A DNA stretch of 64,000 nucleotides from Muribaculaceae bacterium (lineage in GTDB: Bacteria; Bacteroidota; Bacteroidia; Bacteroidales; Muribaculaceae), in contig JAEETL010000002.1 in assembly GCA_016290325.1 (NCBI GenBank), positions 1 through 64,000 on the forward strand, in the 5' to 3' direction. Within the stretch, counting starts at the first letter, position 1, and every line of letters starts with the position of its first letter. Below are positions 1 through 64,000 of this stretch, in pieces. The notes beneath the pieces are model-generated. The model saw only the letters and a program-made list of their open reading frames with translations. It searched no databases and had not been told where the DNA came from. The translations under genes were made by a program, and so were the position numbers.

Positions 1-3
1 CGA

Positions 4-34
4 CGCGCCCTCCACACATGATGGAAAGGGCGCG
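4..34. repeat. Hairpin at window edge
   Basis: An 8-bp stem (4-11 pairing with 27-34, sequence CGCGCCCT) encloses a 15-base loop. It lies downstream of rpmE2 on the minus strand, next to a second palindrome at 53-76. It has no T-run, so it could be a terminator for a gene outside the window or simply a structured spacer. Confidence 0.4.
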
Positions 35-52
35 CTGCTGTGTCTTGTAGTA

Positions 53-76
53 ACTGCCGTGAGCGCTCACGGCAGT
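53..76. terminator. Perfect 24-bp palindrome downstream of rpmE2
   Basis: Positions 53-64 (ACTGCCGTGAGC) are exactly the reverse complement of 65-76, with no loop. It starts about 20 bases past the rpmE2 stop (minus strand), where a terminator would be expected. It lacks a downstream T-run, so it may act as a factor-dependent or transcript-protecting hairpin. Confidence 0.45.
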
Positions 77-96
77 AATGCCATGTTGTCTTTGTC

Positions 97-351
97 TTAT
101 TTCTTCTTGCGGTTGCCGTAGCGCTGCATGAACTTGTCCACGCGACCTGCGGTGTCGACGAGCTTCTGCTTGCCGGTGAAGAAGGGGTGAGAGGTGTTGG
201 TGATCTCGAGCTTTACCAGGGGATAGGTCTTGCCGTCGATGTCGATGGTCTCCTTGGTGTTAACAGTGCTGCGAGTGATGAAAACCTCCTCGTTAGACAT
301 GTCCTTGAAAGCAACCTCGCGATAGTTGCTGGGATGGATATCTTTCTTCAT
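97..351 (-). CDS. rpmE2: Large ribosomal subunit protein bL31, type B
   Basis: This is an 84-residue protein of the large ribosomal subunit, located at the central protuberance region in known ribosomes. The start [15 protein letters not shown] and the segment [20 protein letters not shown] are typical of bL31. The protein has no cysteines, so it is the zinc-independent type B (C-minus) form. Length is normal and the C-terminus is basic (NRKKK). It is a single gene on the minus strand, divergent from the polysaccharide locus, with a -7 box about 80 bases upstream. Bacteroidetes commonly carry only this form. The long leader might hold a feedback-control structure, but I see no specific one. 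Confidence 0.95.
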
Positions 352-431
352 TTTGTTTAGATATATCTTTAAAATGTTAAACTTACAATGTTGTGGCGGT
401 GGTAAAACGCCTCAATTTTTGTAATGGCGTG

Positions 432-439
432 CAAAGGTA
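432..439 (-). promoter_or_regulatory. rpmE2 -7 promoter box
   Basis: On the minus strand the sequence reads TACCTTTG, matching the Bacteroidetes -7 consensus TAnnTTTG. It would give a leader of about 75-80 bases before the rpmE2 ATG at 351. I do not see a clean -33 TTTG at the usual spacing. Confidence 0.55.
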
Positions 440-1037
440 TAACGATTTTTTGAACTGGAAAAACTTTTTCTGCCTTTTTTCTAAAAAATCATCTCAAAAT
501 CAAGTATATCGATTATCCTGATCACTCGTGCTATGCCGGATGATCTTGCGTTTGTGTTCTCAAAATTGACTGAAATCCCTAATTGATGATTTTGTTTTCA
601 TCGTATAAAATAGCATGATTTAAATTTGATTAAAATGCAAATTAGCACAAGCGCTTTTTGGGTGAAATCTGATGTGTCGAGTACTTGGCTTGATAATCCG
701 ACCTCCTGAAATCGAAATAATAAATGTGGCAATAGGGGCGCTTTATGAGATGTGTAATTGCTGTGCTAATAATCAGTAATTAAACAAAATATATTAAATA
801 ATAACCAAGATGAATTGTTAGCGCGGATCTTGTTTTTTTGTGGTTGTGACCATTGCCATGTTGCTGACGAAAAACTCCATTATTTGCCATTCGATGGAGT
901 CATTATGCAATGACTTATTTCAGATAAATATGTGCTATTTTTCAATGTTTATAATTTCTAGAATTGGGGTGTCGTAGTGGGTGTTATTGCTTTAATACCT
1001 CACCCGGTGAGATTTTCTGAGAAAATTGACTGTGTTT

Positions 1038-1069
1038 TTTGCGTACCTCGGAGAAAAAACGTACTTTTG
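1038..1069 (+). promoter_or_regulatory. Promoter of the polysaccharide locus
   Basis: TTTG at 1038-1041 and TACTTTTG at 1062-1069 are separated by 20 bases, an exact fit to the Bacteroidetes TTTG-N19-21-TAnnTTTG promoter. Transcription should start near 1075, leaving a leader of about 190 bases before the first glycosyltransferase at 1265. This is likely the main promoter of the operon. Confidence 0.75.
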
Positions 1070-1202
1070 CAACTTATAACTGTAGGCAATTCGTGCGCGC
1101 GTAAATGCGCAAAAACCGCCATGTGATTTAGGACATATACAGGTAACTTGCTGATAATGACTACTGTGATAGTGTCTCCAGCTTTACCCGCTCTCCGCTC
1201 AC

Positions 1203-1227
1203 TCACCAGCTCTTCGAGAACTGGTGA
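1203..1227 (+). promoter_or_regulatory. Leader hairpin upstream of the first glycosyltransferase
   Basis: TCACCAG at 1203-1209 pairs with CTGGTGA at 1221-1227, and TCT (1211-1213) pairs with AGA (1217-1219) around a TCG loop, with one mismatch between the two helices. A weak T-rich stretch follows (1235-1245). It sits in the leader of a very long operon, where attenuation or antitermination control is common in Bacteroides polysaccharide loci. The regulatory role is inference. Confidence 0.4.
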
Positions 1228-1264
1228 CCCTCGTTGTATTTTTAACTGAAAGTTTTGTTAGACA

Positions 1265-2257
1265 ATGATTTCAGTCATCGTTACCGTCTATAACATCGAG
1301 AAATATCTTGGTCAGTGCCTCGAGAGCATCTTGGGTTCGACCTACCAGGATCTTGAGGTGATTTTGGTCGATGACGGCTCTCAGGATGGTTCGGGCGAGA
1401 TTTGCGACCAGTATGCTGCAAAAGATAGCCGTGTGAAGGTCATCCATAAAACCAATGCCGGTGTTTCAAAAGCAAGGAATTCTGGTTTGGAAGTGGCTAG
1501 AGGCGAGTATATTACCTTTGTGGATGGCGATGACGTGATTCACCCTAACATGCTTACTGTGCTAATGGATGCTATGGCCGAAGGAGACTATGATGTCTCA
1601 ATGGTTTATGGCATTCAGGTTCCAGACGGTGGACAGGATACTTACATTGCCGACAAGAAATTAGGCCTTTCTGCCAGACACAAAGTGGTATCTCAAAGTG
1701 AGATGGTCAGAGGACTGTTTGGCACTAGCGTTGACGAATTCCAGTATATCGTTGTTTGGAACAAGCTGTACAAGAGAGAATTGGTTCAAGATTTGCGTTT
1801 CAAGGACACGGGAAGCGAAGACTTGGAGTGGTCGTTGCAGATGAGTTTGAGGATGAAACAGGCCGTGTGTGTCGAGGAGGAGATGTATTACTGGATACAG
1901 CACCAGTCCTCCATGACTCATCAGGGAATTAACCGCACCCAGGTTGACAGGGTGAATTCCTATGTTTTGTGCCTGAACGATATTCCTAGTGATAAAACCG
2001 ATTATAGGGCTTGGTGCTTGGTGAAGCTTTATAAAGTGATCCTTCACACGAGGTATAATGCCCGCAACACCAAGTTCAATGATGAAGTGAGATCAAATTG
2101 CAAGTCAATTTATAAGAGCACCATCAGCGAGTACTTGAGCAGTGTGAAAAGAAGTTCCCTGAAGTACGCACTCTTGTGCTTTTATCACTTGCCTTTTGTT
2201 TACAACATGTTCATGGATAGGCAAGTGGCCCGCCTAAAAAAGAGCCGAAACGCATAA
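1265..2257 (+). CDS. Glycosyltransferase family 2 (GT-A)
   Basis: This 330-residue cytoplasmic glycosyltransferase probably adds one sugar to the lipid-linked repeat unit. The N-terminus MISVIVTVYNIEKYL, the nucleotide-binding LVDDGSQDGSG and the metal-binding FVDGDD (about residues 88-93) are classic GT2/WcaA-type features. The C-terminal 120 residues are basic and variable, as is usual for acceptor-specific transferases. It is the first gene of the locus, following the promoter at 1038-1069. The linkage and donor sugar cannot be told from sequence. Confidence 0.85.
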   Translation: MISVIVTVYNIEKYLGQCLESILGSTYQDLEVILVDDGSQDGSGEICDQYAAKDSRVKVIHKTNAGVSKARNSGLEVARGEYITFVDGDDVIHPNMLTVLMDAMAEGDYDVSMVYGIQVPDGGQDTYIADKKLGLSARHKVVSQSEMVRGLFGTSVDEFQYIVVWNKLYKRELVQDLRFKDTGSEDLEWSLQMSLRMKQAVCVEEEMYYWIQHQSSMTHQGINRTQVDRVNSYVLCLNDIPSDKTDYRAWCLVKLYKVILHTRYNARNTKFNDEVRSNCKSIYKSTISEYLSSVKRSSLKYALLCFYHLPFVYNMFMDRQVARLKKSRNA

Positions 2258-2330
2258 TGCTGGCTTTCAAAAAATTATGGATCTTGCTAATCTCGCTTAA
2301 TCATCTCGAGATAATTATTAGAATTTCAGA

Positions 2331-3449
2331 ATGAAGAGAAAGAAGATATTGTTTTTCCATTTTAATCTGCAGGGGGGCGGAGCCGAACGTGTGCTAGTCA
2401 ACTTGCTTAAGTATTTGGATTCCAATAAATATGATATTACTCTTAAAACGATATTTGGAGTTGGACCGTATGTGAATGAGGTGCCTGAGCATGTGAAATT
2501 CAGTTGCGTGTTCAAACACCAATTTAAAGGCTTCAACACAATGATGAAGGTTTTCTCGGGTCGATTTTGGCATCGGTTGTTCATCAAGGGGCATTATGAT
2601 GTTGAAGTGGCTTACCTCGAGAACTCCCCAACTCGTATTGTAGCTTCTTGTCCTTACAAGGATACAAAAAAAGTGGGATGGGTGCATGTTGAATTCAATG
2701 ATCGTATGACTCCGTGTGCAGCCTTCCGTGACGATAAGGAGATGGTGAGGGCTTATAATAAATTAGATGAGCTGGTTTTTGTCGCTCAGCGCACCCGGGA
2801 TAATTTCTTAGAACTATTCCCTGAAATCAAAGTTCCTGACAGAGTTATCCATAATGTCAATGATTATGACAAAATCAAACGTCTAGCCCAAGAGGACATT
2901 CCCATAGATTTGTCTAATAAAACGTTGAATTTATGCGCAGTGAATAGGCTGTTTGCGGTAAAGGGTTTTGACAGAATAATCAGAGCTTTTAAGCGTTTAG
3001 ATGATTTGGGTTTAATTGATGATGTTATATTGTACATTTTGGGTGAGGGTCCTGAAGAGGAAAAGTTGAGAGAAGCGATCGAGTTAAATGGCCTAGCTGA
3101 TCACATTAAGTTATTAGGCTTTGATCCAAATCCTTACAAATACGTATCCAAGATGGATTTGTTTGTCTGTGCATCATATCGCGAGGGTTATAGTACTGCT
3201 ACTACCGAAGCAATCGTTTTGGGCATTCCCGTGTTCACGACCGACTGCTCAGGTATGGAGGAAATCCTTGATGGTGGTAAATTCGGTATGATTGTTCCGA
3301 ATGAAGATGAAGCGATCTATGAGGGTCTTAAGGATTTGTTAAGTCATCGTGAGAGAATCGGCCAATATGCCGATGCGATTAAGGCAGCTCCACCCATGAC
3401 TACAAAGTCCTTGGTTGATAAATATGAAGAGTTCTTTGACTCACTATAA
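2331..3449 (+). CDS. Glycosyltransferase family 4 (GT-B)
   Basis: This is a 372-residue GT-B transferase. The N-terminal domain begins with a glycine-rich acceptor-side loop (LQGGGAERVLVNLL). The C-terminal domain carries YREGYSTATTEAIVLGIPVF, the E-x7-E donor-binding signature of GT4 enzymes, and NRLFAVKGFDRIIRAF, typical of the interdomain hinge. It lies between the first GT2 and the CDP-glucose genes with 17-73 base gaps, so it is probably co-transcribed. Donor and linkage are unknown. Confidence 0.85.
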   Translation: MKRKKILFFHFNLQGGGAERVLVNLLKYLDSNKYDITLKTIFGVGPYVNEVPEHVKFSCVFKHQFKGFNTMMKVFSGRFWHRLFIKGHYDVEVAYLENSPTRIVASCPYKDTKKVGWVHVEFNDRMTPCAAFRDDKEMVRAYNKLDELVFVAQRTRDNFLELFPEIKVPDRVIHNVNDYDKIKRLAQEDIPIDLSNKTLNLCAVNRLFAVKGFDRIIRAFKRLDDLGLIDDVILYILGEGPEEEKLREAIELNGLADHIKLLGFDPNPYKYVSKMDLFVCASYREGYSTATTEAIVLGIPVFTTDCSGMEEILDGGKFGMIVPNEDEAIYEGLKDLLSHRERIGQYADAIKAAPPMTTKSLVDKYEEFFDSL

Positions 3450-3466
3450 TCTCTAAAACTAAAAAC

Positions 3467-4243
3467 ATGAAAGTCGTTATTCTTGCGGGCGGTTTTGGTA
3501 CCCGCATTTCCGAAGAGTCTCAGTTCCGCCCGAAACCTATGGTGGAAATTGGTGGTATGCCCATCTTGTGGCACATCATGAAAGTGTACTCCCATTATGG
3601 TTTCAATGATTTCATCATTTGCGCCGGGTATCGCCAACATGTGATTAAGGAGTGGTTTGCGGACTATTTCCTTCACACGTCTGACGTGACTTTTGATTTC
3701 ACTCGGGGCAATGAGCTGATTGTTCATCGTAAGCATGTTGAGCCATGGCGTGTCACGATTATTGATACTGGCTTGAACACACAGACTGGTGGTCGTGTGA
3801 AGCGCATTAAAGATTACGTGGGTAACGAAACTTTCATGCTCACTTATGGCGACGCAGTTGGCGACATTAATGTCAAGGAACTACTTGATTACCATAGGTC
3901 TCACAAGAAATTAGGTACAGTATCGGTATATAATTTCAGCCAAAATAAGGGTGTGCTTGAGCTCTCGGGCAATGGTGAAGTGGAGGCCTTCCGTGAGAAG
4001 AGCGACCAGGATGATGACATGATCAACATCGGTTTCATGGTATTTGAACCTGCACTATTTGATTACATCTCAGGAGATGACATCATTTTTGAGAAAGAGC
4101 CAATGAATGGCTTGGTTCGTGACCACCAGCTGATGGGGTATGTCCACAAGGGATTCTGGCAGTGTATGGATACCCTTCGTGAGAAAGAAAAACTGGAGCG
4201 TCTATGGGCTTCAGGTCAAGCTCCTTGGAAGCTTTGGGATTGA
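3467..4243 (+). CDS. rfbF: Glucose-1-phosphate cytidylyltransferase
   Basis: It makes CDP-glucose from CTP and glucose 1-phosphate, the first step of CDP-6-deoxyhexose synthesis. The 258-residue length is right for the family. The pyrophosphorylase loop MKVVILAGGFGTRISEES, followed by RPKPMVEIGGMPILWHIM, is nearly diagnostic of RfbF. TYGDAVGDI supplies the metal-binding aspartate, and the C-terminus (FWQCMDTLREKE) also fits. It is followed after 14 bases by rfbG, the partner enzyme, so the pair forms a pathway unit. Confidence 0.95.
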   Translation: MKVVILAGGFGTRISEESQFRPKPMVEIGGMPILWHIMKVYSHYGFNDFIICAGYRQHVIKEWFADYFLHTSDVTFDFTRGNELIVHRKHVEPWRVTIIDTGLNTQTGGRVKRIKDYVGNETFMLTYGDAVGDINVKELLDYHRSHKKLGTVSVYNFSQNKGVLELSGNGEVEAFREKSDQDDDMINIGFMVFEPALFDYISGDDIIFEKEPMNGLVRDHQLMGYVHKGFWQCMDTLREKEKLERLWASGQAPWKLWD

Positions 4244-4257
4244 TCGAGCATTGAATT

Positions 4258-5319
4258 ATGGAATTTGATCTGAACTTTTATCGCGGCAAGAGAGTGCTTG
4301 TGACCGGTCATACTGGTTTCAAGGGCTCGTGGCTGTGTAAGTTGCTCAATAAGCTTGGAGCCGAAGTAACGGGTTATTCTTTGGAGCCCTCAACTAATCC
4401 CGCTTTATTTGAGATAGCCGAAATCGATAAAATCTGCCACTCGGTGATTGGCGATATCCGTGACTTTGACCATTTGAAGCAGACCTTTGAAGAGGCGCGT
4501 CCTGAGGTCGTCCTTCATCTGGCAGCTCAACCCATTGTCCGTGACAGTTACAAGGAGCCTCGTTATACCTATGAGACCAATGTCATGGGAACTGTGAATG
4601 TAATGGAGTGCTTGAGGAATTGTCCTTCGGTGCACTCGTTCTTGAATGTCACCACCGACAAGGTGTATCTTAATCGTGAATGGCCGTGGGGCTATCGCGA
4701 GGACGAAATGCTCGATGGCTTTGACCCGTATTCCAACTCAAAATCATGCTCAGAATTGGTGACGCATAGCTATAAGAGCAGCTTTTTTGCTGATGGCGAG
4801 ATAGCGATTTCTACCGCTCGTGCCGGTAATGTGATTGGTGGAGGTGATTTCGCCAATGACCGCATTGTTCCTGATTGCGTTCGCGCGGCAATTTCCCATC
4901 AGGAGATAATCGTGCGCAACCCTTATTCCACTCGTCCCTATCAGCATGTGCTTGAACCGCTGTTTGCCTATCTGATGATATGCGCCAAGCAGTTCGACGA
5001 TGGCAAGTTTGCTGGTTGGTATAACGTCGGGCCTGATGACCAAGATTGTTTCAAGACAGGAGCGTTGGTCGATACCTTTGTCAAACATTGGGGTGAAGGA
5101 CTGTCATGGACCACGCCAGCGACAAGTGAGGGACCCCATGAGGCAAATTTCCTGAAACTTGACTGCTCTAAGATAAAATCCATTTTTGGATGGTCACCAC
5201 GCTGGAATTTGGACACGGCTATCGGTAAAGTCATTGAATGGAGTAAATGCTGGCAAGCCGGTGGCGACGTGAATGCTTGTATGGACAAGCAGATTGAAGA
5301 TTATTTAAATACCCTTTAA
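4258..5319 (+). CDS. rfbG: CDP-glucose 4,6-dehydratase
   Basis: This NAD-dependent extended SDR of 353 residues converts CDP-glucose to CDP-4-dehydro-6-deoxyglucose. The Rossmann motif GHTGFKG is near residue 17, TTDKVY supplies the catalytic threonine region, and YSNSK is the Tyr-x3-Lys pair. Substrate-side features such as TRPYQHVLEP are typical of RfbG. Length is normal. It sits between rfbF and a second SDR that starts 3 bases after its stop, so translation may be coupled. Confidence 0.95.
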   Translation: MEFDLNFYRGKRVLVTGHTGFKGSWLCKLLNKLGAEVTGYSLEPSTNPALFEIAEIDKICHSVIGDIRDFDHLKQTFEEARPEVVLHLAAQPIVRDSYKEPRYTYETNVMGTVNVMECLRNCPSVHSFLNVTTDKVYLNREWPWGYREDEMLDGFDPYSNSKSCSELVTHSYKSSFFADGEIAISTARAGNVIGGGDFANDRIVPDCVRAAISHQEIIVRNPYSTRPYQHVLEPLFAYLMICAKQFDDGKFAGWYNVGPDDQDCFKTGALVDTFVKHWGEGLSWTTPATSEGPHEANFLKLDCSKIKSIFGWSPRWNLDTAIGKVIEWSKCWQAGGDVNACMDKQIEDYLNTL

Positions 5320-5322
5320 TCA

Positions 5323-6234
5323 ATGAAAAGAGCTATTATTACTGGTGCCGATGGTTTTGTCGGGAGTAACACTGTCAAGTGTTTCCTTGATCACGGCATT
5401 GAGGTACTTGCAATTGATATCGTTGACAAGCCACGCCGGTTGCAATCTCAAGATGGGTTGAGATATAAATGCCTAGACATCAGTGACGTGTCGTCGTTGG
5501 TTCAAGTGGCAGGCGTTGGAGAATATGATACTTTTGTCCATTTTGCATGGGCGGGTTCAGCCGGCCCTCAAAGGACTGATTACAACTTGCAGATGCAAAA
5601 TGCCCTTACCTCTGTAGAGTGTATGAAGGTAGCCAAACAGCTTGGTTGCGAGCGCTTTGTATGTGCGGGTAGTATCATGGAACGCGAGGTTGAAGCGGCT
5701 GTGCATACTCAGGGTAGCAGGCCTGGTATGGGGTACATCTATGGTATGGGTAAACACATCGCCCATTGCATGTGCAAAGCTGTGGCGGCTGATATTGGTA
5801 TTGATTTACTGTGGCCCATGATTACTAACGCTTATGGGGTGGGGGAACTCTCCCCCAGGTTTGTGAACACTACTCTGCGTAAAATCATTAATAGTGAGCC
5901 GTTACAATTCACCGCTGGCACCCAGAATTATGATTTCGTATATGTAACCGACGTAGCGAGAGCCTTTTATGCGGTAGCTCAAGATGGTGTGCCGTTCAAG
6001 GAATACATCATTGGCAGCGGAAATGCACGTCCGCTCAAGGAGTTTATTCTCGAGATGCAGCAAGCATTAGCTCCTGATGCAGTCCCTCAGTTTGGCGATG
6101 TGCCCTTCACGGGTACTAATTTGCCGTTGTCCGCTTTTGATACATCTGATATTGAGCAGGATTGTTCATTTAAGCCCGAAGTGGGGTTTGCCGAGGGTAC
6201 AAGAATGACAATGGAGTGGCTCAAAACCATCTAA
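5323..6234 (+). CDS. NAD-dependent epimerase/reductase acting on a CDP-4-keto-6-deoxy sugar (predicted)
   Basis: This is a 303-residue extended SDR with the nucleotide loop GADGFVGSN (residues 8-16) and a Tyr-x3-Lys pair in IYGMGK. It resembles the 4-ketoreductases/epimerases that follow rfbFG in CDP-sugar operons. It is placed between rfbG (3-base gap) and an RmlC-like 3,5-epimerase, so it probably reduces the 4-keto group after epimerisation to give a CDP-6-deoxyhexose. Its stereochemical outcome cannot be predicted. No rfbH-like 3-dehydrase is present here, which argues against a 3,6-dideoxyhexose. Confidence 0.75.
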   Translation: MKRAIITGADGFVGSNTVKCFLDHGIEVLAIDIVDKPRRLQSQDGLRYKCLDISDVSSLVQVAGVGEYDTFVHFAWAGSAGPQRTDYNLQMQNALTSVECMKVAKQLGCERFVCAGSIMEREVEAAVHTQGSRPGMGYIYGMGKHIAHCMCKAVAADIGIDLLWPMITNAYGVGELSPRFVNTTLRKIINSEPLQFTAGTQNYDFVYVTDVARAFYAVAQDGVPFKEYIIGSGNARPLKEFILEMQQALAPDAVPQFGDVPFTGTNLPLSAFDTSDIEQDCSFKPEVGFAEGTRMTMEWLKTI

Positions 6235-6247
6235 AGGAGACAAGAGA

Positions 6248-6811
6248 ATGATACAGAAGTTTGAATTTCAGGAACTGGACCTGAAAGGCGCGTACTTGAT
6301 CAAGCCCTTCCATGCTACCGATGAGCGTGGTGGGTTCATCAAGGATTACAATATCGACACTTTTAAGTCCAATGGCATTGACCACGACTTGAAGGAGGTA
6401 TTTTACACGGTGTCAAAACGCGGTGTGATCCGTGCCATGCATTTCCAGCTGGTGAAGCAACAGGCTAAACTTGTTCGCTGTGTGAGTGGTCACGTGTATG
6501 ACGTGATTGCCGACTTGCGTCCTGATTCACCCACGTTTGGACAGTGGAGAGGCTTCCATCTGACGGGCAAGAATACTTTATCGTTATTCGTACCAGAATA
6601 CTTTGGTCACGGATACCTAGTTATAGAAGATTCCATTGTCAGCTACAAGTGTGGCGAGGTGTTTTATGGCGAGGGAGATTCCGGTATCATGTACAACGAC
6701 CCCGATTTGAACATTGTGTGGCCATTTGATGCCATTGGGGGAGAAGATAACCTCATCATCAGCGACAAGGATAAAAACCTGATGTCCTTCCAGGATTATA
6801 AATCATTATAA
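6248..6811 (+). CDS. RmlC-like nucleotide-sugar 3,5-epimerase
   Basis: This is a 187-residue cupin-fold protein of the dTDP-4-dehydrorhamnose 3,5-epimerase family. Family motifs are present: DERGGFIKDYN near the start, GVIRAMHFQ with the catalytic histidine, VRCVSGHVYDVIADLR, and VPEYFGHGYLV. In the rfbF-rfbG context its substrate is more likely CDP-4-dehydro-6-deoxyglucose than the dTDP compound, because no rmlA or rmlB is present. That would lead toward an L-configured or otherwise epimerised 6-deoxyhexose. The substrate assignment is inference; the family is clear. Confidence 0.8.
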   Translation: MIQKFEFQELDLKGAYLIKPFHATDERGGFIKDYNIDTFKSNGIDHDLKEVFYTVSKRGVIRAMHFQLVKQQAKLVRCVSGHVYDVIADLRPDSPTFGQWRGFHLTGKNTLSLFVPEYFGHGYLVIEDSIVSYKCGEVFYGEGDSGIMYNDPDLNIVWPFDAIGGEDNLIISDKDKNLMSFQDYKSL

Positions 6812-6823
6812 TCGACCTTTACG

Positions 6824-7846
6824 GTGATAGTTAGCATTGTAACGACAATATATAAGGCCGAAAAAGACCTTCCGCGCTTGCTGGATTCCATGATGGCATT
6901 GAGGAATCCGGACCTTGAGTTCTTTTTGATTGACAATGGTTCTCCCGATCGTTGTGGAGAAATCTGTGCTGAGTATGCGAGGAAAGACAGCCGTTTTTTT
7001 GTTCGCACGCTGAATGAGAATATCGGTTATATTCGAGCGCGCATGTTGGGCGTTCAAGAATGTCATGGGGATTACGTGGGCTTCTGTGACTCAGACGATT
7101 TGCTGGAATCAGGCGGATATGATCACGCAATGGAGGTTATTGAAGAAAATGGATGCGACCTCTATATCACCTCTCATATCGTTCATTTTGAATTTGGAGA
7201 TCTGTTGATGAATCCACCCTTTAAGAAAGGACTTTATCAATCAGAATCCATTAATCAGATTATTCTTCCACAAGCATTTGGCTTCCTGAAAGATCGAGAT
7301 AGGCTACATGGCTTTATGTGGAAACAGATATATAAAAAAGAGGTTATAGTCAAAAATGGAATCTCTCTTATTGAGGACCTAAAACCATGGGAAGATCAGA
7401 TATTCAACATTGATGTATTAAAACAGTGTCATAGTGTTATTATTGATGATAATGTGATTTATCATTATTTTGCTAACTCTGGTTCTATTACAGCGAGCCT
7501 GATTAAAAATTTTGACGCTAACTCTTTTTGGGCAAAGACACGGCTTTTGTATCACGAAAAAATCAAACGTGCAACGTCTTCTATCGAGCGCCGCGCAGCT
7601 GCCAATGCCGCTGTGGTTAATGTGGATTCGTTGGTCGTTAACCTGTGTAAAAAACATTTAAGCGACCCTAACGTGGTTAATAATACTCTTTCGGCTCTTT
7701 TAAGAAAAGATGAAGTATGGCATCAGATTGTTTCTGAATCCAATAATGCCGATTTAAACAAACGTTTACTTTTTGTCAAGTATTGTTTAAAGGCAAACCT
7801 GTATCGTGCTCTATTCTACATCATTAAGTATAAACTGAAAGGGTGA
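6824..7846 (+). CDS. Glycosyltransferase family 2
   Basis: This 340-residue GT2 enzyme starts with GTG at 6824, 12 bases after the RmlC-like gene; no in-frame ATG gives the complete N-terminal strand. The first strand VSIVTTIYKAEKDL, the LIDNGSPDRCG nucleotide loop and the metal-binding CDSDD (about residue 88) are present. The C-terminal half is AT-rich, basic and unique. From about here to 12 kb base composition becomes noticeably more AT-rich than the flanks, suggesting acquired DNA. Donor and acceptor are unknown. Confidence 0.8.
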   Translation: MIVSIVTTIYKAEKDLPRLLDSMMALRNPDLEFFLIDNGSPDRCGEICAEYARKDSRFFVRTLNENIGYIRARMLGVQECHGDYVGFCDSDDLLESGGYDHAMEVIEENGCDLYITSHIVHFEFGDLLMNPPFKKGLYQSESINQIILPQAFGFLKDRDRLHGFMWKQIYKKEVIVKNGISLIEDLKPWEDQIFNIDVLKQCHSVIIDDNVIYHYFANSGSITASLIKNFDANSFWAKTRLLYHEKIKRATSSIERRAAANAAVVNVDSLVVNLCKKHLSDPNVVNNTLSALLRKDEVWHQIVSESNNADLNKRLLFVKYCLKANLYRALFYIIKYKLKG

Positions 7847-7859
7847 ATTTTATTTATAG

Positions 7860-9383
7860 ATGCAGCCTAGACGTCAATTCGCAGTAAATACAATTGCGAC
7901 CTCATTGAATCTTGTTATTCAATTTGGCATCAATTTTTTCCTTACTTCTTATCTCGTAAGGACTGTGGGTTCGACAACTTTTGGCTTTTGGGGATTGGCT
8001 AATAGTATCGTGAATTATGCTTGGATTATTATGACTGCGCTAAATTCAATGTCTGCGCGTTATATCGGCATCGATTACCATCGAGGTAATATGCGCCAGG
8101 CAAGTGGGTACTTTTCTTCGGTTTTTGTGGCTGATTTAACGTTCGCATTAATCATTTTATTGCCGAGCTGTATAGCCATCTATTATATAGATAGGTTGAT
8201 ATCGGTCCCCCCCGAAATTGTAAAAGAGGTTAAGATTTTATTCTACATTGTGTTTTTCAACATGTGTTGGAGTATCATCTTTGCTGTCTTTGGTTGCGTC
8301 TTCATCATCAAGAATCGACTGGATTTATCTTCGGTAATTAATATCATATCCAATATAATAAAGGCAGTGATATTAATCTTGTTGTATTGGCTCTTCCGTC
8401 CATCCATTGTCTATCTTGGAACCGCAACTTTTTGTGTGGGTATCTTTTTAGCTATAACAAGTATAATATTCACTAAAAGATTAACCCCTGAGATAAAACT
8501 CAAATATAGTTACTCATCGTTTCAGTCCGTTAAAACAATTGTAGCTTCTGGTGTTTGGAATTCTTTGAATCAACTTAGTATTGTGTTGCTTCAGGGTCTT
8601 GACTTGTTAATTGCAAATCTATTTGTTAGTGCAGCTGCGATGGGTTTAATTTCTGTTGCGGCGATGATACCTGGAGTCATATCCACATGTATAACCACCC
8701 TTGCATCTGTATTTACTCCAAGGTTTCTTGAACTTTATTCCTTGAATAAGTTTGATGATTTATTTCTTGAACTCAAGAACAGTATCAAATTTTTAACGCT
8801 CATTTCATGTGTCCCTATTGGTTTCTTAGTGGCTTTTGGGCTTCCTTTTTTTCAATTATGGACACCAAACACTGACGTGAGAACAGTTTATTACTTATCT
8901 ATTCTGGTATTACTTCCGTTATTCTCTGGTGGCGCGATTTGTTCTACCAATTACCTATATACAGTTGCCGATAAAGTGAAATGGCAGTCAATGGCATTGA
9001 TTCTGACCGGAGTAATGAATTTAACCATAGTTTTTATACTATTAAAAACGACAAATCTGGGTATTTATGCTATCGTAGGTGTCAGTGCCGCCATTGGGTT
9101 TATTCGAAATATCTTTTTTAATGCACCACTTGGAGCCTATTGCGTTCATCGAAAGTATACTGCCCTTTGGCCTGAAATGTTCAAGTCATATATTAGCTTG
9201 ATTATTTGCATCGGTGTAGGAATGGTTGTAAACCATTATCTCGATTTGAGCACATGGCCAAGACTGATCTTGGTGGGAGGGGCCACAGCGCTCGTGTCGA
9301 CTTATTTTATTTCATTATTACTTTTGACATCATCACAACGTAAACAATTGCGTGCTGGAGTGAGAGCGATGTTGATCAAGTAA
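7860..9383 (+). CDS. wzx: Polysaccharide flippase (Wzx/MATE-type)
   Basis: This 507-residue polytopic inner-membrane protein has roughly 12-14 hydrophobic segments spread over the whole length. It begins MQPRRQFAVNTIATSLNLVI and continues with a charged-loop/TM pattern typical of the MOP superfamily exporters. It should flip the undecaprenyl-pyrophosphate-linked repeat unit to the periplasm, where the EpsG-type polymerase encoded at 10544 would act. Its low GC content matches wzy and the nearby GTs, the usual pattern for serotype-specific genes. The symbol is by role; homologues vary widely in sequence. Confidence 0.85.
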   Translation: MQPRRQFAVNTIATSLNLVIQFGINFFLTSYLVRTVGSTTFGFWGLANSIVNYAWIIMTALNSMSARYIGIDYHRGNMRQASGYFSSVFVADLTFALIILLPSCIAIYYIDRLISVPPEIVKEVKILFYIVFFNMCWSIIFAVFGCVFIIKNRLDLSSVINIISNIIKAVILILLYWLFRPSIVYLGTATFCVGIFLAITSIIFTKRLTPEIKLKYSYSSFQSVKTIVASGVWNSLNQLSIVLLQGLDLLIANLFVSAAAMGLISVAAMIPGVISTCITTLASVFTPRFLELYSLNKFDDLFLELKNSIKFLTLISCVPIGFLVAFGLPFFQLWTPNTDVRTVYYLSILVLLPLFSGGAICSTNYLYTVADKVKWQSMALILTGVMNLTIVFILLKTTNLGIYAIVGVSAAIGFIRNIFFNAPLGAYCVHRKYTALWPEMFKSYISLIICIGVGMVVNHYLDLSTWPRLILVGGATALVSTYFISLLLLTSSQRKQLRAGVRAMLIK

Positions 9384-9445
9384 TAATACTGGAATAAAGC
9401 ATTCACGTACTATTTTATTCATTGTGTAGTGTTAATGGATAATAG

Positions 9446-10465
9446 ATGAAGCAGGATAAAAGTCGAGTTTTATGGATCGATGTCGCTCGAGGGATTGGCC
9501 TGATATCTGTCTTTATAGGTCATTTGATTTTTCCCTATGTGCCAGCATGGGTATATACTTTTCATATGCCTTTGTTTTTCTTTCTCAGCGGGTTACTTTA
9601 TCCTGGATGCGAAAAGTATTCTTTCACTGAATTTGCATGGCGCCGGTTTAAAGGATTAGTCATACCTTATTTTGCTCTTGGCTCCGTAATTATAGTATTG
9701 TATTCGATTGTGTATATTCTAAACGGTGAGCCAGTAACAACTTATACTCAAATGCTTCGTTTGTTCTTCATCCAAGAGCATTATTGGACCATTTGGTTCC
9801 TTGCTGCACTGTTTTTGACGCAATTATTATATTATGTCATCGATTGGTGTTTTAACCGTTGGCGAGGCGCGGTAACCATTGCCTCTTTGGCCTTGTGTGT
9901 GTTTGGATTTTTGAGATATCGTCTAGGATTTGGTTCGCTTCCATGGAACCTTGATGTGGCATTTGTGGCTCAATTCTTTTTTCATCTAGGACATCGATTC
10001 ATGCACATGGATAAACTCAGAGAATTTTTTGTTGGTTCTATGCCAACCTTTAGGTTGGTCGTTATTTGTTTAGTTTGTCTTATCTCTAATGTTGTATCTG
10101 CCAAGGCGTGTCTAGTTATTTCAGGACATTCTTTGAATATGTCAATAGGGATGTATGGAAATGAGCTACTAACAATGATTGCTGCAATAGCGGGTATTTT
10201 GCTCGTAGTGACCTTGGCTTCAGTGTTACGCTCACGCTTTATCATTTACCTAGGTCGCAATACGATGATACTCTTTGCTTGGCATTATCGCATTGTTATT
10301 AAAGCTTGTGGCTTGATTTATGCCCACTTTGGTTTGTTCCAAATTCCTGGAGTCGGAACATCGATGCTCCGCGCATTGACATCTTTTATAGCTATTTTGG
10401 TTATTCTCATTCCCGTTAACGAAATGATTAAGCGATTACCATGTCACAAAATCTTTGGGGTTTGA
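9446..10465 (+). CDS. Acyltransferase family 3 membrane protein (glycan O-acylation)
   Basis: This 339-residue membrane acyltransferase has about ten hydrophobic helices. The family start is visible: SRVLWIDVARGIGLISVF followed by HLIFPYVPAWVYTFHMPLFF, which carries the conserved histidine and FHMPLFFFLSG segment of OafA/NodX-like enzymes. It probably adds an O-acetyl or other acyl group to a sugar of the repeat. It lies between the flippase and polymerase genes. A second family member is at 31309. The exact acyl group is unknown. Confidence 0.8.
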   Translation: MKQDKSRVLWIDVARGIGLISVFIGHLIFPYVPAWVYTFHMPLFFFLSGLLYPGCEKYSFTEFAWRRFKGLVIPYFALGSVIIVLYSIVYILNGEPVTTYTQMLRLFFIQEHYWTIWFLAALFLTQLLYYVIDWCFNRWRGAVTIASLALCVFGFLRYRLGFGSLPWNLDVAFVAQFFFHLGHRFMHMDKLREFFVGSMPTFRLVVICLVCLISNVVSAKACLVISGHSLNMSIGMYGNELLTMIAAIAGILLVVTLASVLRSRFIIYLGRNTMILFAWHYRIVIKACGLIYAHFGLFQIPGVGTSMLRALTSFIAILVILIPVNEMIKRLPCHKIFGV

Positions 10466-10543
10466 TGTAATTAATACAAGAATAAATAGTGAAAGATTGA
10501 CAGACGAATTATTATTGTTCTTTAAGTTTTCGTTTTTTCGAAT

Positions 10544-11731
10544 ATGGGACCTATTACCTATGTAGCACCATACTATTATAACACGGTTTGGTATGTTTTT
10601 TGGCTAATCCTGGTTTGGATGAATGTCCTCTATTATATCGGCTCAGGAGAACAAAAGATCTTGAGGTCAGATGGACACGATGCGTCTCAGGGATTTGCAA
10701 TTGTGTTGGCGTTCATTGTAATCTATTACGTTGGATTAAGACCTATTCATTCTGATTTTGTAGATATGAAAATGTATGCTGTGAATTATAAACATCTAGC
10801 TCCCAACTTTGGCTATGGTGCACCTAGTTTTTCACAAGAGTGGCTTTGGAATGATGTAATGGTCTTCTTCCAGCATAATGGCTATACGGTTCATGAATTC
10901 TTCTTGTTCATTGAGTTCGTTTATGTGATAGGAATGCTGATAAGCGTTGTTATCCTAACACGCAACAATCTGTGGCTGTCGATGCTTTTCATGTATACGT
11001 CATTTAGTTTTCTTTCATTCGGTGAAAATGGTATTAGAAATGGCATGTCATGTAGCTTGATGCTAGTGGCAATTGCGTTGTTGTGCCAAGAAGAAAAACC
11101 TAAGAAAATTTTAGCCTATTTTTTTATGTTCTTGGCTATGGGTGTTCATCGTAGTTCCATGTTGCCGATTGTTGCGACTATAGCTTCTGTTTATTATATT
11201 AAGGATACTAAAACAGCTATCCGTTTTTGGATAATATCTTTGGGAATATCTATTGTTGCTGGTCCTTTGGCTGAGAAGTTCTTTGTTGCTTTGGGATTTG
11301 ATGATAGAATGGCGGATTATACTCAAGTTGATGAGTCGGCGAAAGAGACGGTATTCTCTAGAACTGGCTTCCGTTTGGATTTCTTTTTTTATAGTATATT
11401 CCCTGTTATAATGATATGGTATGTTACGGTATTGAGAAAGTTTAATGATAAGACTTACAACGTGATTGCTAATGTATACCTTTTGTGCAATGCTTTCTGG
11501 CTTATGGTTATTCGTGCTGCCTTCTCTAATCGTTTTGCATATCTCTCGTGGTTTATTTACCCGCTAGTGATAGCCTATCCCCTTCTTCGTATGAATCTTT
11601 GGAAAGATCAGGATCGTAAAACATCACTCATTTTGTTTGCATATTCTGGCTTTATGTTTTTTATGTTCTTTGTTTATTATTTTGGGACCACTGGTTTTAA
11701 GGGATTTGATCAGTATTGGTGGAGAAAATAA
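10544..11731 (+). CDS. wzy: EpsG-family O-antigen/polysaccharide polymerase (Wzy-like)
   Basis: This 395-residue polytopic membrane protein has about ten transmembrane segments. The GLRPIHSDFVDMKMY segment near residue 65 and ENGIRNGMSCSLMLVAIALL near residue 165 match the EpsG family, whose members polymerise repeat units in the Wzx/Wzy pathway. Its neighbours (wzx, membrane acyltransferase, GT2) support this role. Codon use is AT-rich. Confidence in the family is good; the polymerase role follows from the family and context. Confidence 0.78.
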   Translation: MGPITYVAPYYYNTVWYVFWLILVWMNVLYYIGSGEQKILRSDGHDASQGFAIVLAFIVIYYVGLRPIHSDFVDMKMYAVNYKHLAPNFGYGAPSFSQEWLWNDVMVFFQHNGYTVHEFFLFIEFVYVIGMLISVVILTRNNLWLSMLFMYTSFSFLSFGENGIRNGMSCSLMLVAIALLCQEEKPKKILAYFFMFLAMGVHRSSMLPIVATIASVYYIKDTKTAIRFWIISLGISIVAGPLAEKFFVALGFDDRMADYTQVDESAKETVFSRTGFRLDFFFYSIFPVIMIWYVTVLRKFNDKTYNVIANVYLLCNAFWLMVIRAAFSNRFAYLSWFIYPLVIAYPLLRMNLWKDQDRKTSLILFAYSGFMFFMFFVYYFGTTGFKGFDQYWWRK

Positions 11732-11777
11732 ATTTGCAGATAGAAGGAATGTTTCGATTTATTAAGTTCATTTGATT

Positions 11778-12824
11778 ATGAATCCTTTAGTCTCCGTAGT
11801 TATCCCAGTCTACAAAGTCGAGATGTATCTTCGGCAATGTATGGATAGTGTGGTGAATCAAACATATCACAACCTTGATATTGTTTGTGTTAACGATGGG
11901 TCGCCTGATCGATCTATTGATATTTTAAGAGAGTATGAGCAGAAAGACAAGAGAATAAAAATCGTTGAAATTGAGAATCAGGGACTGTCGGGCGCCCGGA
12001 ACGTAGGAGCGTCTTATTGTACAGGCGATTATCTGCTTTATCTTGATAGTGACGATTGGATTGATTTAGATACTGTTGAAATCGCGTTAAAAGCTGCTCT
12101 CGAGACTAATGTGGATATCGTTTTGTGGAATTACGTCAAGGAATTTCTACAAACATCTCAGCCGGTCAAGGTTTTTGACAAACAGACGTTGTTCGTCAAC
12201 GATGACTATAAACGATTATACCAGCGATTGGTCGGCCTTACAGGAGACCAACTTAGGCATCCTGAACAGTGTGATTCCATTTCCACAGCATGGGGAAAGC
12301 TATATAGATTTTCGATTATTAAGGAGCACGATATCAAGTATGTGGATACTAAGATAATCGGCACTGAAGACTTGTTGTTCAACGCCGAGGTGTTCAAGTA
12401 TTGTAACTCAGCTTATGCCCTCCCCAATACATTCAACCATTACAGGAAATCAAATGTGTCATCATTATCTAGAAATTTTAAGCCTGAATTCTTTAAACAG
12501 TCATGTGAGTTGCAACGCCGATTGAGATTGGTATGCGATGATGTCGATTATCTTCATCAATCGCTTTCTAACAGGACGGCGCTTAGCCTGATTGGTTTAG
12601 GGTTGAGGGTGGTATCATCTAGAATCTCATCTTTACAGCAATTGAAAAGAGTGAAAGAGATTATCACAACGCCATCCTATAAGGCGGCATTTAATGCCCT
12701 TGAGTTACAGCATATGCCCATCCATTGGAAAGCATTTTTCTTTTCTGCTAAATATAGGTTGACTCTATGTGTGTGGGGCTTACTGAAAATAATGATAAGG
12801 TTCGTTAAGCGTGATAGGCAGTAA
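11778..12824 (+). CDS. Glycosyltransferase family 2
   Basis: This is a 348-residue GT2 enzyme with VSVVIPVYKVEMYLRQCM, the nucleotide loop CVNDGSPDRS and the metal site YLDSDDWID (about residues 87-95). I chose the ATG at 11778 over an in-frame TTG six bases upstream because it directly precedes the conserved first strand (MNPLVSVVIP). The protein shares its overall layout, including the C-terminal HMPIHWKAFFFSAKYR, with the GT2 at 15565, whose end reads HLPFHWKLFYLAARKK. The two are likely paralogues. Confidence 0.82.
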   Translation: MNPLVSVVIPVYKVEMYLRQCMDSVVNQTYHNLDIVCVNDGSPDRSIDILREYEQKDKRIKIVEIENQGLSGARNVGASYCTGDYLLYLDSDDWIDLDTVEIALKAALETNVDIVLWNYVKEFLQTSQPVKVFDKQTLFVNDDYKRLYQRLVGLTGDQLRHPEQCDSISTAWGKLYRFSIIKEHDIKYVDTKIIGTEDLLFNAEVFKYCNSAYALPNTFNHYRKSNVSSLSRNFKPEFFKQSCELQRRLRLVCDDVDYLHQSLSNRTALSLIGLGLRVVSSRISSLQQLKRVKEIITTPSYKAAFNALELQHMPIHWKAFFFSAKYRLTLCVWGLLKIMIRFVKRDRQ

Positions 12825-12919
12825 AGTGTAAATTACGAATGAACTTTGTGATTTGAATTGTTTAATGTACTTTCTCTTCCTAATGATACAGTGACGATTT
12901 AAAATCATTATGATGTGAT

Positions 12920-14065
12920 ATGAAAATCGTATATTGTGTAAATAGCATTCGTTATTTGGGTGGAATCCAGCGGGTTACTGTGGTCAAGGCAAATGCGTTG
13001 GCCGAGTTGCCCGGTAATGAGGTTTATGTGGTGGTGACTGATAACAAGGCAGGTCCTGAGATTCATAAATTGTCACCTAAAGTTCACCTCATTGATTTGG
13101 ATATCAACTACTATAATCGCAATCAAGAACGCTCCATGTTAACTAACCTAATTGTTGGCATGGCAAAAGGTATACCTCATAAGAAGGCGTTAACAAAAGT
13201 TTTGCGCCAAATTAATCCTGATGTGGTGATCTCAGTGGGTATGTCCGAGAAATTCATGCTCACTTCAATGAGAAATCGCACATGGAAGATCATTCGTGAG
13301 TTTCACAGTGAAAAGAATTATCGGTCTAAACATGCCTATTCGATGTTCAAGAAAATTCAGGGCAAGTTATCGGATTTTTATGAGTTTCACTATGCCGACA
13401 AGAAGTATGACAGGATTGTTGTCTTGACCGATGAAGATAAAGAAACCAACTGGCAGGGTTGGGATAACGTTTCAGTGGTGCCCAATCCAGTGTCGTTTAA
13501 ATGTGATGCCCCTTCTACCTTGACCGAGAAATCGGTGATTTCGATGGGCCGTTTGGAACATGTCAAGAATTTCTCATCGTTGATAAGCGCCTTCAAGATT
13601 GTTGCAAAAAAGCATCAGGATTGGATTTTAAAGATATTTGGTGACGGGAGCCTAAGGGAATCATTGCAGAACCAAATTAATGAAAGTGGTCTGCAAAATA
13701 ATGTGTTTTTGATGGGATTCTCAGATGATATGGAAAGTGCCTTGAGGCAATCGTCTATTTTTGCCTTCTCCTCTTTGGTTGAGGGTTTTGCGCTGGTTAT
13801 TGTTGAGGCCATGGAGTGTGGCCTTCCTGCCGTATCCTACCAGTGTCCCTGTGGCCCCAAGGACATCATCACCAATGGAAAGGACGGGTTCCTTGTGCCG
13901 GTTAACGATGAGCAAATGCTCGCAGAGCGGATTTGCTCACTCATTGAGAATGAGGATTTGCGCCGCCAAATGGCTTCCGACGCAAGATTGAGGGCACAGT
14001 ATTATCACGTTGAAAGCATCGCTCAGCGATGGATGAAGTTATTTGAAGAGGTGATGAGCAAATAA
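12920..14065 (+). CDS. Glycosyltransferase family 4, copy 1 of a tandem pair
   Basis: This 381-residue GT-B enzyme has an acceptor-side loop SIRYLGGIQRVTVVKANALA, the hinge ISMGRLEHVKNFSSLISAF, and the GT4 donor signature SSLVEGFALVIVEAMECGLP. CPCGPKDI follows and is seen in polysaccharide GT4s that transfer GalNAc- or galactose-type sugars. It is followed after 36 bases by a close paralogue of almost the same length. The two proteins are alike throughout and nearly identical in their C-terminal thirds, so this is a recent tandem duplication or a pair homogenised by gene conversion. Confidence 0.85.
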   Translation: MKIVYCVNSIRYLGGIQRVTVVKANALAELPGNEVYVVVTDNKAGPEIHKLSPKVHLIDLDINYYNRNQERSMLTNLIVGMAKGIPHKKALTKVLRQINPDVVISVGMSEKFMLTSMRNRTWKIIREFHSEKNYRSKHAYSMFKKIQGKLSDFYEFHYADKKYDRIVVLTDEDKETNWQGWDNVSVVPNPVSFKCDAPSTLTEKSVISMGRLEHVKNFSSLISAFKIVAKKHQDWILKIFGDGSLRESLQNQINESGLQNNVFLMGFSDDMESALRQSSIFAFSSLVEGFALVIVEAMECGLPAVSYQCPCGPKDIITNGKDGFLVPVNDEQMLAERICSLIENEDLRRQMASDARLRAQYYHVESIAQRWMKLFEEVMSK

Positions 14066-14101
14066 CAGGAGCCTAACCCCATACCAACAACAATCTACTG
14101 A

Positions 14102-15250
14102 ATGAAGATTGTATATTGTTTAAATAGCATTCGATACATTGGCGGCATCCAACGAGTTACTGTCGTTAAAGCCAATGCGCTGGCTGAAATGCCAGGCAAT
14201 GAGGTATATATTGTGGTGACAGATAACAAGGTGGGACCTGAGACCCATAAATTGTCTCCCAAAGTGCATCTCATTGACTTGGATATCAATTATCATGATC
14301 GGGACCGGGAACGTTCTTTCATCGCTGTTAATATGATCTATTTTGCCAAGTGTGCCAAGCATAAAAAGGCGCTTAGGCACGTTTTGAGTCAAATCAATCC
14401 AGATATAGTGATTTCGGTGGGCATGTCCGAGAAATACATGCTTACGTCTATTAGGGATCATTCGTGGAAGATTATCCGTGAATTTCATTGCGAGAAGAAT
14501 TACCGAACAAAATATGCAACTTCTCTATTCGGCAAAGTTCAGGGCCGAGTCTCTGATTTTTACGAGTTTAATTTTGTCGACAAGAAGTTTGACCGGATTG
14601 TAGTTTTGACCCAAGAGGATAAAGAAACCAATTGGCAGGGGTGGAATAACGTTTCGGTGATACCTAACCCGGTGGCTTTTAAATGTGATGACCCTTCTTA
14701 TTTAAATGAGAAGGTTGTCATTTCCATGGGACGCTTGCATCATGTCAAGAATTTCTCATCGCTCATTAGCGCATTCGGTCAGGTTGTAAAAAAGCATCCC
14801 GATTGGATCTTGCGGATATATGGTGATGGCGAGCTTAAACAAGCTTTGCATGACCAAATCCATCGAACTGGCCTTCAGGACAACGTGTTCCTAATGGGAT
14901 TCTCAAATGATATGGAAAGTGCCTTAAGGCAATCATCCATCTTCGCTTTCTCATCCTTGGTTGAAGGGTTTGCCCTGGTCATTGTCGAGGCGATGGAGTG
15001 TGGCCTCCCGGTTGTTTCCTACCAGTGCCCCTGTGGCCCCAAGGACATCGTCACCGATGGAAAGGACGGTTTCCTCATTCCAGTTGATGATGAGAAGATG
15101 CTGGCAGAAAAGATTTGCTCACTCATTGAGAATGAGGATTTGCGCCGCCAAATGGCTGTCGAAGCAAGGTTGAGAGCGCAGTATTATCATGTTGAAAGCA
15201 TCGCTCAGCAATGGATGACTTTATTCAATGAAGTGATTGCTGGGTCGTGA
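14102..15250 (+). CDS. Glycosyltransferase family 4, copy 2 of a tandem pair
   Basis: This 382-residue GT4 enzyme is paralogous to the gene at 12920 and has the same motifs (SIRYIGGIQRVTVVKANALA, MGRLHHVKNFSSLISAF, SSLVEGFALVIVEAMECGLP). Differences concentrate between residues 70 and 130 and around residues 215-260. The last ~130 codons are nearly the same in both copies, with long identical DNA runs. The duplicate could add the same sugar in a second linkage, or a related donor. No frame damage is visible in either copy, so both seem functional. Confidence 0.85.
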   Translation: MKIVYCLNSIRYIGGIQRVTVVKANALAEMPGNEVYIVVTDNKVGPETHKLSPKVHLIDLDINYHDRDRERSFIAVNMIYFAKCAKHKKALRHVLSQINPDIVISVGMSEKYMLTSIRDHSWKIIREFHCEKNYRTKYATSLFGKVQGRVSDFYEFNFVDKKFDRIVVLTQEDKETNWQGWNNVSVIPNPVAFKCDDPSYLNEKVVISMGRLHHVKNFSSLISAFGQVVKKHPDWILRIYGDGELKQALHDQIHRTGLQDNVFLMGFSNDMESALRQSSIFAFSSLVEGFALVIVEAMECGLPVVSYQCPCGPKDIVTDGKDGFLIPVDDEKMLAEKICSLIENEDLRRQMAVEARLRAQYYHVESIAQQWMTLFNEVIAGS

Positions 15251-15262
15251 CACTTTATTGTT

Positions 15263-15460
15263 ATGGCAAGGATATCAGTTTTAATGGGAATATATAACTG
15301 CGCTGGAACGCTTGTTGAGGCGCTCGATTCATTATATGCCCAAACATATCAGGATTTCAATGGATTATGGTGTGAGCAGTATGGTTTGATTGTTTCCAAC
15401 AAATATAATAACGTGTCTGTAATGGAGACTCAATTATTTGAAATATCATCAATAAAATAA
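15263..15460 (+). pseudogene. Truncated GT2 glycosyltransferase remnant (N-terminal fragment)
   Basis: The 65-codon frame starts with a good GT2 N-terminus (ISVLMGIYNCAGTLVEALDS followed by LYAQTYQDF). After residue 33 it departs from the family and has neither the DDGS nucleotide loop nor the DxD metal site. It starts 12 bases after the second GT4 gene, so it keeps the original operon position of a lost transferase. A full GT2 would need about 250-300 more residues. It is probably inactive debris. Confidence 0.7.
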
Positions 15461-15564
15461 TTATTGGATTATATATCTAACTTAAAAGTAGTAATTATTA
15501 TTTTGTTTAAAACATTATAGGTGGCATATTAATTTGCGATGTTCTTTTTTCATACGAATTAATT

Positions 15565-16611
15565 ATGGATGTTTCTGCAATGAAGAGTAACAACTGCCCA
15601 TTGGTTTCAATTATTATTCCAGTCTATAATGTTGAAAAGTATTTAGGGCAATGCCTCACTTCTATCCTTTCCCAGACATATAGCAACATTGAGGTTATTT
15701 GTGTCAATGATGGGAGTAAGGATAATAGTTTAGCTATATTAAAAGACTTTGTTTCTAAAGATTGTAGAATAAAAGTCTATAATATAGATAATGCAGGAGT
15801 ATCAAATGCGCGTAATATTGGATTAGGTGCTGCGTCTGGTTCAAAATTGATGTTTGTTGATGCTGATGATTGGATAGATTCAGATTGTATCGAGAAATTG
15901 GTTATTTACTCGATGCAAAATGAATGTGACATTGTAATGTTTCCTTATATAAGTGAACGAAACTCAGGATCCTTAAAAAGGGATTTATTTCCAGATGAGA
16001 GTTTTTTTGTGGATAATGAATGCCGCCGTTTAGCAAGGCTGCTGATAGGTCCAATTGATAATGAAGTAACTTCACCAACAAGATTAGATTCATATGGAAC
16101 CGTATGGGGCAAACTGTATAGTCGTGACATCCTAAATGACATTTCTTTTGAAGACTTAAAAAAGATTGGCACAGCAGAAGATACGCTTTTTAATATGTTT
16201 GTATTTAAGCGGGCGAAAGTTGTGGGTTATTGCCCAGAAACCTATTATCATTATAGACGTAACAATGCATCTTCTTTGACAGGTGGTTTCATCCCGAAAT
16301 TGAAAGATAAACGAAAAGAAATGTATAGGATCATTACTGATAATTTTGGGGAGAATGATGAAAAAGAGGCATTATCAAATAGGATCGCATTGGATGTTTT
16401 GGGATTACTCATTATTGCAAATTATTCTGATTCAAGACATAAAGAGATAAAGGAATTGCTACAAGATGATTATTTCAATGCTGCTTTAAAATCATTCAAT
16501 ATAACACATCTTCCATTTCATTGGAAATTGTTTTATTTAGCAGCTAGAAAAAAACATGTCAGGGTTATTGAACTCTTTTTATTTTTTATCAGGCTAATCA
16601 GAGGCACATAG
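15565..16611 (+). CDS. Glycosyltransferase family 2
   Basis: This is a 348-residue GT2 enzyme with VSIIIPVYNVEKYLGQCL, the loop CVNDGSKDNS and the metal site FVDADDWIDSD. An in-frame ATG at 15580 is an alternative start, 5 residues in. It resembles the GT2 at 11778 over its length (shared VNDGS, WGKLYS and terminal HLPFHWK segments). The gene is markedly AT-rich and is flanked on both sides by gene fragments (15263-15460 and 16691-16939), as if it had been inserted into or replaced older glycosyltransferase DNA. Confidence 0.82.
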   Translation: MDVSAMKSNNCPLVSIIIPVYNVEKYLGQCLTSILSQTYSNIEVICVNDGSKDNSLAILKDFVSKDCRIKVYNIDNAGVSNARNIGLGAASGSKLMFVDADDWIDSDCIEKLVIYSMQNECDIVMFPYISERNSGSLKRDLFPDESFFVDNECRRLARLLIGPIDNEVTSPTRLDSYGTVWGKLYSRDILNDISFEDLKKIGTAEDTLFNMFVFKRAKVVGYCPETYYHYRRNNASSLTGGFIPKLKDKRKEMYRIITDNFGENDEKEALSNRIALDVLGLLIIANYSDSRHKEIKELLQDDYFNAALKSFNITHLPFHWKLFYLAARKKHVRVIELFLFFIRLIRGT

Positions 16612-16690
16612 CTTTAGGGGTAGTCTTATCTTGTTTAATAGCCAAAAAACGTATTATTGTGTTTAGTGATTGTACGTAAACGAAGTATAA

Positions 16691-16939
16691 TTGTTCAAAT
16701 TATTTGCAGCTGACAAATTACTCTATAGGTTAAAAGAACCACTGTATAAAATGCGAGATGATAGAAATGCATATAAACGTAGGACTTTAAAGAATTGTTT
16801 GAACGAAGTATATGTTAGACATATCGGTTATAAAATGATCTCTTTGCCATGGTATGTACAAGTGTTTGCCATTCGTCCAATTTTGGTGTATTTATTACCT
16901 GGTTTTATATATAATTGGTTGCATCATAATAAGAAGTAG
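16691..16939 (+). pseudogene. Short orphan frame, possible C-terminal glycosyltransferase fragment
   Basis: The 82-codon frame begins at TTG directly after an in-frame TAA, with no ATG before codon 13, so it does not look like a normal gene start. It is rich in lysine and arginine and ends with a hydrophobic stretch (VFAIRPILVYLLPGFIYNWL) like the membrane-associated tails of some polysaccharide glycosyltransferases. I do not recognise the family. It may be the tail of a broken gene or a small membrane protein. Confidence 0.4.
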
Positions 16940-17104
16940 AGATGCTGTAGTTCAGTTTATATCTTTGAACTGCCCAACAAATTGGTTGTAATTGGTGATT
17001 CTTGCAAGATTATTCAACGGGTAGAATATGCATATGATCTATCCTGTTTAGATAAAGAGCGATTGATATTCTGCATGGTATTGCTCTAAACAATATTGGT
17101 GAAT
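16940..17104 (+). other. Degenerate spacer before the initiating transferase
   Basis: This spacer holds a roughly 45-codon open stretch in one frame, ending with TAA at 17087-17089 and lacking a start codon (it reads ...DLSCLDKERLIFCMVLL). That suggests decayed coding DNA. Together with the two fragments upstream it marks 15.25-17.1 kb as a site of repeated gene loss and gain. Confidence 0.35.
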
Positions 17105-17734
17105 ATGAGTTATGTAAAAGAAACGATATATCGTAAGTATGTCAAACGGATTCTGGATTTCTCAATAGCTTTTGTATCCTTGATTTGTTTGTCTCCTTTA
17201 TTGTTGATTGTGGCCATATTATTGAAGATTAATAACAAGGGAGCTGGTGCATTCTTCCTCCAGGAACGCCCAGGGAAGGATGCTAAAATATTCAAAATCA
17301 TCAAATTCAAGACGATGACCGACGAGCGGGATGCCGATGGCAAATTGTTGCCTGATGCGCAGCGTTTGACTCGTGTGGGGCGTTTTGTGCGTTCAACGAG
17401 TATTGATGAATTGCCACAGTTGATAAATGTGTTAATAGGAGATATGGCGATTATAGGTCCTCGCCCTCTCTTGAAGGAATATCTTGAACGGTATTCTCCT
17501 GAGCAAGCGCGCCGTCATGAAGTGCGCCCAGGCATCACTGGTTGGGCCCAATGTCATGGCCGTAATAGCCTGTCTTGGAGTGAGAAGTTTAAACTTGATG
17601 TGTGGTATGTGGATCACTGTTCGTTTATCACTGATGTGAAAGTGATTCTCTATACAATTAATAAGGTGATCTCTCGGGATGGCATATCCCAAGATGGTCA
17701 AGCAACAATGGAAGTTTTTAAAGGCAATAACTAA
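17105..17734 (+). CDS. Initiating phosphoglycosyltransferase, PglC/WcaJ-like
   Basis: This 209-residue monotopic membrane enzyme transfers a sugar-1-phosphate from a UDP-sugar to undecaprenyl phosphate, starting repeat-unit assembly. It has one re-entrant hydrophobic N-terminal segment (FSIAFVSLICLSPLLLIVAI), then FKTMTDERDADG, SIDELPQLINVLIGDMAIIG with the catalytic Asp-Glu, PRPLLKEYL and VRPGITGWAQCHGRN. The small size is PglC-like, with no extra N-terminal helices. I prefer the ATG at 17105 over upstream TTG/GTG codons. It overlaps the NeuD fusion gene by one base (TAATG), the PglC-PglD order known from bacillosamine-type loci. Confidence 0.9.
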   Translation: MSYVKETIYRKYVKRILDFSIAFVSLICLSPLLLIVAILLKINNKGAGAFFLQERPGKDAKIFKIIKFKTMTDERDADGKLLPDAQRLTRVGRFVRSTSIDELPQLINVLIGDMAIIGPRPLLKEYLERYSPEQARRHEVRPGITGWAQCHGRNSLSWSEKFKLDVWYVDHCSFITDVKVILYTINKVISRDGISQDGQATMEVFKGNN

Positions 17735-19014
17735 TGTATCTTTACGGAGCAAGCGGACACGCAAAAGTCATAATTGACATAATGAAAGCGTCAGGTATAG
17801 TTATTGACGCATTGTTTGATGACGATAGGAGTATTCATGAATTGTTATCCATACCAGTGATGCATAACTGGGCTGGAGAATCTCCTCTTATCATTAGCAT
17901 TGGCAATAACTATTCACGAAAGCAAATTTCAGAGAAACTTAATTGTGAGTATGGCACTGTTATCCACCCATCAGCAATTATTTCTCCTAATGCTTCGATT
18001 GGTGAGGGATCTGTGGTGATGCATAGCGCAATTGTGCAAAGTGGAGCAAAGATAGGAAAGCATTGCATACTTAACACAGGTGTTTCGATTGATCATGAAT
18101 GTGTAATCGAAAATTTTGTGCACATCTCGCCTCAGGCAACGTTGTGCGGTAATGTCCATGTTGGTGAGGGCGCATGGATAGGCGCATCAGCTGTTGTGAT
18201 ACCAGGTGTAAAAGTTGGTAAATGGAGTACTATCGGAGCTGGCAGTGTTGTGGTCAAAGATGTTCCAGATGGGGCGCTGGCTTATGGCAATCCTTGCCGA
18301 ATAAAATGTATTCAAGCTGAACCGGCATTGAGAGATATTCATGAGAGAAATCAAGAGAATAAGCTTAAAAGAATTGCTGTCTATGGTGCTGGCGGATTAG
18401 GACGTGAAGTAGCGGGTGGAATTCAGCGCATTAACAATGCCAGTAGAGAAAACTGGGACTTTGTCGGCTTCTATGATGATAACTTGGAGGTTGGCACTCA
18501 GGTGTCCCACTATGGTGATGTGTTGGGCGGCATGAATGAACTCAACGCTGTTGAGGAGCCGCTTGCTTTGGCCATTGCTGTTGGCTCTCCTCAAATCCGT
18601 AAGTTGATTCGTGAGCGCATTACCAACCCCAACATCTATTTCCCGAACCTTATCGCTCCCTCCTTCAAGGTGTTAGATCTCCAAACCTTCAAGATGGGGC
18701 AGGGTAACATCATTCAGGATAGTTGCAGTGCCACATGTGATGTTACTATTGGCGATTTCAATGTATTTAATGGCGCTAACGTCATGGGACATGATGTTGT
18801 TATCGGCAATTACAATGTCTTTATGCCAAGCGTCCATCTATCGGGCGCAGTCGAGGTGGGAGATTGTAACCTCCTGGGCGTGGACAGCGTCGTTCTGCAG
18901 AAGGTTAAAATCGGCAAAGATGTGACCTTGGGCGCTGGCAGCGTACTTATGGCTAAGCCCAAAGATGGCAACACCTATATTGGCGTACCTGCCAAAAAGT
19001 TTGATTTCAAATAA
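17734..19014 (+). CDS. Double NeuD/PglD-type sugar acyltransferase fusion
   Basis: This 426-residue protein is made of two complete NeuD/PglD units. Each has a Rossmann-like sugar-nucleotide-binding start (MYLYGASGHAKVIIDIM at residue 1 and IAVYGAGGLGREVAGGI at about residue 214) followed by a left-handed beta-helix of hexapeptide repeats. The second unit is a close paralogue of the stand-alone protein at 25820. Family members acylate amino groups of nucleotide sugars, usually from acetyl-CoA. Start TAATG couples it to the phosphoglycosyltransferase. The neighbouring ACP genes suggest that one unit could use acyl-ACP (inference). Confidence 0.85.
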   Translation: MYLYGASGHAKVIIDIMKASGIVIDALFDDDRSIHELLSIPVMHNWAGESPLIISIGNNYSRKQISEKLNCEYGTVIHPSAIISPNASIGEGSVVMHSAIVQSGAKIGKHCILNTGVSIDHECVIENFVHISPQATLCGNVHVGEGAWIGASAVVIPGVKVGKWSTIGAGSVVVKDVPDGALAYGNPCRIKCIQAEPALRDIHERNQENKLKRIAVYGAGGLGREVAGGIQRINNASRENWDFVGFYDDNLEVGTQVSHYGDVLGGMNELNAVEEPLALAIAVGSPQIRKLIRERITNPNIYFPNLIAPSFKVLDLQTFKMGQGNIIQDSCSATCDVTIGDFNVFNGANVMGHDVVIGNYNVFMPSVHLSGAVEVGDCNLLGVDSVVLQKVKIGKDVTLGAGSVLMAKPKDGNTYIGVPAKKFDFK

Positions 19015-19033
19015 TTTAAATTTGTCCCTTCAG

Positions 19034-19792
19034 ATGGAACCTAACTATAATCCCTTTTCACTTGCAGGAAAGACGATACTTGTTACCGGCGCTTCTTCAG
19101 GCATTGGCCAGTCAACTGCCATCGCTTGTTCCCGCATGGGCGCTCGTGTTGTCGTGACCGCACGCAACCAAGAGCGCTTGCAGCAAACCTATGAGCAACT
19201 CAATAACGTTGTTGAAGGCCACATGCAGCAGCTTGCTGACCTGACATCACAAGAAGATTTGGAGCACCTGCTCGCGATGCTGCCACCGCTTGACGGGGCA
19301 GTCTTGTGTGCCGGCAATTCTACGACCTTGCCCTTACAGTTCGGCTCACGCGAGAAATTTGATGACATGTTCAATGTCAACTTCTTTGCACCGGTAGAAT
19401 TGCTGCGATTGTTATATAAGAAAAAACGCCTTAACAAAGGTGCATCTGTCGTGTTGGTCGCATCGATTGGCGGCACTCATAGCTTCATGCCAGGCAATGG
19501 TGTATACGGCGCTTCAAAGGCCGCGCTTAATTCAGTCATGAAGTATGCTGCCCGCGAGTACGCTTCCCGCAAGGTGAGGGTCAACAGCATCTGCCCGGGT
19601 ATGGTGGATACCCCTCTTATTCACCGGGGAACAATCACCGAGGAACAACTGGCCGAGGACGCCAAGAATTATCCTTTAGGGCGATATGGCATGCCCGAGG
19701 ACATCGCCAACGGTGCCATCTACCTCCTGAGTGACGCTTCGAGCTGGCTCACAGGCCACGATTTGGTGATTGACGGCGGCTTTTCAATATGA
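19034..19792 (+). CDS. SDR-family reductase, FabG-like
   Basis: This 252-residue classical SDR has GASSGIGQS at about residue 20, the catalytic serine region VVLVASIGG, YGASKAALN with Tyr-x3-Lys, and the C-terminal LVIDGG typical of 3-oxoacyl-ACP reductases. The ATG at 19034 gives a normal family N-terminus; an upstream in-frame ATG at 18965 lies inside the NeuD gene. It precedes two ACP genes, a ligase and a KASIII gene, so it likely reduces a beta-ketoacyl-ACP to a hydroxyacyl-ACP. A nucleotide-sugar substrate is the alternative. Confidence 0.82.
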   Translation: MEPNYNPFSLAGKTILVTGASSGIGQSTAIACSRMGARVVVTARNQERLQQTYEQLNNVVEGHMQQLADLTSQEDLEHLLAMLPPLDGAVLCAGNSTTLPLQFGSREKFDDMFNVNFFAPVELLRLLYKKKRLNKGASVVLVASIGGTHSFMPGNGVYGASKAALNSVMKYAAREYASRKVRVNSICPGMVDTPLIHRGTITEEQLAEDAKNYPLGRYGMPEDIANGAIYLLSDASSWLTGHDLVIDGGFSI

Positions 19793-19808
19793 TTTTTAAC
19801 AAACATTG

Positions 19809-19839
19809 TTTGTCGTATTAAAAAATAAGTGTACTTTTG
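19809..19839 (+). promoter_or_regulatory. Internal promoter before the first ACP gene
   Basis: TTTG at 19809-19812 and TACTTTTG at 19832-19839 are separated by 19 bases, a full match to the Bacteroidetes promoter. Transcription would start near 19846, giving a 50-base leader to the ACP gene at 19899. It would let the ACP-ligase-KASIII set be transcribed independently of the upstream glycan genes. Confidence 0.7.
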
Positions 19840-19898
19840 TGGCCGTTTTTATATGGAAATGATTATTCTGCATATATAAGAAGAACGCAAGAAGAACT

Positions 19899-20129
19899 AT
19901 GAGCATAACTGAATTTATTGAGAACTTTGCAGATCAGTTTGATGAAACTGACGTTACTTCTTTTACCCCCGAGACCAAATTCAAGCAACTCGACGAATGG
20001 TCATCATTGACCGCCCTGTCAATCATTGCGATGGTTGACGACGAATATGATGTCATCATTAAAGGTAACGATATTCTGAATTCTGAAACCATTCAGGATT
20101 TATTCGATATTATTGAGAAGCAGCAATAA
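19899..20129 (+). CDS. Acyl carrier protein (WSSL type)
   Basis: This is a 76-residue acidic four-helix protein of ACP size. The phosphopantetheine attachment region reads EWSSLTALSIIAMVDDEYDV; the serine at position 36 stands where ACPs have D-S-L, with the usual aspartate replaced by serine. It is closely related to the ACP at 26619 (shared FIENFAD, FDETD, EWSSL). It is followed 20 bases later by a second, more canonical ACP. It probably carries the growing or finished acyl group in the sugar-acylation pathway. Confidence 0.85.
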   Translation: MSITEFIENFADQFDETDVTSFTPETKFKQLDEWSSLTALSIIAMVDDEYDVIIKGNDILNSETIQDLFDIIEKQQ

Positions 20130-20149
20130 TCTTTTGCTGCTGTTTGTAA

Positions 20150-20380
20150 ATGGAAGATCAGGTAAAAGAAATCATCGCCAGGGTCTTGAATGTCGAGATC
20201 GGCGATATCACTGACGGCCTCTCATCAGGTGATATACCCCAATGGGATTCTGTTGGTAACCTGGCAATAATAAGTACCATTGAGCAGGAATTAAACATTG
20301 AGTTCCCGCTCGAAGTTTTATTCGATCTGACTTCGGTCCAGTCAATCGTGAATGAAGTCAATCTGCTGATGAATGTTTGA
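20150..20380 (+). CDS. Acyl carrier protein (WDSV type)
   Basis: This 76-residue ACP has the prosthetic-group motif QWDSVGNLAI (Ser34). Its acidic helices and the hydrophobic VLFDLTSVQSIVNEV end are typical of carrier proteins in non-ribosomal or polysaccharide acylation pathways. Its last 8 bases overlap the start of the AMP-forming ligase, so the two are translationally coupled. That makes it the best candidate for the ligase's acceptor. Its sequence is distinct from the upstream ACP, so the two probably have different partners. Confidence 0.85.
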   Translation: MEDQVKEIIARVLNVEIGDITDGLSSGDIPQWDSVGNLAIISTIEQELNIEFPLEVLFDLTSVQSIVNEVNLLMNV

Positions 20381-21833
20381 TGCTCCCCACAGCCAAGTGC
20401 TACGCTTGATTGCGGCACAAGCTGTAAACACCCCCGACAAGGTCGCCCTTGTAACGGGATTACAACGTGTAACCTACGCCCAGTTGGCAGATCATGTCGA
20501 GGGTGCGGCAGCCTATCTACGTGCCAGAGGCATTAAATCCGGAGACCACATCCTTTTGTCGGCCCAGAAAGAACTGGAGTTCGTCTATCTTTATTTGGCC
20601 GCCCATCTTTTGGGAATTGTCAATGTGGTCATCGATTCAGCGGCTCCCAAAGAACGCCTGGATTATATCATCGGTATTGTTCACCCAGTTGCCATGTTTG
20701 GCGGCGCTGTTGATGCCGAAGGGTATGATTTTATTCCTTTCAACGAGGTTACACTTAACCACGACAAGCTTGACAAGGACATTCTTCCGTCTCTCGAACC
20801 CACCGACGTCGCCGATGTCATGTTTACCACCGGAACGACGGGCATGCCTAAAGGCGTCTGCCTTACCCATGCTAATATCGCAGGATCGGCATCCAATACC
20901 AATGGTTTCATTGGCACTTGTGCCGACGATGTTGAGGCTTTAGCCTTGCCATTGAGCCATTCCTTCGGACTAGGACGCCTGCGTTGCGTGCTTACCGTTG
21001 GCGCCACTCTGGTTCTCGTGGGCAACTTTGCCAATCTCAAGGCATTCTTTAATGTCATTACCCAAGAGCATGTTACTGGATTTGGCATGGTCCCAGCCGT
21101 TTGGCAGTACATCAAGCGCTTAAGTGGCCGGAGGATAGGCCAGTTTGCTCATCAATTGCGCTATATTGAAATTGGAAGCGCAGCTTTGCCCATTGAGGAT
21201 AAACTCATGCTTATGGACCTGTTCCCCGATACCCGCATCTGCATGCACTATGGGCTCACCGAGGCCTCTAGGGCCATGTTCTGTGAGTTCCATGAGAGTG
21301 CCGATGATTTGGATACGATTGGGCACCCAGCTTCAAGCCAAGTAGAAGTGTGTGTGCTGGATGATAACGGCGAGTCGGTTGCCGATGGCGTAGATGGGGA
21401 AATCTGCGTTCGAGGTAACATGGTTATTTCTTCTTACTTCTTGGACTCCGATAACCACGATAGTTTCTTTGGCGATTGGTTCAGGACTGGGGACTGGGGG
21501 CATAAGGGTGCCAACGGCTCTTTCTATTTGACCGGACGTAAAAAGGAGTTGATTAATGTGGGAGGAGAGAAAGTAAGCCCCGTCACCATCGAGAAAGCCA
21601 TTATGTCGCTTGGGATACCTGATTGCGCGTGTATCGCTATCCCTGACCCTAATGGCGTGCTGGGAGAAGTTCCTAAGGCGTTTTTGCTCAAGAGCGATAT
21701 AAGCATTGATGAAATCAGGCAAGAACTGTTGCGCCTGCTGCCGCCGCATGAGATTCCCGTTCAATGGGAGTGGGTTGACGAACTGCCACGCACTTCATCG
21801 GGTAAAATCCAGCGGCTCAAATTGAAAAAATAA
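20373..21833 (+). CDS. AMP-forming acyl-ACP/acyl-CoA ligase
   Basis: This 486-residue ANL-superfamily adenylating enzyme activates a carboxylic acid with ATP and loads it on a thiol. The P-loop-like TTGTTGMPKG is near residue 150, MHYGLTEASRAMF is the A5-type motif, DWFRTGDWG and LTGRKKELINVGGEKVSP are A7/A8 motifs, and RTSSGKIQRLKL near the C-terminus carries the catalytic lysine. The start overlaps the ACP gene by 8 bases, so I favour acyl-ACP formation over acyl-CoA. The acid cannot be predicted from sequence. Confidence 0.88.
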   Translation: MFDAPHSQVLRLIAAQAVNTPDKVALVTGLQRVTYAQLADHVEGAAAYLRARGIKSGDHILLSAQKELEFVYLYLAAHLLGIVNVVIDSAAPKERLDYIIGIVHPVAMFGGAVDAEGYDFIPFNEVTLNHDKLDKDILPSLEPTDVADVMFTTGTTGMPKGVCLTHANIAGSASNTNGFIGTCADDVEALALPLSHSFGLGRLRCVLTVGATLVLVGNFANLKAFFNVITQEHVTGFGMVPAVWQYIKRLSGRRIGQFAHQLRYIEIGSAALPIEDKLMLMDLFPDTRICMHYGLTEASRAMFCEFHESADDLDTIGHPASSQVEVCVLDDNGESVADGVDGEICVRGNMVISSYFLDSDNHDSFFGDWFRTGDWGHKGANGSFYLTGRKKELINVGGEKVSPVTIEKAIMSLGIPDCACIAIPDPNGVLGEVPKAFLLKSDISIDEIRQELLRLLPPHEIPVQWEWVDELPRTSSGKIQRLKLKK

Positions 21834-21844
21834 CACATGATAAT

Positions 21845-22906
21845 ATGTCACAATTAACGATTAACAACGTGCGCATAGCGGGAATGAGCGCTTGCGTGCC
21901 AGCTACTGTCGAAGAAAACCTCAATCTGCCTATCTACAAAGACCAGAGCGAAGCCCTCAAGGTCATTGCATCGACAGGCATTGAGCGTCATCACAAGGTG
22001 GAGACCGGGACAACCGCTTCAGACCTAACCATGAAGGCCGTCGAGAAGCTTCTTGAGGATCTCGGGTGGCAATCACAGGACATCGATTGCTTTGCCTATG
22101 TGTGCACTTCAAGGGACTATATCGCTCCGCAAACGGCTTGTGTGCTCCAGGATCGCCTCAAGTTGCGCAGCGATTGCTGCGTGTTTGACCTTCCTTTCGG
22201 CTGCTCGGGCTGGGTTTACGGTATGAGCATAGTTGGCTCACTCATGTCCCATGGCACTTTCAAGCGTGCAATTCTGGTGGCTGCCGAGACCAATACCCAG
22301 AACCGCAATCCGCTAGATACAACGGTTCGCCCGCTCTTCGGCGACGCGGCAACAGCGACAGCGTTGGAATTTGATGGGCAGCGTTCCCGCCCCATGAATT
22401 TCATGTTCGGTGTCGATGGTAGCGGTTTCCAAGCGGTATGGGCTCCTTATGGAGGAATGCGCAACCCGGTCACGCCTGAGGCTTTGCAGGAGCAGGAAGT
22501 GTCACCCGGTGTCTTCCGCCGTGGTGTTGACATGGTTGTCAATGGCATGGACGTGTTCGGCTTTGCGATCAAGCGCCCGCCCCAATCGCTCAAGGATTTA
22601 ATCGCTACTTTCAATATTGATGTGGAAACTGTTGATTTGCTGCTGCTCCATCAGGCTAATAAGTTCATTGATGAGAAGATACGTAAATCAGTCAAGATAC
22701 CGGCCGAGAAAACGCCCTATTGCCTTGAGGAATATGGCAATGTCACCAGTGCTTCAATCCCGTTGACAATGGTTTCGCGCTGCCGTGAGACTTTAGCAGG
22801 CGAGGAGAAGCATTGCCTGGCTTGCGGCTTTGGCGTGGGGCTGGCATGGGCAAGCATGGAGTTCTATGCAGGCGATGTGAAAATCAGTGATATGGTTACT
22901 TACTAA
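21845..22906 (+). CDS. KASIII-like (FabH-family) condensing enzyme, copy 1
   Basis: This is a 353-residue thiolase-fold enzyme. The full Cys-His-Asn triad is visible: Cys120 in PFGCSGWVYG, His269 in LLLHQANKF and Asn299 in YGNVTSASIP. This supports active condensation (acyl-thioester plus malonyl-ACP) or acyl transfer of the kind some KASIII homologues perform. It follows the ligase after 11 bases. A paralogue with the same spacing of all three residues is at 26960. Primary-metabolism FabH is less likely given the polysaccharide context and divergent active-site surroundings. Confidence 0.85.
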   Translation: MSQLTINNVRIAGMSACVPATVEENLNLPIYKDQSEALKVIASTGIERHHKVETGTTASDLTMKAVEKLLEDLGWQSQDIDCFAYVCTSRDYIAPQTACVLQDRLKLRSDCCVFDLPFGCSGWVYGMSIVGSLMSHGTFKRAILVAAETNTQNRNPLDTTVRPLFGDAATATALEFDGQRSRPMNFMFGVDGSGFQAVWAPYGGMRNPVTPEALQEQEVSPGVFRRGVDMVVNGMDVFGFAIKRPPQSLKDLIATFNIDVETVDLLLLHQANKFIDEKIRKSVKIPAEKTPYCLEEYGNVTSASIPLTMVSRCRETLAGEEKHCLACGFGVGLAWASMEFYAGDVKISDMVTY

Positions 22907-22924
22907 TTATGGTTGACGACAATT

Positions 22925-24025
22925 ATGGCTCAATTTATCAACACAAATAAGGAGTATTACTGGGGCGACTGGTATTTCAAGGAGCATGTGATGGCCGATA
23001 TTTTCAATTACAAGGCCCACAAAAAGGAGCTCTCTCCCTATTATGAGCAGCGCGGCTTCAAGGTGTCGATGATGTTTGCCGACTTCTTCTCACAGATTAA
23101 CGGCATACACAGCGACCGCTACCTCTCGATGGACGTGTATTATTTCTTTGTCGTTCCAGCGCTCAATCGCTATGATTTCATCAATGCTTATCTCGATAAG
23201 AACATCTATACCGAGTTGTTTCCCAATGTGAAACAGCCGGCGACCATCATCAAAAACATCCATGGACATTATTACCATGATGGTGAAGAGATTACATGCG
23301 ACGATGCCGTGAGAATCGTGAGCCAAACCAATCTCGAAATGATGATTAAGCCCACGGTCGAAACCTGTAACGGCGATGGGGTAGAGCAATTAGTCGACCT
23401 AGACCCTAATCATTTGAAAACCCTTTTCGACCACTACAGGCTCAACTTCATCGTTCAAGAGAAAGCAAAACAGCATCCCGAGATTCAGCGGGTGAATCCC
23501 ACTTCATTGAACTCGATGCGCCTGTATACATATCGAAAACTGGACGGCACCTATGCTTTCCTCTATCCTTACGCGATGTTGCGTTTTGGTGGCAAGGGCG
23601 CGATTAAGGACAACACTTCCAAGGGCGGAGGTACTTGCTTAATCGATGAGAATGGCCATGTTGATGACAAGGTCTACCGTTTCAAGAGTCTTGAGGTCTC
23701 ATCGCTCAAGCGCGAGACTGGGGTTGAGGATCTGGTAATTCCTCATTATCAGCGGGTAATAGATACTTTGCTTGAGGCCCATAAGCGCTTACCTTATTTC
23801 GATTATGTGGGCTGGGATGTTACGGTGTCACCCGATGGCGAGCCCCTGCTCATCGAGTTTAACCTCGTGCCCGGAATTGAAGGTCCACAAATTATGGCTG
23901 GACCCATGTTCGGTCCTTACCTCGATGAGGTGATTGACCGCGCGCGCCAGGTTGTATGTGAAAAGGCTCAAGCCAATAAGAAGACTTTCGGTAAGGGCTC
24001 ATCTTTCTATCTGCACATGCAGTAA
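22925..24025 (+). CDS. Sugar-transfer-associated ATP-grasp enzyme
   Basis: This is a 366-residue protein. The pattern NPTSLNSMRLYTYRK, then DNTSKGGGTCLIDENG, then FDYVGWDVTVSPDGEPLLIE, matches the ATP-grasp family found in polysaccharide loci (ATPgrasp_ST). The glutamate and asparagine of LIEFNLVPG provide the metal/ATP site. Such enzymes join a carboxylate to an amine or hydroxyl through an acyl-phosphate. I start at the ATG at 22925 rather than the TTG at 22913. It lies between KASIII and the MBL gene, so it may couple an amino acid or similar group to the acyl-sugar (inference). Confidence 0.8.
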   Translation: MAQFINTNKEYYWGDWYFKEHVMADIFNYKAHKKELSPYYEQRGFKVSMMFADFFSQINGIHSDRYLSMDVYYFFVVPALNRYDFINAYLDKNIYTELFPNVKQPATIIKNIHGHYYHDGEEITCDDAVRIVSQTNLEMMIKPTVETCNGDGVEQLVDLDPNHLKTLFDHYRLNFIVQEKAKQHPEIQRVNPTSLNSMRLYTYRKLDGTYAFLYPYAMLRFGGKGAIKDNTSKGGGTCLIDENGHVDDKVYRFKSLEVSSLKRETGVEDLVIPHYQRVIDTLLEAHKRLPYFDYVGWDVTVSPDGEPLLIEFNLVPGIEGPQIMAGPMFGPYLDEVIDRARQVVCEKAQANKKTFGKGSSFYLHMQ

Positions 24026-24040
24026 CATGAATTGAATTTA

Positions 24041-24622
24041 ATGATGACCATTCGCCAAATCGTGAATTCAGTCTATAGCTCCTGTAGCTATGTGCTGACG
24101 CAGGACAAGCAGTCGTGGCTAGTTGATTGTGGCGATGTGGATCAAATCCTCCCCCTCGTTGAAGGCAAGTTGCAAGGTGTGTTGCTCACCCATGCCCATT
24201 TTGACCACATTTATGGCTTGAACAACTTGGTTTCCCTTTTCCCGGGTCTTACTGTTTACACGATTATGGCAGGTTTCAACGGGTTGTTGAGCGATAAACT
24301 CAATTTCTCAAGGTATTATGGTGATCCGTTCATCTTCGATTCACCTGATAGTGTCAAGCTTGTTCGGGATGGAGAGTGTATCAGTTTATTTGAGGGCGTT
24401 GAGATTAAGGCTGTTGCTACTCCAGGCCACAGCCCGGGTTGTGTGACTTGGGTGACCGAAGATGCGATCTTTACTGGGGACAGCTATATCCCTGGCGTGA
24501 AAACCGTCGCCAATCTCCCTCATTCCGATAAGGAATTGGCTTTGAAAAGCGAAGCGTTGATACGGGACATGGTCGAGAATCGATCAATTTATCCCGGTCA
24601 CGCCGCAAGTAATGAAATTTAA
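24041..24622 (+). CDS. Metallo-beta-lactamase-fold hydrolase, glyoxalase II-like
   Basis: This 193-residue MBL-fold protein has the metal motif LTHAHFDHIYGL (H-x-H-x-D-H), then TPGHSPGCVTW, the bridging aspartate in IFTGDSY and a last histidine in YPGHAA. Family members hydrolyse thioesters, so an editing or release role on acyl-ACP is possible here. In-frame TTG at 24032 is less likely than the ATG at 24041. It is packed between the ATP-grasp gene (15 bases) and the aminotransferase gene (15 bases), clearly within the same operon. Confidence 0.8.
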   Translation: MMTIRQIVNSVYSSCSYVLTQDKQSWLVDCGDVDQILPLVEGKLQGVLLTHAHFDHIYGLNNLVSLFPGLTVYTIMAGFNGLLSDKLNFSRYYGDPFIFDSPDSVKLVRDGECISLFEGVEIKAVATPGHSPGCVTWVTEDAIFTGDSYIPGVKTVANLPHSDKELALKSEALIRDMVENRSIYPGHAASNEI

Positions 24623-24637
24623 TTGAACAATAATTAT

Positions 24638-25780
24638 ATGGCTAACAACAAAATTCTTCTTTGCCTTGCTCACATGAGTGGACAGGAGATGAAGTACATT
24701 CAAGAGGCTTTCGACACTAACTGGGTTGTCCCTTTGGGCCCCAATGTCAATGCCTTTGAACAGGATCTCGAGAAATTGTGCGGTGAGGGAAAACATGTAG
24801 TAGCACTGAGTGCGGGTACTGCTGCCATTCATTTGGCGCTGGTCAATCTGGGAGTTGGACCTGGCGATGAGGTGATTTGCCAGTCAATGACGTTCTCGGC
24901 AAGTGCCAATCCAATTGTATATCAGGGCGGAACGCCAGTGTTTGTAGATAGTGAGCCTGGTACCTGGAACATGGACCCCAACCTGCTCGAGGAGGCTATC
25001 AAAGACCGTATTGCTAAAACGGGTCGCAAACCTAAGGCCATGATTCCCGTGTATCTCTATGGTATGCCGGCCATGATTGATGACATCATGGAGATTGCTC
25101 ACCGTTACGAGATTCCGGTCATTGAGGATTCGGCCGAGGCATTTGGCTCGCGTTATCGTGGCCGATTGTGCGGCACGTTCGGTGATTTCGGTATTATGAG
25201 CTTCAATGGTAACAAGATGATTACCACCAGCGGTGGCGGTGCCTTGATTTGCTCTGATGAGGCAACCAAAAAGAAAACCATGTTCTATGCCACTCAGTCG
25301 CGTGAACCCATGCCTTACTATCTTCACAAGGAGATTGGCTACAACTATCGCATGAGCAACATCTGTGCGGGCATCGGCCGCGGCCAGATGTTTGTGCTGG
25401 ATGAGCACCTAGCTCATCATAAGCACCTGTGTGACCGCTATGTTGAACTCTTCGCCGATGTTGACGGCATCACTGTTCACACCAACCTAGATGGGCGTTC
25501 CGACAGCAACTATTGGCTCAACACTATCCTCGTTGACCCCGACAAAACGGGTACCGACTATGAGACAATACGTCAGCATCTTGATGCTTGCAATATCGAG
25601 TCCCGCCCGTTGTGGAAACCCATGCACACCCAGCCTGTCTTCTCAGGTGCTCCGGCCTATGTCAATGGCGTGAGCGAGGAACTGTTTACCAAGGGATTAT
25701 GCTTGCCTAGTGGACCTTGGGTCAGCGATGAGGATGTGGAACGGGTAGCGCGTGAAATTATCGCTTGCTGCAAGAAATAA
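24638..25780 (+). CDS. DegT/DnrJ/EryC1-family sugar aminotransferase
   Basis: This 380-residue PLP enzyme converts a nucleotide 4- or 3-keto sugar to an amino sugar. Characteristic segments are HVVALSAGTAAIHLAL, DEVICQSMTFSASANPI, VIEDSAEAFGS (cofactor aspartate) and SFNGNKMITTSGGGAL with the PLP lysine. The sequence resembles the UDP-4-amino-sugar (PglE-like) branch, fitting a PglC/PglD context, but the PglF-type dehydratase is not in this window. It would supply the amine that a NeuD protein acylates. The start at ATG 24638 is preferred to the TTG at 24623. Confidence 0.88.
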   Translation: MANNKILLCLAHMSGQEMKYIQEAFDTNWVVPLGPNVNAFEQDLEKLCGEGKHVVALSAGTAAIHLALVNLGVGPGDEVICQSMTFSASANPIVYQGGTPVFVDSEPGTWNMDPNLLEEAIKDRIAKTGRKPKAMIPVYLYGMPAMIDDIMEIAHRYEIPVIEDSAEAFGSRYRGRLCGTFGDFGIMSFNGNKMITTSGGGALICSDEATKKKTMFYATQSREPMPYYLHKEIGYNYRMSNICAGIGRGQMFVLDEHLAHHKHLCDRYVELFADVDGITVHTNLDGRSDSNYWLNTILVDPDKTGTDYETIRQHLDACNIESRPLWKPMHTQPVFSGAPAYVNGVSEELFTKGLCLPSGPWVSDEDVERVAREIIACCKK

Positions 25781-25819
25781 AATTGAATTAGATTACAAAC
25801 CACATAATATCAAAAGATT

Positions 25820-26461
25820 ATGAAGATCGCAATATATGGAGCTGGAGGCTTTGGCAAGGAAGTGGCTTGCTTGATCGAGAGAATCAACCGCAACAACGGC
25901 GATTGGCAGTTGATAGGATTCTTTGACGACACTAAGCCAGTTGGATCAACTGTTTCCCGCTATGGTAAAGTCCTGGGTGACATTAAAGCTCTTCAGGAGA
26001 TTAAAGAACCCCTGGCTGTCGCTTTTGCCATCAACGCCAATAAGGCCGTGCGTCGCATCCGCGAGGCGATTACCAACGATAACATCACCTTCCCCAATTT
26101 GATAGATCCCTCATTATTCTATGTGGACCCAATGACGGTAACCATGGGCGAGGGTAACATCATTCAGAATCACTGCATGATCTCATGTGATGTCAAGATT
26201 GGTAATTTCAATCTCATTAACGATCATGTCGTTATCGGTCATGACAACATCATTGGTGATTATAACGGACTGATGCCTGGTGCCCATTTGTCAGGTGGAA
26301 TAACGATTGGTGACAGTAATTTGCTGGGTGTCGCTAGCGTGGTTCTGCAGGGTATGAACATCGGTGATGGAGTGACTTTGGGTGCTAATAGTGTACTCAT
26401 GACCCAACCCAAAAATAACAGCACTTATCTTGGTGTTCCGGCGCGCAGGTTTGATTTTTAA
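25820..26461 (+). CDS. NeuD/PglD-type sugar acyltransferase
   Basis: This 213-residue protein has an N-terminal MKIAIYGAGGFGKEVACL nucleotide-sugar-binding half and a C-terminal left-handed beta-helix (hexapeptide repeats from about residue 110, ending STYLGVPARRFDF). It is paralogous to the second half of the fusion at 17734. It follows the aminotransferase by 39 bases, the arrangement expected for an N-acyltransferase acting on that enzyme's product. A general-base histidine is available in HVVIGHDN. The acyl donor may be acetyl-CoA (family norm) or one of the local acyl-ACPs (inference). Confidence 0.85.
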   Translation: MKIAIYGAGGFGKEVACLIERINRNNGDWQLIGFFDDTKPVGSTVSRYGKVLGDIKALQEIKEPLAVAFAINANKAVRRIREAITNDNITFPNLIDPSLFYVDPMTVTMGEGNIIQNHCMISCDVKIGNFNLINDHVVIGHDNIIGDYNGLMPGAHLSGGITIGDSNLLGVASVVLQGMNIGDGVTLGANSVLMTQPKNNSTYLGVPARRFDF

Positions 26462-26566
26462 CCTGATTTCGGCATGAAAACTCATTCGCCCCTATTGGAA
26501 ATGTTAAAGATGCAATGAAATACCTAAGATAATTACAAACTTAGTGCAACTTTAAGATTTTTTATG

Positions 26567-26574
26567 TAATTTTG
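26567..26574 (+). promoter_or_regulatory. -7 box before the third ACP gene
   Basis: TAATTTTG matches TAnnTTTG. The expected -33 position holds TTAG, a weak match. Transcription would start near 26581 with a leader of about 40 bases before the ACP at 26619. It parallels the promoter at 19809 before the paralogous ACP. Confidence 0.5.
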
Positions 26575-26618
26575 CACGCCGTAAAAATATTTGAGGTATT
26601 TTTGCGTTATATTATAGA

Positions 26619-26852
26619 ATGAATTTGGAGCAATTCATAGAGAATTTCGCAGATCTGTTTGATGAAACAGATACTGACACTATAAATGCCACAACTCAAT
26701 TCAAGGATATTGAGGAATGGTCATCTTTGCTCGCATTGTCTGTTATTGCGATGATAGACGAGGAATATGACGTCGAGTTCAAGGGTGATGACATTCGTGG
26801 AAGCAATACCGTTGAGGACCTTTATAACATTGTTAAATCCAGAGTAGAGTAA
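26619..26852 (+). CDS. Acyl carrier protein (WSSL type), copy 2
   Basis: This 77-residue ACP is paralogous to the one at 19899 (shared FIENFADLFDETD, IEEWSSLLALSVIAMIDEEY). Ser36 is the predicted phosphopantetheine site, in a W-S-S-L rather than D-S-L context. It is followed by a KASIII gene about 107 bases downstream, mirroring the NeuD, ACP and KASIII contents of the first cassette. The acidic surface and length are normal for a discrete ACP. Confidence 0.85.
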   Translation: MNLEQFIENFADLFDETDTDTINATTQFKDIEEWSSLLALSVIAMIDEEYDVEFKGDDIRGSNTVEDLYNIVKSRVE

Positions 26853-26959
26853 GGCATGAGGAATATGTGACAGCATTTCATTGGCTTTAGCTGATGGAAG
26901 TTTGTTGTGTATCATTTTCTATTTACTCTGCTAACCAATATTCAAAACGCCAGTCAAGT

Positions 26960-28009
26960 ATGGCAAAGATTTCTTTTCATGGAGTTGGCATTAAGGCTAT
27001 AAGTGCTTGTGTGCCAAAGGATGTCGTGTATAATAGGGATTTGGGATACCTCATTCCCCAGGAGGAAATAGATAAAGTCATTGACAATATCGGTATAGAA
27101 GAGAGGCGCATTGCTCCCAATGATGTGACAGCTAGCGATTTGTGCTTCAAGGCGGCACAAAAACTCATGGATGACAACGACATTGCCCCCGAGAGTATAG
27201 ATGTGTTGTTGTTTATGAGCCAAACGTCCGATTATCGCATCCCCGCGACATCATGTATCATGCAACATCGTTTGGGATTACCTAAAACGACGCTGTGTTT
27301 CGACATCTCGTTAGGATGCTCGGGCTATCTGTTCGCGCTCAGTACGGCGTTTGCCTACGCTTCAATGGATGGCATCAATCGGGTGTTACTGCTCGATGGC
27401 GAAACCTTCTCCAAGATTGTCAATCGGCGCGACAAGGTGGACTGGCCGCTTTATGGCGATGCAGGCACAGCAACTTTGGTTGAAAAGGGCGATTTTGACG
27501 ACGCTACCTTTATCCTCAATACCGATGGCAGTGGTGAAGACGCTCTTAAGATTCACGCTGGAATGCGCAACCCCATTACCCCCGAATCGTGTGTCGAGCG
27601 GGAGCAGGAAGATGGCAACATCCGCAATGACCTTGAGGTGTTTATGGACGGAATGGATGTGTTTAATTTCGCCATTAGCAAGGTGCCCCGATGCGTCAAG
27701 GAATTGCTCAGCGTTACTGGAAAGACCGTCGATGATGTAGACTATCTCGTCTTCCATCAGGCTAACCGCTTCATGATGGACTTCTTCGTGAAGAAACTGA
27801 AAATGGATCGCACCAAAGTTCCTTATTGCATCAGCAAGTACGGGAATACCAGTAGCACGTCTGTGCCCTTGACCGTTGCCAGTGAACTCTGTGGCAAGCT
27901 TGGTGGCGAGAATACTGTGGTGATGAGCGGTTTCGGTGCTGGCCTCAGTTGGGGTGCGGCGTTGATCCCGATGAAGAACTGCAACGTTTCTCCCGTTATT
28001 GAATATTAA
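26960..28009 (+). CDS. KASIII-like (FabH-family) condensing enzyme, copy 2
   Basis: This 349-residue protein is paralogous to the enzyme at 21845. The catalytic triad is Cys120 (SLGCSGYLF), His266 (LVFHQANRF) and Asn296 (YGNTSSTSVP). I choose the ATG at 26960; an upstream in-frame ATG at 26894 adds 22 residues with no family resemblance. The stop overlaps the VOC gene start (TAATG), so translation is coupled. It probably works with the ACP at 26619. Whether it condenses or transfers acyl groups cannot be decided from sequence. Confidence 0.85.
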   Translation: MAKISFHGVGIKAISACVPKDVVYNRDLGYLIPQEEIDKVIDNIGIEERRIAPNDVTASDLCFKAAQKLMDDNDIAPESIDVLLFMSQTSDYRIPATSCIMQHRLGLPKTTLCFDISLGCSGYLFALSTAFAYASMDGINRVLLLDGETFSKIVNRRDKVDWPLYGDAGTATLVEKGDFDDATFILNTDGSGEDALKIHAGMRNPITPESCVEREQEDGNIRNDLEVFMDGMDVFNFAISKVPRCVKELLSVTGKTVDDVDYLVFHQANRFMMDFFVKKLKMDRTKVPYCISKYGNTSSTSVPLTVASELCGKLGGENTVVMSGFGAGLSWGAALIPMKNCNVSPVIEY

Positions 28010-28416
28010 TGGCTGAACTGCTCACCTTCCATCATATTGGCATCGCTTGTCGCGATATAGCCAAGACATCGGCTTTTTACCAGTCGATGGGCTACATTGT
28101 GCATCCGGTTATTCCAGACCCCTTGCAGCATGTGAATGTCTGTTTTATGGAGAAGGAAGGTGCTCCTCGGGTTGAATTACTTGAGCCGCTTGATGAGCAA
28201 AGCCCAGTGCTGAGGACGCTGGACGCTGTGGGCGTCTCTCCCTATCACACGTGTTACGAGGTTAAGGACATTCAGGAAGCCATCGCCCAGTTGCGCAGGC
28301 AGCGTTTCATGCTGGTCAATGGTCCTGTTCCCGCTTGTGCCTTGGAAAACAGGAACATTGCGTTCATGTTTAATAAAAATTCAGGACTTATCGAGTTAGT
28401 CGAAGCCTTTAAGTAA
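28009..28416 (+). CDS. VOC-superfamily protein, methylmalonyl-CoA epimerase/glyoxalase-like
   Basis: This 135-residue vicinal-oxygen-chelate protein has two beta-alpha-beta-beta-beta units. Likely metal ligands include the histidine in FHHIGIAC, the glutamate in RVELLEPL, the histidine in YHTCYEV and the glutamate in GLIELVEAF. Methylmalonyl-CoA epimerase is the closest well-known relative, which would fit epimerisation of an alpha-substituted acyl thioester. It is coupled to its neighbours by TAATG overlaps on both sides. The precise reaction is unknown. Confidence 0.8.
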   Translation: MAELLTFHHIGIACRDIAKTSAFYQSMGYIVHPVIPDPLQHVNVCFMEKEGAPRVELLEPLDEQSPVLRTLDAVGVSPYHTCYEVKDIQEAIAQLRRQRFMLVNGPVPACALENRNIAFMFNKNSGLIELVEAFK

Positions 28417-29429
28417 TGTCTAACGTCCTGTTGACTTACATCCTGCCGGTTTACAATACCGCGCCTTATCTTACCAAGTGCCTGCAATCCCTGCTTAATC
28501 AGGGCCTGCAGCCTGAGGAGTATGAGGTGATTGCTGTTGATGATGGCTCGAGTGACAATAGCCGCGAGGTGATTGAGGCCTTGGCTAAGGACCATCCCCA
28601 GATTCGATTGATTACCCAAGCCAATGCCGGCGTTAGTGCGGCCCGCAACAGGGCTTTAGATAACGCCCGTGGACGTTTTGTCCAGTTTGTTGACAGTGAC
28701 GACTATCTTGAGGAGAACGTGATGGGACCACTCTTGAGACGTGCCGTTGACGAGGACCTCGATGTCCTCATGTTCAACTTCAAGTGGGTAGATACCGACG
28801 GTAATTTCATCAAAGTTTCAAAGCCCCTTGATGAAATGCCTCCTACAACGCCTGTCATGAATGGGCCAGAGTTTTTGGACCACTATCCCATGATGCAGTA
28901 TGTTTGCTGGTATCTGGTGAGACTGGAGCACCTTAACCGCTTGAGCCTCAGGTTTGACACCTCGCTCATCGCATGTGAAGACGGCGCGTTGGCTGCTAAG
29001 TTCCTGCTTCATGCCAGTCGGGTGGCTTATAACGATGCGACTCCTTATTGTTATGTGAACCGCAGTGATAGCGCCATGAATAACACCGACCGTAATCATT
29101 TGCTCCGTCGTATTTTTAGTCAAATTGATGCCGCTGCCTTGATTAATCGCTCCATCACTGATTATGAAGCGACAACTGGTGCTCAGTCTCCCGCAAGTGT
29201 GAAGGGATTGAGAAACCTGTATTTGTTTTTCAGCATGACCAAGTCACTCACTTGCGGCTGTGTAGATGAGGTTGTTGCCCATATGCGTGACCTGGGGCTT
29301 TACCCGTTCCCGTGTATCGGGCCTGAAATCAATTACATCGGCACAAAGTGGAAAATCCTTCACGGCTTAATGATGCATCCCAGGGTGTGGTCATTCTTAA
29401 GCCGGCTTTATGGAATGGTAAAAAACTAA
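28416..29429 (+). CDS. Glycosyltransferase family 2
   Basis: This 337-residue GT2 enzyme has LTYILPVYNTAPYLTKCLQS, the nucleotide loop VDDGSSDNS and the metal site QFVDSDDYLE at about residue 90. It overlaps the VOC gene (TAATG) and is followed 2 bases later by the FkbH-like gene. Its placement inside the ACP module rather than the main GT block suggests that it transfers the acylated sugar. GC content is higher than in the 7-12 kb genes, more like the host genes. Confidence 0.82.
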   Translation: MSNVLLTYILPVYNTAPYLTKCLQSLLNQGLQPEEYEVIAVDDGSSDNSREVIEALAKDHPQIRLITQANAGVSAARNRALDNARGRFVQFVDSDDYLEENVMGPLLRRAVDEDLDVLMFNFKWVDTDGNFIKVSKPLDEMPPTTPVMNGPEFLDHYPMMQYVCWYLVRLEHLNRLSLRFDTSLIACEDGALAAKFLLHASRVAYNDATPYCYVNRSDSAMNNTDRNHLLRRIFSQIDAAALINRSITDYEATTGAQSPASVKGLRNLYLFFSMTKSLTCGCVDEVVAHMRDLGLYPFPCIGPEINYIGTKWKILHGLMMHPRVWSFLSRLYGMVKN

Positions 29430-29431
29430 GT

Positions 29432-31024
29432 ATGAATACTTTTGTTTATCGAAATCAAACGGTTGAGACCCTGTTTGGCGATGATGGCATAGCTTATTCA
29501 GGCTATGGGGACATCAGTTTGGTGCCACAGGATGTGGACCGATATATCTGGTGCTATCAAGTTCCAGTGAATGCCGACAGCACTCAACTGGCTCAGGAGA
29601 TAGCGTCCTACCGCGACAAACTCGAGCTTGTATTGTCAAAAATCGATGCGCACAAGCCGTTTATCATATTCTCGCTTGTAAATCTATTCCCGATAAAACT
29701 CACAGGTGATGATGTCGCTGTAGATCATGCGGTAATGGATTTTAACCGCCATGTGGCTCAGTTGGCTGATCATCATCCCAACGTCAAGAGGGTGGATTTC
29801 TCTGATTTCACCTCCCGATACGATGCATATACTTTAGTCAATTGGAAATACTTCCTCATGTCGCAGTCCCTGATCAATCCAAAACTGGCGCGCGACTTCC
29901 AGGCTTGGTGGCGGCGGATCGAGGGAGAACTTGCCTTGAAACGCAAGAAATGTCTGGTGCTTGACCTCGATAACACCCTATGGGATGGGGTCCTTGGCGA
30001 GGATGGCGTTGACGGCATCAAGCTAGGTGGGGATTATCCCGGTAACGCATTCTCTTATTGGCAGCGCGCTTTGTTGCAGTTGTCGCGCAATGGCGTGATA
30101 TTGGCGATTTGCAGCAAGAATAATGAAGCCGACGTTCAGGAGGCTTGGGATTGCAATCCGTTTATGGAGCTCAAGAGAGAGCATTTCAGTGCTTTGCGCA
30201 TTAATTGGACCGATAAGGTTACCAATATCCGAGATATAGCTGATGAACTCAACATAGGCTTGGATAGTTTTGTGTTTATCGATGACAATCCGGCCGAGAG
30301 GGAACTGGTCAAGCAGATGCTGCCACAGGTGACTGTGCCCGATTTTCCTGAGAAACCTTACATGCTCATGCCTTTCTTCAAGGAATTGGTCGAGCGGTAT
30401 TTCCGCATCTATGCCGTCACTGCCGAGGACCGCAACAAGACTCAGCAGTATCAGGCCAATGCGATGCGCAGGGCCCAGCAGGCAAGGTTTGCCGACTTGG
30501 ATAGCTACCTGCGCAGCCTGTTGATGGAGATTGACATTATTCCCGCCGACGACTTTAACATGCCGCGCATCGCCCAGATGACGCAAAAGACCAATCAGTT
30601 CAATCTCACGACCCGCCGTTATACCGAGGCCGACATACGCCAGCGGCTGAATGACGGTTGGCGCGTTTATTGCATGAGCGTGAGAGACCGTTTTGGCGAC
30701 AGTGGTGTCACGGGTGCCATTTTCCTCGAGCAGATTGACTGGGATACCGTGGGAATTGACTCGTTGTTGCTCAGTTGCCGCGTTTTGGGAAAAGGCATCG
30801 AGGACGCGTTTTTAGGCACGGTGCTCAATCTGTTGCATGACGAGGGCGTGCAGAAGGTCGTCGCCGATTACCTTCCCACTGCTAAGAATGGACAGACCGC
30901 CGATTTTTATGATCGCATAGGCATGGAATGTATCGGTATAGCTGATGACAGCTCCAAGCATTATGTGATGACATTGGATAAAGAGACTGAAATAAAAGAT
31001 TATTATAAAATCAAGGTATTATGA
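29432..31024 (+). CDS. FkbH-like HAD-superfamily protein (acyl-ACP loading, predicted glyceryl-type)
   Basis: This 530-residue protein has a central HAD phosphatase domain with the nucleophile motif LVLDLDNTLWDG (Asp178, Asp180), FVFIDDNPAERELV further on, and a C-terminal GNAT-like region (about residues 370-510, DSGVTGAIFLEQIDW). FkbH proteins take 1,3-bisphosphoglycerate, dephosphorylate it and load glyceryl units on an ACP. The ACP gene overlaps its stop by 4 bases (ATGA), as in polyketide systems. I start at ATG 29432; an upstream in-frame ATG lies inside the GT2 gene. Confidence 0.85.
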   Translation: MNTFVYRNQTVETLFGDDGIAYSGYGDISLVPQDVDRYIWCYQVPVNADSTQLAQEIASYRDKLELVLSKIDAHKPFIIFSLVNLFPIKLTGDDVAVDHAVMDFNRHVAQLADHHPNVKRVDFSDFTSRYDAYTLVNWKYFLMSQSLINPKLARDFQAWWRRIEGELALKRKKCLVLDLDNTLWDGVLGEDGVDGIKLGGDYPGNAFSYWQRALLQLSRNGVILAICSKNNEADVQEAWDCNPFMELKREHFSALRINWTDKVTNIRDIADELNIGLDSFVFIDDNPAERELVKQMLPQVTVPDFPEKPYMLMPFFKELVERYFRIYAVTAEDRNKTQQYQANAMRRAQQARFADLDSYLRSLLMEIDIIPADDFNMPRIAQMTQKTNQFNLTTRRYTEADIRQRLNDGWRVYCMSVRDRFGDSGVTGAIFLEQIDWDTVGIDSLLLSCRVLGKGIEDAFLGTVLNLLHDEGVQKVVADYLPTAKNGQTADFYDRIGMECIGIADDSSKHYVMTLDKETEIKDYYKIKVL

Positions 31025-31248
31025 ACTTAGAAGACCAAGTGATGGAGATCATGCGTTCGGTATTCGGCATTGAAGAGATCTCTACCGACATATCTCAGAA
31101 GAATTGTGAGCGCTGGGACTCGTTGCGCCATCTGACAATGGCTTCAGAGCTGGAAGATGCTTTCGATATAGAGCTTGAGCCTGAGGAGATTGCCGAGATG
31201 ACCGACTTCTCGCGTGTTGTCTCCATGATCAATTCAAAATTGAAATAG
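31021..31248 (+). CDS. Acyl carrier protein paired with the FkbH-like enzyme
   Basis: This 75-residue ACP carries RWDSLRHLTM with the phosphopantetheine Ser34 in a standard D-S-L motif. The start overlaps the FkbH-like gene by 4 bases (ATGA). By analogy to FkbH/ACP pairs it is the likely acceptor of a glyceryl or related three-carbon unit. It differs from the two WSSL-type ACPs, giving the locus at least three kinds of carrier protein. Confidence 0.87.
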   Translation: MNLEDQVMEIMRSVFGIEEISTDISQKNCERWDSLRHLTMASELEDAFDIELEPEEIAEMTDFSRVVSMINSKLK

Positions 31249-31260
31249 AGCATTGACTGT

Positions 31261-31289
31261 GCCCGTCAGGGTGTTTTTAACCCTCGGGC
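31261..31289 (+). terminator. Hairpin after the fourth ACP gene
   Basis: GCCCG (261-265) pairs with CGGGC (285-289), and AGGG (268-271) pairs with CCCT (281-284), with a 2-base bulge and a T-rich loop. No T-run follows, so it may be a partial terminator or a 3'-end stabiliser between the ACP module and the downstream genes. Confidence 0.35.
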
Positions 31290-31308
31290 TTAGCAGGTGC
31301 CGGGATGG

Positions 31309-32334
31309 ATGACGATGGCCAGGGAGCGCATTGCCTATATCGATTTCATGAAGTGCCTGTGCATCATGCTCATCGTGATGTACCACATTGACCATGATTT
31401 CTTTAATTATCTGCTCCCAAACCTGAATGATGCTTTGCAGGCTTTTCGCCTGCCGATGTATTATTTCATTTCAGGCATCTTTTTTAAGCTCTACGAGGGC
31501 TTTGCCGATTTCACGCGGCGCAAGGTGAATAACATCCTTGTGCCGTTTGTTTTTTTTATCGTTTTTGCCTATCTTGTCAGGTGTTGTGAGGCTGTTTTCC
31601 GCATGGCCATTGGTGCCGAGGCGATTGACTTGTCACCCATCCGCCTTGTGGAGCCGTTCTACTTGCGTTATTGGGCGATAACCACTCCCTTGTGGTTCCT
31701 GCCCAGCCTGTTTTGGGTGAACATCATCTTTTATGCCATGCATCGCTTGATCAAGCCCATTTGGGGGCTATTGGCAGCGACGGTTGTGCTTTCGATTATT
31801 GGTTACTACTTGGGAATCAATAAAATAGAATTACCCTTAATGCTGGATTCCTCGTTAGTGGCGATGCCTTACTTCGTGCTGGGGTGGGGCATGAAGCGCC
31901 TGGGGGTATTGACGCCTTCTCGCTGGGATAAGTTTGGTATAATCGCTTTACTGGCAGTTTCGGTACCCATTTACCTGTTGAGTGAATTTATGAACTTGCA
32001 CTTCCAGGTCTTTCCTGCTTATTGGAAACTCTATCTCTTGCCGTTTGTGGCTATATTGTCCTTGTTTTGGGCCTGTAAACCGCTGCCACGTATTCCTGTG
32101 TTCTGTCACTATGGTCGGTATTCGCTCATTATCTTGGGTACTCATCCGTTGTTTTTCCTTCCCATTCGTTTCCTTTTCGTGCATTTTGGCATGGAGCCTG
32201 GCGTGGAACTCACCTTGTTCGTCTTCGTCTTGACGATGTTGTGTGAATGGCCTTTGATATGGTTGCTCAAGACTTATGCGCCTCGTTTTTCGGCTCAGGA
32301 GCCTTTCTTCAAGCCAGGATGGAAAATATGCTAA
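31309..32334 (+). CDS. Acyltransferase family 3 membrane protein
   Basis: This 341-residue polytopic membrane protein has the family start RIAYIDFMKCLCIMLIVMYH and FRLPMYYFISGIFF, matching the conserved FRMPLFFFLSG segment of acyltransferase-3 enzymes. It has about ten transmembrane helices. It probably acylates an extracellular or membrane-side glycan hydroxyl. Starts at GTG 31297, ATG 31309 and ATG 31315 are all possible; I favour 31309. It sits downstream of the ACP module, but family members normally use acetyl-CoA. Confidence 0.78.
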   Translation: MTMARERIAYIDFMKCLCIMLIVMYHIDHDFFNYLLPNLNDALQAFRLPMYYFISGIFFKLYEGFADFTRRKVNNILVPFVFFIVFAYLVRCCEAVFRMAIGAEAIDLSPIRLVEPFYLRYWAITTPLWFLPSLFWVNIIFYAMHRLIKPIWGLLAATVVLSIIGYYLGINKIELPLMLDSSLVAMPYFVLGWGMKRLGVLTPSRWDKFGIIALLAVSVPIYLLSEFMNLHFQVFPAYWKLYLLPFVAILSLFWACKPLPRIPVFCHYGRYSLIILGTHPLFFLPIRFLFVHFGMEPGVELTLFVFVLTMLCEWPLIWLLKTYAPRFSAQEPFFKPGWKIC

Positions 32335-32344
32335 TTATCACTCA

Positions 32345-33400
32345 ATGAAATATATCGCTCGGCTTTTAGCCATCATTGCTGCCTTCGCGTTGCTGTTCGC
32401 CGCTTATGGCGGGCGTGTCAATCCCACGATTTGGGTATTGCCTTCAATGGCAACGCTGGCATTGCCTGTTGTCGCCATTGCCGCCATCGCCTTCATGGTT
32501 GTACTGCTGATATTTAAGCAATGGCGCGCTGCTGTTGTTATCTTTGGGGCATTGTTGCTCTCATGGCCCACGCTACGCTTGATATGTCCGTTTAATTTGA
32601 GCCATACTAAAGCCAATCCTGATGCAGCACAGCTCAAGGTCTTGACAATGAATGTGACACAGTTCAACTGGTTGAATAATGAAGAGCCGAGTAAGAACAT
32701 GCGCTATATCCTTGACCAGAATGCCGATATTGTGGTCATTCAGGAGGGATTGGTGTATTTCAGGTATGAGCAATTGAAACCGGTTGAACCCATGTTGGAT
32801 GAGCTTTATAAGAAATACCCTTACCGCAAGGAGGCTTTCTTTGATGTTGGCATTTTGTCAAAATATCCCTTTACCGAGGTGAGGACACCCATATTGGCTA
32901 AAGACTCCATCAATTACTTTATCAAGGCGTGGGATGTCGATGTGCCCGGTGACGACATCAGGGTAATCAGTATGCACCTGAGTTCACTTCGGTTCAATAG
33001 CAACGATAATCAGATCTTTGATTCGATCAATGTGCCATCAGGCCGCAAGCGGCGCATCAAGTCAGTGGTCAAAAAACTGGGCGAGGGATTTCGCAGACAT
33101 GTGCCCCAGGTCGAGGCGATGCGCCAGTTGCTTGACGAGACTGTGGGCGACGTGCTCGTTATGGGCGACTTGAACGACACGCCGGGCTCTTTCGCCTACC
33201 GCACGTTGTGTGGCGAGGACTTGCGGGATGCCTGGGCCGATACTGGCTTCGGTCCCATGTATACTTTCCATGCCAACCACATGTATGTCAAAATTGACCA
33301 TATCTTTTATCGTGGCAACATCAAGCCCCTGATTTGCCGCCGTGACAAGGAGGGCGAGAGTGACCACTATCCGATGGTGGCGGTCTTTGAACGTGAATAG
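32345..33400 (+). CDS. Membrane-anchored endonuclease/exonuclease/phosphatase-family protein
   Basis: This 351-residue protein has three N-terminal transmembrane helices within residues 1-80, followed by an EEP domain (DNase I-like). It contains VLTMNVTQFN, VVIQEG (metal glutamate), ISMHLSSLRF, VMGDLNDTPGS (catalytic Asp-x-Asn) and SDHYPMVAVF with the final Asp-His pair. Members in Bacteroidetes are widespread but poorly characterised. The substrate may be a phosphodiester or lipid headgroup on the outer face of the membrane. The ATG at 32345 follows the acyltransferase stop by 10 bases. Confidence 0.82.
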   Translation: MKYIARLLAIIAAFALLFAAYGGRVNPTIWVLPSMATLALPVVAIAAIAFMVVLLIFKQWRAAVVIFGALLLSWPTLRLICPFNLSHTKANPDAAQLKVLTMNVTQFNWLNNEEPSKNMRYILDQNADIVVIQEGLVYFRYEQLKPVEPMLDELYKKYPYRKEAFFDVGILSKYPFTEVRTPILAKDSINYFIKAWDVDVPGDDIRVISMHLSSLRFNSNDNQIFDSINVPSGRKRRIKSVVKKLGEGFRRHVPQVEAMRQLLDETVGDVLVMGDLNDTPGSFAYRTLCGEDLRDAWADTGFGPMYTFHANHMYVKIDHIFYRGNIKPLICRRDKEGESDHYPMVAVFERE

Positions 33401-33457
33401 GTAAGTCGGATACACTAAAAGCCTTTATCTCACGTTTATATTAAAAAAAGAGATATA

Positions 33458-34903
33458 ATGACTCATACAAGAATATACCTGCTGATTGTTGCCTCAGTGC
33501 TGGCAATTTCCACACTGCTTTCCTCTTGCATCGAGGATGGTTTCACGACTTTATCAAGTGACTATCTGGCGTTTAATAGGGATACTGTGGCATTTGATAC
33601 GGTCATCACGCTTCAGGGGACAGCAACCAAGCAGATGGTGGTCTATAACCGTAGTCCTAAGCAGATTAGCATATCCTCTATTAAGGTAGCGGGACTAGCG
33701 ACCAAGGGGCATTTCTTCATTAATGTTGACGGCATGCGTGGCGACGAGTTCCATAATGTTGAGATTCGTGGCAACGACTCCATTTATATCTTCATCGAGG
33801 CGCGCCTAGACGAGATGGAACAGGATGAGCCCACTTACATTGAAGATCGCATTGAGTTTGAGACCAATGGCATGAGCCAGAAAGTGACCTTGACGGCATG
33901 GGGGCAGGATGTGGTGCGCATTGTCGGCGATACAATTGGCACCGATACGCGCTTCACGGCCAATAAGCCCTATTTGATTTATGACACCCTTTTTGTGGCT
34001 GAAGATGCCACGCTCACCATCGATGCTGGAGCCACGCTCCTTTTCCATGACAAGGCGGCATTGCGTTGTGCGGGAACCATGCTGGCCAACGGCACGGCTG
34101 AAGGGCCTATCACCTTCCGTGGCGACCGTTTGGACCACGTTGTGGGAGAAATCAGCTTTGACATCATGTCTGGACAATGGGGTGGAGTTATTTTCACGCC
34201 GCCCACGATGGGCAATGTGTTGAAGCATGTCATCATGAAGGGCAGTAGCATCGGCATGCACTGCAGCAACGACGATAGCGACACCACGCATTGTGCGCTG
34301 AAACTCATCAACTGCGTGTTGACCAACTCGGCGTCTTCTTGCCTGGTGGCACAGACTTGCTACGTCCAAGCTATTGGCACCGAGTTCAGTGATGCCGCCG
34401 AGGGTGTGGCCTATTTTGCTGGCGGTAGAGTGATGATGAGTCAGTGTACTTTCGCCAACTACTACCTGTTCAAGGTACCAAAGGAGCCCATCCTCAATGT
34501 CTTTGACGTGGAGTATGAAGATGGCTCCATCGGCAAGTTAAAGGCATATTTCGATAATTGTATCTTGTATGGACTTGCCAGCGAGATCAACAACAAGGGC
34601 GATCTGGAGGGGTTTGATGTGTATCTGCGTTATTGCATGTTAAGGAGTAATGGCACTGATGACAACCATTTCATTAACTGTGTGTGGAGAGCCGACTCAT
34701 TAAACATGCCTTTCCTCACTGTCCGCGATGACTATTATTTCGATTACCGCTTGCGCAACGAGAGTGATGCCATCGGTAAGGGAAATCCTGACTTATGTCC
34801 CCCCGAGGCGCGTTTTGACCGCTATGGCAACGACCGGCAATCAGGCGCTAGCGGCGCGGTGGATCTGGGTGCCTATGTCTGGGTTCCGCAAACTGAGGAA
34901 TAA
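33458..34903 (+). CDS. Lipoprotein with predicted right-handed beta-helix
   Basis: This 481-residue protein has a lipoprotein signal (lipobox LLSSC, Cys23). After an N-terminal Ig-like region (about residues 40-155), the segment from about 160 to 400 shows short repeating beta-strand patterns (DTLFVAEDATLTIDAGATLL, LRCAGTMLANGTAEGPITF) typical of parallel beta-helix proteins. It is probably anchored at the outer membrane. The C-terminus (RYGNDRQSGASGAVDLGAY) resembles choice-of-anchor/right-handed-helix proteins of Bacteroidales. No enzyme motif is recognised. It ends the run of plus-strand genes before a strong terminator. Confidence 0.75.
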   Translation: MTHTRIYLLIVASVLAISTLLSSCIEDGFTTLSSDYLAFNRDTVAFDTVITLQGTATKQMVVYNRSPKQISISSIKVAGLATKGHFFINVDGMRGDEFHNVEIRGNDSIYIFIEARLDEMEQDEPTYIEDRIEFETNGMSQKVTLTAWGQDVVRIVGDTIGTDTRFTANKPYLIYDTLFVAEDATLTIDAGATLLFHDKAALRCAGTMLANGTAEGPITFRGDRLDHVVGEISFDIMSGQWGGVIFTPPTMGNVLKHVIMKGSSIGMHCSNDDSDTTHCALKLINCVLTNSASSCLVAQTCYVQAIGTEFSDAAEGVAYFAGGRVMMSQCTFANYYLFKVPKEPILNVFDVEYEDGSIGKLKAYFDNCILYGLASEINNKGDLEGFDVYLRYCMLRSNGTDDNHFINCVWRADSLNMPFLTVRDDYYFDYRLRNESDAIGKGNPDLCPPEARFDRYGNDRQSGASGAVDLGAYVWVPQTEE

Positions 34904-34930
34904 TATCTTAATCCATGTGACTGAAAAAGT

Positions 34931-34955
34931 AGAGACGCAAATATTTTGCGTCTCT
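34931..34955 (+). terminator. Rho-independent terminator after the beta-helix lipoprotein gene
   Basis: AGAGACGCAAA (34931-34941) pairs perfectly with 34945-34955 around a three-base loop and is followed by TTTATT. It would end the transcript of the polysaccharide/acylation locus. Confidence 0.8.
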
Positions 34956-34997
34956 TTTATTCCCAGGGAATGATTAATCTATAAAAATCAAGTATAT

Positions 34998-36512
34998 ATG
35001 AAACGATTGCTTTTCTTGTCATTACTGGTTGCGACACTGGTGAGTTGTGCCATGGCTAAGGACCATGATGTGTCGCGTTTGCCCAAGCATGAGTTCCGTG
35101 GCGCCTGGATGCACATCATCGGGCAGGAACAGTATGCCCGCATGACGCCCGATGAGACCCGCCAATATCTCATTAACCAGCTTGACCTGCTGCAACGTGC
35201 CAATTGCAATGCTGTCATTTGGCAGATTCGTCCGCAGGCCGATGCCGCTTACAAGAGCGATTTAGAGCCGTGGACCCGATGGCTCACTGGAGAGCCAGGC
35301 AAGGCTCCCAATCCCGTGTGGGACCCCTTGCAGTTCATGATAGAGCAATCCCACAAGCGGGGCATGGAGCTGCACGCCTGGATTAACCCTTACCGTGTGA
35401 CCAGCAGCGAAGAAGATAAGCCTGCTCCCGGACACATCTACTATGAGCATCCCGAGTGGTTCCTTAAGTATGCCGACGGCAAGTTGTATTTCGATCCAGG
35501 TCTTCCCGAGTGCCGTGATTTCATCGATACCGTGGTCAGGGACATCCTCGTGCGTTATGATATTGACGCGCTGCACATGGACGATTATTTCTATCCCTAT
35601 CCCGTCACGGGAGTCGATTTCCCCGACACCACATCCTATAACATGTATGGCATCGGTTGGGATAAGAACGATTGGCGGCGCCACAATGTCGATTTGCTCA
35701 TCGAGCAGCTGCATGGCACTATCCAGGAGGTAAAACCCTGGGTGCGCTTCGGTATCAGCCCCTTCGGCATCTGGCGCAACAAGGCGAGCGACCCCGATGG
35801 CAGCGAGACCAATGGCCTGCAGTGCTATGACGCCCTCTATGCCGACTGCCCGAAATGGACAGCCGAGGGGTGGGTGGACTATATGGTGCCCCAACTCTAT
35901 TGGGAATTGGAGCACAAGTTGGCTAGTGACCTTGTGCTCATGCACTGGTGGAACGACCATGCCAATGGACGCCACATGTACTATGGCCAGGCGGTGCGCA
36001 ATGTGATGACCCATCAGGACATCGCCGACGAGGGTGGCAATCCCTCCAATCCCACCCAGCTCGACCATAAGCTGCGCTTGCAACGTGCCTTGCCCGACGT
36101 GCACGGCGTGACTTGGTGGCCTGGATACACCATTACCGAGAATTTCAAGGGTGTGCTCGACTCGCTGGAAACCAACCAGATGAGCCATCCTGCCCTCATC
36201 CCCGCCTATACCTGGCTGGACGACACCGCTCCTCATGCCGTCAGCGATGTCAAGGTCAAGAAGATCAATGGCAAGAAATGTCTGGTGTGGAATGTCCGCA
36301 AGACTGATGACCCCATGCAACAAGCGGTGTGTTTTGTCATTTACCGCTTCGCTAAGGGCAAAAAGGGTAGTCTAGACAATGTCGACAACATCTTGGCTAT
36401 CACTGGCGAGACATCCTTCGTCTTGCCCGACGGTGATAAGGGTAAATGGCAATATGCCGTGACCGCTCTTGACCGCTGCTGGAACGAGAGCACCCCAGCC
36501 TGGAAGAAATAG
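34998..36512 (+). CDS. GHL10-type glycoside hydrolase-like lipoprotein
   Basis: This is a 504-residue exported protein with a lipoprotein-like signal (LVSCAMA, Cys17). The family pattern is clear: EFRGAWMHIIGQEQYARM, LLQRANCNAVIWQIRPQADA, KRGMELHAWINPYRV, and RYDIDALHMDDYFYPYP with the acidic residues of the predicted TIM-barrel active site. The C-terminal ~100 residues look like a fibronectin/Ig-type beta domain. The family is linked to peptidoglycan or surface glycan turnover, but biochemistry is limited. It is a single gene between two terminators. Confidence 0.85.
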   Translation: MKRLLFLSLLVATLVSCAMAKDHDVSRLPKHEFRGAWMHIIGQEQYARMTPDETRQYLINQLDLLQRANCNAVIWQIRPQADAAYKSDLEPWTRWLTGEPGKAPNPVWDPLQFMIEQSHKRGMELHAWINPYRVTSSEEDKPAPGHIYYEHPEWFLKYADGKLYFDPGLPECRDFIDTVVRDILVRYDIDALHMDDYFYPYPVTGVDFPDTTSYNMYGIGWDKNDWRRHNVDLLIEQLHGTIQEVKPWVRFGISPFGIWRNKASDPDGSETNGLQCYDALYADCPKWTAEGWVDYMVPQLYWELEHKLASDLVLMHWWNDHANGRHMYYGQAVRNVMTHQDIADEGGNPSNPTQLDHKLRLQRALPDVHGVTWWPGYTITENFKGVLDSLETNQMSHPALIPAYTWLDDTAPHAVSDVKVKKINGKKCLVWNVRKTDDPMQQAVCFVIYRFAKGKKGSLDNVDNILAITGETSFVLPDGDKGKWQYAVTALDRCWNESTPAWKK

Positions 36513-36539
36513 ATTCCCAATTCCTCTTTCCTGATATAG

Positions 36540-36572
36540 CGACGGCAGCATCCCTCCATGGGGTGGCTGTCG
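36540..36572 (+). terminator. Terminator after the GHL10-type gene
   Basis: CGACGGCAGCATCCC (36540-36554) pairs imperfectly with 36559-36572 and is followed by TTTTAT. It lies 27 bases after the stop of the hydrolase-like gene. Confidence 0.6.
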
Positions 36573-36658
36573 TTTTATCTCCCACATGACAATGTAGAGA
36601 AGCAAAATCTTGCGGCTCGTTGATAACGTGAGCTTAATGAATTTGTCATTAATAAAAC

Positions 36659-36691
36659 AAGAGAGTGAACCGCATGTTGGTTCACCCTCTT
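36659..36691 (-). terminator. Terminator of the dockerin-like secreted protein gene
   Basis: A 13-bp stem with one mismatch (36659-36671 with 36679-36691) encloses a 7-base loop. On the minus strand it is followed by TTGTTTTATT, a good T-rich tail, and it lies 35 bases past the stop at 36726. Confidence 0.75.
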
Positions 36692-36725
36692 GAGGTCTAA
36701 AAGTTAGTATTGTTCTTAGATTGAA

Positions 36726-38738
36726 TTAGTTGGCCCAGATGTGAGTCAGCAGGTAGTCAATGAGAGCAGAAGCATCAGCGATGGTAACTTCCTCGTCAAG
36801 GTTGCAGTTTGCATTTTCAAGGCTGATACCAGTAGCATCATGGGTCAATAGGTAGTCGATAAGGGCGCTAGCGTCAGCAATGGTAACGTCATTGTCCATG
36901 TTCACGTCGCCACGCAGACCTTCGGGCTGAGGCTCAACATATTTCTCCCAAGCAACAAGAGCGAACTCCAATGTGCCACCATTCTTGACAATAACACCAT
37001 AGGCATTCCAATCGCCGCTAGATGCGGGCTGATTCACTGCCCACGGGTAAGAGGCTATCGTAATGCTCGTGTTGTCGTCGCGCAGGGGTAAAACACGGAT
37101 TGGGAAGAATCCCTTGTTCACCTTCTCGACGTAAACATAGGCATTGAGCATGCTCTCATCAGGGAAGGTGGTGATCTTCTGGGCTGCAGCCAACTCGGCA
37201 TTGGTTTCATCGCTGGTGCTCAGGTCTGTAGCACCGGTGTACCAAGCCCAACCGTCGTTGCTGGTCTTGGTGGCATTCCAGCCCTGGTTCAGCACCTGAC
37301 CGTTTGCAAAGGTGCCTTCTACGCCAGAAATCATACCATAGCCGCTCTCGTCGCGCAAGAACAGGTAGCCATTCTTGAAGGCGGTAACAACAGCGTCGCC
37401 GTCGAAGGTGAAGTTCTCGTCATTTTCCAAAGCATTGGCTTGGCTAAGGGTGGTGATGCCCTCCTCCTGGGGAACATATTCTACATAGAGGACAGCGGGC
37501 TGCTGGCTGGTAGTATAGCAAGCAAAACGGGGGCTACTTGGATTATACTGAAGCTTGCGAGCGTTATCAGACTTGTTGATCAGTACAATACCATCGTCGG
37601 TTGCATTAGCTATCCATTGTGCACCAGTTGCGCCAGTTGCGCCGTCACCAGTGACAGCGTCGAGCGAGTTACCTGAATTCCAAAGAATATAGCTTCCTGA
37701 GCCATTGATCTCAAAGGTCCAAGTGTCATTGCCGAGGACGTCCATATTACCCTCGCCCAAAGTCAGCTCTACGGCCTGAGTGCCACCGATGTAAGCAACA
37801 TCTTCAACGATGGGGATCTCGATATGGCTACCATAATGGGTCGAGCCACCAGTGATCTCACCCATGGCGAGTTTCCTTTCCTCATTGACGATGATATACT
37901 TCTTGCCTACTTCCAGCTCGTCAACGCTGTTTACCTTCACATAAGGCTTGGTTAAGACAACAGGCTCAACCTTGGTGTAGGTAGCACTAACTACTTCACT
38001 CTCGACATCGCCCTTGACAGCCTTGGCATGAACCGTGGTGGTCTCGGTGATAGTGAGGGCCTCGGTGTATTCAGTAAATTCGCCATCATTGAGGGCGTAC
38101 ATGAGGTCGGCACCTTCCTCATTGTTGGTGATGCTTACGGTGAGGCTGTTTTCAAACTCCTGAGACTCAGGCAGCGTGGGCGCAGCAACAGTCACGGGAG
38201 GCGTGACATTAGCATCCTCAACGTACAGGACAGCAGGCTTCTGGCTGCTGGTGTAGCAAGCGAAGCGAGGTGATCCTGAATTGTACTGAAGCTTGCGGGT
38301 GTTATCGGCCTTGTTGGTCAGCACGACACCATCATCGGTCAAGGTAGCGATCCACATCGCATTGTTGGGGGCCGAGGAGTTGACCGTGTTCAAAGAATTG
38401 CCTGAAGCCCAGCACATGTAATGGCTACCTTCACCAATGTCAAAGGTCCATGTGGCATGGCCATAGACGTCATCGCTGCCCTCTCCCGAGAAGAGTTCAA
38501 CTACATCAGTACCCTCGATGTCGATAATACCATTCTCGATGGTGACGTCGACAGCGCTGCCATAGTTGGTAGAGGTACCAGTGATTACACCCATGGCGCG
38601 GCTGGCTTCCTCATTGACGAGGATGTACTTCTTGCCTGCTTCCAGTTGGTCAATGCTGGTCACCTTCACATAGGTGTTAGCAGCCCATGCTGACATGGTC
38701 AGCAGGGAAATTGCAAATAGTGAAAAAAATCTCTTCAT
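36726..38738 (-). CDS. Secreted multidomain protein with C-terminal dockerin-like repeats
   Basis: This 670-residue protein has a signal peptide (KRFFSLFAISLLTMSAWA). Two related modules start at about residues 23 and 268 (YVKVTSIDQLEAGKKYILVN and YVKVNSVDELEVGKKYIIVN). A CHB_HEX-like linker domain is at about 190-265 and an OB-like domain at about 435-605. The C-terminus holds two calcium-loop repeats (GDVNMDNDVTIADASALIDY and NLDEEVTIADASALIDYLLT) like type I dockerins. It has no catalytic motif, so it may be a binding or scaffold-attached protein. Its own promoter and terminator make it monocistronic. Confidence 0.8.
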   Translation of the reverse strand: MKRFFSLFAISLLTMSAWAANTYVKVTSIDQLEAGKKYILVNEEASRAMGVITGTSTNYGSAVDVTIENGIIDIEGTDVVELFSGEGSDDVYGHATWTFDIGEGSHYMCWASGNSLNTVNSSAPNNAMWIATLTDDGVVLTNKADNTRKLQYNSGSPRFACYTSSQKPAVLYVEDANVTPPVTVAAPTLPESQEFENSLTVSITNNEEGADLMYALNDGEFTEYTEALTITETTTVHAKAVKGDVESEVVSATYTKVEPVVLTKPYVKVNSVDELEVGKKYIIVNEERKLAMGEITGGSTHYGSHIEIPIVEDVAYIGGTQAVELTLGEGNMDVLGNDTWTFEINGSGSYILWNSGNSLDAVTGDGATGATGAQWIANATDDGIVLINKSDNARKLQYNPSSPRFACYTTSQQPAVLYVEYVPQEEGITTLSQANALENDENFTFDGDAVVTAFKNGYLFLRDESGYGMISGVEGTFANGQVLNQGWNATKTSNDGWAWYTGATDLSTSDETNAELAAAQKITTFPDESMLNAYVYVEKVNKGFFPIRVLPLRDDNTSITIASYPWAVNQPASSGDWNAYGVIVKNGGTLEFALVAWEKYVEPQPEGLRGDVNMDNDVTIADASALIDYLLTHDATGISLENANCNLDEEVTIADASALIDYLLTHIWAN

Positions 38739-38816
38739 AAAATTTAAGCTTGTTAAGTTGAAACATATATGCTAATAAACACAGATTCAATCTCTATAGG
38801 GCTTGCTTACTCGCTG

Positions 38817-38824
38817 CAAATGTA
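38817..38824 (-). promoter_or_regulatory. -7 box for the dockerin-like protein gene
   Basis: The minus strand reads TACATTTG, a full TAnnTTTG match. It predicts a leader of about 75 bases before the ATG at 38738. Confidence 0.6.
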
Positions 38825-38933
38825 ATGATAATTAATGAGATATGCAAATAATATTACGGAACGCCTGTCATTTTGTATTGTTTACAAATCTCTAATCTCT
38901 AATCACACATCACTAATCAACATCGCTCATTTG

Positions 38934-39512
38934 CTAAAACAAATGAGCGATGTTCTCGGTCATCATCTTCACGCTCATTGCCAGCAGGATGATACCGAAA
39001 AACTTGCGCGAGAACATCATGCCGCCTTCGCCCAGCAACTTCTGGATTTTACCTGTGCTCTTGATGACCAGGAACACCCAAATCATGTTGATGGCCAGGC
39101 CGATGAAGATGTTCACATCGTCATACATCGCCTTGAGCGAGATGAGCGTCGTCAGCACGCCGGCGCCCGCAATCAGCGGGAACACCATCGGCACCATTGT
39201 CGCCCCCTTGTTGGGCGTGTTGTTCTTGAAAATTTCCACATCCAGGATCATCTCCAGTGCCATCAGGAACATCAGGAAACCGCCTGCCGTGGCAAACGAG
39301 TGGATGTCGCAGTTGAAGATGCGCAGCAACCAGTGGCCGCCATAGTAGAAGCCCACCATCAGCAGGGTAGAGTAGAGGGTGGCTTTAACGGCATCCACAT
39401 GTCGTCCCTTTTCCCTCAACTGCAGGATGATGGGTATCGAGCCCACAATGTCGATAATACTCAGCAATACCAGTGTTGCACTCAGAATCTGCGTGAAGTT
39501 GATTGTTCCCAT
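38934..39512 (-). CDS. MarC-family integral membrane protein
   Basis: This 192-residue protein has six hydrophobic segments. ATLVLLSIIDIVGSIPIIL, MVFPLIAGAGVLTTLISL and the final VKMMTENIAHLF match the MarC/UPF0056 family. Despite the name, a multiple antibiotic resistance role is not established; the function is unknown. Length is typical. A -7 box lies 26 bases upstream, so it is likely its own unit. The 255-codon plus-strand frame over it is an antisense shadow. Confidence 0.88.
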   Translation of the reverse strand: MGTINFTQILSATLVLLSIIDIVGSIPIILQLREKGRHVDAVKATLYSTLLMVGFYYGGHWLLRIFNCDIHSFATAGGFLMFLMALEMILDVEIFKNNTPNKGATMVPMVFPLIAGAGVLTTLISLKAMYDDVNIFIGLAINMIWVFLVIKSTGKIQKLLGEGGMMFSRKFFGIILLAMSVKMMTENIAHLF

Positions 39513-39537
39513 AATCGACGGTTTTGTAATTACACTG

Positions 39538-39545
39538 CAAAGGTA
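39538..39545 (-). promoter_or_regulatory. -7 box for the MarC-family gene
   Basis: The minus strand reads TACCTTTG (TAnnTTTG match), predicting a leader of about 20 bases before the ATG at 39512. Confidence 0.6.
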
Positions 39546-39726
39546 CTCATTTTCTGCGTTTCCTTCTACCGGAATGCCCCAAAAACGCGTTTTTCGGGGT
39601 AGTTTTTAATTATGGAATTTCGAATGACCCCAAGATGACCTTTTTCTTTTTTAATTAACTGAAATTCAATATATTGAATAACGAAGAATGACCATTAAAT
39701 GCTGGCCGTTTTTCGTTTTTTCGCTA

Positions 39727-39734
39727 TAATTTTG
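39727..39734 (+). promoter_or_regulatory. -7 box for the hypothetical secreted protein gene
   Basis: TAATTTTG matches TAnnTTTG and predicts a leader of about 25 bases before the ATG at 39765. A -33 TTTG is not evident. Confidence 0.5.
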
Positions 39735-39764
39735 CAGCAGACAAATCACTAAAACTTTGGCGTC

Positions 39765-40673
39765 ATGAAACGGTTTATTTTAAGCATATTTGTGTTGGGT
39801 ATTGCTGTCAGTTCATTGGCTACGGCCTACCAGGGCGATGTCATCTATATTGATGGCGAGAGATGGACTTTGATGGGACAGCCTGTCGAAAGAGATTCTG
39901 CTCTTTTCCATCACTTACTGGATGTCTTGCCCAAAGAACGAAGAATTAGTTCTGGCAACTGGCATGGTTATACTGGGTATTGGAGTATCCGTGACGGGCA
40001 ACTTTATCTGGATAGCATCAGGGTGGGGTTTGACTTTGACAAGTCCGTAATGGCAACGACGATCTTCCCTGCAAACAACAAGGATGGAAAAGAAATACCC
40101 CCGTTTCTCCCTGCCGATGATATGATCAAGGTCTTCCATGACTACTATGTCGATGGCGAAATCGTTGCGTCATGGATCACTGGGAAAGTAAGAGTCGCAA
40201 GAGGCCATGCGGTAAAATACGTACACCAGGGGTATATGCGCAGCCTGGAATACGAACAGTACTACACGGTCGATCAGGGACGAGTGACAGACAGCGTTTC
40301 CTATCACAACAGGATTGTGGTTAATGGTTTCTCGATTGAGGAATTCAAAAGCAAGTACAGAATGAACGATTCGGAATCCGGCGAAAAGATACGTCAGTTG
40401 ATACCCATTCCAGTCGAGAATTATCCGGATTTGGCTGGAGTAAAAGGATTCGTTTGTAATGTATCCGACATTCAGGTTGACTCCTTGGGAAATCTGTTGG
40501 CTTGCAGCGTGAAAATCGATTTCAAGGGTGGTAATGATGAGGTGAAAAGCAGGTTATCTCAGGACGCCAAAACGGCACTGATGAATATCCGCCCCTGGAA
40601 AGTGTTGTTTATCGATAATGAATTTGTGCCCGAAACCAACAGTTTTTCGTTTCGATATGGCTTAGAAGAGTAA
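39765..40673 (+). CDS. Hypothetical secreted protein
   Basis: This 302-residue protein has a signal peptide (KRFILSIFVLGIAVSSLATA). I do not recognise the family. The early part has beta-rich segments (GDVIYIDGERWTLMGQP), the middle is charged, and the last third (NVSDIQVDSLGNLLACSVKI, then MNIRPWKVLFIDNEFVP) has the look of a TonB-C or energy-transducer-like fold, but that is speculative. It stands alone between a promoter and a strong terminator. Codon use fits the neighbours, so it is a real gene. Confidence 0.75.
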   Translation: MKRFILSIFVLGIAVSSLATAYQGDVIYIDGERWTLMGQPVERDSALFHHLLDVLPKERRISSGNWHGYTGYWSIRDGQLYLDSIRVGFDFDKSVMATTIFPANNKDGKEIPPFLPADDMIKVFHDYYVDGEIVASWITGKVRVARGHAVKYVHQGYMRSLEYEQYYTVDQGRVTDSVSYHNRIVVNGFSIEEFKSKYRMNDSESGEKIRQLIPIPVENYPDLAGVKGFVCNVSDIQVDSLGNLLACSVKIDFKGGNDEVKSRLSQDAKTALMNIRPWKVLFIDNEFVPETNSFSFRYGLEE

Positions 40674-40703
40674 AAACTATTCCAACATCACTTCATATCA
40701 CAT

Positions 40704-40736
40704 GCGGCTGAATTGTTCCTCAGGCAATTCAGCCGC
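40704..40736 (+). terminator. Terminator after the hypothetical secreted protein gene
   Basis: A perfect 12-bp stem (GCGGCTGAATTG, 40704-40715, with 40725-40736) encloses a 9-base loop and is followed by TTTCT. It lies 31 bases past the stop. Confidence 0.8.
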
Positions 40737-40774
40737 TTTCTATTGATACTTGCGATTAAAAACTACAATGCAGT

Positions 40775-40805
40775 TTTGCAGTTTGGCGGTTTTTCATTAC
40801 CTTTG
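40775..40805 (+). promoter_or_regulatory. valS promoter
   Basis: TTTG at 40775-40778 and TACCTTTG at 40798-40805 are separated by 19 bases. Transcription would start near 40812 with a leader of about 35 bases before valS. Confidence 0.7.
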
Positions 40806-40846
40806 CCGTTTAATTGGAACTAAAAACATTATTATAACCAAAAACA

Positions 40847-43561
40847 ATGAGCGAGAAAGAGAATACACTGGCTACGAAATACGACCCCAAAGAGGTCGAG
40901 GACAAGTGGTATAAGTATTGGGAATCGCACGACCTGTTCAAGAGCGTGCCCGATGAGCGTGAACCCTATTGCATCGTTATCCCGCCCCCCAATGTGACGG
41001 GCGTACTGCACATGGGCCATATGCTCAACAACACCATCCAGGACATCCTCATCCGCCGCGCGCGCATGGAGGGCAAGAACGCCTTGTGGGTTCCCGGTAC
41101 CGACCATGCCTCGATTGCTACCGAGGCCAAGGTGGTGAAACGCCTTGCCGAGCAGGGTATCCGCAAGCGTGACCTTACCCGCGACGAGTTCCTCAAGCAT
41201 GCTTGGGACTGGACGCATGAGCACGGCGGCATCATCCTGCAGCAGTTGCGCAAACTGGGTGCCTCCTGTGACTGGAGCCGCACCGCCTTCACGATGGACG
41301 AGACCCGCAGCAAGAGCGTGCTCAAGGTGTTTGTGGACCTCTATGACAAGGGCTACATCTACCGCGGATTGCGCATGGTGAACTGGGACCCCAAGGCACA
41401 GACAGCATTGAGCAACGAGGAGGTTATCTACCGCGAGGAGAAGAGCCACCTGTATTACCTCAAGTACTATGTTGACGGCCTGCAGACCCTCGAGAACGAG
41501 GAGCAACTGCGTGCCGAGGGTAACATCATCCACAAGGATGAGAAGGGATACTATGCCGTCGTGGCCACCACGCGCCCCGAGACCATCATGGGCGATACCG
41601 CCATGTGCATCAACCCCAAGGATCCCAAGAACCAGTGGCTCAAGGGCCGCAAGGTAATCGTGCCGCTGGTGGGCCGTGTCATCAATGTCATCGAGGACCG
41701 TTATGTCGAGATAGAGTTCGGTACGGGTTGTCTGAAGGTGACTCCCGCCCATGACCCCAACGACTACGTCCTGGGCAAGACGCATAACTTGGAAACCATC
41801 GATATCTTCAATGCCGATGCCACCATCAGCGAGCAGTCGCCGCTCTATGTCGGTATGGACCGAATGGAGTGCCGCAAGGTGATCGTGCCCGACCTGCAGA
41901 ATGCCGGTCTGATCGAGAAGATTGAGGACTATGACAACAAGGTGGGCTACAGCGAGCGCAACAGCGACACCGCCGTCGAGCCTCGCCTGTGCATGCAGTG
42001 GTTCCTCAAGATGAAGCACTTTGCCGACATCGCGCTGCCCTGTGTGCAGAACGACGAACTCAAGTTCCATCCCGCCAAGTACAAAAATATCTACAACGTC
42101 TGGCTCGAGGGCATTCAGGACTGGTGTATCTCGCGCCAGTTGTGGTGGGGACACCGCATTCCCGCTTACTTCCTGCCCACCGACGACGAGGAGAAGGAGG
42201 TTTATGTGGTTGCCATGAACGAGGAGGAGGCCCTGGAAAAGGCCCGCAAGATTCCCGGCTACGAGAATATCGAAGCCAGCCAACTGCGCCACGACGAGGA
42301 CGCCCTCGACACGTGGTTCAGTTCATGGCTGTGGCCCATCTCGCTGTTCGACGGCATCAACAACCCCGGCAACGAGGAGATTAAGTACTACTATCCCACC
42401 AACGACCTGGTGACCGCCCCCGATATCATCTTCTTCTGGGTGGCCCGCATGATCATGGCTGGCTATGAGTACATGGGCGATATGCCGTTCCGCAACGTCT
42501 ATTTCACCGGTGTTGTTCGCGACAAGTTGGGCCGCAAGATGTCCAAGTCGCTGGGCAACTCGCCCGACCCGCTGATGCTGATTGACAAATTCGGCGCCGA
42601 CGGTGTCCGCATGGGTCTGATGCTTGCCGCTCCCGCCGGCAACGACATCCTCTATGATGACGCGTTGTGTGAGCAGGGCCGCAACTTCAACAACAAGATC
42701 TGGAATGCCTTCCGTCTCGTCAAGGGTTGGGAGGTAGCCGATGTCGAGCAGCCCGAGGCCAGCCGTCAGGCTGTGATGTGGTTCCGCCACACCCTCAACG
42801 ATGCCTTGGCCACTGTCAAGGACCACTTCGCCAAGTTCCGCTTGAGCGATGCCATGATGGTGCTCTACCGCCTGTTCTGGGAAGAGTTCTCGGCTTGGTA
42901 TCTCGAGGCCGTGAAACCTGCCTTTGGCCAGCCGATGGACCGTGCTACCATGCAGGCCACGCTCGAGTTCTTCGACATGCTGCTGCGTCTGTTGCATCCG
43001 TTCATGCCCTTCATCACCGAGGAACTGTGGCAGCACCTCGACGAGCGTAAGGATGGCGAGAGCATCATGTATGCCCTCATTCCCGAGCCCGAGCAGGCCG
43101 ATGCCGCTTTGCTCAAGGCGATGGCCGACGTCAAGGAGATTGTTGCCGGTGTGCGCAACGTGCGCAAGCAGAAGAACCTCCCCAACAAGGAGCAACTCAC
43201 GCTGCAAGCCGTCGGTGGCCTGAACAATCCGCTCGAGGCCATCATCATCAAACTCGCCGGACTCGACAAAATCGAGGCCGTGACCGAGAAAGATCCCACG
43301 GCGCCCGCCTTCATGGTCGGCACTGCTGAGTTTGCCGTTCCCGTTACCGGCAGCATCGATGTCGAGGAGGAAATCAAGAAGCTCGAGGCCGATTTGGAAT
43401 ACACCCGTGGCTTCCTGGCCAGCGTCGACAAGAAGCTGAGCAACGAGCGCTTTGTCGCCAATGCCCCCGAGGCCGTTGTCGCCAACGAGCGTAAGAAAAA
43501 GGCTGATGCCGAGAGTAAAATCGCCACAATGGAGCAAGCTCTCCAGGCTTTGAAGAAATAA
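40847..43561 (+). CDS. valS: Valine--tRNA ligase
   Basis: This 904-residue class I aminoacyl-tRNA synthetase charges tRNA-Val. [17 protein letters not shown] contains the HIGH-type motif (HMGH, residues 55-58), and KMSKS is at residues 564-568. The CP1 editing domain (about 200-400) includes [12 protein letters not shown]. The C-terminal ~65 residues form the valS coiled-coil arm ([18 protein letters not shown]). The codon bias is strong, with high GC and few rare codons, as in highly expressed genes, which produces long meaningless antisense frames. Confidence 0.97.
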
Positions 43562-43607
43562 ATTCCCAGTGCCAAAACTATATCAAAACTATGACTTGGT
43601 AAAATGA

Positions 43608-43701
43608 CCGTGCTATCGCACGGGAAATTCATACAAATTATTTAAAAAATTAGATAAAAATTTTAATAAAAAATTTGTTTAATTTCCCGCCCGCAGGGCG
43701 G
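43608..43701. repeat. Composite palindromic element, copy 1
   Basis: This 94-bp AT-rich segment has a GC hairpin at each end. Left: CCGTGC-TATC-GCACGG (43608-43623). Right: CCGCCC-GCA-GGGCGG (43687-43701). Just inside the hairpins GGGAAATT and AATTTCCC form an inverted repeat. A second element with the same design but different hairpin bases is at 51084-51190. It lies between valS and rpiB. No coding capacity is visible. It could be a non-autonomous mobile element or a transcript-processing structure. Confidence 0.65.
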
Positions 43702-43756
43702 TTAAAATTCCAGCAGAAAACTTTTGATACACTTTCGGCCATTTAAAGTGAAGAAC

Positions 43757-44215
43757 ATGGAGAATTCAATTTTGAAACCTGGCCTGCCTGTTGCACTGTG
43801 CAGCGACCACGCCGGCTATCCTACCAAGGAGGCCATTAAACGCTGGCTCGACGAGCAGGGCATCGCCTACAAGGACTTTGGCACGCACAGCGAGGAAAGC
43901 TGTGACTATCCCGACTTTGCCCATCCTTGCGCAGCTGCTGTGGAGCAGGGCGAGTGCTATCCTGGCATTGCTGTGTGTGGCAGCGGTGAGGGCATCAACA
44001 TCACCCTCAACAAGCATCAGGGCATCCGTTCAGCCTTGTGCTGGCGTCTGGCTGTTGCCCGTCTTGCCCGTCAGCATAACGATGCTAACGTGATTGCTAT
44101 GCCTGGTCGTTTCGTCACCGACGAGGAGGCCATCTGCATGGTTGAGGCTTTCCTGACGACTCCTTACGAGGGTGGTCGTCACCAGCGCCGCATCGACAAG
44201 ATTCCAGTGAAATAA
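43757..44215 (+). CDS. rpiB: RpiB/LacA/LacB-family sugar-phosphate isomerase
   Basis: This 152-residue enzyme interconverts ribose 5-phosphate and ribulose 5-phosphate (pentose phosphate pathway). SDHAGYPTKEAIKRWL supplies the phosphate-binding part, ESCDYPDFAHP follows, and AVCGSGEGINITLNK carries the active-site cysteine. The ATG at 43757 begins the conserved protein; an upstream TTG at 43724 only adds residues without family resemblance. It is followed by a strong bidirectional terminator. Confidence 0.92.
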   Translation: MENSILKPGLPVALCSDHAGYPTKEAIKRWLDEQGIAYKDFGTHSEESCDYPDFAHPCAAAVEQGECYPGIAVCGSGEGINITLNKHQGIRSALCWRLAVARLARQHNDANVIAMPGRFVTDEEAICMVEAFLTTPYEGGRHQRRIDKIPVK

Positions 44216-44241
44216 CCTACTGGAATTAATAGTAAAGAAAT

Positions 44242-44272
44242 AAGGCTGTCACAATCAATTTGTGGCAGCCTT
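44242..44272. terminator. Bidirectional terminator between rpiB and the dockerin-nuclease gene
   Basis: A 13-bp stem with one mismatch (AAGGCTGTCACAA, 44242-44254, with 44260-44272) encloses a 5-base loop. It is followed by TAATTATTT on the plus strand and T-rich sequence on the minus strand. It separates the convergent rpiB and endonuclease genes. Confidence 0.8.
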
Positions 44273-44293
44273 AATTATTTCTTGATAAGGATC

Positions 44294-46099
44294 TTAATCA
44301 GCCATTATCAAGTCTAATATGGCGTTGATGTCTGAAATGTTGATCTCATGATCGCTACTTACATCGGCATAGTTCATGGTTTCGTCATCAGCAGTGCCGC
44401 CCAAGATGATATCGATGACCGCATTAACGTCACTGATATTGACCTCACCATCATTGTTCACATCGCCAAGAAGGTGTTGTGGGCGACCAAAGATGGTGAT
44501 GTCGTCTATATTGACGCGCATACCGCTCGTCTGCACGATGCGGAAGCGGGTACTGCCCGTGGTGGGAATGTCCAAGATGATTAGTTGCAAGGCGCCTCTT
44601 GTGACGGTGAAATCCCCAAGTTCGGCCCACGTCGCGCCATGATTGGTGCTGTAATCAACGCGCAGGTTGGCATCTTGGTCATTGTTGAAGCATGCTGCCC
44701 AGAAACTGATGGCGCTCGTGCCGCCATCTACGTCCTCGGCCATGGTGATGGAACTGCTGTTGCTCTTGCCCAGGCGGCATGACTGCTGGCCATGGCTGTT
44801 GTTATCACTCCAGATGCCGGCATCGACGAAGTCCCAAGTCCAGGCATGTCCCTCAACGGTGTCATCCCAGTAACCGCCAGTCGTGCAACCTTCCCAATCC
44901 TCTATGATGCTGTCACCCAGGACGACAGGAGGCGGCACTTCGCCCGGATCGGTCGCAGTAGCAATGAGGACAAAAGTGGTGCTTACCTCGTCGCTGCTGA
45001 TGTTGATGGTGTCGTTAAAGGTGCCCAAGTCGTCGGCGGTAAAGGTAACTGTGAGCATTGTGCCGCTGTTGGCCTCGCTGGCCGAGAACGAGTTGGCGCT
45101 CACATAGAAATACTCGTTATCGCTCATCGACGTGGTCAATCGCTTCGTCAAGCCCTCGCCCTTAATAAGGACCTGATACGTCAGCTCGGTGCCAACGGTG
45201 GTCGTGCCCATGTCGAATATCGAGCCGTCCTCGGGCGACGTGATAGCGGGCGGTATTTCTTGGCCTGTGCCATTCCACATTTGGCCCTGCATGTTGCCCC
45301 AGATGTATTCAGCCAGTTCGGGGTGGTCAATGAACGGATTGCGGTTGCCCTGAATGCCATAAACGGCTTCATTGCGCTTGATTTCTTTCTCGCTGACGGG
45401 ATCCAGGCGGGTCCACTCCATCAGCATATTGATCGTCCAGGTCGAGAACGCCTTATACCTGTTGGTGGCATAGTCCAACTGGGGGCTACCAGGCCATGAT
45501 TGCAGTTCATACTTATAGCAGGTAGCCATGTAAAAGTATGTGCGTGCTAAGTCACCTTTATACTCGTCGTCCGGCTCAAAAACGGTACCATTGTATCCTG
45601 GATAGGTGCTTTGCCCTAATTTGCCCTTGGCTACATATGAACCGTAAGTCAAGCGTGTGCCGTTCGCACAGACGCCATAGGGGTTATTGCCGCGTTGGCT
45701 GTTTACCTTGATATCGGTGGGGTAGACATGGAACACGTCGGTGTTCATCGGGGCTACTTCACCGCCAAACCAGCTCCTGGGGAAACTATGTTCACGGTTA
45801 TAGCCTTCGCCCACATGGGAGGCCGATGAACCGTTGTCGCTGGTCCGATACCGGCAGTTGCTGTAGATATCGATGATATAGCCATCGCTATCGACATCGG
45901 CTATAGCAAAGGCCTGAAGCAGTCCGCTGCTGTAGGATACCTGCCGGTGGTTGTGGATAATGCTGTTAAGGGCGTTCATTAGTGCCTCGTCGCTTTTACC
46001 CAGGGCGTTATTGTAGTAGTTCCTAGGCTCACTGGCAAGAACTTGGAAGGCTGTGGAGAGCGCAACCAGCATCAAGAGGAATGTGTTAACTTTTTTCAT
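44294..46099 (-). CDS. Secreted endonuclease I-family protein with dockerin-like C-terminus
   Basis: This 601-residue exported protein (signal KVNTFLLMLVALSTAFQVLA) has an endonuclease I (EndA/BsnI-type) domain at about residues 25-275. The catalytic core is YNREHSFPRSWFGG, with TDVFHVYPTDIKVNSQRGN following. An Ig-like region (about 280-385) and a jelly-roll, cleaved-adhesin-like module (about 395-540) come next. Two calcium-loop repeats (GDVNNDGEVNISDVNAVIDI and HEINISDINAILDLI) end it. It probably degrades extracellular DNA. It starts 24 bases after rlmN, so read-through from that gene is likely. Confidence 0.85.
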   Translation of the reverse strand: MKKVNTFLLMLVALSTAFQVLASEPRNYYNNALGKSDEALMNALNSIIHNHRQVSYSSGLLQAFAIADVDSDGYIIDIYSNCRYRTSDNGSSASHVGEGYNREHSFPRSWFGGEVAPMNTDVFHVYPTDIKVNSQRGNNPYGVCANGTRLTYGSYVAKGKLGQSTYPGYNGTVFEPDDEYKGDLARTYFYMATCYKYELQSWPGSPQLDYATNRYKAFSTWTINMLMEWTRLDPVSEKEIKRNEAVYGIQGNRNPFIDHPELAEYIWGNMQGQMWNGTGQEIPPAITSPEDGSIFDMGTTTVGTELTYQVLIKGEGLTKRLTTSMSDNEYFYVSANSFSASEANSGTMLTVTFTADDLGTFNDTINISSDEVSTTFVLIATATDPGEVPPPVVLGDSIIEDWEGCTTGGYWDDTVEGHAWTWDFVDAGIWSDNNSHGQQSCRLGKSNSSSITMAEDVDGGTSAISFWAACFNNDQDANLRVDYSTNHGATWAELGDFTVTRGALQLIILDIPTTGSTRFRIVQTSGMRVNIDDITIFGRPQHLLGDVNNDGEVNISDVNAVIDIILGGTADDETMNYADVSSDHEINISDINAILDLIMAD

Positions 46100-46123
46100 G
46101 ACTAAAGGGCTTGTTTTATCGGG

Positions 46124-47263
46124 TTATTTTCTGGTTTTGCGCTCGCGTGGCTTCTTAGTAGCAGGCTTTTTGTCTTTTTGTGGTGCCTTCTCGTCTTTGG
46201 CGGTTGGGGCTTTGCGTTCCGTGGCCTGTTGTTTGCGCACTTGGCCAGCAAGCTGGCCGCAAGCTGCAGCGATGTCCTCCCCACGGCTGCGGCGAATGGT
46301 GCAGGTCACGCCCTTGCTGTTGAGGTAGTCACGGAAGTAGGCCATCCTCTCGTCGCTGCTCGTGCGCAACTTCTCAATGCCGGGAATTGGATGGAAACGG
46401 ATAAGGTTCACGCGCACGTGCTCATTGGGCAGCAGTTCGCGCAGCTTCTCGGCGTGCTGGATGTCATCGTTGAACCATTGCCAGCAGATGTATTCTACCG
46501 ACAGACGGCGCTGGTGGGCGAAGTCGTAGTTGCTCAGCACATCCATGACACGGTCAATGGGAGAGATGCGCTCAATCGGCATCATCGACGAACGTTCCTC
46601 TTGGTCGGCGTTGTGGACGCTCACAGCGATGTGTACGCTGGTCTGTTCACACAAGATTTTTAGCTCAGGCAGTTTACCCACTGTGGAAACCGTCACGCGT
46701 TTGGGGCTCCATGCCAGTCCCCAAGGCTCGGTAAGGATGGCGATCACCCTGAGAATTTCCTCGATGTTATCCAGCGGCTCGCCCATGCCCATGAACACGA
46801 CATTGGTCAGCTTGTCGCTGTCGGGGATGCTCAGCACCTGGTTGATGATCTGGTTGGATGTCAGGTTGCCATGGAAGCCCTGCTTGCCCGTCATGCAGAA
46901 GTAGCAGTTCATCCTGCAACCTTTCTGTGACGAGATGCACAGTGTGGCGCGTTCTTCTTCGGGAATATATACCGACTCGACTGCGCGCTTGTCACCCACG
47001 TCAAACAGGTATTTCACCGTGCCGTCCTCGCTGGTGGCAACTTGGCTGGGTGGGTAAAGGCCCACGCAGTAGCGGCTCTCCAGTAGTTCTCGGTTGGCCT
47101 TCGAGATATTGAGCATCTGCTCAAAGTCATTTACTCGTTTCTGGTAAATCCACTGTGCCAACTGTTTGGCCACAAAACGTGGCATGCCCAGTGCACTCAC
47201 TGCATCCTGCATCTCCTCAAGGGTCATGCCCGCCATCGGCTGCAATATCTTGTCGTTGCTCAT
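46124..47263 (-). CDS. rlmN: 23S rRNA (adenine2503-C2)-methyltransferase
   Basis: This 379-residue radical-SAM enzyme methylates A2503 of 23S rRNA and A37 of some tRNAs. The cluster motif QKGCRMNCYFCMTG places Cys116, Cys120 and Cys123. The conserved GMGEPLDN and the C-terminal GVTCTIRRSRGEDIAAACGQ (second catalytic cysteine) are present. A 35-residue lysine/alanine-rich tail follows, uncommon in E. coli RlmN but seen in Bacteroidetes. Its own -7 box is upstream. The dockerin-nuclease gene lies directly downstream. Confidence 0.95.
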   Translation of the reverse strand: MSNDKILQPMAGMTLEEMQDAVSALGMPRFVAKQLAQWIYQKRVNDFEQMLNISKANRELLESRYCVGLYPPSQVATSEDGTVKYLFDVGDKRAVESVYIPEEERATLCISSQKGCRMNCYFCMTGKQGFHGNLTSNQIINQVLSIPDSDKLTNVVFMGMGEPLDNIEEILRVIAILTEPWGLAWSPKRVTVSTVGKLPELKILCEQTSVHIAVSVHNADQEERSSMMPIERISPIDRVMDVLSNYDFAHQRRLSVEYICWQWFNDDIQHAEKLRELLPNEHVRVNLIRFHPIPGIEKLRTSSDERMAYFRDYLNSKGVTCTIRRSRGEDIAAACGQLAGQVRKQQATERKAPTAKDEKAPQKDKKPATKKPRERKTRK

Positions 47264-47294
47264 GTCAAGAAAGATTTAGTATTTGTTCAAACTG

Positions 47295-47302
47295 CAAAAT
47301 TA
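47295..47302 (-). promoter_or_regulatory. -7 box for rlmN
   Basis: The minus strand reads TAATTTTG (TAnnTTTG match), predicting a leader of about 25 bases before the ATG at 47263. Confidence 0.6.
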
Positions 47303-47526
47303 GTAATAAGTTTCTAGTTTCTGCCCCCTAGTCGCTAGTTTATTTATCATCAGCCTTTTTATTCTTCTGTTTTTTCCTTGGGACAGGGTATTCTGATGCC
47401 CTCTGCCAGTATTCTTGCAACATTATCCTGTCGCGGTGTGGCTGGCGGAGAATGGTAGTATTATGGTGGTGTGCTTGCACGGCTCAGGGATTATGGCGAT
47501 ATTTGCACTCTAAACCCGCTCAGCCG

Positions 47527-49245
47527 ATGAGATACCTTCTCCTATTATATAGCCTTATAGTGCTGCTGCCACTTGCTGCTCAGCAAGGTAGCGCTGGGAT
47601 GCAATGTCCCGTCGTGAAAGTTGAGGCAGAGCGGCTGGCAGACATGAACGTGCCTCGTTATGGACATACGGTGTTGCTGCTGAACGGTGAGCCGACGGCA
47701 ATTGGCGGGCACACCACCAACTTCGTGCCGACGCCTACCCTCGAATATTATAAGGACGGCAAGTGGCATTTGGTGCCGACCGCATTCAACCATGATGACG
47801 GCTTTGCCGTTGAACTGACGACAGGTAAAGTGCTCATCGCTGGAGGACACAGCGAGAATCTGGGCGTCGGGCAAAGTTTTGAGGCCGAACTCTATGATCC
47901 GTTAACTCGCACGTCAGAAGGATTTGCCAGTCTCGACACCAAGCGAGCTTTGGCATCGTCCTTGGCGTTGGACGATGGCCGTGCCGTCATTGCCGGCAAC
48001 TGGCACCATGAGGATGCCATCGAAATCTATGACGGTAAGATCAGTTTCTTGCCGGTGAAGGGGGTGAGTGTCGGCCGATGCACCCCGTACATACTGCAAA
48101 CGGCTAAAGATAATGCCATAATCATCGGTGGACGGGACACGGTAGGTCATGAAATCACTCAGCCAGTGGTCGACCGCCTGAAGGGTGAACCATACCATGT
48201 GCCATTGCTCGAGGAGTGGAGGATCCTCCCGGGATTCACGTTCTGGCCGTCATCCACTGTTTTTATCGGCGATAAGTCTAAAGGGGACTATTCCTATCTG
48301 TTACCGATCAAAAATGATGATGGACAGCCAGCCATTGCCCGCGTCACCAATGGAGAATTCTCGTTGCTGGCTACTGATGTGCCCATCCCCAGTTCGTATC
48401 AATGGGGTGAAATCCACTACAGCATCAGCTTCCTTGTTGACCGTCAGCGTCAGCGGGCATATCTTATCGGTTGTGATTCCAGTTCCGTATCGCCATGTGA
48501 CTCAACACACGTGTATGTTGTCGCTATCGACTATGTCCCCACACCGGCCCGTCTGACTTTTTGTTTCACCGACGTGCTGACCGATGTGGACGTCACGGTT
48601 CCACTTCTGAACGCCGACGGAGACTTGATGCTGATAGGTGGCGTGCCTAAATCCTCATTCTTCAAACCCACCGCTGCCACGTGGCTGATTCACGTCAGCC
48701 CACACAGCAAGGCCGCGGCAACAGGTTGGCCGCTGTGGAAGTGGGCTCTTCTTGTTCTGACTATCGCTGCCGTGGCCGCTCTGATGGCCTTGCTGTTCAG
48801 GCGAAAGAAAATGGGACAAACAGATGAAATGCCGCCCATTGAATTGCCCGATGCGGAAACTCTTACCGCCCCCCTAGCCGAGGATTTGGAGGCAACTGAC
48901 GATGGTGAGGATTGTGCCGAACTTATGCGTCGTCTTCTCCAGATGATGGAGGAGGAGCGTCCTTTCTTGAACCCAGACCTGAAGGTTACCGATATCGCCA
49001 ATGCTTTGGGTACAAACCGCATTGTCTTATCCAATTGCATCAAGTCACGCCACAACTGCACCTTCCCTCAGTTTGTCAACACCTATCGTGTGAAGTTTGC
49101 TCAACAAATGCTCAGTTGTTCCCCCGACATCAAGTTGACGGAAGTGTGGACTGCGGCAGGTTTTTCTAGTGAATCATCGTTCTATCGCATCTTCAAATCC
49201 ATCACCGGCACTACGCCCAACGATTGGAAAACCACTAATTCTTAA
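47527..49245 (+). CDS. Membrane-spanning kelch-type sensor with AraC DNA-binding domain
   Basis: This 572-residue protein has an N-terminal signal/TM segment (RYLLLLYSLIVLLPLAAQ) and a periplasmic kelch-like beta-propeller (about residues 25-395, repeated PRYGHTVLLLNGEPTAIGGH patterns). One transmembrane helix (WALLVLTIAAVAALMALLF, about 404-422) precedes a cytoplasmic AraC-type double helix-turn-helix (about 465-565, VTDIANALGTNRIVLSNCI and LTEVWTAAGFSSESSFYRIF). It is a one-component transmembrane regulator, comparable to HTCS proteins without histidine kinase. I prefer ATG 47527 over the start at 47452. Its target may be the adjacent secreted protein at 49490. Confidence 0.82.
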   Translation: MRYLLLLYSLIVLLPLAAQQGSAGMQCPVVKVEAERLADMNVPRYGHTVLLLNGEPTAIGGHTTNFVPTPTLEYYKDGKWHLVPTAFNHDDGFAVELTTGKVLIAGGHSENLGVGQSFEAELYDPLTRTSEGFASLDTKRALASSLALDDGRAVIAGNWHHEDAIEIYDGKISFLPVKGVSVGRCTPYILQTAKDNAIIIGGRDTVGHEITQPVVDRLKGEPYHVPLLEEWRILPGFTFWPSSTVFIGDKSKGDYSYLLPIKNDDGQPAIARVTNGEFSLLATDVPIPSSYQWGEIHYSISFLVDRQRQRAYLIGCDSSSVSPCDSTHVYVVAIDYVPTPARLTFCFTDVLTDVDVTVPLLNADGDLMLIGGVPKSSFFKPTAATWLIHVSPHSKAAATGWPLWKWALLVLTIAAVAALMALLFRRKKMGQTDEMPPIELPDAETLTAPLAEDLEATDDGEDCAELMRRLLQMMEEERPFLNPDLKVTDIANALGTNRIVLSNCIKSRHNCTFPQFVNTYRVKFAQQMLSCSPDIKLTEVWTAAGFSSESSFYRIFKSITGTTPNDWKTTNS

Positions 49246-49310
49246 TCTCAACAAGCTTGATGAAATCTCCATAATTCATAAAAAATATTGTTACAGTGGT
49301 AAATATACGA

Positions 49311-49346
49311 AAAACGACTCCCAAAAATATTTTTGAGAGTCGTTTT
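49311..49346 (+). terminator. Terminator after the kelch-AraC gene
   Basis: A 17-bp stem with one mismatch (49311-49327 with 49330-49346; AAAACGACTC pairing with GAGTCGTTTT) has a 2-base loop and is followed by TACTTTTTT. It lies 65 bases past the stop. Confidence 0.75.
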
Positions 49347-49382
49347 TACTTTTTTGAGAGGCCCCCAGTAGCATTGTTGAAC

Positions 49383-49390
49383 TAACTTTG
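49383..49390 (+). promoter_or_regulatory. -7 box for the PPC-repeat protein gene
   Basis: TAACTTTG matches TAnnTTTG and predicts a leader of about 95 bases before the ATG at 49490. The -33 element is not clear. Confidence 0.55.
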
Positions 49391-49489
49391 CAACAAGTAT
49401 TTTTGCCCATTATATGTTCTATATATTTACATTTCCATGAATGAATTTAATTCACATATATTATTAACTATTTAACCCATGAGTACATT

Positions 49490-50893
49490 ATGAAGAAATT
49501 ATTTTTACTATTTGCAGTAATGCTGGCGACCTCGATGGGCCTGCTGGCACAAGGCAGTTCGTGGCAGACCGCCACGCTAATCAACAGCGGAGCGACCAAG
49601 ACCGGCACGTTCGGGGGCAACGACAGCGAGGTATGGTACAAAATTGTCGTTCCCGAGGAGGGACAGATTGAGTTCCAAGGCTTTGCCGAGGGTGTGAACT
49701 TCTATGCCTATTATTGCATCGTTTATGGCTACAAGAACGGTGACATTTATGACCGAGGCCATTTTACGGGGAATCTCCTTCCTGGTCCTGGTTCCAAATC
49801 TGATACCATCACATTCAAAGCCACCGACGTGGGCATAGGCACCTATTACATCAAGCTCATGAGCTATAACAGTACTGGTCCCGGAACTTACAGGCTGTAT
49901 TACAAGTTTACTCCTTGTGCGCTTGCAGCTGACCCGGAGCCCAACAACGACTATGAGCACTCCAGCCTGCTTGAAAGCGGCAAGACCGTGGAGGGCAGGT
50001 TAGGCTACCGCACATCGGATGACGTCACCGACACCGATGACTGGTACAAAATCGTTGTTCCCGAGGAAGGGCAGATTGAACTCATGGCCACCGCCACCGG
50101 GACGGTGAGATTCTATCCCCAGTACAGCACCGTTAATGGCTACAAGAACAATGACATTTATAGCCGAGGCCATTTTACGGGAAATACCATCTCCGCCTCT
50201 CAGACTGATACCATGACATTCAAAGCCACCGACGTGGGCCCCGGCACCTATTACATCCACATCAACCGCTATAACAGTACCGGTGGCGGCGGCTACAAGC
50301 TGTATTATAAGTTCACTCGATGCCCGCTGTCCAATGATGCAGAACCCAATGAGGATTACGAGCACGCCGGTTGGCTGCCCAGCGGCCCGACCAAGCAAGG
50401 CAGATTAGGTTACCGCACTTCGGATGACGTTACCGATAATCAGGACTGGTACAGATTCACTGTTACCAAGAAAGGTTCTATCGAATTAACAGTAACCGGC
50501 ACCGAGAACTTGTTGTTATACCGCACTAATTCTTGTGTTTACGGTTTGAGAAGTGATGGCACCACCTATTCCATGGGCAGTTTCTCGGCCTCAACCTCAA
50601 ACTATGGCTCTGATACGATCACCTTCCATGCCAATGATGTTGAAATGGGCACTTATTATGTCAAGGTTTACCGCTATGGTGGCAGCGGTGGTTACAGGCT
50701 GACCTATAATGGTCCCACCAAGACGGGTGATGTTGACGGTGATAACAGTGTGAACATCGCCGACGTGACCGCTTTGATAGACATTCTGCTGAGTGGCGGC
50801 ACTGTTCCCACTAATGCCGACGTGGACGGTGATGGCATTGTAAACATAGCTGATGTGACAGCCCTTATCGACATGCTCCTGAGCGGGCATTGA
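49490..50893 (+). CDS. Secreted protein with three PPC-like repeats and dockerin-like C-terminus
   Basis: This is a 467-residue protein with a signal peptide (KKLFLLFAVMLATSMGLLA). Three modules of about 125-135 residues start near 20, 155 and 285. Each contains DxDDWYKIVVPEEGQIELxA-like and GTYYIKLxxYNSTG-like segments, resembling the bacterial pre-peptidase C-terminal (PPC) domain. Two calcium-loop repeats (DVDGDNSVNIADVTALIDIL and DVDGDGIVNIADVTALIDML) end the protein. There is no catalytic motif. Repeats 1 and 2 keep long near-identical DNA stretches, so one module duplicated recently. Confidence 0.82.
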   Translation: MKKLFLLFAVMLATSMGLLAQGSSWQTATLINSGATKTGTFGGNDSEVWYKIVVPEEGQIEFQGFAEGVNFYAYYCIVYGYKNGDIYDRGHFTGNLLPGPGSKSDTITFKATDVGIGTYYIKLMSYNSTGPGTYRLYYKFTPCALAADPEPNNDYEHSSLLESGKTVEGRLGYRTSDDVTDTDDWYKIVVPEEGQIELMATATGTVRFYPQYSTVNGYKNNDIYSRGHFTGNTISASQTDTMTFKATDVGPGTYYIHINRYNSTGGGGYKLYYKFTRCPLSNDAEPNEDYEHAGWLPSGPTKQGRLGYRTSDDVTDNQDWYRFTVTKKGSIELTVTGTENLLLYRTNSCVYGLRSDGTTYSMGSFSASTSNYGSDTITFHANDVEMGTYYVKVYRYGGSGGYRLTYNGPTKTGDVDGDNSVNIADVTALIDILLSGGTVPTNADVDGDGIVNIADVTALIDMLLSGH

Positions 50894-50976
50894 TTCTCAG
50901 GTGCTCAAGCTAAATCTTTAAGCTCTAAAAAAGAATGTATTGAGACTAAAACGGATTGATGCAGTATAAGATGATG

Positions 50977-51003
50977 CGGGCTGGGGCAAAGCGCTCCAGC
51001 CCG
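50977..51003 (+). terminator. Terminator after the PPC-repeat gene
   Basis: CGGGCTGG (50977-50984) pairs with CCAGCCCG (50996-51003) around an 11-base loop and is followed by TTTTT. It is a classic Rho-independent terminator. Confidence 0.8.
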
Positions 51004-51083
51004 TTTTTCTGGTGGATAGGGAGTGATGGGGTTTGATAGAATGGGAGGGTTTGTTGCGAAACTAACACCTAAAACTTATATGA

Positions 51084-51190
51084 TCGCGCTACGCGCGAGA
51101 AATTAACAAAATTATGAATAAAATTAAAATATAAATCATTTTGTTTAATTTATATACAAATTTTTGTTTAATTTCTCGGCCGTAGGCCGA
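51084..51190. repeat. Composite palindromic element, copy 2
   Basis: This 107-bp element has hairpins at both ends: TCGCGC-TAC-GCGCGA (51084-51098) and TCGGCC-GTA-GGCCGA (51176-51190). Inside these, GAGAAATTAA-CAAAATT on the left is the near-reverse complement of AATTTTTGTTTAATTTCTC on the right. The core is AT-rich and non-coding. It matches copy 1 at 43608-43701 in design and in the GAAATT/AATTTC arms, while the hairpin stems differ. Remaining sequence between 51003 and 51273 shows nothing else. Confidence 0.65.
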
Positions 51191-51273
51191 TAACTTGTAG
51201 TGTCTATTGAGTTTTGCAACAACCTCATAGGGGACCCTGTCGTAGTGGTGGAAATTGTCTTTGCAATAGGGGA

Positions 51274-52095
51274 TTAGGGATAGACGGGGAGGTCGAGCAT
51301 CTGGCGGAGGTGGGTCTCGAGGATATGGAATCCCGGGTCGACCATGCCGCCGTGCCCGTGGCCGTCAATCTCATAAAGATAGGTCTGCTGGTGCCCGGCA
51401 AGTTTCATCATGCGGGCCAGATACTGGTTCTCGTCATAGCGGCCGTATAGCTCCAATTCCCTATCACCGCATATCAACACCAATGGCGGGCAATCGCCGC
51501 GCACCCAATACAGCGGCGCATACTCGTCGATGGTGGCCTGCAAGGGCGGAATGCCTTGCATCTTGCGCACATTATAATGGGTAATGGCCTGTCCGCTGAA
51601 CGGGACATACATCATGACACTGTCGGCATCAATGCCATAGGCTGCCAGCCAATGCTTATCCAAGCTCAGCATCATTGAGATGTAGCCACCTGCCGAGTGG
51701 CCTGACACGACGATTTTGCGCGGGTCACCGCCATAATCAGTGATGTGCCTGAACACCCAAGCCACCGCCTCGGCGGCATCATCAAGCGTTTCCTTGACGG
51801 TTACTTGTGGTAATAGTCTATAGTTTACCCCGACAACCACGATGTCTTTTTCCCTGAGTTGTGCCGGAATCTCCTTGTTGCCAGCTTCCAGGCCGCCACC
51901 ATGGAACCACACTACAACTGGGCGTTCAGTCACGCCCTTGGGATGATACACATCAAGTTTCAGCCGCTCCAGCGAGTAGGCGTCGGTTTTATGGGTATAG
52001 CTGATGTCATTGACCTGCTCGTAGCCTTGCGCATTCAATGTGATGCATAGAAAAGCTAGGATAAGTGTTACTGAGATTTTGGTTATTGCATTCAT
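51274..52095 (-). CDS. Alpha/beta-hydrolase (esterase/lipase-like), exported
   Basis: This 273-residue protein has a signal peptide (ITKISVTLILAFLCITLNA). The oxyanion motif HGGGLEAG, the nucleophile elbow VSGHSAGGYISMML, the acidic ICGDRELEL and the histidine in DGHGHGGMVDPG form a Ser-Asp-His esterase triad of the BD-FAE/carboxylesterase type. It probably deacylates a carbohydrate or small ester in the periplasm. I start at the ATG at 52095; an in-frame ATG at 52137 adds residues before the signal peptide. It sits close downstream of the P5C dehydrogenase gene on the same strand. Confidence 0.82.
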   Translation of the reverse strand: MNAITKISVTLILAFLCITLNAQGYEQVNDISYTHKTDAYSLERLKLDVYHPKGVTERPVVVWFHGGGLEAGNKEIPAQLREKDIVVVGVNYRLLPQVTVKETLDDAAEAVAWVFRHITDYGGDPRKIVVSGHSAGGYISMMLSLDKHWLAAYGIDADSVMMYVPFSGQAITHYNVRKMQGIPPLQATIDEYAPLYWVRGDCPPLVLICGDRELELYGRYDENQYLARMMKLAGHQQTYLYEIDGHGHGGMVDPGFHILETHLRQMLDLPVYP

Positions 52096-52192
52096 AATGC
52101 TGATATGTCGGCTATATTCTAAACGAGGGTGAGCCAAATAACTTGACGCACCCTCATTGTTGATATTGTTAATTGTTACAATTAACTGTTGA

Positions 52193-53818
52193 CTATTTCA
52201 GGTATGTGTAGCGGTAGTCGGTCGGTGACACGAGGGTCTCCTTGATCACGCGCGGGATGATCCAGCGGATGAGGTTGAACTCGCCACCAGCCTTGTCGTT
52301 GGTACCACTGGCACGGGCACCACCAAAGGGCTGCATACCTACAACGGCGCCTGTCGGCTTGTCGTTGATGTAGAAGTTACCAGCGGCATAGCAGAGCTTG
52401 TCGGTCAACTTCTCCACCTCAAGGCGGTCACGGCCCCAAACAGCACCGGTCAGGCCATAAGGCGAGGTCTCGTCACACAGGCGAGCGGTCTCGTTCACCT
52501 TGTCGTCGTCATAGGGGTAAACCGTCAGCACAGGGCCAAAGATTTCCTCTTCCATCGACTTGAAGCGCGGATTGGTGGTCTCAATCACGGTGGGCTCAAC
52601 AAACCAGCCTTTCTTCTTGTCGCACTTGCCACCGATGACGATTTTGGCATCATCAGCCTCCTTGGCAAAGTCGATGTAGCTCTTGCACTTGTCAAACGAA
52701 GCCTCGTCGATCACGGCGTTGATGAAGTTCATGGGGTCTTTCACGTCACCCATCTTCACCTCCTTGCACATGGCCTTGATGTCCTTCAGTACGTCGGGCC
52801 ACAGGCTCTTGGGGATGTACATGCGCGAAGCAGCCGAACACTTCTGGCCCTGGAACTCAAACGCACCGCAGAACGCAGCGGTTGCCACGGCCTTCTTGTC
52901 GGCACTGGGATGAACAAAGATGAAGTCCTTGCCACCGGTCTCACCCACGAGACGGGGATAGGAGATGTACTTGTCCACATTCATGCTGGCCTGTTTCCAC
53001 AACGACTTGAACGTGGCGGTGCTGCCGGTGAAGTGGATGCCGCTGAAGTACTTGCTATCGGTAGCAACCTCGCCGATAAGGGCGCCGCTACCGGGCAGGA
53101 AGTTGATCACGCCGTCGGGCAGACCGGCTTCCTTGTAGAGTTGCATCAGGTAATAGTTGCTCAGCAGGGCGGTGGTAGAGGGCTTCCACAGGGCCACGTT
53201 ACCCATGAGCACGGGAGTCATGCACAGGTTGCTGGCAATCGAGGTGAAGTTAAACGGGGTAACAGCCAGGATAAAGCCCTCGAGGGGACGATACTCGGTG
53301 TGGTTCAGTTGGCCCACGCCGTCCTTGGGCTGCATGCCGTAAATCTTGCTGGCATAGTGCACATTGTAGCGGAAGAAGTCGATGGTCTCGCAAGCCGAGT
53401 CGATTTCGGCCTGGTAGATGTTCTTGCTCTGGCCCAGCATAGTAGCGGCATTCATGATGGGACGATACTTGGTGGCGAGGAGCTCAGCCATCTTCATCAC
53501 GATAGCGGCGCGGGTAGTCCACGGTGTGCGGCTCCACTCTTTCCATGCCTTCATAGCGGCATCGATGGCCATCTTGATCTCTTTCTTGGTCACCTTGTGG
53601 TAGGTGGCGAGCACGTGTTTGTGGTCGTGGGGGCAGGTAACGGTACCCGTGTCACCAGTGCGGATTTCCTTGCCACCGATGATGATGGGGATATCGACTA
53701 CGAGTTTACTCTGGCGCTCGAGTTCAGCCTCGAGAGCAACGCGCTCGGGAGAACCGGGCATATAGGCCTTCACCGGCTCATTGGCGGGAAGGGGAAAATT
53801 GATAACAGCGTTATTCAT
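52193..53818 (-). CDS. pruA: 1-pyrroline-5-carboxylate dehydrogenase
   Basis: This 541-residue aldehyde-dehydrogenase-superfamily enzyme oxidises glutamate semialdehyde/P5C to glutamate. RLVGETGGKDFIFVHPSA supplies the catalytic glutamate and FEFQGQKCSAASRMYIP the nucleophilic cysteine. The MQPFGGARASGTNDKAGG segment is typical of stand-alone P5CDH (PruA/RocA). Length fits the family. It lies 179 bases downstream of the ornithine aminotransferase gene on the same strand, so the two act in sequence in ornithine breakdown. Highly biased codon use creates a long antisense frame. Confidence 0.93.
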   Translation of the reverse strand: MNNAVINFPLPANEPVKAYMPGSPERVALEAELERQSKLVVDIPIIIGGKEIRTGDTGTVTCPHDHKHVLATYHKVTKKEIKMAIDAAMKAWKEWSRTPWTTRAAIVMKMAELLATKYRPIMNAATMLGQSKNIYQAEIDSACETIDFFRYNVHYASKIYGMQPKDGVGQLNHTEYRPLEGFILAVTPFNFTSIASNLCMTPVLMGNVALWKPSTTALLSNYYLMQLYKEAGLPDGVINFLPGSGALIGEVATDSKYFSGIHFTGSTATFKSLWKQASMNVDKYISYPRLVGETGGKDFIFVHPSADKKAVATAAFCGAFEFQGQKCSAASRMYIPKSLWPDVLKDIKAMCKEVKMGDVKDPMNFINAVIDEASFDKCKSYIDFAKEADDAKIVIGGKCDKKKGWFVEPTVIETTNPRFKSMEEEIFGPVLTVYPYDDDKVNETARLCDETSPYGLTGAVWGRDRLEVEKLTDKLCYAAGNFYINDKPTGAVVGMQPFGGARASGTNDKAGGEFNLIRWIIPRVIKETLVSPTDYRYTYLK

Positions 53819-53836
53819 TTTATGTTTTAAGTTTTT

Positions 53837-53878
53837 AGTTACTAGTTTTTAGTTACTAGTTTCTAGTTACTAGTTTTT
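53837..53878. repeat. Three tandem copies of a 14-bp repeat
   Basis: AGTTACTAGTTTTT at 53837-53850, AGTTACTAGTTTCT at 53851-53864 and AGTTACTAGTTTTT at 53865-53878 lie just upstream of the P5C dehydrogenase start. Related degenerate CTAGT-containing sequence is upstream of rlmN at about 47309-47342. It could be a slippage-prone spacer or a binding array. Confidence 0.7.
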
Positions 53879-53953
53879 GTTTGTTTTTGGTTGAATATGG
53901 ATGGTTAATGAGTAGAGCTAGAGTTTTTAACCCCTAAACTCTAACCTTTAAAC

Positions 53954-53990
53954 TTCAAGTGCCGCATGCGAATGGCATGCGACACTTGAA
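53954..53990 (-). terminator. Hairpin after the ornithine aminotransferase gene
   Basis: TTCAAGTG and CGCATGC (53954-53969) pair with GCATGCG and CACTTGAA (53975-53990), 15 base pairs with one C-A mismatch and a 5-base loop. It lies 8 bases beyond the rocD stop on the minus strand. The T-run is poor, so it may only partly separate rocD from pruA. Confidence 0.6.
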
Positions 53991-53997
53991 TGATAAA

Positions 53998-55299
53998 TTA
54001 TCCGAACATCTGCTCGAAGGTCTTCTTGATGATGCCGATGGCCACCATGAGCTCGTCCTTGGTGATGCACAAGGGAGGAGCAAAGCGGATGATGTGGTCA
54101 TGGGTCGGCTTGGCCAGCAAGCCGTTGTCACGCAGCTTGAGGCAGATGTCCCAAGCGGTCTTGCCCTCGACGGGCTTTGTAACGATGGCGTTCAACAGAC
54201 CGCGGCCGCGCACCTGCACGATGAACGGTGAGTTGATCTTCTTGATCTCCTCGCGGAAGATCTTACCCATCTTCTCGGCGTTCTGAACGAGCTTCTCGTC
54301 CTTCACCACCTTCAAGGCCTCAACTGCCACGCGGGCAGCCAGCGGGAAACCTCCAAAGGTTGAGCCGTGCTCGCCGGGTTTCACGTTGAGCATGATGTCA
54401 TCGTCGGCCAAGCAAGCCGAAACGGGCAGCACACCACCACCCAGGGCCTTGCCCAGGATCACGATGTCGGGACGGATGCCGTCGTGCTGTGAGCACAGCA
54501 TCTTACCCGTGCGGGCGATACCGGTCTGCACCTCATCGGCAATGAAAAGCACGTTGTGCTCGTGGCACAAGTCAAAGCATTTCTTCAGGTAGCCATCATC
54601 GGGAACGAACACGCCAGCCTCGCCCTGGATAGGCTCAGCGATAAAGGCGGCCACTTCGTTGCCATATTTCTCAAGCGCTTTCTTCAGCGCCTCGGGATCG
54701 TTATAAGGAATGCGGATGAAGCCAGGGGTCAGGGGACCGTAATCGGCATAGCTGCTGGGATCGTCGCTCATGGTGATGACGGTCACCGTGCGGCCGTGGA
54801 AGTTACCCTCACAGCAGATGATTTTCACCTTGTCGTTGGGGATACCCTTCTTGGCTACACCCCAGCGGCGGGCAAGCTTCAGAGCGGTCTCAACGCCCTC
54901 GGCACCGGTGTTCATGGGCAGCACCTTGTCATAGCCAAAGTAGCTATGCATGAATTTCTCATACTCGCAGAACGCGTTGTTGTAGAATGCGCGTGAGGTA
55001 AGGCACAGCGAGTTGGTCTGGTCCTTCAGCGCCTTCACGATGCGCGGGTGGCAGTGGCCCTGGTTAACAGCCGAGTAGGCCGACAGGAAATCGAAGTATT
55101 TCTTGCCCTCTACGTCCCACACATAGATGCCTTTACCCTTCTTCAGGACTACGGGCAGGGGATGGTAGTTGTGAGCGCCATAGCGGTCTTCCATCGCGAT
55201 GTAGCGCTTGGTCTCGGCACCCAGCGGATTGGGTTGACAATTGTTTTTCTTACTCTTGGTTTCTTTTTTCACAGCAGGTTTGGTTTTCTTTGTTGCCAT
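53998..55299 (-). CDS. rocD: Ornithine aminotransferase
   Basis: This 433-residue class III PLP aminotransferase converts ornithine and 2-oxoglutarate to glutamate semialdehyde and glutamate. [33 protein letters not shown] and [18 protein letters not shown] (PLP lysine) are hallmark segments; [14 protein letters not shown] is near the start. The first 25 residues are lysine-rich and not conserved. It has a -7 box at 55351-55358 and pairs functionally with the P5C dehydrogenase gene downstream. Confidence 0.93.
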
Positions 55300-55350
55300 G
55301 TTGTAATGTTAATTGGTTTAAGATGATTAAAGTAAAGTATTTTTACCCTG

Positions 55351-55358
55351 CAAATATA
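55351..55358 (-). promoter_or_regulatory. -7 box for rocD
   Basis: The minus strand reads TATATTTG (TAnnTTTG match), predicting a leader of about 45 bases before the ATG at 55299. Confidence 0.6.
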
Positions 55359-55647
55359 ACCCATTTTGCTCAACCTCATAACAGTTTCACATTATTTAAC
55401 TGTGGCATTTTGCTACTGTAACAACTCTGTCTCGCTGTCCCATGCCAAGCCTCAATGTCACTAAGTCCTTTTTGTGGGTTTTATCGCTCGTGAACAGGAT
55501 TAATCAATTGTCACGAGGATTCATTTGTCTTGTAGGCCTTATAAGCCTTATAATTTTTTGAAATAAAAAGCCGCCCTCGCTGGTATCTCGCGGGGGCGGC
55601 GGTGATGTCTGCCTCAGGATGATGCGTTTCAAGGGTGGGGAGGGGCA
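55359..55647. other. Non-coding spacer between rocD and rng
   Basis: Apart from the rocD promoter side and the rng terminator at 55570-55600 I see no gene, RNA or clear repeat in this spacer. A short local duplication (AGGCCTTATAAGCCTTATAA, around 55535-55554) is present. Confidence 0.5.
55570..55600 (-). terminator. rng terminator
   Basis: GCCGCCC (55570-55576) pairs with GGGCGGC (55594-55600), with further partial pairing inside. On the minus strand it is followed by TTTTTATTT. It lies about 50 bases past the rng stop at 55648. Confidence 0.75.
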
Positions 55648-57294
55648 TCAGTCCTGGTTCTCGTCTTCAGCATTGGCTCCTGACCGCTTGGAACGTCGTT
55701 CCTTCTTGCTGGTCTCGCTGCTGCTGGTGTCTTTTTCATCTTTAAGGTCAATCTCGTTACGATCTTTGTCGATGACCTTATACTCAAGGTAGTTGAGCGA
55801 CTGATCGGGCAGGATGCGGAATTTGCGCTTGAACTCCCTGCGCCATTTCCAGTATTCGCTCACAATACCCTTCTTGAGGTAGGCATCAACAAACGGATGG
55901 ACATACATAATGAAGTTGCTCGCTTTCAACGTGTTGACAAGGTAATCAATCTTGTCTTTCAACTTGTCGGTAAAAAGCAATGAAGGCTGCACGTGGCCGG
56001 TGCCTCCACATGATGGGCAGGTCTCGGCGGTGGCGATGTCCAATGCGGGTCGCACACGCTGACGCGTGATTTGCATGAGTCCGAATTTGCTCAGCGGCAG
56101 GATGTTGTGGCGCGCGCGGTCTTTTTGCATCACTTCGCGCATGTGCTTGTACAGTTCCTGCCGGTGTTCGGCCTTGGCCATATCGATGAAGTCAATCACG
56201 ATGATGCCGCCCATATCGCGCAGGCGCAACTGCCTGGCTATCTCGTCGGCGGCGAGCAGGTTCACGCTCAGCGCGTTGCTTTCCTGGTCGGTGCTGGTGC
56301 GCGATCGGTTACCTGAGTTTACATCGATGACGTGAAGGGCTTCGGTGCTTTCTACGATTATGTATGCGCCCGATTTGAAGGATACCGTCTTTCCAAACGA
56401 CGACTTGATCTGTTTGGATATGCCAAACTTGTCAAAAATAGGAGTGTCGTCGCTGTAAAGTTTGACGATTTCGCTGCGATCGGGGGCTATCAGGTTCACA
56501 TAGTCGTGGATTTGTTCATACACTTCGGCATTGTTGACTTGAATGCTCTCAAACTCGGGATTGAAGATGTCCCTGATCTCTCCGACGGCACGGCTTTCTT
56601 CCTCATAGACGAGGGCGGGAGAGGTGGCCTGCTGTATCTTGGCAATGGCGTCATCCCATGCTTTGAGCAGTATCTTGAGCTCGGCGTTGAGCTCAGCTGC
56701 TTTTTTGTTCTCGGCCGATGTGCGCACGATGATCCCGAAGTTCTTGGGTTTCATGCTCTCGATAAGTCTGCGCAGTCGGGTCTTCTCGGCATGGTCCTTA
56801 ATTTTTTGTGAGACCGAGATGCGGTCGTTGAATGGAGTGAGCACCATGAAACGCCCGGTGAAGGTGATTTCGGTGGTGAGTCTAGGACCCTTAGTCGATA
56901 TGGGCTCTTTGGCGATTTGCACCAGCAGTTCCTGCCCTTGAGTGAGCAAGTCTGAGACTGTTCCGTGTTTGTCGGTCTCGGGCTGGTTCTTGATTTTGCT
57001 GATGCTTACTGGCCGTTTGTTGGGATTATCGCGTACCGTCTTGATGTATTGAGAAAAAGTGTTGAATTGTGAACCCAAATCAAGGTAATGAAGGAATGCG
57101 TCCTTGGGATGGCCTACGTTGACAAAGGCGGCATTAAGTCCCGGCATCAGCTTCTTCACCTTGGCAAGGTAGAGGTTGCCCACAGCATAGGAGGCGTCTC
57201 TCGTCTCCCGCTGCAATGACACGAGTCGGCCGTCTTCGAGCAGTGCCGTTGTCATGTCTTTGGGCGTGACGTCAACTACTAGTTCACTTCTCAT
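55648..57294 (-). CDS. rng: Ribonuclease E/G family protein
   Basis: This 548-residue endoribonuclease acts in rRNA maturation and mRNA decay. An S1-like domain (about residues 35-130) is followed by the RNase H-like/DNase I-like catalytic region with GGIIVIDFIDM (metal aspartates) and the zinc-link TAETCPSCGGTGH. I choose ATG 57294 (MRSELVVDVTPKDMT), the typical Bacteroidetes start; 26 extra upstream residues are hydrophobic and unconserved. The C-terminal ~30 residues are charged and low-complexity (SKKERRSKRSG). No long RNase E-type scaffold arm is present. Confidence 0.93.
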   Translation of the reverse strand: MRSELVVDVTPKDMTTALLEDGRLVSLQRETRDASYAVGNLYLAKVKKLMPGLNAAFVNVGHPKDAFLHYLDLGSQFNTFSQYIKTVRDNPNKRPVSISKIKNQPETDKHGTVSDLLTQGQELLVQIAKEPISTKGPRLTTEITFTGRFMVLTPFNDRISVSQKIKDHAEKTRLRRLIESMKPKNFGIIVRTSAENKKAAELNAELKILLKAWDDAIAKIQQATSPALVYEEESRAVGEIRDIFNPEFESIQVNNAEVYEQIHDYVNLIAPDRSEIVKLYSDDTPIFDKFGISKQIKSSFGKTVSFKSGAYIIVESTEALHVIDVNSGNRSRTSTDQESNALSVNLLAADEIARQLRLRDMGGIIVIDFIDMAKAEHRQELYKHMREVMQKDRARHNILPLSKFGLMQITRQRVRPALDIATAETCPSCGGTGHVQPSLLFTDKLKDKIDYLVNTLKASNFIMYVHPFVDAYLKKGIVSEYWKWRREFKRKFRILPDQSLNYLEYKVIDKDRNEIDLKDEKDTSSSETSKKERRSKRSGANAEDENQD

Positions 57295-57608
57295 CGCAGA
57301 AGGTGTAGGGTGAAAACCAATAAAAATATAACAGATTGATACATCAACGATTAATCTTAATGTGATATACAATCGGCACTTGCATGGCTGCCAGGTATCG
57401 TCCCGCTGGACAGTGGCAGTTCAAGGGTGCTTAGGAAAAGGGCTCGATGTGGAGGCCCCGTTTGGGGTCATCTCCTGAAATAGAAAACAGGAACAAACCA
57501 ATTGACACTATGGGCTTCACTCCTAATTATATTCATGACGCCTCATTGTGCGTGCCAATTCGTTTGTTCCCGCTATTTCACAGTTGTCACAGATTGACTA
57601 CGCAACAG
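57295..57608. other. Non-coding spacer upstream of rng
   Basis: This 314-base gap holds the expected rng leader. I see no clear TAnnTTTG box. A modest hairpin (CTGCCA pairing with TGGCAG, about 57391-57418) is present. A plus-strand frame at 57447-57719 runs antisense over the small basic protein gene and is not a convincing gene. rng may be transcribed by read-through from the HU and small-protein genes. Confidence 0.4.
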
Positions 57609-57701
57609 TTACTTTTTGTTTTTGTGACGGTTCTTGCGCAGTCTTTTTTTACGCTTGTGCGTAGCCATCTTGTGGCCTTTGCGTTTTTTTCCGTTTGGCA
57701 T
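57609..57701 (-). CDS. Small basic AURKAIP1/COX24-like protein
   Basis: This is a 30-codon gene starting MPNGKKRKGHKMATHKRKKR and ending RKNRHKNKK. More than half of the residues are lysine or arginine. It matches the tiny AURKAIP1/COX24-domain proteins annotated in many Bacteroidetes, thought to be related to a mitochondrial ribosome-associated family. The reading frame is intact and ATG-initiated, and it lies 58 bases downstream of the HU gene on the same strand. The function is probably ribosome-linked (inference). It is easy to miss because of its size. Confidence 0.8.
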   Translation of the reverse strand: MPNGKKRKGHKMATHKRKKRLRKNRHKNKK

Positions 57702-57759
57702 GTTATTAATTATTTATAATGAATTAATTATGATGTGTTGTCAATCTCTTGGCCAGCGA

Positions 57760-58032
57760 TTACTTCACCTGATCCATGAACACCTTAGCGGGCTTGAAAG
57801 CGGGGATCTTGTGCTCTGGGATGATGATAACAGTGTTCTTGCTGATGTTGCGGGCAGTCTTCTGTGAACGGGTCTTCACGATAAAGCTACCAAAACCGCG
57901 CAGGTACACATTCTCGCCATTTGCCAGCGAATCCTTAACGGTATCCATGAACTTCTCAACGGTTTCCAGAACCGATGCTTTGTCAATGCCTGTTGATTGA
58001 GCAATCTCTCTTACGATTTCTGCTTTAGTCAT
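57760..58032 (-). CDS. HU/IHF-family DNA-binding protein
   Basis: This is a 90-residue nucleoid protein. MTKAEIVREIAQSTGIDKAS and the DNA-binding arm region VYLRGFGSFIVKTRSQKTAR with NTVIIIPEHKIPAFKPAK are standard. It forms dimers that bend DNA. It is transcribed toward the small basic protein and rng. A near-consensus -7 box lies about 150 bases upstream, leaving a long leader that includes a short hairpin at 58123-58137. Bacteroidetes have several HU paralogues; which one this is cannot be told. Confidence 0.93.
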   Translation of the reverse strand: MTKAEIVREIAQSTGIDKASVLETVEKFMDTVKDSLANGENVYLRGFGSFIVKTRSQKTARNISKNTVIIIPEHKIPAFKPAKVFMDQVK

Positions 58033-58372
58033 TGTATTTCTAAATTTAATGTTTTGGGTTAAAAAATTAAATGATCATATCTCTCTAATTGCTTCATCTT
58101 CAAGAGGTTGTTGGGTTTTCTTTTGGCGAGGCGCCAAATAAAAAGCGCCCAAAATTGAGCCCCTTTTCGATTTTGCGACTGCAAATATCGGCATTTTTTT
58201 CTAATTAAGTGCTAATATTCAGCATTTTTTGTAAAATTTTTTTTCTTCGCATGTTTTTTTTTGATTCGTGCCGATTGGATTTGGCGATGGCTGATTATCT
58301 TGATTTTATCGTTTTTGGCACTAAGATTTCATTTTGGCACGTGTTTTGGGTAGTTGATTGCCACTTTTTCAC
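58033..58372. other. Divergent regulatory region between the HU gene and the sufT-like gene
   Basis: The minus strand has GATATTTG at 58182-58189 (7 of 8 match to TAnnTTTG), a possible HU promoter. A 6-bp hairpin (TTGGCG-AGG-CGCCAA) is at 58123-58137 within the predicted HU leader. The plus-strand promoter of the sufT-like gene is at the right end. No small gene is evident; a 74-codon plus-strand frame at 58209 is AT-rich and overlaps the promoter. Confidence 0.45.
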
Positions 58373-58380
58373 TACTTTTG
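58373..58380 (+). promoter_or_regulatory. -7 box of the sufT-like gene, deciding its start
   Basis: TACTTTTG matches TAnnTTTG only 10 bases before the ATG at 58390. Transcription should start at about 58384-58387, so the mRNA would be nearly leaderless. An earlier in-frame ATG at 58354 lies upstream of this box and cannot be used from it. Confidence 0.6.
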
Positions 58381-58389
58381 CGGCCAGTT

Positions 58390-58710
58390 ATGGAACAAGA
58401 ACAGAAACTGAAAATCGAGGAAGGCATCGTTAAGATGCTCAAGACGGTCTATGACCCTGAGCTGCCTGTCGATGTTTATAGCCTGGGGTTGATTTATAAA
58501 ATCGATCTGGGCGACGACGGCCATGTGGATATTGATATGACGCTTACCGCGCCCAACTGCCCGATCGCTGATTTCATCTTCGAGGATGTGAGGCAAAAGG
58601 TTGAGAGCGTGGACGGTGTGACCAGTGCGACGGTCAACCTGGTGTTTGAACCCGAGTGGGATCCACGCATGATGACCGACGAGGCCAAACTGGAACTGGG
58701 TATGATGTAA
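58390..58710 (+). CDS. SufT-like (DUF59/MIP18 family) iron-sulfur assembly protein
   Basis: This 106-residue protein of the MIP18 family is involved in iron-sulfur cluster assembly or transfer. VYDPELPVDVYSLGLIYKID carries the conserved DPE segment, and LTAPNCPIADFIFEDV supplies the conserved cysteine. The C-terminal FEPEWDPRMMTDEAKLELGM is characteristic. I choose ATG 58390 because of the promoter position and because the upstream extension is not conserved. It is followed 61 bases later by the LpxH-like gene, which is possibly co-transcribed. Confidence 0.88.
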   Translation: MEQEQKLKIEEGIVKMLKTVYDPELPVDVYSLGLIYKIDLGDDGHVDIDMTLTAPNCPIADFIFEDVRQKVESVDGVTSATVNLVFEPEWDPRMMTDEAKLELGMM

Positions 58711-58771
58711 TCTAGGCTTTTGGCTCTAGGTATTAGGCGCTAGATAAGTTAACGGGAGATAAAGCAGTAAT

Positions 58772-59530
58772 ATGTCCAAGAACACCTATTTTATATCTGA
58801 CCTGCACCTCGGGGCAAAATATATGGATGACCCCGTGGGGCGCGAGCGGCGCGTGTGCCGCTTTTTGGACTCCATTAAGGATGATGCTGCCGAGTTGTAT
58901 TTGCTTGGTGACATCCTGGACTACTGGTACGAATATAAATATGTGGTGCCCAGGGGATATATCCGTTTCTTTGGCAAATTGGCTGAGTTGGCCGACAGTG
59001 GCGTGAAACTCACTTGGGTGACGGGCAATCACGACGTGTGGTTGTTTGACTACCTGCGCGACCAGCTGGGGATGACGGTGCTCAAGGGGCACACGGTGGT
59101 CGAGACGGCTGGAAAGCGTATCCTCATCGCCCATGGCGACGATGTGGGTGTCCAGCCGGTGATGTACCGCTTCACGCGCTGGTGCTTTTATAATAAGGTG
59201 TGCCAGTGGCTTTATGCCGCTATCCATCCACGTTGGACCTATCCCATTGCCACCGGGTGGTCTAACGAGAACCGCACAGGACGTGACCCCGCCAGGCAAC
59301 AGGCCGTGTCAGAGCGTGCCGCCGAGCGGCTCATCGATTTCTCCCGTGATTTTTATGCCAACCATCCCGACATCGAAGCCTTCGTTTACGGTCACCTTCA
59401 CATTGCCCGCATGAACGAGGCCGATGGGATGCCGCCAGTCATCTTTTTGGGCGATTGGATCTCGCTGTGCTCCTATGTCGTTCTTGACAGCAATGGGCAA
59501 TTTTCCCTCAAATTCTTTGAAAAACAATAA
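58772..59530 (+). CDS. LpxH-like UDP-2,3-diacylglucosamine diphosphatase
   Basis: This 252-residue calcineurin-like metallophosphatase has all metal motifs: ISDLHLGA (Asp-x-His), LLGDILDYW (Gly-Asp-x2-Asp), VTGNHDVW (Gly-Asn-His-Asp), AHGDDVG and YGHLHIAR. The arrangement is typical of LpxH-type lipid A enzymes, which release lipid X from UDP-diacylglucosamine at the inner membrane. Its C-terminal half resembles the Bacteroidetes branch. A different phosphodiester substrate is possible. It stands downstream of the SufT-like gene. Confidence 0.85.
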   Translation: MSKNTYFISDLHLGAKYMDDPVGRERRVCRFLDSIKDDAAELYLLGDILDYWYEYKYVVPRGYIRFFGKLAELADSGVKLTWVTGNHDVWLFDYLRDQLGMTVLKGHTVVETAGKRILIAHGDDVGVQPVMYRFTRWCFYNKVCQWLYAAIHPRWTYPIATGWSNENRTGRDPARQQAVSERAAERLIDFSRDFYANHPDIEAFVYGHLHIARMNEADGMPPVIFLGDWISLCSYVVLDSNGQFSLKFFEKQ

Positions 59531-59650
59531 AAATTAAGCAATCGTTTGCATTGCTGATTTTCAAACGATTAAGTCAAATTTTTCAAAGCGGATTCAAAAA
59601 ATATGTTTTATAACATATAATTTGAATGTCCATAGTTCAAAAAATGACTA

Positions 59651-59658
59651 TAATTTTG
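59651..59658 (+). promoter_or_regulatory. -7 box upstream of a short terminated transcript
   Basis: TAATTTTG matches TAnnTTTG. No coding start follows within the next 200 bases, but a strong terminator hairpin is at 59715-59752. This suggests a short RNA or a regulated leader rather than a normal gene promoter. Confidence 0.5.
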
Positions 59659-59664
59659 CGCCAT

Positions 59665-59752
59665 AAACCTGAAACAATCTTTTTTACCTTAGAAATTTTA
59701 CCTATTTGAAACCTAAAAAGGAATTTTAAGTTAAGACTTAAAGTTCCTTTTT
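59665..59752 (+). ncRNA. Candidate small RNA or attenuated leader
   Basis: Predicted from the -7 box at 59651-59658 and the terminator at 59715-59752. The hairpin has a 17-bp stem (AAAAAGGAATTTTAAGT at 59715-59731 with 59736-59752, one G-U-type mismatch), a 4-base loop and a built-in T-run. The resulting transcript would be about 85-90 bases with an A-rich single-stranded 5' half. No protein frame fits. If read-through occurs, it could also be a leader of the acid phosphatase gene. Confidence 0.35.
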
Positions 59753-59829
59753 AAATTTTACCCTTTTCCCCTATTTCATTGCCTTGAAAAAGGCTAGCGC
59801 CAATTATCACTTGAACAAATTATTTGTAC

Positions 59830-59837
59830 TACTTTTG
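59830..59837 (+). promoter_or_regulatory. -7 box for the PAP2 phosphatase gene
   Basis: TACTTTTG matches TAnnTTTG and predicts a leader of about 25 bases before the ATG at 59869. It argues against using the in-frame ATG at 59824, which lies before the box. Confidence 0.6.
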
Positions 59838-59868
59838 CACAGTCAAAACGATAACTGTTTATATGATT

Positions 59869-60720
59869 ATGAAGAAGTTTTATGTAATTGCATTGTCCAT
59901 GGTCATGGCGGCCATGACGATGAATGCGCAGAATGAGATCCAGCCTTATCTCACTGTTGATCAACTACCTGACCTGATTAAGTGCTTGCCGGCACCTCCT
60001 GCATTTGATAGTCCCGAATTTGCTTACGATATGGAACGCTTTGCCTGGGGCAAGTTACAACGACTCGACACTGAACGCGCCGAGATCGCCAGGCGCGATG
60101 CCGTGTGGTCTTACGAGGCCTTGCTAGCTGAGTTTTCGGTTCCCTTTGGTTTGGCGATTACTCCTGAGAACACGCCCGAAATCTGGAAGTTGATGGTGAC
60201 CAGCCTCACAACGACCGATGCCATGCGTGTCGCACCCAAGGCCTATTATCATCGCCAGCGCCCCTTTGAGCGTTACCAGGACAAGATGCTCACCGATGAG
60301 GAGGCCGAACTCTCGGGTGAAGGTTCATATCCCTCGGGCCATACCATGCGTGGTTGGACTGCCGCCCTGTTGCTTGCCGAGGTGAATCCCGCTGCTGCCA
60401 ATGAGATCTTTGCCCGTGGCTGGATGTACGGCGAGAGCCGCGTGATTGTGGGCGCCCACTGGCAGAGCGATGTGGACGCCAGCCGTGTTGCTGCCAGCAT
60501 CGGTTATTCGGCCCTGCAGGGTAGTGCTGAGTTCCGTGAGCAGATGGCCAAGGCCCAACGCGAGTTTCTCAAGAAGACCGGCAAGTTGTCAAGTGACCAC
60601 AGCGTGAAAGCCAACGCATCTACACTCACTGGCAAAGCTAATCGCCTCGACAACATTAAGGCCACCGATGCCAGCCGTGGCACCATCAGCAAGGATAAAA
60701 AGAAAACCAAGAAAAAATAA
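59869..60720 (+). CDS. PAP2-type acid phosphatase, exported (class A)
   Basis: This 283-residue protein has a signal peptide (KKFYVIALSMVMAAMTMNA). The full vanadium-phosphatase signature is present: Lys124-x6-Arg131-Pro132 (KAYYHRQRP), YPSGHT (His158) and SRVIVGAHWQSD (Ser190, Arg191, His197, Asp201). It removes phosphate from nucleotides or sugar phosphates in the periplasm. The C-terminal ~70 residues are lysine-rich and low-complexity. ATG 59869 is used because the -7 box lies just upstream. It is a single gene ending at a terminator. Confidence 0.9.
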   Translation: MKKFYVIALSMVMAAMTMNAQNEIQPYLTVDQLPDLIKCLPAPPAFDSPEFAYDMERFAWGKLQRLDTERAEIARRDAVWSYEALLAEFSVPFGLAITPENTPEIWKLMVTSLTTTDAMRVAPKAYYHRQRPFERYQDKMLTDEEAELSGEGSYPSGHTMRGWTAALLLAEVNPAAANEIFARGWMYGESRVIVGAHWQSDVDASRVAASIGYSALQGSAEFREQMAKAQREFLKKTGKLSSDHSVKANASTLTGKANRLDNIKATDASRGTISKDKKKTKKK

Positions 60721-60758
60721 TCGGTTGGTTACAACCAGCATTTATTGAGAAAAAAGGG

Positions 60759-60794
60759 AACGGTTCTTCTTTGGAGCACTTCAAAAGAACCGTT
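60759..60794 (+). terminator. Terminator after the PAP2 phosphatase gene
   Basis: AACGGTTCTT (60759-60768) pairs with AAGAACCGTT (60785-60794) around a 16-base loop and is followed by TCTTTTTTG. It lies 38 bases past the stop and abuts the ispD promoter. Confidence 0.75.
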
Positions 60795-60799
60795 TCTTT

Positions 60800-60833
60800 T
60801 TTGCCTTTTATTGCTTGTTTTTGCTTAACTTTG
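60800..60833 (+). promoter_or_regulatory. ispD-recG promoter
   Basis: TTTG at 60800-60803 and TAACTTTG at 60826-60833 are separated by 22 bases, slightly longer than ideal. The -7 box is a full match and predicts a leader of about 20 bases before ispD. Confidence 0.6.
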
Positions 60834-60857
60834 CAAGCCTAAAATAGTGAAAACAAC

Positions 60858-61541
60858 ATGAGAACGGTAGCGATTATAGTAGCTGGTGGCAGCGGTACGC
60901 GTTTTGGCGCTGAGATGCCCAAGCAGTTCCTGGAACTGGGTGGGCTTCCCATCCTGATGCGAACCATCGAGGCCTTTGAAGAAAATGGGGACGGTTCTTT
61001 TGATGTCATCGTGGCTTTGCCCCAAGGGCAGATGGAGCTATGGCAGCAATTATGCCGTGAATATGGCTTTGAGGTTCCTCACCGTATTGTGCCTGGCGGC
61101 GAGACACGCTGGCACAGCGTGAAAAACGCGCTCGACAGCATTGTTGACATCACCGATGTTGATGTGATTTCCGTGCATGACGGCGTGCGCCCATTAGCTG
61201 GCCCCGATCTCATCAATCGCGTCCTTGAGGCAGCCCGTCGCGATGGTGCTGCCATTCCCGTGGTCATGCTCAATGATTCGGTTCGTCAGGTTGATGGCGA
61301 GGCAAGCCATGCCCTTGACCGTTCATCGCTGCGAGCCGTACAAACACCTCAGGCGTTTGATGCCCGATTGCTGATGGAAGCTTATAGGCAAAAGTTTGAT
61401 CCGACTTTTACCGACGATGCCTCGGTGGTCGAGCGGTATGGCCACAGTGTGATCCTTGTTGAAGGTGACCCGAAGAATTTGAAAATTACCCGTCCAATGG
61501 ACCTGGCGCTTGCCGAATACTTGCTCAACCCCGATGCCTGA
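60858..61541 (+). CDS. ispD: 2-C-methyl-D-erythritol 4-phosphate cytidylyltransferase
   Basis: This 227-residue enzyme is the third step of the MEP pathway to isoprenoids, transferring CMP from CTP to methylerythritol phosphate. The CTP-binding loop VAIIVAGGSGTRFGAEMPKQ, ISVHDGVRPL and LRAVQTPQAF are diagnostic; TDDASVVERYG and GDPKNLKITRP complete the family pattern. Its last 8 bases overlap the recG start, so the two are translationally coupled. Undecaprenyl phosphate for the glycan locus derives from this pathway. Confidence 0.95.
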   Translation: MRTVAIIVAGGSGTRFGAEMPKQFLELGGLPILMRTIEAFEENGDGSFDVIVALPQGQMELWQQLCREYGFEVPHRIVPGGETRWHSVKNALDSIVDITDVDVISVHDGVRPLAGPDLINRVLEAARRDGAAIPVVMLNDSVRQVDGEASHALDRSSLRAVQTPQAFDARLLMEAYRQKFDPTFTDDASVVERYGHSVILVEGDPKNLKITRPMDLALAEYLLNPDA

Positions 61542-63633
61542 CCTGCGCCACACCGACATACAGTACCTGCACGGCGTGGGCCCCAAGCGTGCCGAACTGC
61601 TCAAAAAAGAGCTCGGCATATCTTCATATTACGACCTGCTGTATTATTTCCCGTTCCGTTATATCGATCGCAGCGTCATTAACAAAGTTAATGAATTGAC
61701 GGGCGATGAGACAGCGGTGCAGCTCAAGGGGCGCTTCATTACTTTCACGGCGGTAGGTGAGGGACGAAAGCGACGCCTTCAGGCTTTGTTCACCGACGGA
61801 ACCGGCACCATCGAGGTCGTGTGGTTTAACCGTGTGGCATCTATCCAGCGCAGCTATAACACCCAGACTCAGTATGTCCTCTTTGGCAAACCCTCATTGT
61901 TCAACAATCACCTCAATATCGTTCATCCCGAGGTGGATGTGGCCAACGGTGAGATCGTGAACCAGGGCCTGCAGGGCGTTTATAACCTTACCGAAACGCT
62001 GCGTAACCGCTCGTTTACCTCACGAGCAATCCACAAGCTTGTGGTTGGCCTATTGAGCACCCCAGCCGTGGAGCATATCGAGGAGACATTGCCTCCCGAA
62101 CTGATACAGCGTTACCGCCTCATGCCGCTGGCCGAGTCGTTGCGCAACATTCACTTGCCTGCCGACCAGCGCGCTTTGCAACGGGCACAGCTGAGGCTCA
62201 AGTTTGAGGAGTTGTTTTTCCTGGAACTGAACATTTTGCACTATATCAAGGGGAGCAGCCGCCGGTTGGTGGGCCATGTCTTCAGCCAGGTGGGCGCCTA
62301 TTTCAACGGTTTTTATCACAATGTGCTCCAGTTCCCGCTCACGGGGGCTCAAAAGCGGGTCATCCGCGAGATGCGCCACGATATGGGCAGCGGCAAGCAG
62401 ATGAACCGCCTGCTGCAAGGCGATGTGGGTAGTGGTAAGACGGTTGTGGCGTTCATGACCGCGCTTATTGCCCTAGACAACGGCTATCAGGCCTGTATCA
62501 TGGCTCCTACCGAGATTTTGGCGGGACAGCATCTTGAGACCATCAAACCGCTTGCCGACGCCATCGGCGTTAAGGTGGCGCTCTTGACGGGCTCGACCCG
62601 CAAAAAACAGCGCACTGCCATCCACGAGGCGCTGATGAGCGGTGAGTTGCAGATTCTTATCGGCACCCATGCTCTCATCGAGGATACGGTGCAGTTCCGC
62701 AACTTGGGTCTGGCCATCATCGATGAGCAGCACCGCTTTGGCGTGGCGCAACGTGCCCGCTTGTGGAGCAAGAACCGTATCGCGCCGCCCCATGTGCTGG
62801 TGATGACGGCAACCCCCATTCCGCGCACGTTGGCGATGACGGTCTATGGTGACCTCGATGTGTCGGTCATAGACGAACTGCCGCCGGGCCGCAAGCCTGT
62901 CACGACAGTGTTGCGCCATGAGCCCGACCGCTTCAAGATGTATCAGTTTGTAGGCTCGCAGTTGAGGCAGGGGCACCAGGCTTATATCGTCTATCCCCTC
63001 ATCGAGGAGAACGAGAAACTTGACCTGCATGCGTTGGAACAGGGCTATGAACAGGTGTGTGACGTCTTCCCGCACTATAACGTGGCGATGGTTCACGGGC
63101 GCATGAAACCCGCTGAGAAAGACTATCAGATGAATCTATTCGCGTCAGGACAGGCCCATATCCTCGTGGCGACCACGGTTATCGAGGTGGGCGTGAACGT
63201 ACCCAATGCCTCGGTCATGGTCATCGAGGATGCCGAGCGTTTTGGCCTATCGCAACTGCACCAGTTACGCGGCAGGGTGGGGCGCGGCGCTGACCAAAGC
63301 TATTGCATCCTCATGGCGCGTAGTGACCTGGGTCGTGACACGCGGCATCGCCTGCAGGTGATGACCCAGACCAACGACGGTTTCGTTGTGGCCGAGGAGG
63401 ACATGAAACTGCGCGGACCAGGTGACATGGAAGGCACCCAGCAGAGCGGCATCGCCTTTAACCTGCACATCGCTAATCTCGCTCAGGACGGCCAGATTAT
63501 CCAGATGGCGCGTAATGCCGCCGAGGACTATCTGAGGGAGGATCCCAAACTGGAATCCCCCTGGGGGCGCAGGATGGCCGCACACCTGCGCGACCTCTTT
63601 GACAAGCAAGCCAATTGGGGCCTGATTTCCTAA
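61534..63633 (+). CDS. recG: ATP-dependent DNA helicase RecG
   Basis: This 699-residue helicase remodels stalled replication forks and Holliday junctions. An N-terminal wedge/OB domain (about residues 55-150) precedes the helicase core with Walker A GDVGSGKT (296-303), the DEQH box (397-400) and motif III VMTATPIPRTLAMTV. Later come IEVGVNVPNA, the QLHQLRGRVGRG motif VI and the RecG-specific DMKLRGPGDMEG TRG-region segment. I use the ATG at 61534, overlapping ispD; an in-frame start at 61510 would extend further into ispD. Length is typical. Confidence 0.96.
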   Translation: MPDLRHTDIQYLHGVGPKRAELLKKELGISSYYDLLYYFPFRYIDRSVINKVNELTGDETAVQLKGRFITFTAVGEGRKRRLQALFTDGTGTIEVVWFNRVASIQRSYNTQTQYVLFGKPSLFNNHLNIVHPEVDVANGEIVNQGLQGVYNLTETLRNRSFTSRAIHKLVVGLLSTPAVEHIEETLPPELIQRYRLMPLAESLRNIHLPADQRALQRAQLRLKFEELFFLELNILHYIKGSSRRLVGHVFSQVGAYFNGFYHNVLQFPLTGAQKRVIREMRHDMGSGKQMNRLLQGDVGSGKTVVAFMTALIALDNGYQACIMAPTEILAGQHLETIKPLADAIGVKVALLTGSTRKKQRTAIHEALMSGELQILIGTHALIEDTVQFRNLGLAIIDEQHRFGVAQRARLWSKNRIAPPHVLVMTATPIPRTLAMTVYGDLDVSVIDELPPGRKPVTTVLRHEPDRFKMYQFVGSQLRQGHQAYIVYPLIEENEKLDLHALEQGYEQVCDVFPHYNVAMVHGRMKPAEKDYQMNLFASGQAHILVATTVIEVGVNVPNASVMVIEDAERFGLSQLHQLRGRVGRGADQSYCILMARSDLGRDTRHRLQVMTQTNDGFVVAEEDMKLRGPGDMEGTQQSGIAFNLHIANLAQDGQIIQMARNAAEDYLREDPKLESPWGRRMAAHLRDLFDKQANWGLIS

Positions 63634-63787
63634 AAATCACACTGCAAATTTCGGATTTTGAACTGTTTGCATTTGTGAATTTTTTATTCAGTTGAGAAAC
63701 AGATATTTAACTCGCTCTGTTTAGGAAAGGAAACCAAACTTTACACTTTTTAGCAGTCTAAATGCCCCCCCTTCCAAAATAAATGCA

Positions 63788-63795
63788 TACATTTG
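63788..63795 (+). promoter_or_regulatory. -7 box for the final gene
   Basis: TACATTTG matches TAnnTTTG and predicts a leader of about 35 bases before the ATG at 63836. No -33 element is obvious. Confidence 0.55.
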
Positions 63796-63835
63796 TGCGT
63801 TCTTAAAAACAAATAGTCTTAGAAAATAACCCGAA

Positions 63836-64000
63836 ATGAATATAAAAAGTATATTTTTCGCCTTGACGGCGATGACCCTTTTTGCGCTTGGCACATCGGC
63901 TCAGAATGTGCAATCCGCTTCGAGCTTTAGCAAGAAGCACAGCGACCTCCTCGCTAAGCAGAGCCGAGTGAAGGACCAGATTCAGGTCAAGGAAGCCCAA
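63836..64000 (+). CDS. Start of a secreted protein, cut by the window edge
   Basis: The 55 codons present begin MNIKSIFFALTAMTLFALG and continue TSAQ, a clear signal peptide with a likely cleavage after the alanine at residue 22. The following sequence is hydrophilic with alternating charge (FSKKHSDLLAKQSRVKDQIQ), possibly the start of a helical or coiled segment. The frame is open at position 64000. The family cannot be recognised from so short a piece. The promoter box 40 bases upstream supports it as a real gene. Confidence 0.7.
   Translation, partial: MNIKSIFFALTAMTLFALGTSAQNVQSASSFSKKHSDLLAKQSRVKDQIQVKEAQ

Follow-up and report, generated by a model that had tools for sequence, protein, structure and literature searches.

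Results

The window considered here is the whole 64,000-nucleotide stretch of DNA from the Muribaculaceae bacterium. It carries the genes listed below, all on the + strand and either overlapping or separated by gaps of <50 nt, save three of about 100-160 nt. Gene classes were assigned by Pfam/NCBIfam scans, in which 4/4 ACPs passed the PF00550 cut-off of 20.8 bits. The acyl genes fall into a line A (ACP1-ACP2-ligase-KAS_A-ATP-grasp) and a line B (FkbH-ACP4, ACP3-KAS_B and VOC).

17096..17734, +, PglC-like sugar-phosphate transferase (Bac_transf; PF02397, 208.9 bits), final gene of the variable side
17734..19014 (whole ORF), +, fused ORF of 426 aa with two PglD_N domains (Pfam scan)
18965..19792, +, SDR, probable 3-oxoacyl-ACP reductase (PF13561, 179.5 bits)
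19899..20129, +, ACP1, EWSSL type, line A, candidate extender carrier (PF00550, 21.9 bits)
20150..20380, +, ACP2, WDSV type, line A, adjoining the ligase, candidate starter carrier (PF00550, 34.1 bits)
20373..21833, +, AMP-forming acyl ligase, line A (PF00501, 234 bits)
21845..22906, +, KAS_A, KASIII-type, line A (Cys120/His269; Asn299 from sequence reading)
22913..24025, +, ATP-grasp (ATPgrasp_ST), line A (PF14397, 97.8 against a cut-off of 31.4 bits)
24032..24622, +, MBL-fold hydrolase (PF00753, 55.7 bits)
24623..25780, +, DegT aminotransferase, LegC-like (PF01041, 315 bits)
25820..26461, +, NeuD/PglD-type N-acyltransferase (TIGR03570, 163.9 against a cut-off of 160.8 bits)
26619..26852, +, ACP3, EWSSL type, line B, candidate extender carrier (PF00550, 25.0 bits)
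26894..28009, +, KAS_B, KASIII-type, FkbH-partnered clade, line B (probable start near 26960)
28009..28416, +, VOC (Glyoxalase_4), methylmalonyl-CoA-epimerase-like, line B (PF13669, 80.8 bits)
28416..29429, +, GT2 glycosyltransferase, within line B (PF00535, 113.3 bits)
29348..31024, +, FkbH, line B (TIGR01686, 286.3 against 146.65 bits; true start probably near 29432)
31021..31248, +, ACP4, WDSL type, line B, adjoining FkbH, candidate starter carrier (PF00550, 21.9 bits)
31297..32334, +, membrane acyltransferase (Acyl_transf_3; AT3b; PF01757, 98.7 bits)

The gene classes named in the initial annotation (SDR, four ACPs, ligase, two KASIII, VOC, FkbH, ATP-grasp, MBL and aminotransferase) were all recovered by these scans, and the SDR start that it gave, 19034, is likelier than the longest-ORF start, 18965, because relatives begin there. 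The NeuD-type acyltransferases that it placed in the interval are in part elsewhere: one NeuD gene lies there, and two further PglD/NeuD domains sit upstream in the fused ORF. Its description of a near-complete fatty-acid kit did not hold, as the ORFs scanned yielded no dehydratase, enoyl reductase or malonyl transferase; a malonyl-transferase-type gene (PF00698) is present in relative L066. Scanning of the ORFs from 7860 to 36512 also gave no polyketide synthase. A PglF-type dehydratase was likewise not found in the block, and the window's contig has just a 47.7-bit partial match at 4294; the best full-length PglF/CapD-type match in the genome is on contig 5 (Polysacc_synt_2, 401.1 bits). DegT scores 358.5 bits against the LegC model TIGR04181, under its cut-off of 420, and VOC scores 64.5 bits against the methylmalonyl-CoA epimerase model TIGR03081, under 114.95, with PF13669 placing it in the same superfamily. 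The MBL-fold hydrolase is possibly an editing thioesterase. Promoter-like (33 against 26.9, sd 5.4, in shuffles) and terminator-like counts (17 against 16.9, sd 3.8) between 17000 and 36600 are near shuffle level and therefore uninformative on transcripts.

The order of genes in the block is identical in 20/20 uninterrupted loci, and the upstream glycan genes mostly differ. These 20 loci were found through the block's ATP-grasp, whose presence in them is therefore by construction; the counts omit L027, L029 and the broken contigs L023 and L028, which come from the same MAG. A few small genes missed by ORF picking were recovered by tblastn (VOC in L018, ACP1 in L008, ACP2 in L026). ACP4 follows FkbH in all 20, MBL is missing in two (L016, L025), and AT3b lies downstream in 17 and is absent in three, which makes it the usual end of the block and not a fixed one. 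Some of the loci and genomes coincide (the genes of L013 and L094 are identical, and L021 is in the same position as G164), so that counts across them are not independent; the recurrence of the block order is above chance. An additional ATP-grasp-like match (28%) was observed inside the block of L013.

The border between variable and constant genes falls inside the fused ORF, with an ordinary, variable PglD as its N half and a constant, acyl-line PglD as its C half. Relatives carry PglD, FemAB/GNAT or PylC-like ATP-grasp domains as in-frame fusion partners of the C half (N-half domains identified by Pfam in L006, L007 and L014), and 23/24 long matches split at the motif, the 24th (L027) being a different protein. 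Both acyl-line PglD/NeuD domains group with PglDs near ACP/KAS genes, in a clade of 23 rows (99% SH-aLRT); other PglDs near such genes, including those of the FkbH loci L066 and L101, are in different clades. The two acyl-line PglDs are the only close sisters across the two cassettes. A recent tandem duplication of the cassettes was rejected because KAS_A and KAS_B belong to different clades, each well supported.

A housekeeping FabH role was also rejected for both KAS, which score well under the TIGR00747 cut-off (155.2 and 211.1 against 292.1 bits) in a genome with a third KASIII gene, on contig 79, taken as the housekeeping FabH. The intact triads claimed for them are borne out: all 53 rows checked of the 72 in the tree have the catalytic Cys and His (17/17 FkbH-side KAS_B, 15/15 other B-type and 21/21 A-type), and an 18-row KAS_B alignment shows no variation at Cys, His or Asn.

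The partnership between KAS_B and FkbH is strict. FkbH lies within 1.6 kb of all 30 KAS_B-type rows at >=53% identity (22 of them from the same block, with six further loci from an FkbH-seeded search), and none of the 33 KAS_B-best rows below 48% has FkbH inside 3 kb, although 12 of these sit <3 kb from the end of the available stretch and two pairs among them are the same genes counted twice (L013 = L094). Three genomes of the FkbH-seeded search (G227, G135, G109) also surfaced in the KAS_B-seeded genus search, and in the sequence stretches examined in the KAS_B-seeded search of the order FkbH was seen in 2/2 genomes at >=56% and in 0/13 at <=48%. The FkbH-partnered KAS_B form one clade (17 rows, 98% SH-aLRT). 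The residues that distinguish them were listed, and no glyceryl pocket or clear active-site reading emerged. FkbH itself has invariant D206, D208 and T210 (DLDNT), Q417-F418-N419 (QFNL) and S476-C477-R478 (SCR) in 21 rows chosen from 39; we take the DxDxT and C-terminal motifs to be marks of the family. The enzyme is proposed to be a glyceryl transferase/phosphatase, and line B looks primed by glycerate; the glyceryl-derived arm suggested in the initial annotation is supported because the KAS_B-FkbH partnership is strict. Presumably FkbH, FabH and ACP genes also lie in the C. jejuni pseudaminic-acid glyceroyl locus. VOC looks like a partner of FkbH and not of chain extension, and is proposed as a putative glyceryl-ACP epimerase; it is absent from 3/8 divergent KAS_B-FkbH loci, a count that omits L077 and L078 (weak FkbH-like matches at 26-27%, with no ACP found). 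An A-type KAS also lies <3 kb from FkbH in L064, L067 and L068.

Line A is separable as a unit and was lost in some relatives. It is absent as a single unit from L119, L120 and L122, of the same genus, which are nested among loci with line A and keep line B and the SDR; L120 and L122 keep both acyl-line PglDs, and L119 has line B with the fused PglD alone. Amino-acid adenylation is a possible activity of the ligase, whose nearest solved structures are gramicidin synthetase adenylation domains, but its sequence around the usual substrate site appears to resemble that of acyl ligases; it probably loads ACP2. The predicted fold of the ATP-grasp is nearest to RimK/ArgX amide ligases, and phmmer against PDB sequences gave it no match up to E = 1. 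Searched across the order, the ligase was found at E <=1e-80 in 3/344 genomes, the window's own included, with a maximum of four candidates scored per genome. Across the family the ATP-grasp was found at E <=1e-25 in 17/247 genomes, of which 11, all of the same genus and with the window's own among them, reached >=65% identity. A ligase-side ACP also occurs in L089, L123 and L124 (in L089 by tblastn alone, at 33% identity).

The ACPs of the block pair up, the WDS type adjoining FkbH or the ligase and the EWSS type adjoining KAS or SDR, and in 8/8 divergent KAS_B-FkbH loci a single EWSS ACP sits by KAS/SDR and a single WDS ACP by FkbH. By motif and position, WDS ACPs look like starter carriers and EWSS ACPs like extender carriers, in two starter/extender pairs. 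A rule for the block, with the starter ACP beside its loading enzyme and the extender ACP beside KAS, would account for the four kept ACPs. Beyond FkbH loci, many KAS-side ACPs read DS (L013, L093, L094, L098, L103, L105, L111, L112 and others), and EWSS is not a general mark of them.

Discussion

On balance we lean towards the view that the constant block supplies a surface glycan with N-acylated 4-amino-6-deoxy sugars made through two ACP lines, one of them glycerate-primed. Gene content, synteny, partnerships and block loss are observed; the substrates, order of steps, products and acyl structures are inferred, and would run as follows. DegT would aminate a UDP-4-keto-6-deoxy sugar. In line B, FkbH would load ACP4 with glycerate from 1,3-bisphosphoglycerate, VOC may invert carbon 2 of the glyceryl group on ACP4, KAS_B would condense glyceryl-ACP4 with malonyl on ACP3, and reduction by the SDR would give about a 3,4,5-trihydroxypentanoyl-ACP. 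In line A, the ligase would put an acid onto ACP2, KAS_A would join it to malonyl on ACP1, reduction would follow by the SDR and the RimK/ArgX-like ATP-grasp may attach an amide-linked unit. PglD/NeuD enzymes would then transfer the acyl groups onto the amine of the sugar, after which the acylated sugars would enter a lipid-linked glycan through PglC or GT2, with PglC likely attaching the first sugar to the carrier lipid.

The initial annotation had found no parallel to this gene combination that it could name. One is the wfp O-antigen cluster of the fish pathogen Flavobacterium psychrophilum, proposed to make 3,5-dihydroxyhexanoyl-bacillosamine, with gene roles proposed by homology and the acyl structure from NMR (PMC6519341, in excerpt). 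Like it, the block has a PglC homologue, a PglD-type acyltransferase, ACP, two 3-ketoacyl-ACP synthases and a ketoreductase, and PglC, PglD-type acyltransferase, ACP, KAS and ketoreductase lie in one run; pglE and an acyl amino sugar placed at the reducing end would be further points in common. The excerpt names no FkbH, VOC, AMP ligase, ATP-grasp or second ACP pair for wfp, which differs also in having pglF in the cluster and in its acyl group. The transfer of short hydroxyacyl groups from ACP to an amino sugar, as annotated, is further supported by the PglD clade and by L065, L068 and L069, where the genes form a single run PglC-PglD-ACP-[KAS]-SDR-KAS_B-(VOC)-FkbH-ACP4. With the wfp parallel in print, sugar N-acylation by ACP-bound short hydroxyacyl groups is, by analogy, well supported and not wholly new. 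Other likenesses are structural. The O-antigen of Pragia fontium 97U124 carries D-glyceroyl-bacillosamine, in which a sugar of the same kind bears a glyceryl-derived N-acyl group, compared by structure and plain, with no chain extension (review PMC10609480, in excerpt); the flagellin of C. jejuni has a 2,3-di-O-methylglyceroyl pseudaminic acid, a glyceroyl amide on a bacterial amino sugar as proposed here, although on a nonulosonic acid (PMC3068675, in excerpt). E. coli O123, with its N-[(S)-3-hydroxybutyryl]-D-alanyl-Qui4N, offers a model in structure, not genes, for the amide-joined hydroxyacyl that the line A ATP-grasp might make (PMC10609480). No parallel closer than wfp was found in the open-licence literature, where absence is weak evidence. 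The glycerate-started, two-line version of sugar acylation looks new.

That the block is a separate lipid or secondary-metabolite pathway merely adjoining glycan genes is highly improbable: metabolite clusters do contain KASIII, ACP and ligase genes too, but here PglD, DegT, NeuD and GT genes are interleaved with the acyl genes, and PglC-PglD-ACP runs recur in L065, L068, L069, L088 and L089. A single chain, on which KAS_B and then KAS_A act to give one longer polyhydroxy acid, is unlikely, yet it draws some strength from L064, L067 and L068, with one EWSS ACP and A-type and B-type KAS around one SDR, plus FkbH-ACP4, and from F. psychrophilum, whose two KAS could act in turn on one ACP (PMC6519341). 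The two EWSS ACPs and two loading enzymes of the window argue against it, as does the joint loss of ACP1, ACP2, ligase, KAS_A and ATP-grasp while line B remains.

The known D-glyceroyl-bacillosamine of Pragia fontium (PMC10609480) raises the prospect that FkbH feeds plain D-glyceroyl to the sugar amine directly, with KAS_B acting independently on acetyl-CoA, and in L070 a stretch of 13.8 kb shows FkbH-ACP4-PglD and VOC but no KAS; we think this rather improbable, given that the FkbH-partnered KAS_B are one clade and 30/30 lie near FkbH. In the glycerate-utilisation operons of tetronate antibiotics an FkbH-like protein, a discrete ACP and a FabH-like enzyme stand together as the core of the clusters (PMC7489565, in excerpt), and the same three are grouped here, a comparison by gene grouping. 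On that model KAS_B would join glyceryl-ACP4 to the line A beta-ketoacyl-ACP and close a tetronate-like ring. This is very unlikely: those operons release a polyketide chain as the tetronate, whereas the trio of the block is surrounded by SDR, PglD, aminotransferase and glycan genes; in four of the eight divergent FkbH-KAS_B loci (L065, L066, L069, L101) a single KAS accompanies an SDR and a PglD-type gene, and the stretches examined show no second KAS; L119, L120 and L122 have line B without KAS_A; and a closed ring would no longer offer the acyltransferases a thioester.

Within the preferred reading of N-acylated sugars made through two ACP lines, a more specific form can be put forward tentatively, in which a glycerate/FkbH line with VOC inversion and a dedicated KASIII gives a polyhydroxy-pentanoyl group and a ligase line is finished by an ATP-grasp amide ligase. 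The resulting pair of N-acyl sugars is, to our knowledge, not known from any glycan; if this form is true, they would be the constant portion of a surface glycan that otherwise varies, and for which specific acyl groups are predicted. A constant block beside variable glycan genes, with its border inside a fused gene, suggests that the block makes an invariant portion of the glycan, one which other machinery has to recognise. The finding would link glycerate loading, known from antibiotics, to the decoration of surface sugars in mostly uncultured gut and rumen Bacteroidales.

Gene content of the block

The initial annotation had placed an ACP-based acyl pathway inside a surface-polysaccharide locus at 19034-31248, and Pfam and NCBIfam scans find every enzyme class it named at its place. 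The four discrete ACPs (ACP1 to ACP4, in gene order) are all small proteins above the Pfam ACP cut-off. In the KASIII-type synthases, of which the window has two (KAS_A and KAS_B), the catalytic Cys and His are present in all 53 rows checked of the 72 in our tree, and in an alignment of 18 KAS_B rows Cys, His and Asn do not vary. Two further genes lie just upstream of that interval:

17096-17734, PglC-type initiating transferase
17734-19014, fused ORF with two PglD domains

A constant block with variable neighbours

A search seeded with the ATP-grasp (which is thus present by construction), at one genome per species, gave 24 loci, and in all 20 that are uninterrupted (L006-L022, L024-L026) the order SDR-ACP1-ACP2-ligase-KAS_A-ATP-grasp-(MBL)-DegT-NeuD-ACP3-KAS_B-VOC-GT2-FkbH-ACP4 is identical; the MBL hydrolase is missing from two of them (L016, L025), the acyltransferase after ACP4 from three (L011, L014, L022), and L013 has an additional ATP-grasp-like match ahead of ACP3. 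Left out of this count were L023 and L028, two fragments of a single MAG that each fit the order up to where they break off, L027 (Kiritimatiellae), with a shorter run ACP-KAS-SDR-KAS-ACP-ligase-ATP-grasp, and L029, with the ATP-grasp only. Within the window's genus, 42 of the 101 genomes searched, the window's own counted, have KAS_B at 74% identity or more.

Across loci, the genes 5′ of PglC, of which a few kb were covered, mostly match the window poorly, with exceptions such as GT4a (80% in L021) and GT2a (70% in L019). The window's variable part has nucleotidyltransferase, sugar dehydratase, epimerase and RmlC-like genes at 3467-6811, resembling a CDP-deoxyhexose set. The variable glycan genes give way to the constant ones inside the fused ORF: the constant part begins in mid-ORF, at the second PglD domain, and the same domain is joined in frame, depending on the species, to one of three kinds of N-terminal enzyme, namely a first PglD, a FemAB/GNAT domain or a PylC-like ATP-grasp domain (Pfam-tested in L006, L007 and L014, and assigned from the first residues in the others). 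Counterparts of this ORF are found in L006-L008, L010-L026, L093 and L094. Among the long PglD matches, where L013 and L094 represent one gene, 23 of 24 can be divided into N and C halves, the remaining one (L027) being a different protein.

Two genes outside the block may be mentioned here: a 670-aa protein with dockerin and chitobiase C-terminal-like domains adjoins the locus (36726-38738, minus strand), and a 2420-aa ORF on contig 36 of the same genome (83543-86782), which contains two carrier domains, probably encodes a multimodular synthetase.

Two separable lines

Line A, as we call ACP1-ACP2-ligase-KAS_A-ATP-grasp, can be lost as a unit. In three loci of the same genus (L119, L120, L122) the SDR is followed directly by the MBL gene, all five line A genes being absent. 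With the threshold at E 1e-60, only one KAS was matched in each of these genomes, so none has a KAS_A elsewhere that reaches it. A five-gene tree places the three in one clade nested among line A loci, beside L012 (100%): a single loss. A ligase of the line A kind also neighbours an ACP in one further locus of the genus (L089) and in two of the order (L123, L124). Split transketolase pairs occur in sugar-acylation cassettes by KAS, SDR and AMP ligase genes at 11012-12794 of L089, where the pair was Pfam-tested, and at 7240-8992 of L124. At 9032-14408, L123 has in succession an ACP, an AMP ligase, an iron alcohol dehydrogenase and a LuxE-LuxC fusion, a row reminiscent of the tetronate genes of V. 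cholerae O1.

Line B consists of ACP3-KAS_B, VOC and FkbH-ACP4. An FkbH search found a match in 26 of the 247 genomes of the family, and eight of the divergent loci (L064-L069, L100, L101) have KAS_B with FkbH-ACP4, all eight with an SDR adjoining KAS_B. Among the 97 KAS proteins in our loci, FkbH is within 1.6 kb in all 30 with at least 53% identity to KAS_B, a count biased by its seeds, since 22 rows belong to this very block and the FkbH search supplied six loci (three of these six genomes were also found by the KAS_B-seeded genus search). FkbH is within 3 kb in none of the 33 rows that match KAS_B best at less than 48% identity, of which 12 lie less than 3 kb from the end of the stretch covered and two pairs are the same genes counted twice. 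The other 34 match KAS_A best, three of them (L064, L067, L068) also within 3 kb of FkbH. A KAS_B-seeded search of the order, free of the FkbH seed bias, gave FkbH in two of two genomes against none of 13 others, in the stretches covered. FkbH-partnered KAS_B proteins form one clade of 17 rows (98% SH-aLRT) in a rapidly built 72-row tree that has long branches in its other parts.

FkbH adjoins 31 of 32 ACP4-like matches; the ligase adjoins 23 of the 26 ACP2-like ones and FkbH one; a KAS or SDR adjoins 41 of 42 ACP1-like and 43 of 45 ACP3-like matches, FkbH adjoining two of the latter. Each of the eight divergent KAS_B-FkbH loci has one EWSS-type and one WDS-type ACP, EWSS not being universal in KAS-side ACPs (several FkbH-free loci have DS). 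We infer that the ACP types in this block are a starter carrier and an extender carrier.

The VOC protein resembles methylmalonyl-CoA epimerases, below that family's cut-off. It probably acts on glyceryl-ACP itself and is optional, because it occurs in four of the seven FkbH-ACP loci lacking KAS in the stretch covered (L070, L072, L073 and L075, not L071, L074 or L076; the weak FkbH-like matches L077 and L078, without an ACP, were excluded), and in five of the eight divergent KAS_B-FkbH loci. Such dispensability would be compatible with an epimerase role. In L072-L076 the FkbH-ACP pair adjoins, without KAS, an MBOAT-like gene (Pfam-tested in L074 only), accompanied by VOC in L072, L073 and L075 and by a MaoC/SDR pair in L076; these loci are perhaps a glyceryl-type O-acylation system.

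Among the acyltransferases, the NeuD encoded at 25820 and the C-terminal part of the fused ORF (the two acyl-line PglDs) are sister groups, and the 23-row clade (99%) that contains them is made up of PglDs located near ACP/KAS genes. The N half falls outside it, and other KAS-side PglDs, those of the FkbH loci L066 and L101 included, are in different clades. Both acyl-line PglDs are kept in L120 and L122, and L119 keeps only the fused one, in spite of the loss of line A, which counts against a tidy pairing of acyltransferase to line.

Relation to known systems

The wfp genes of F. psychrophilum are the same kind of cassette as the window's block, and the authors who described them proposed that a hydroxyacyl group is made on ACP and moved by a PglD homologue, and that a PglC homologue transfers the sugar (PMC6519341). 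D-glyceroyl-bacillosamine in Pragia fontium and N-(3-hydroxybutyryl)-alanyl-Qui4N in E. coli O123 are reported in a review (PMC10609480), C. jejuni flagellin carries di-O-methylglyceroyl groups (PMC3068675), and tetronates are products of glycerate operons with FkbH, ACP and FabH-like enzymes (PMC7489565). Our search of open-licence papers found none joining Bacteroid-, FkbH and polysaccharide. ACP-dependent N-acylation of amino sugars is thus known as a kind of system; what is new here would be a glycerate-primed line together with a separable ligase/ATP-grasp line, their chemistry being predicted from sequence.
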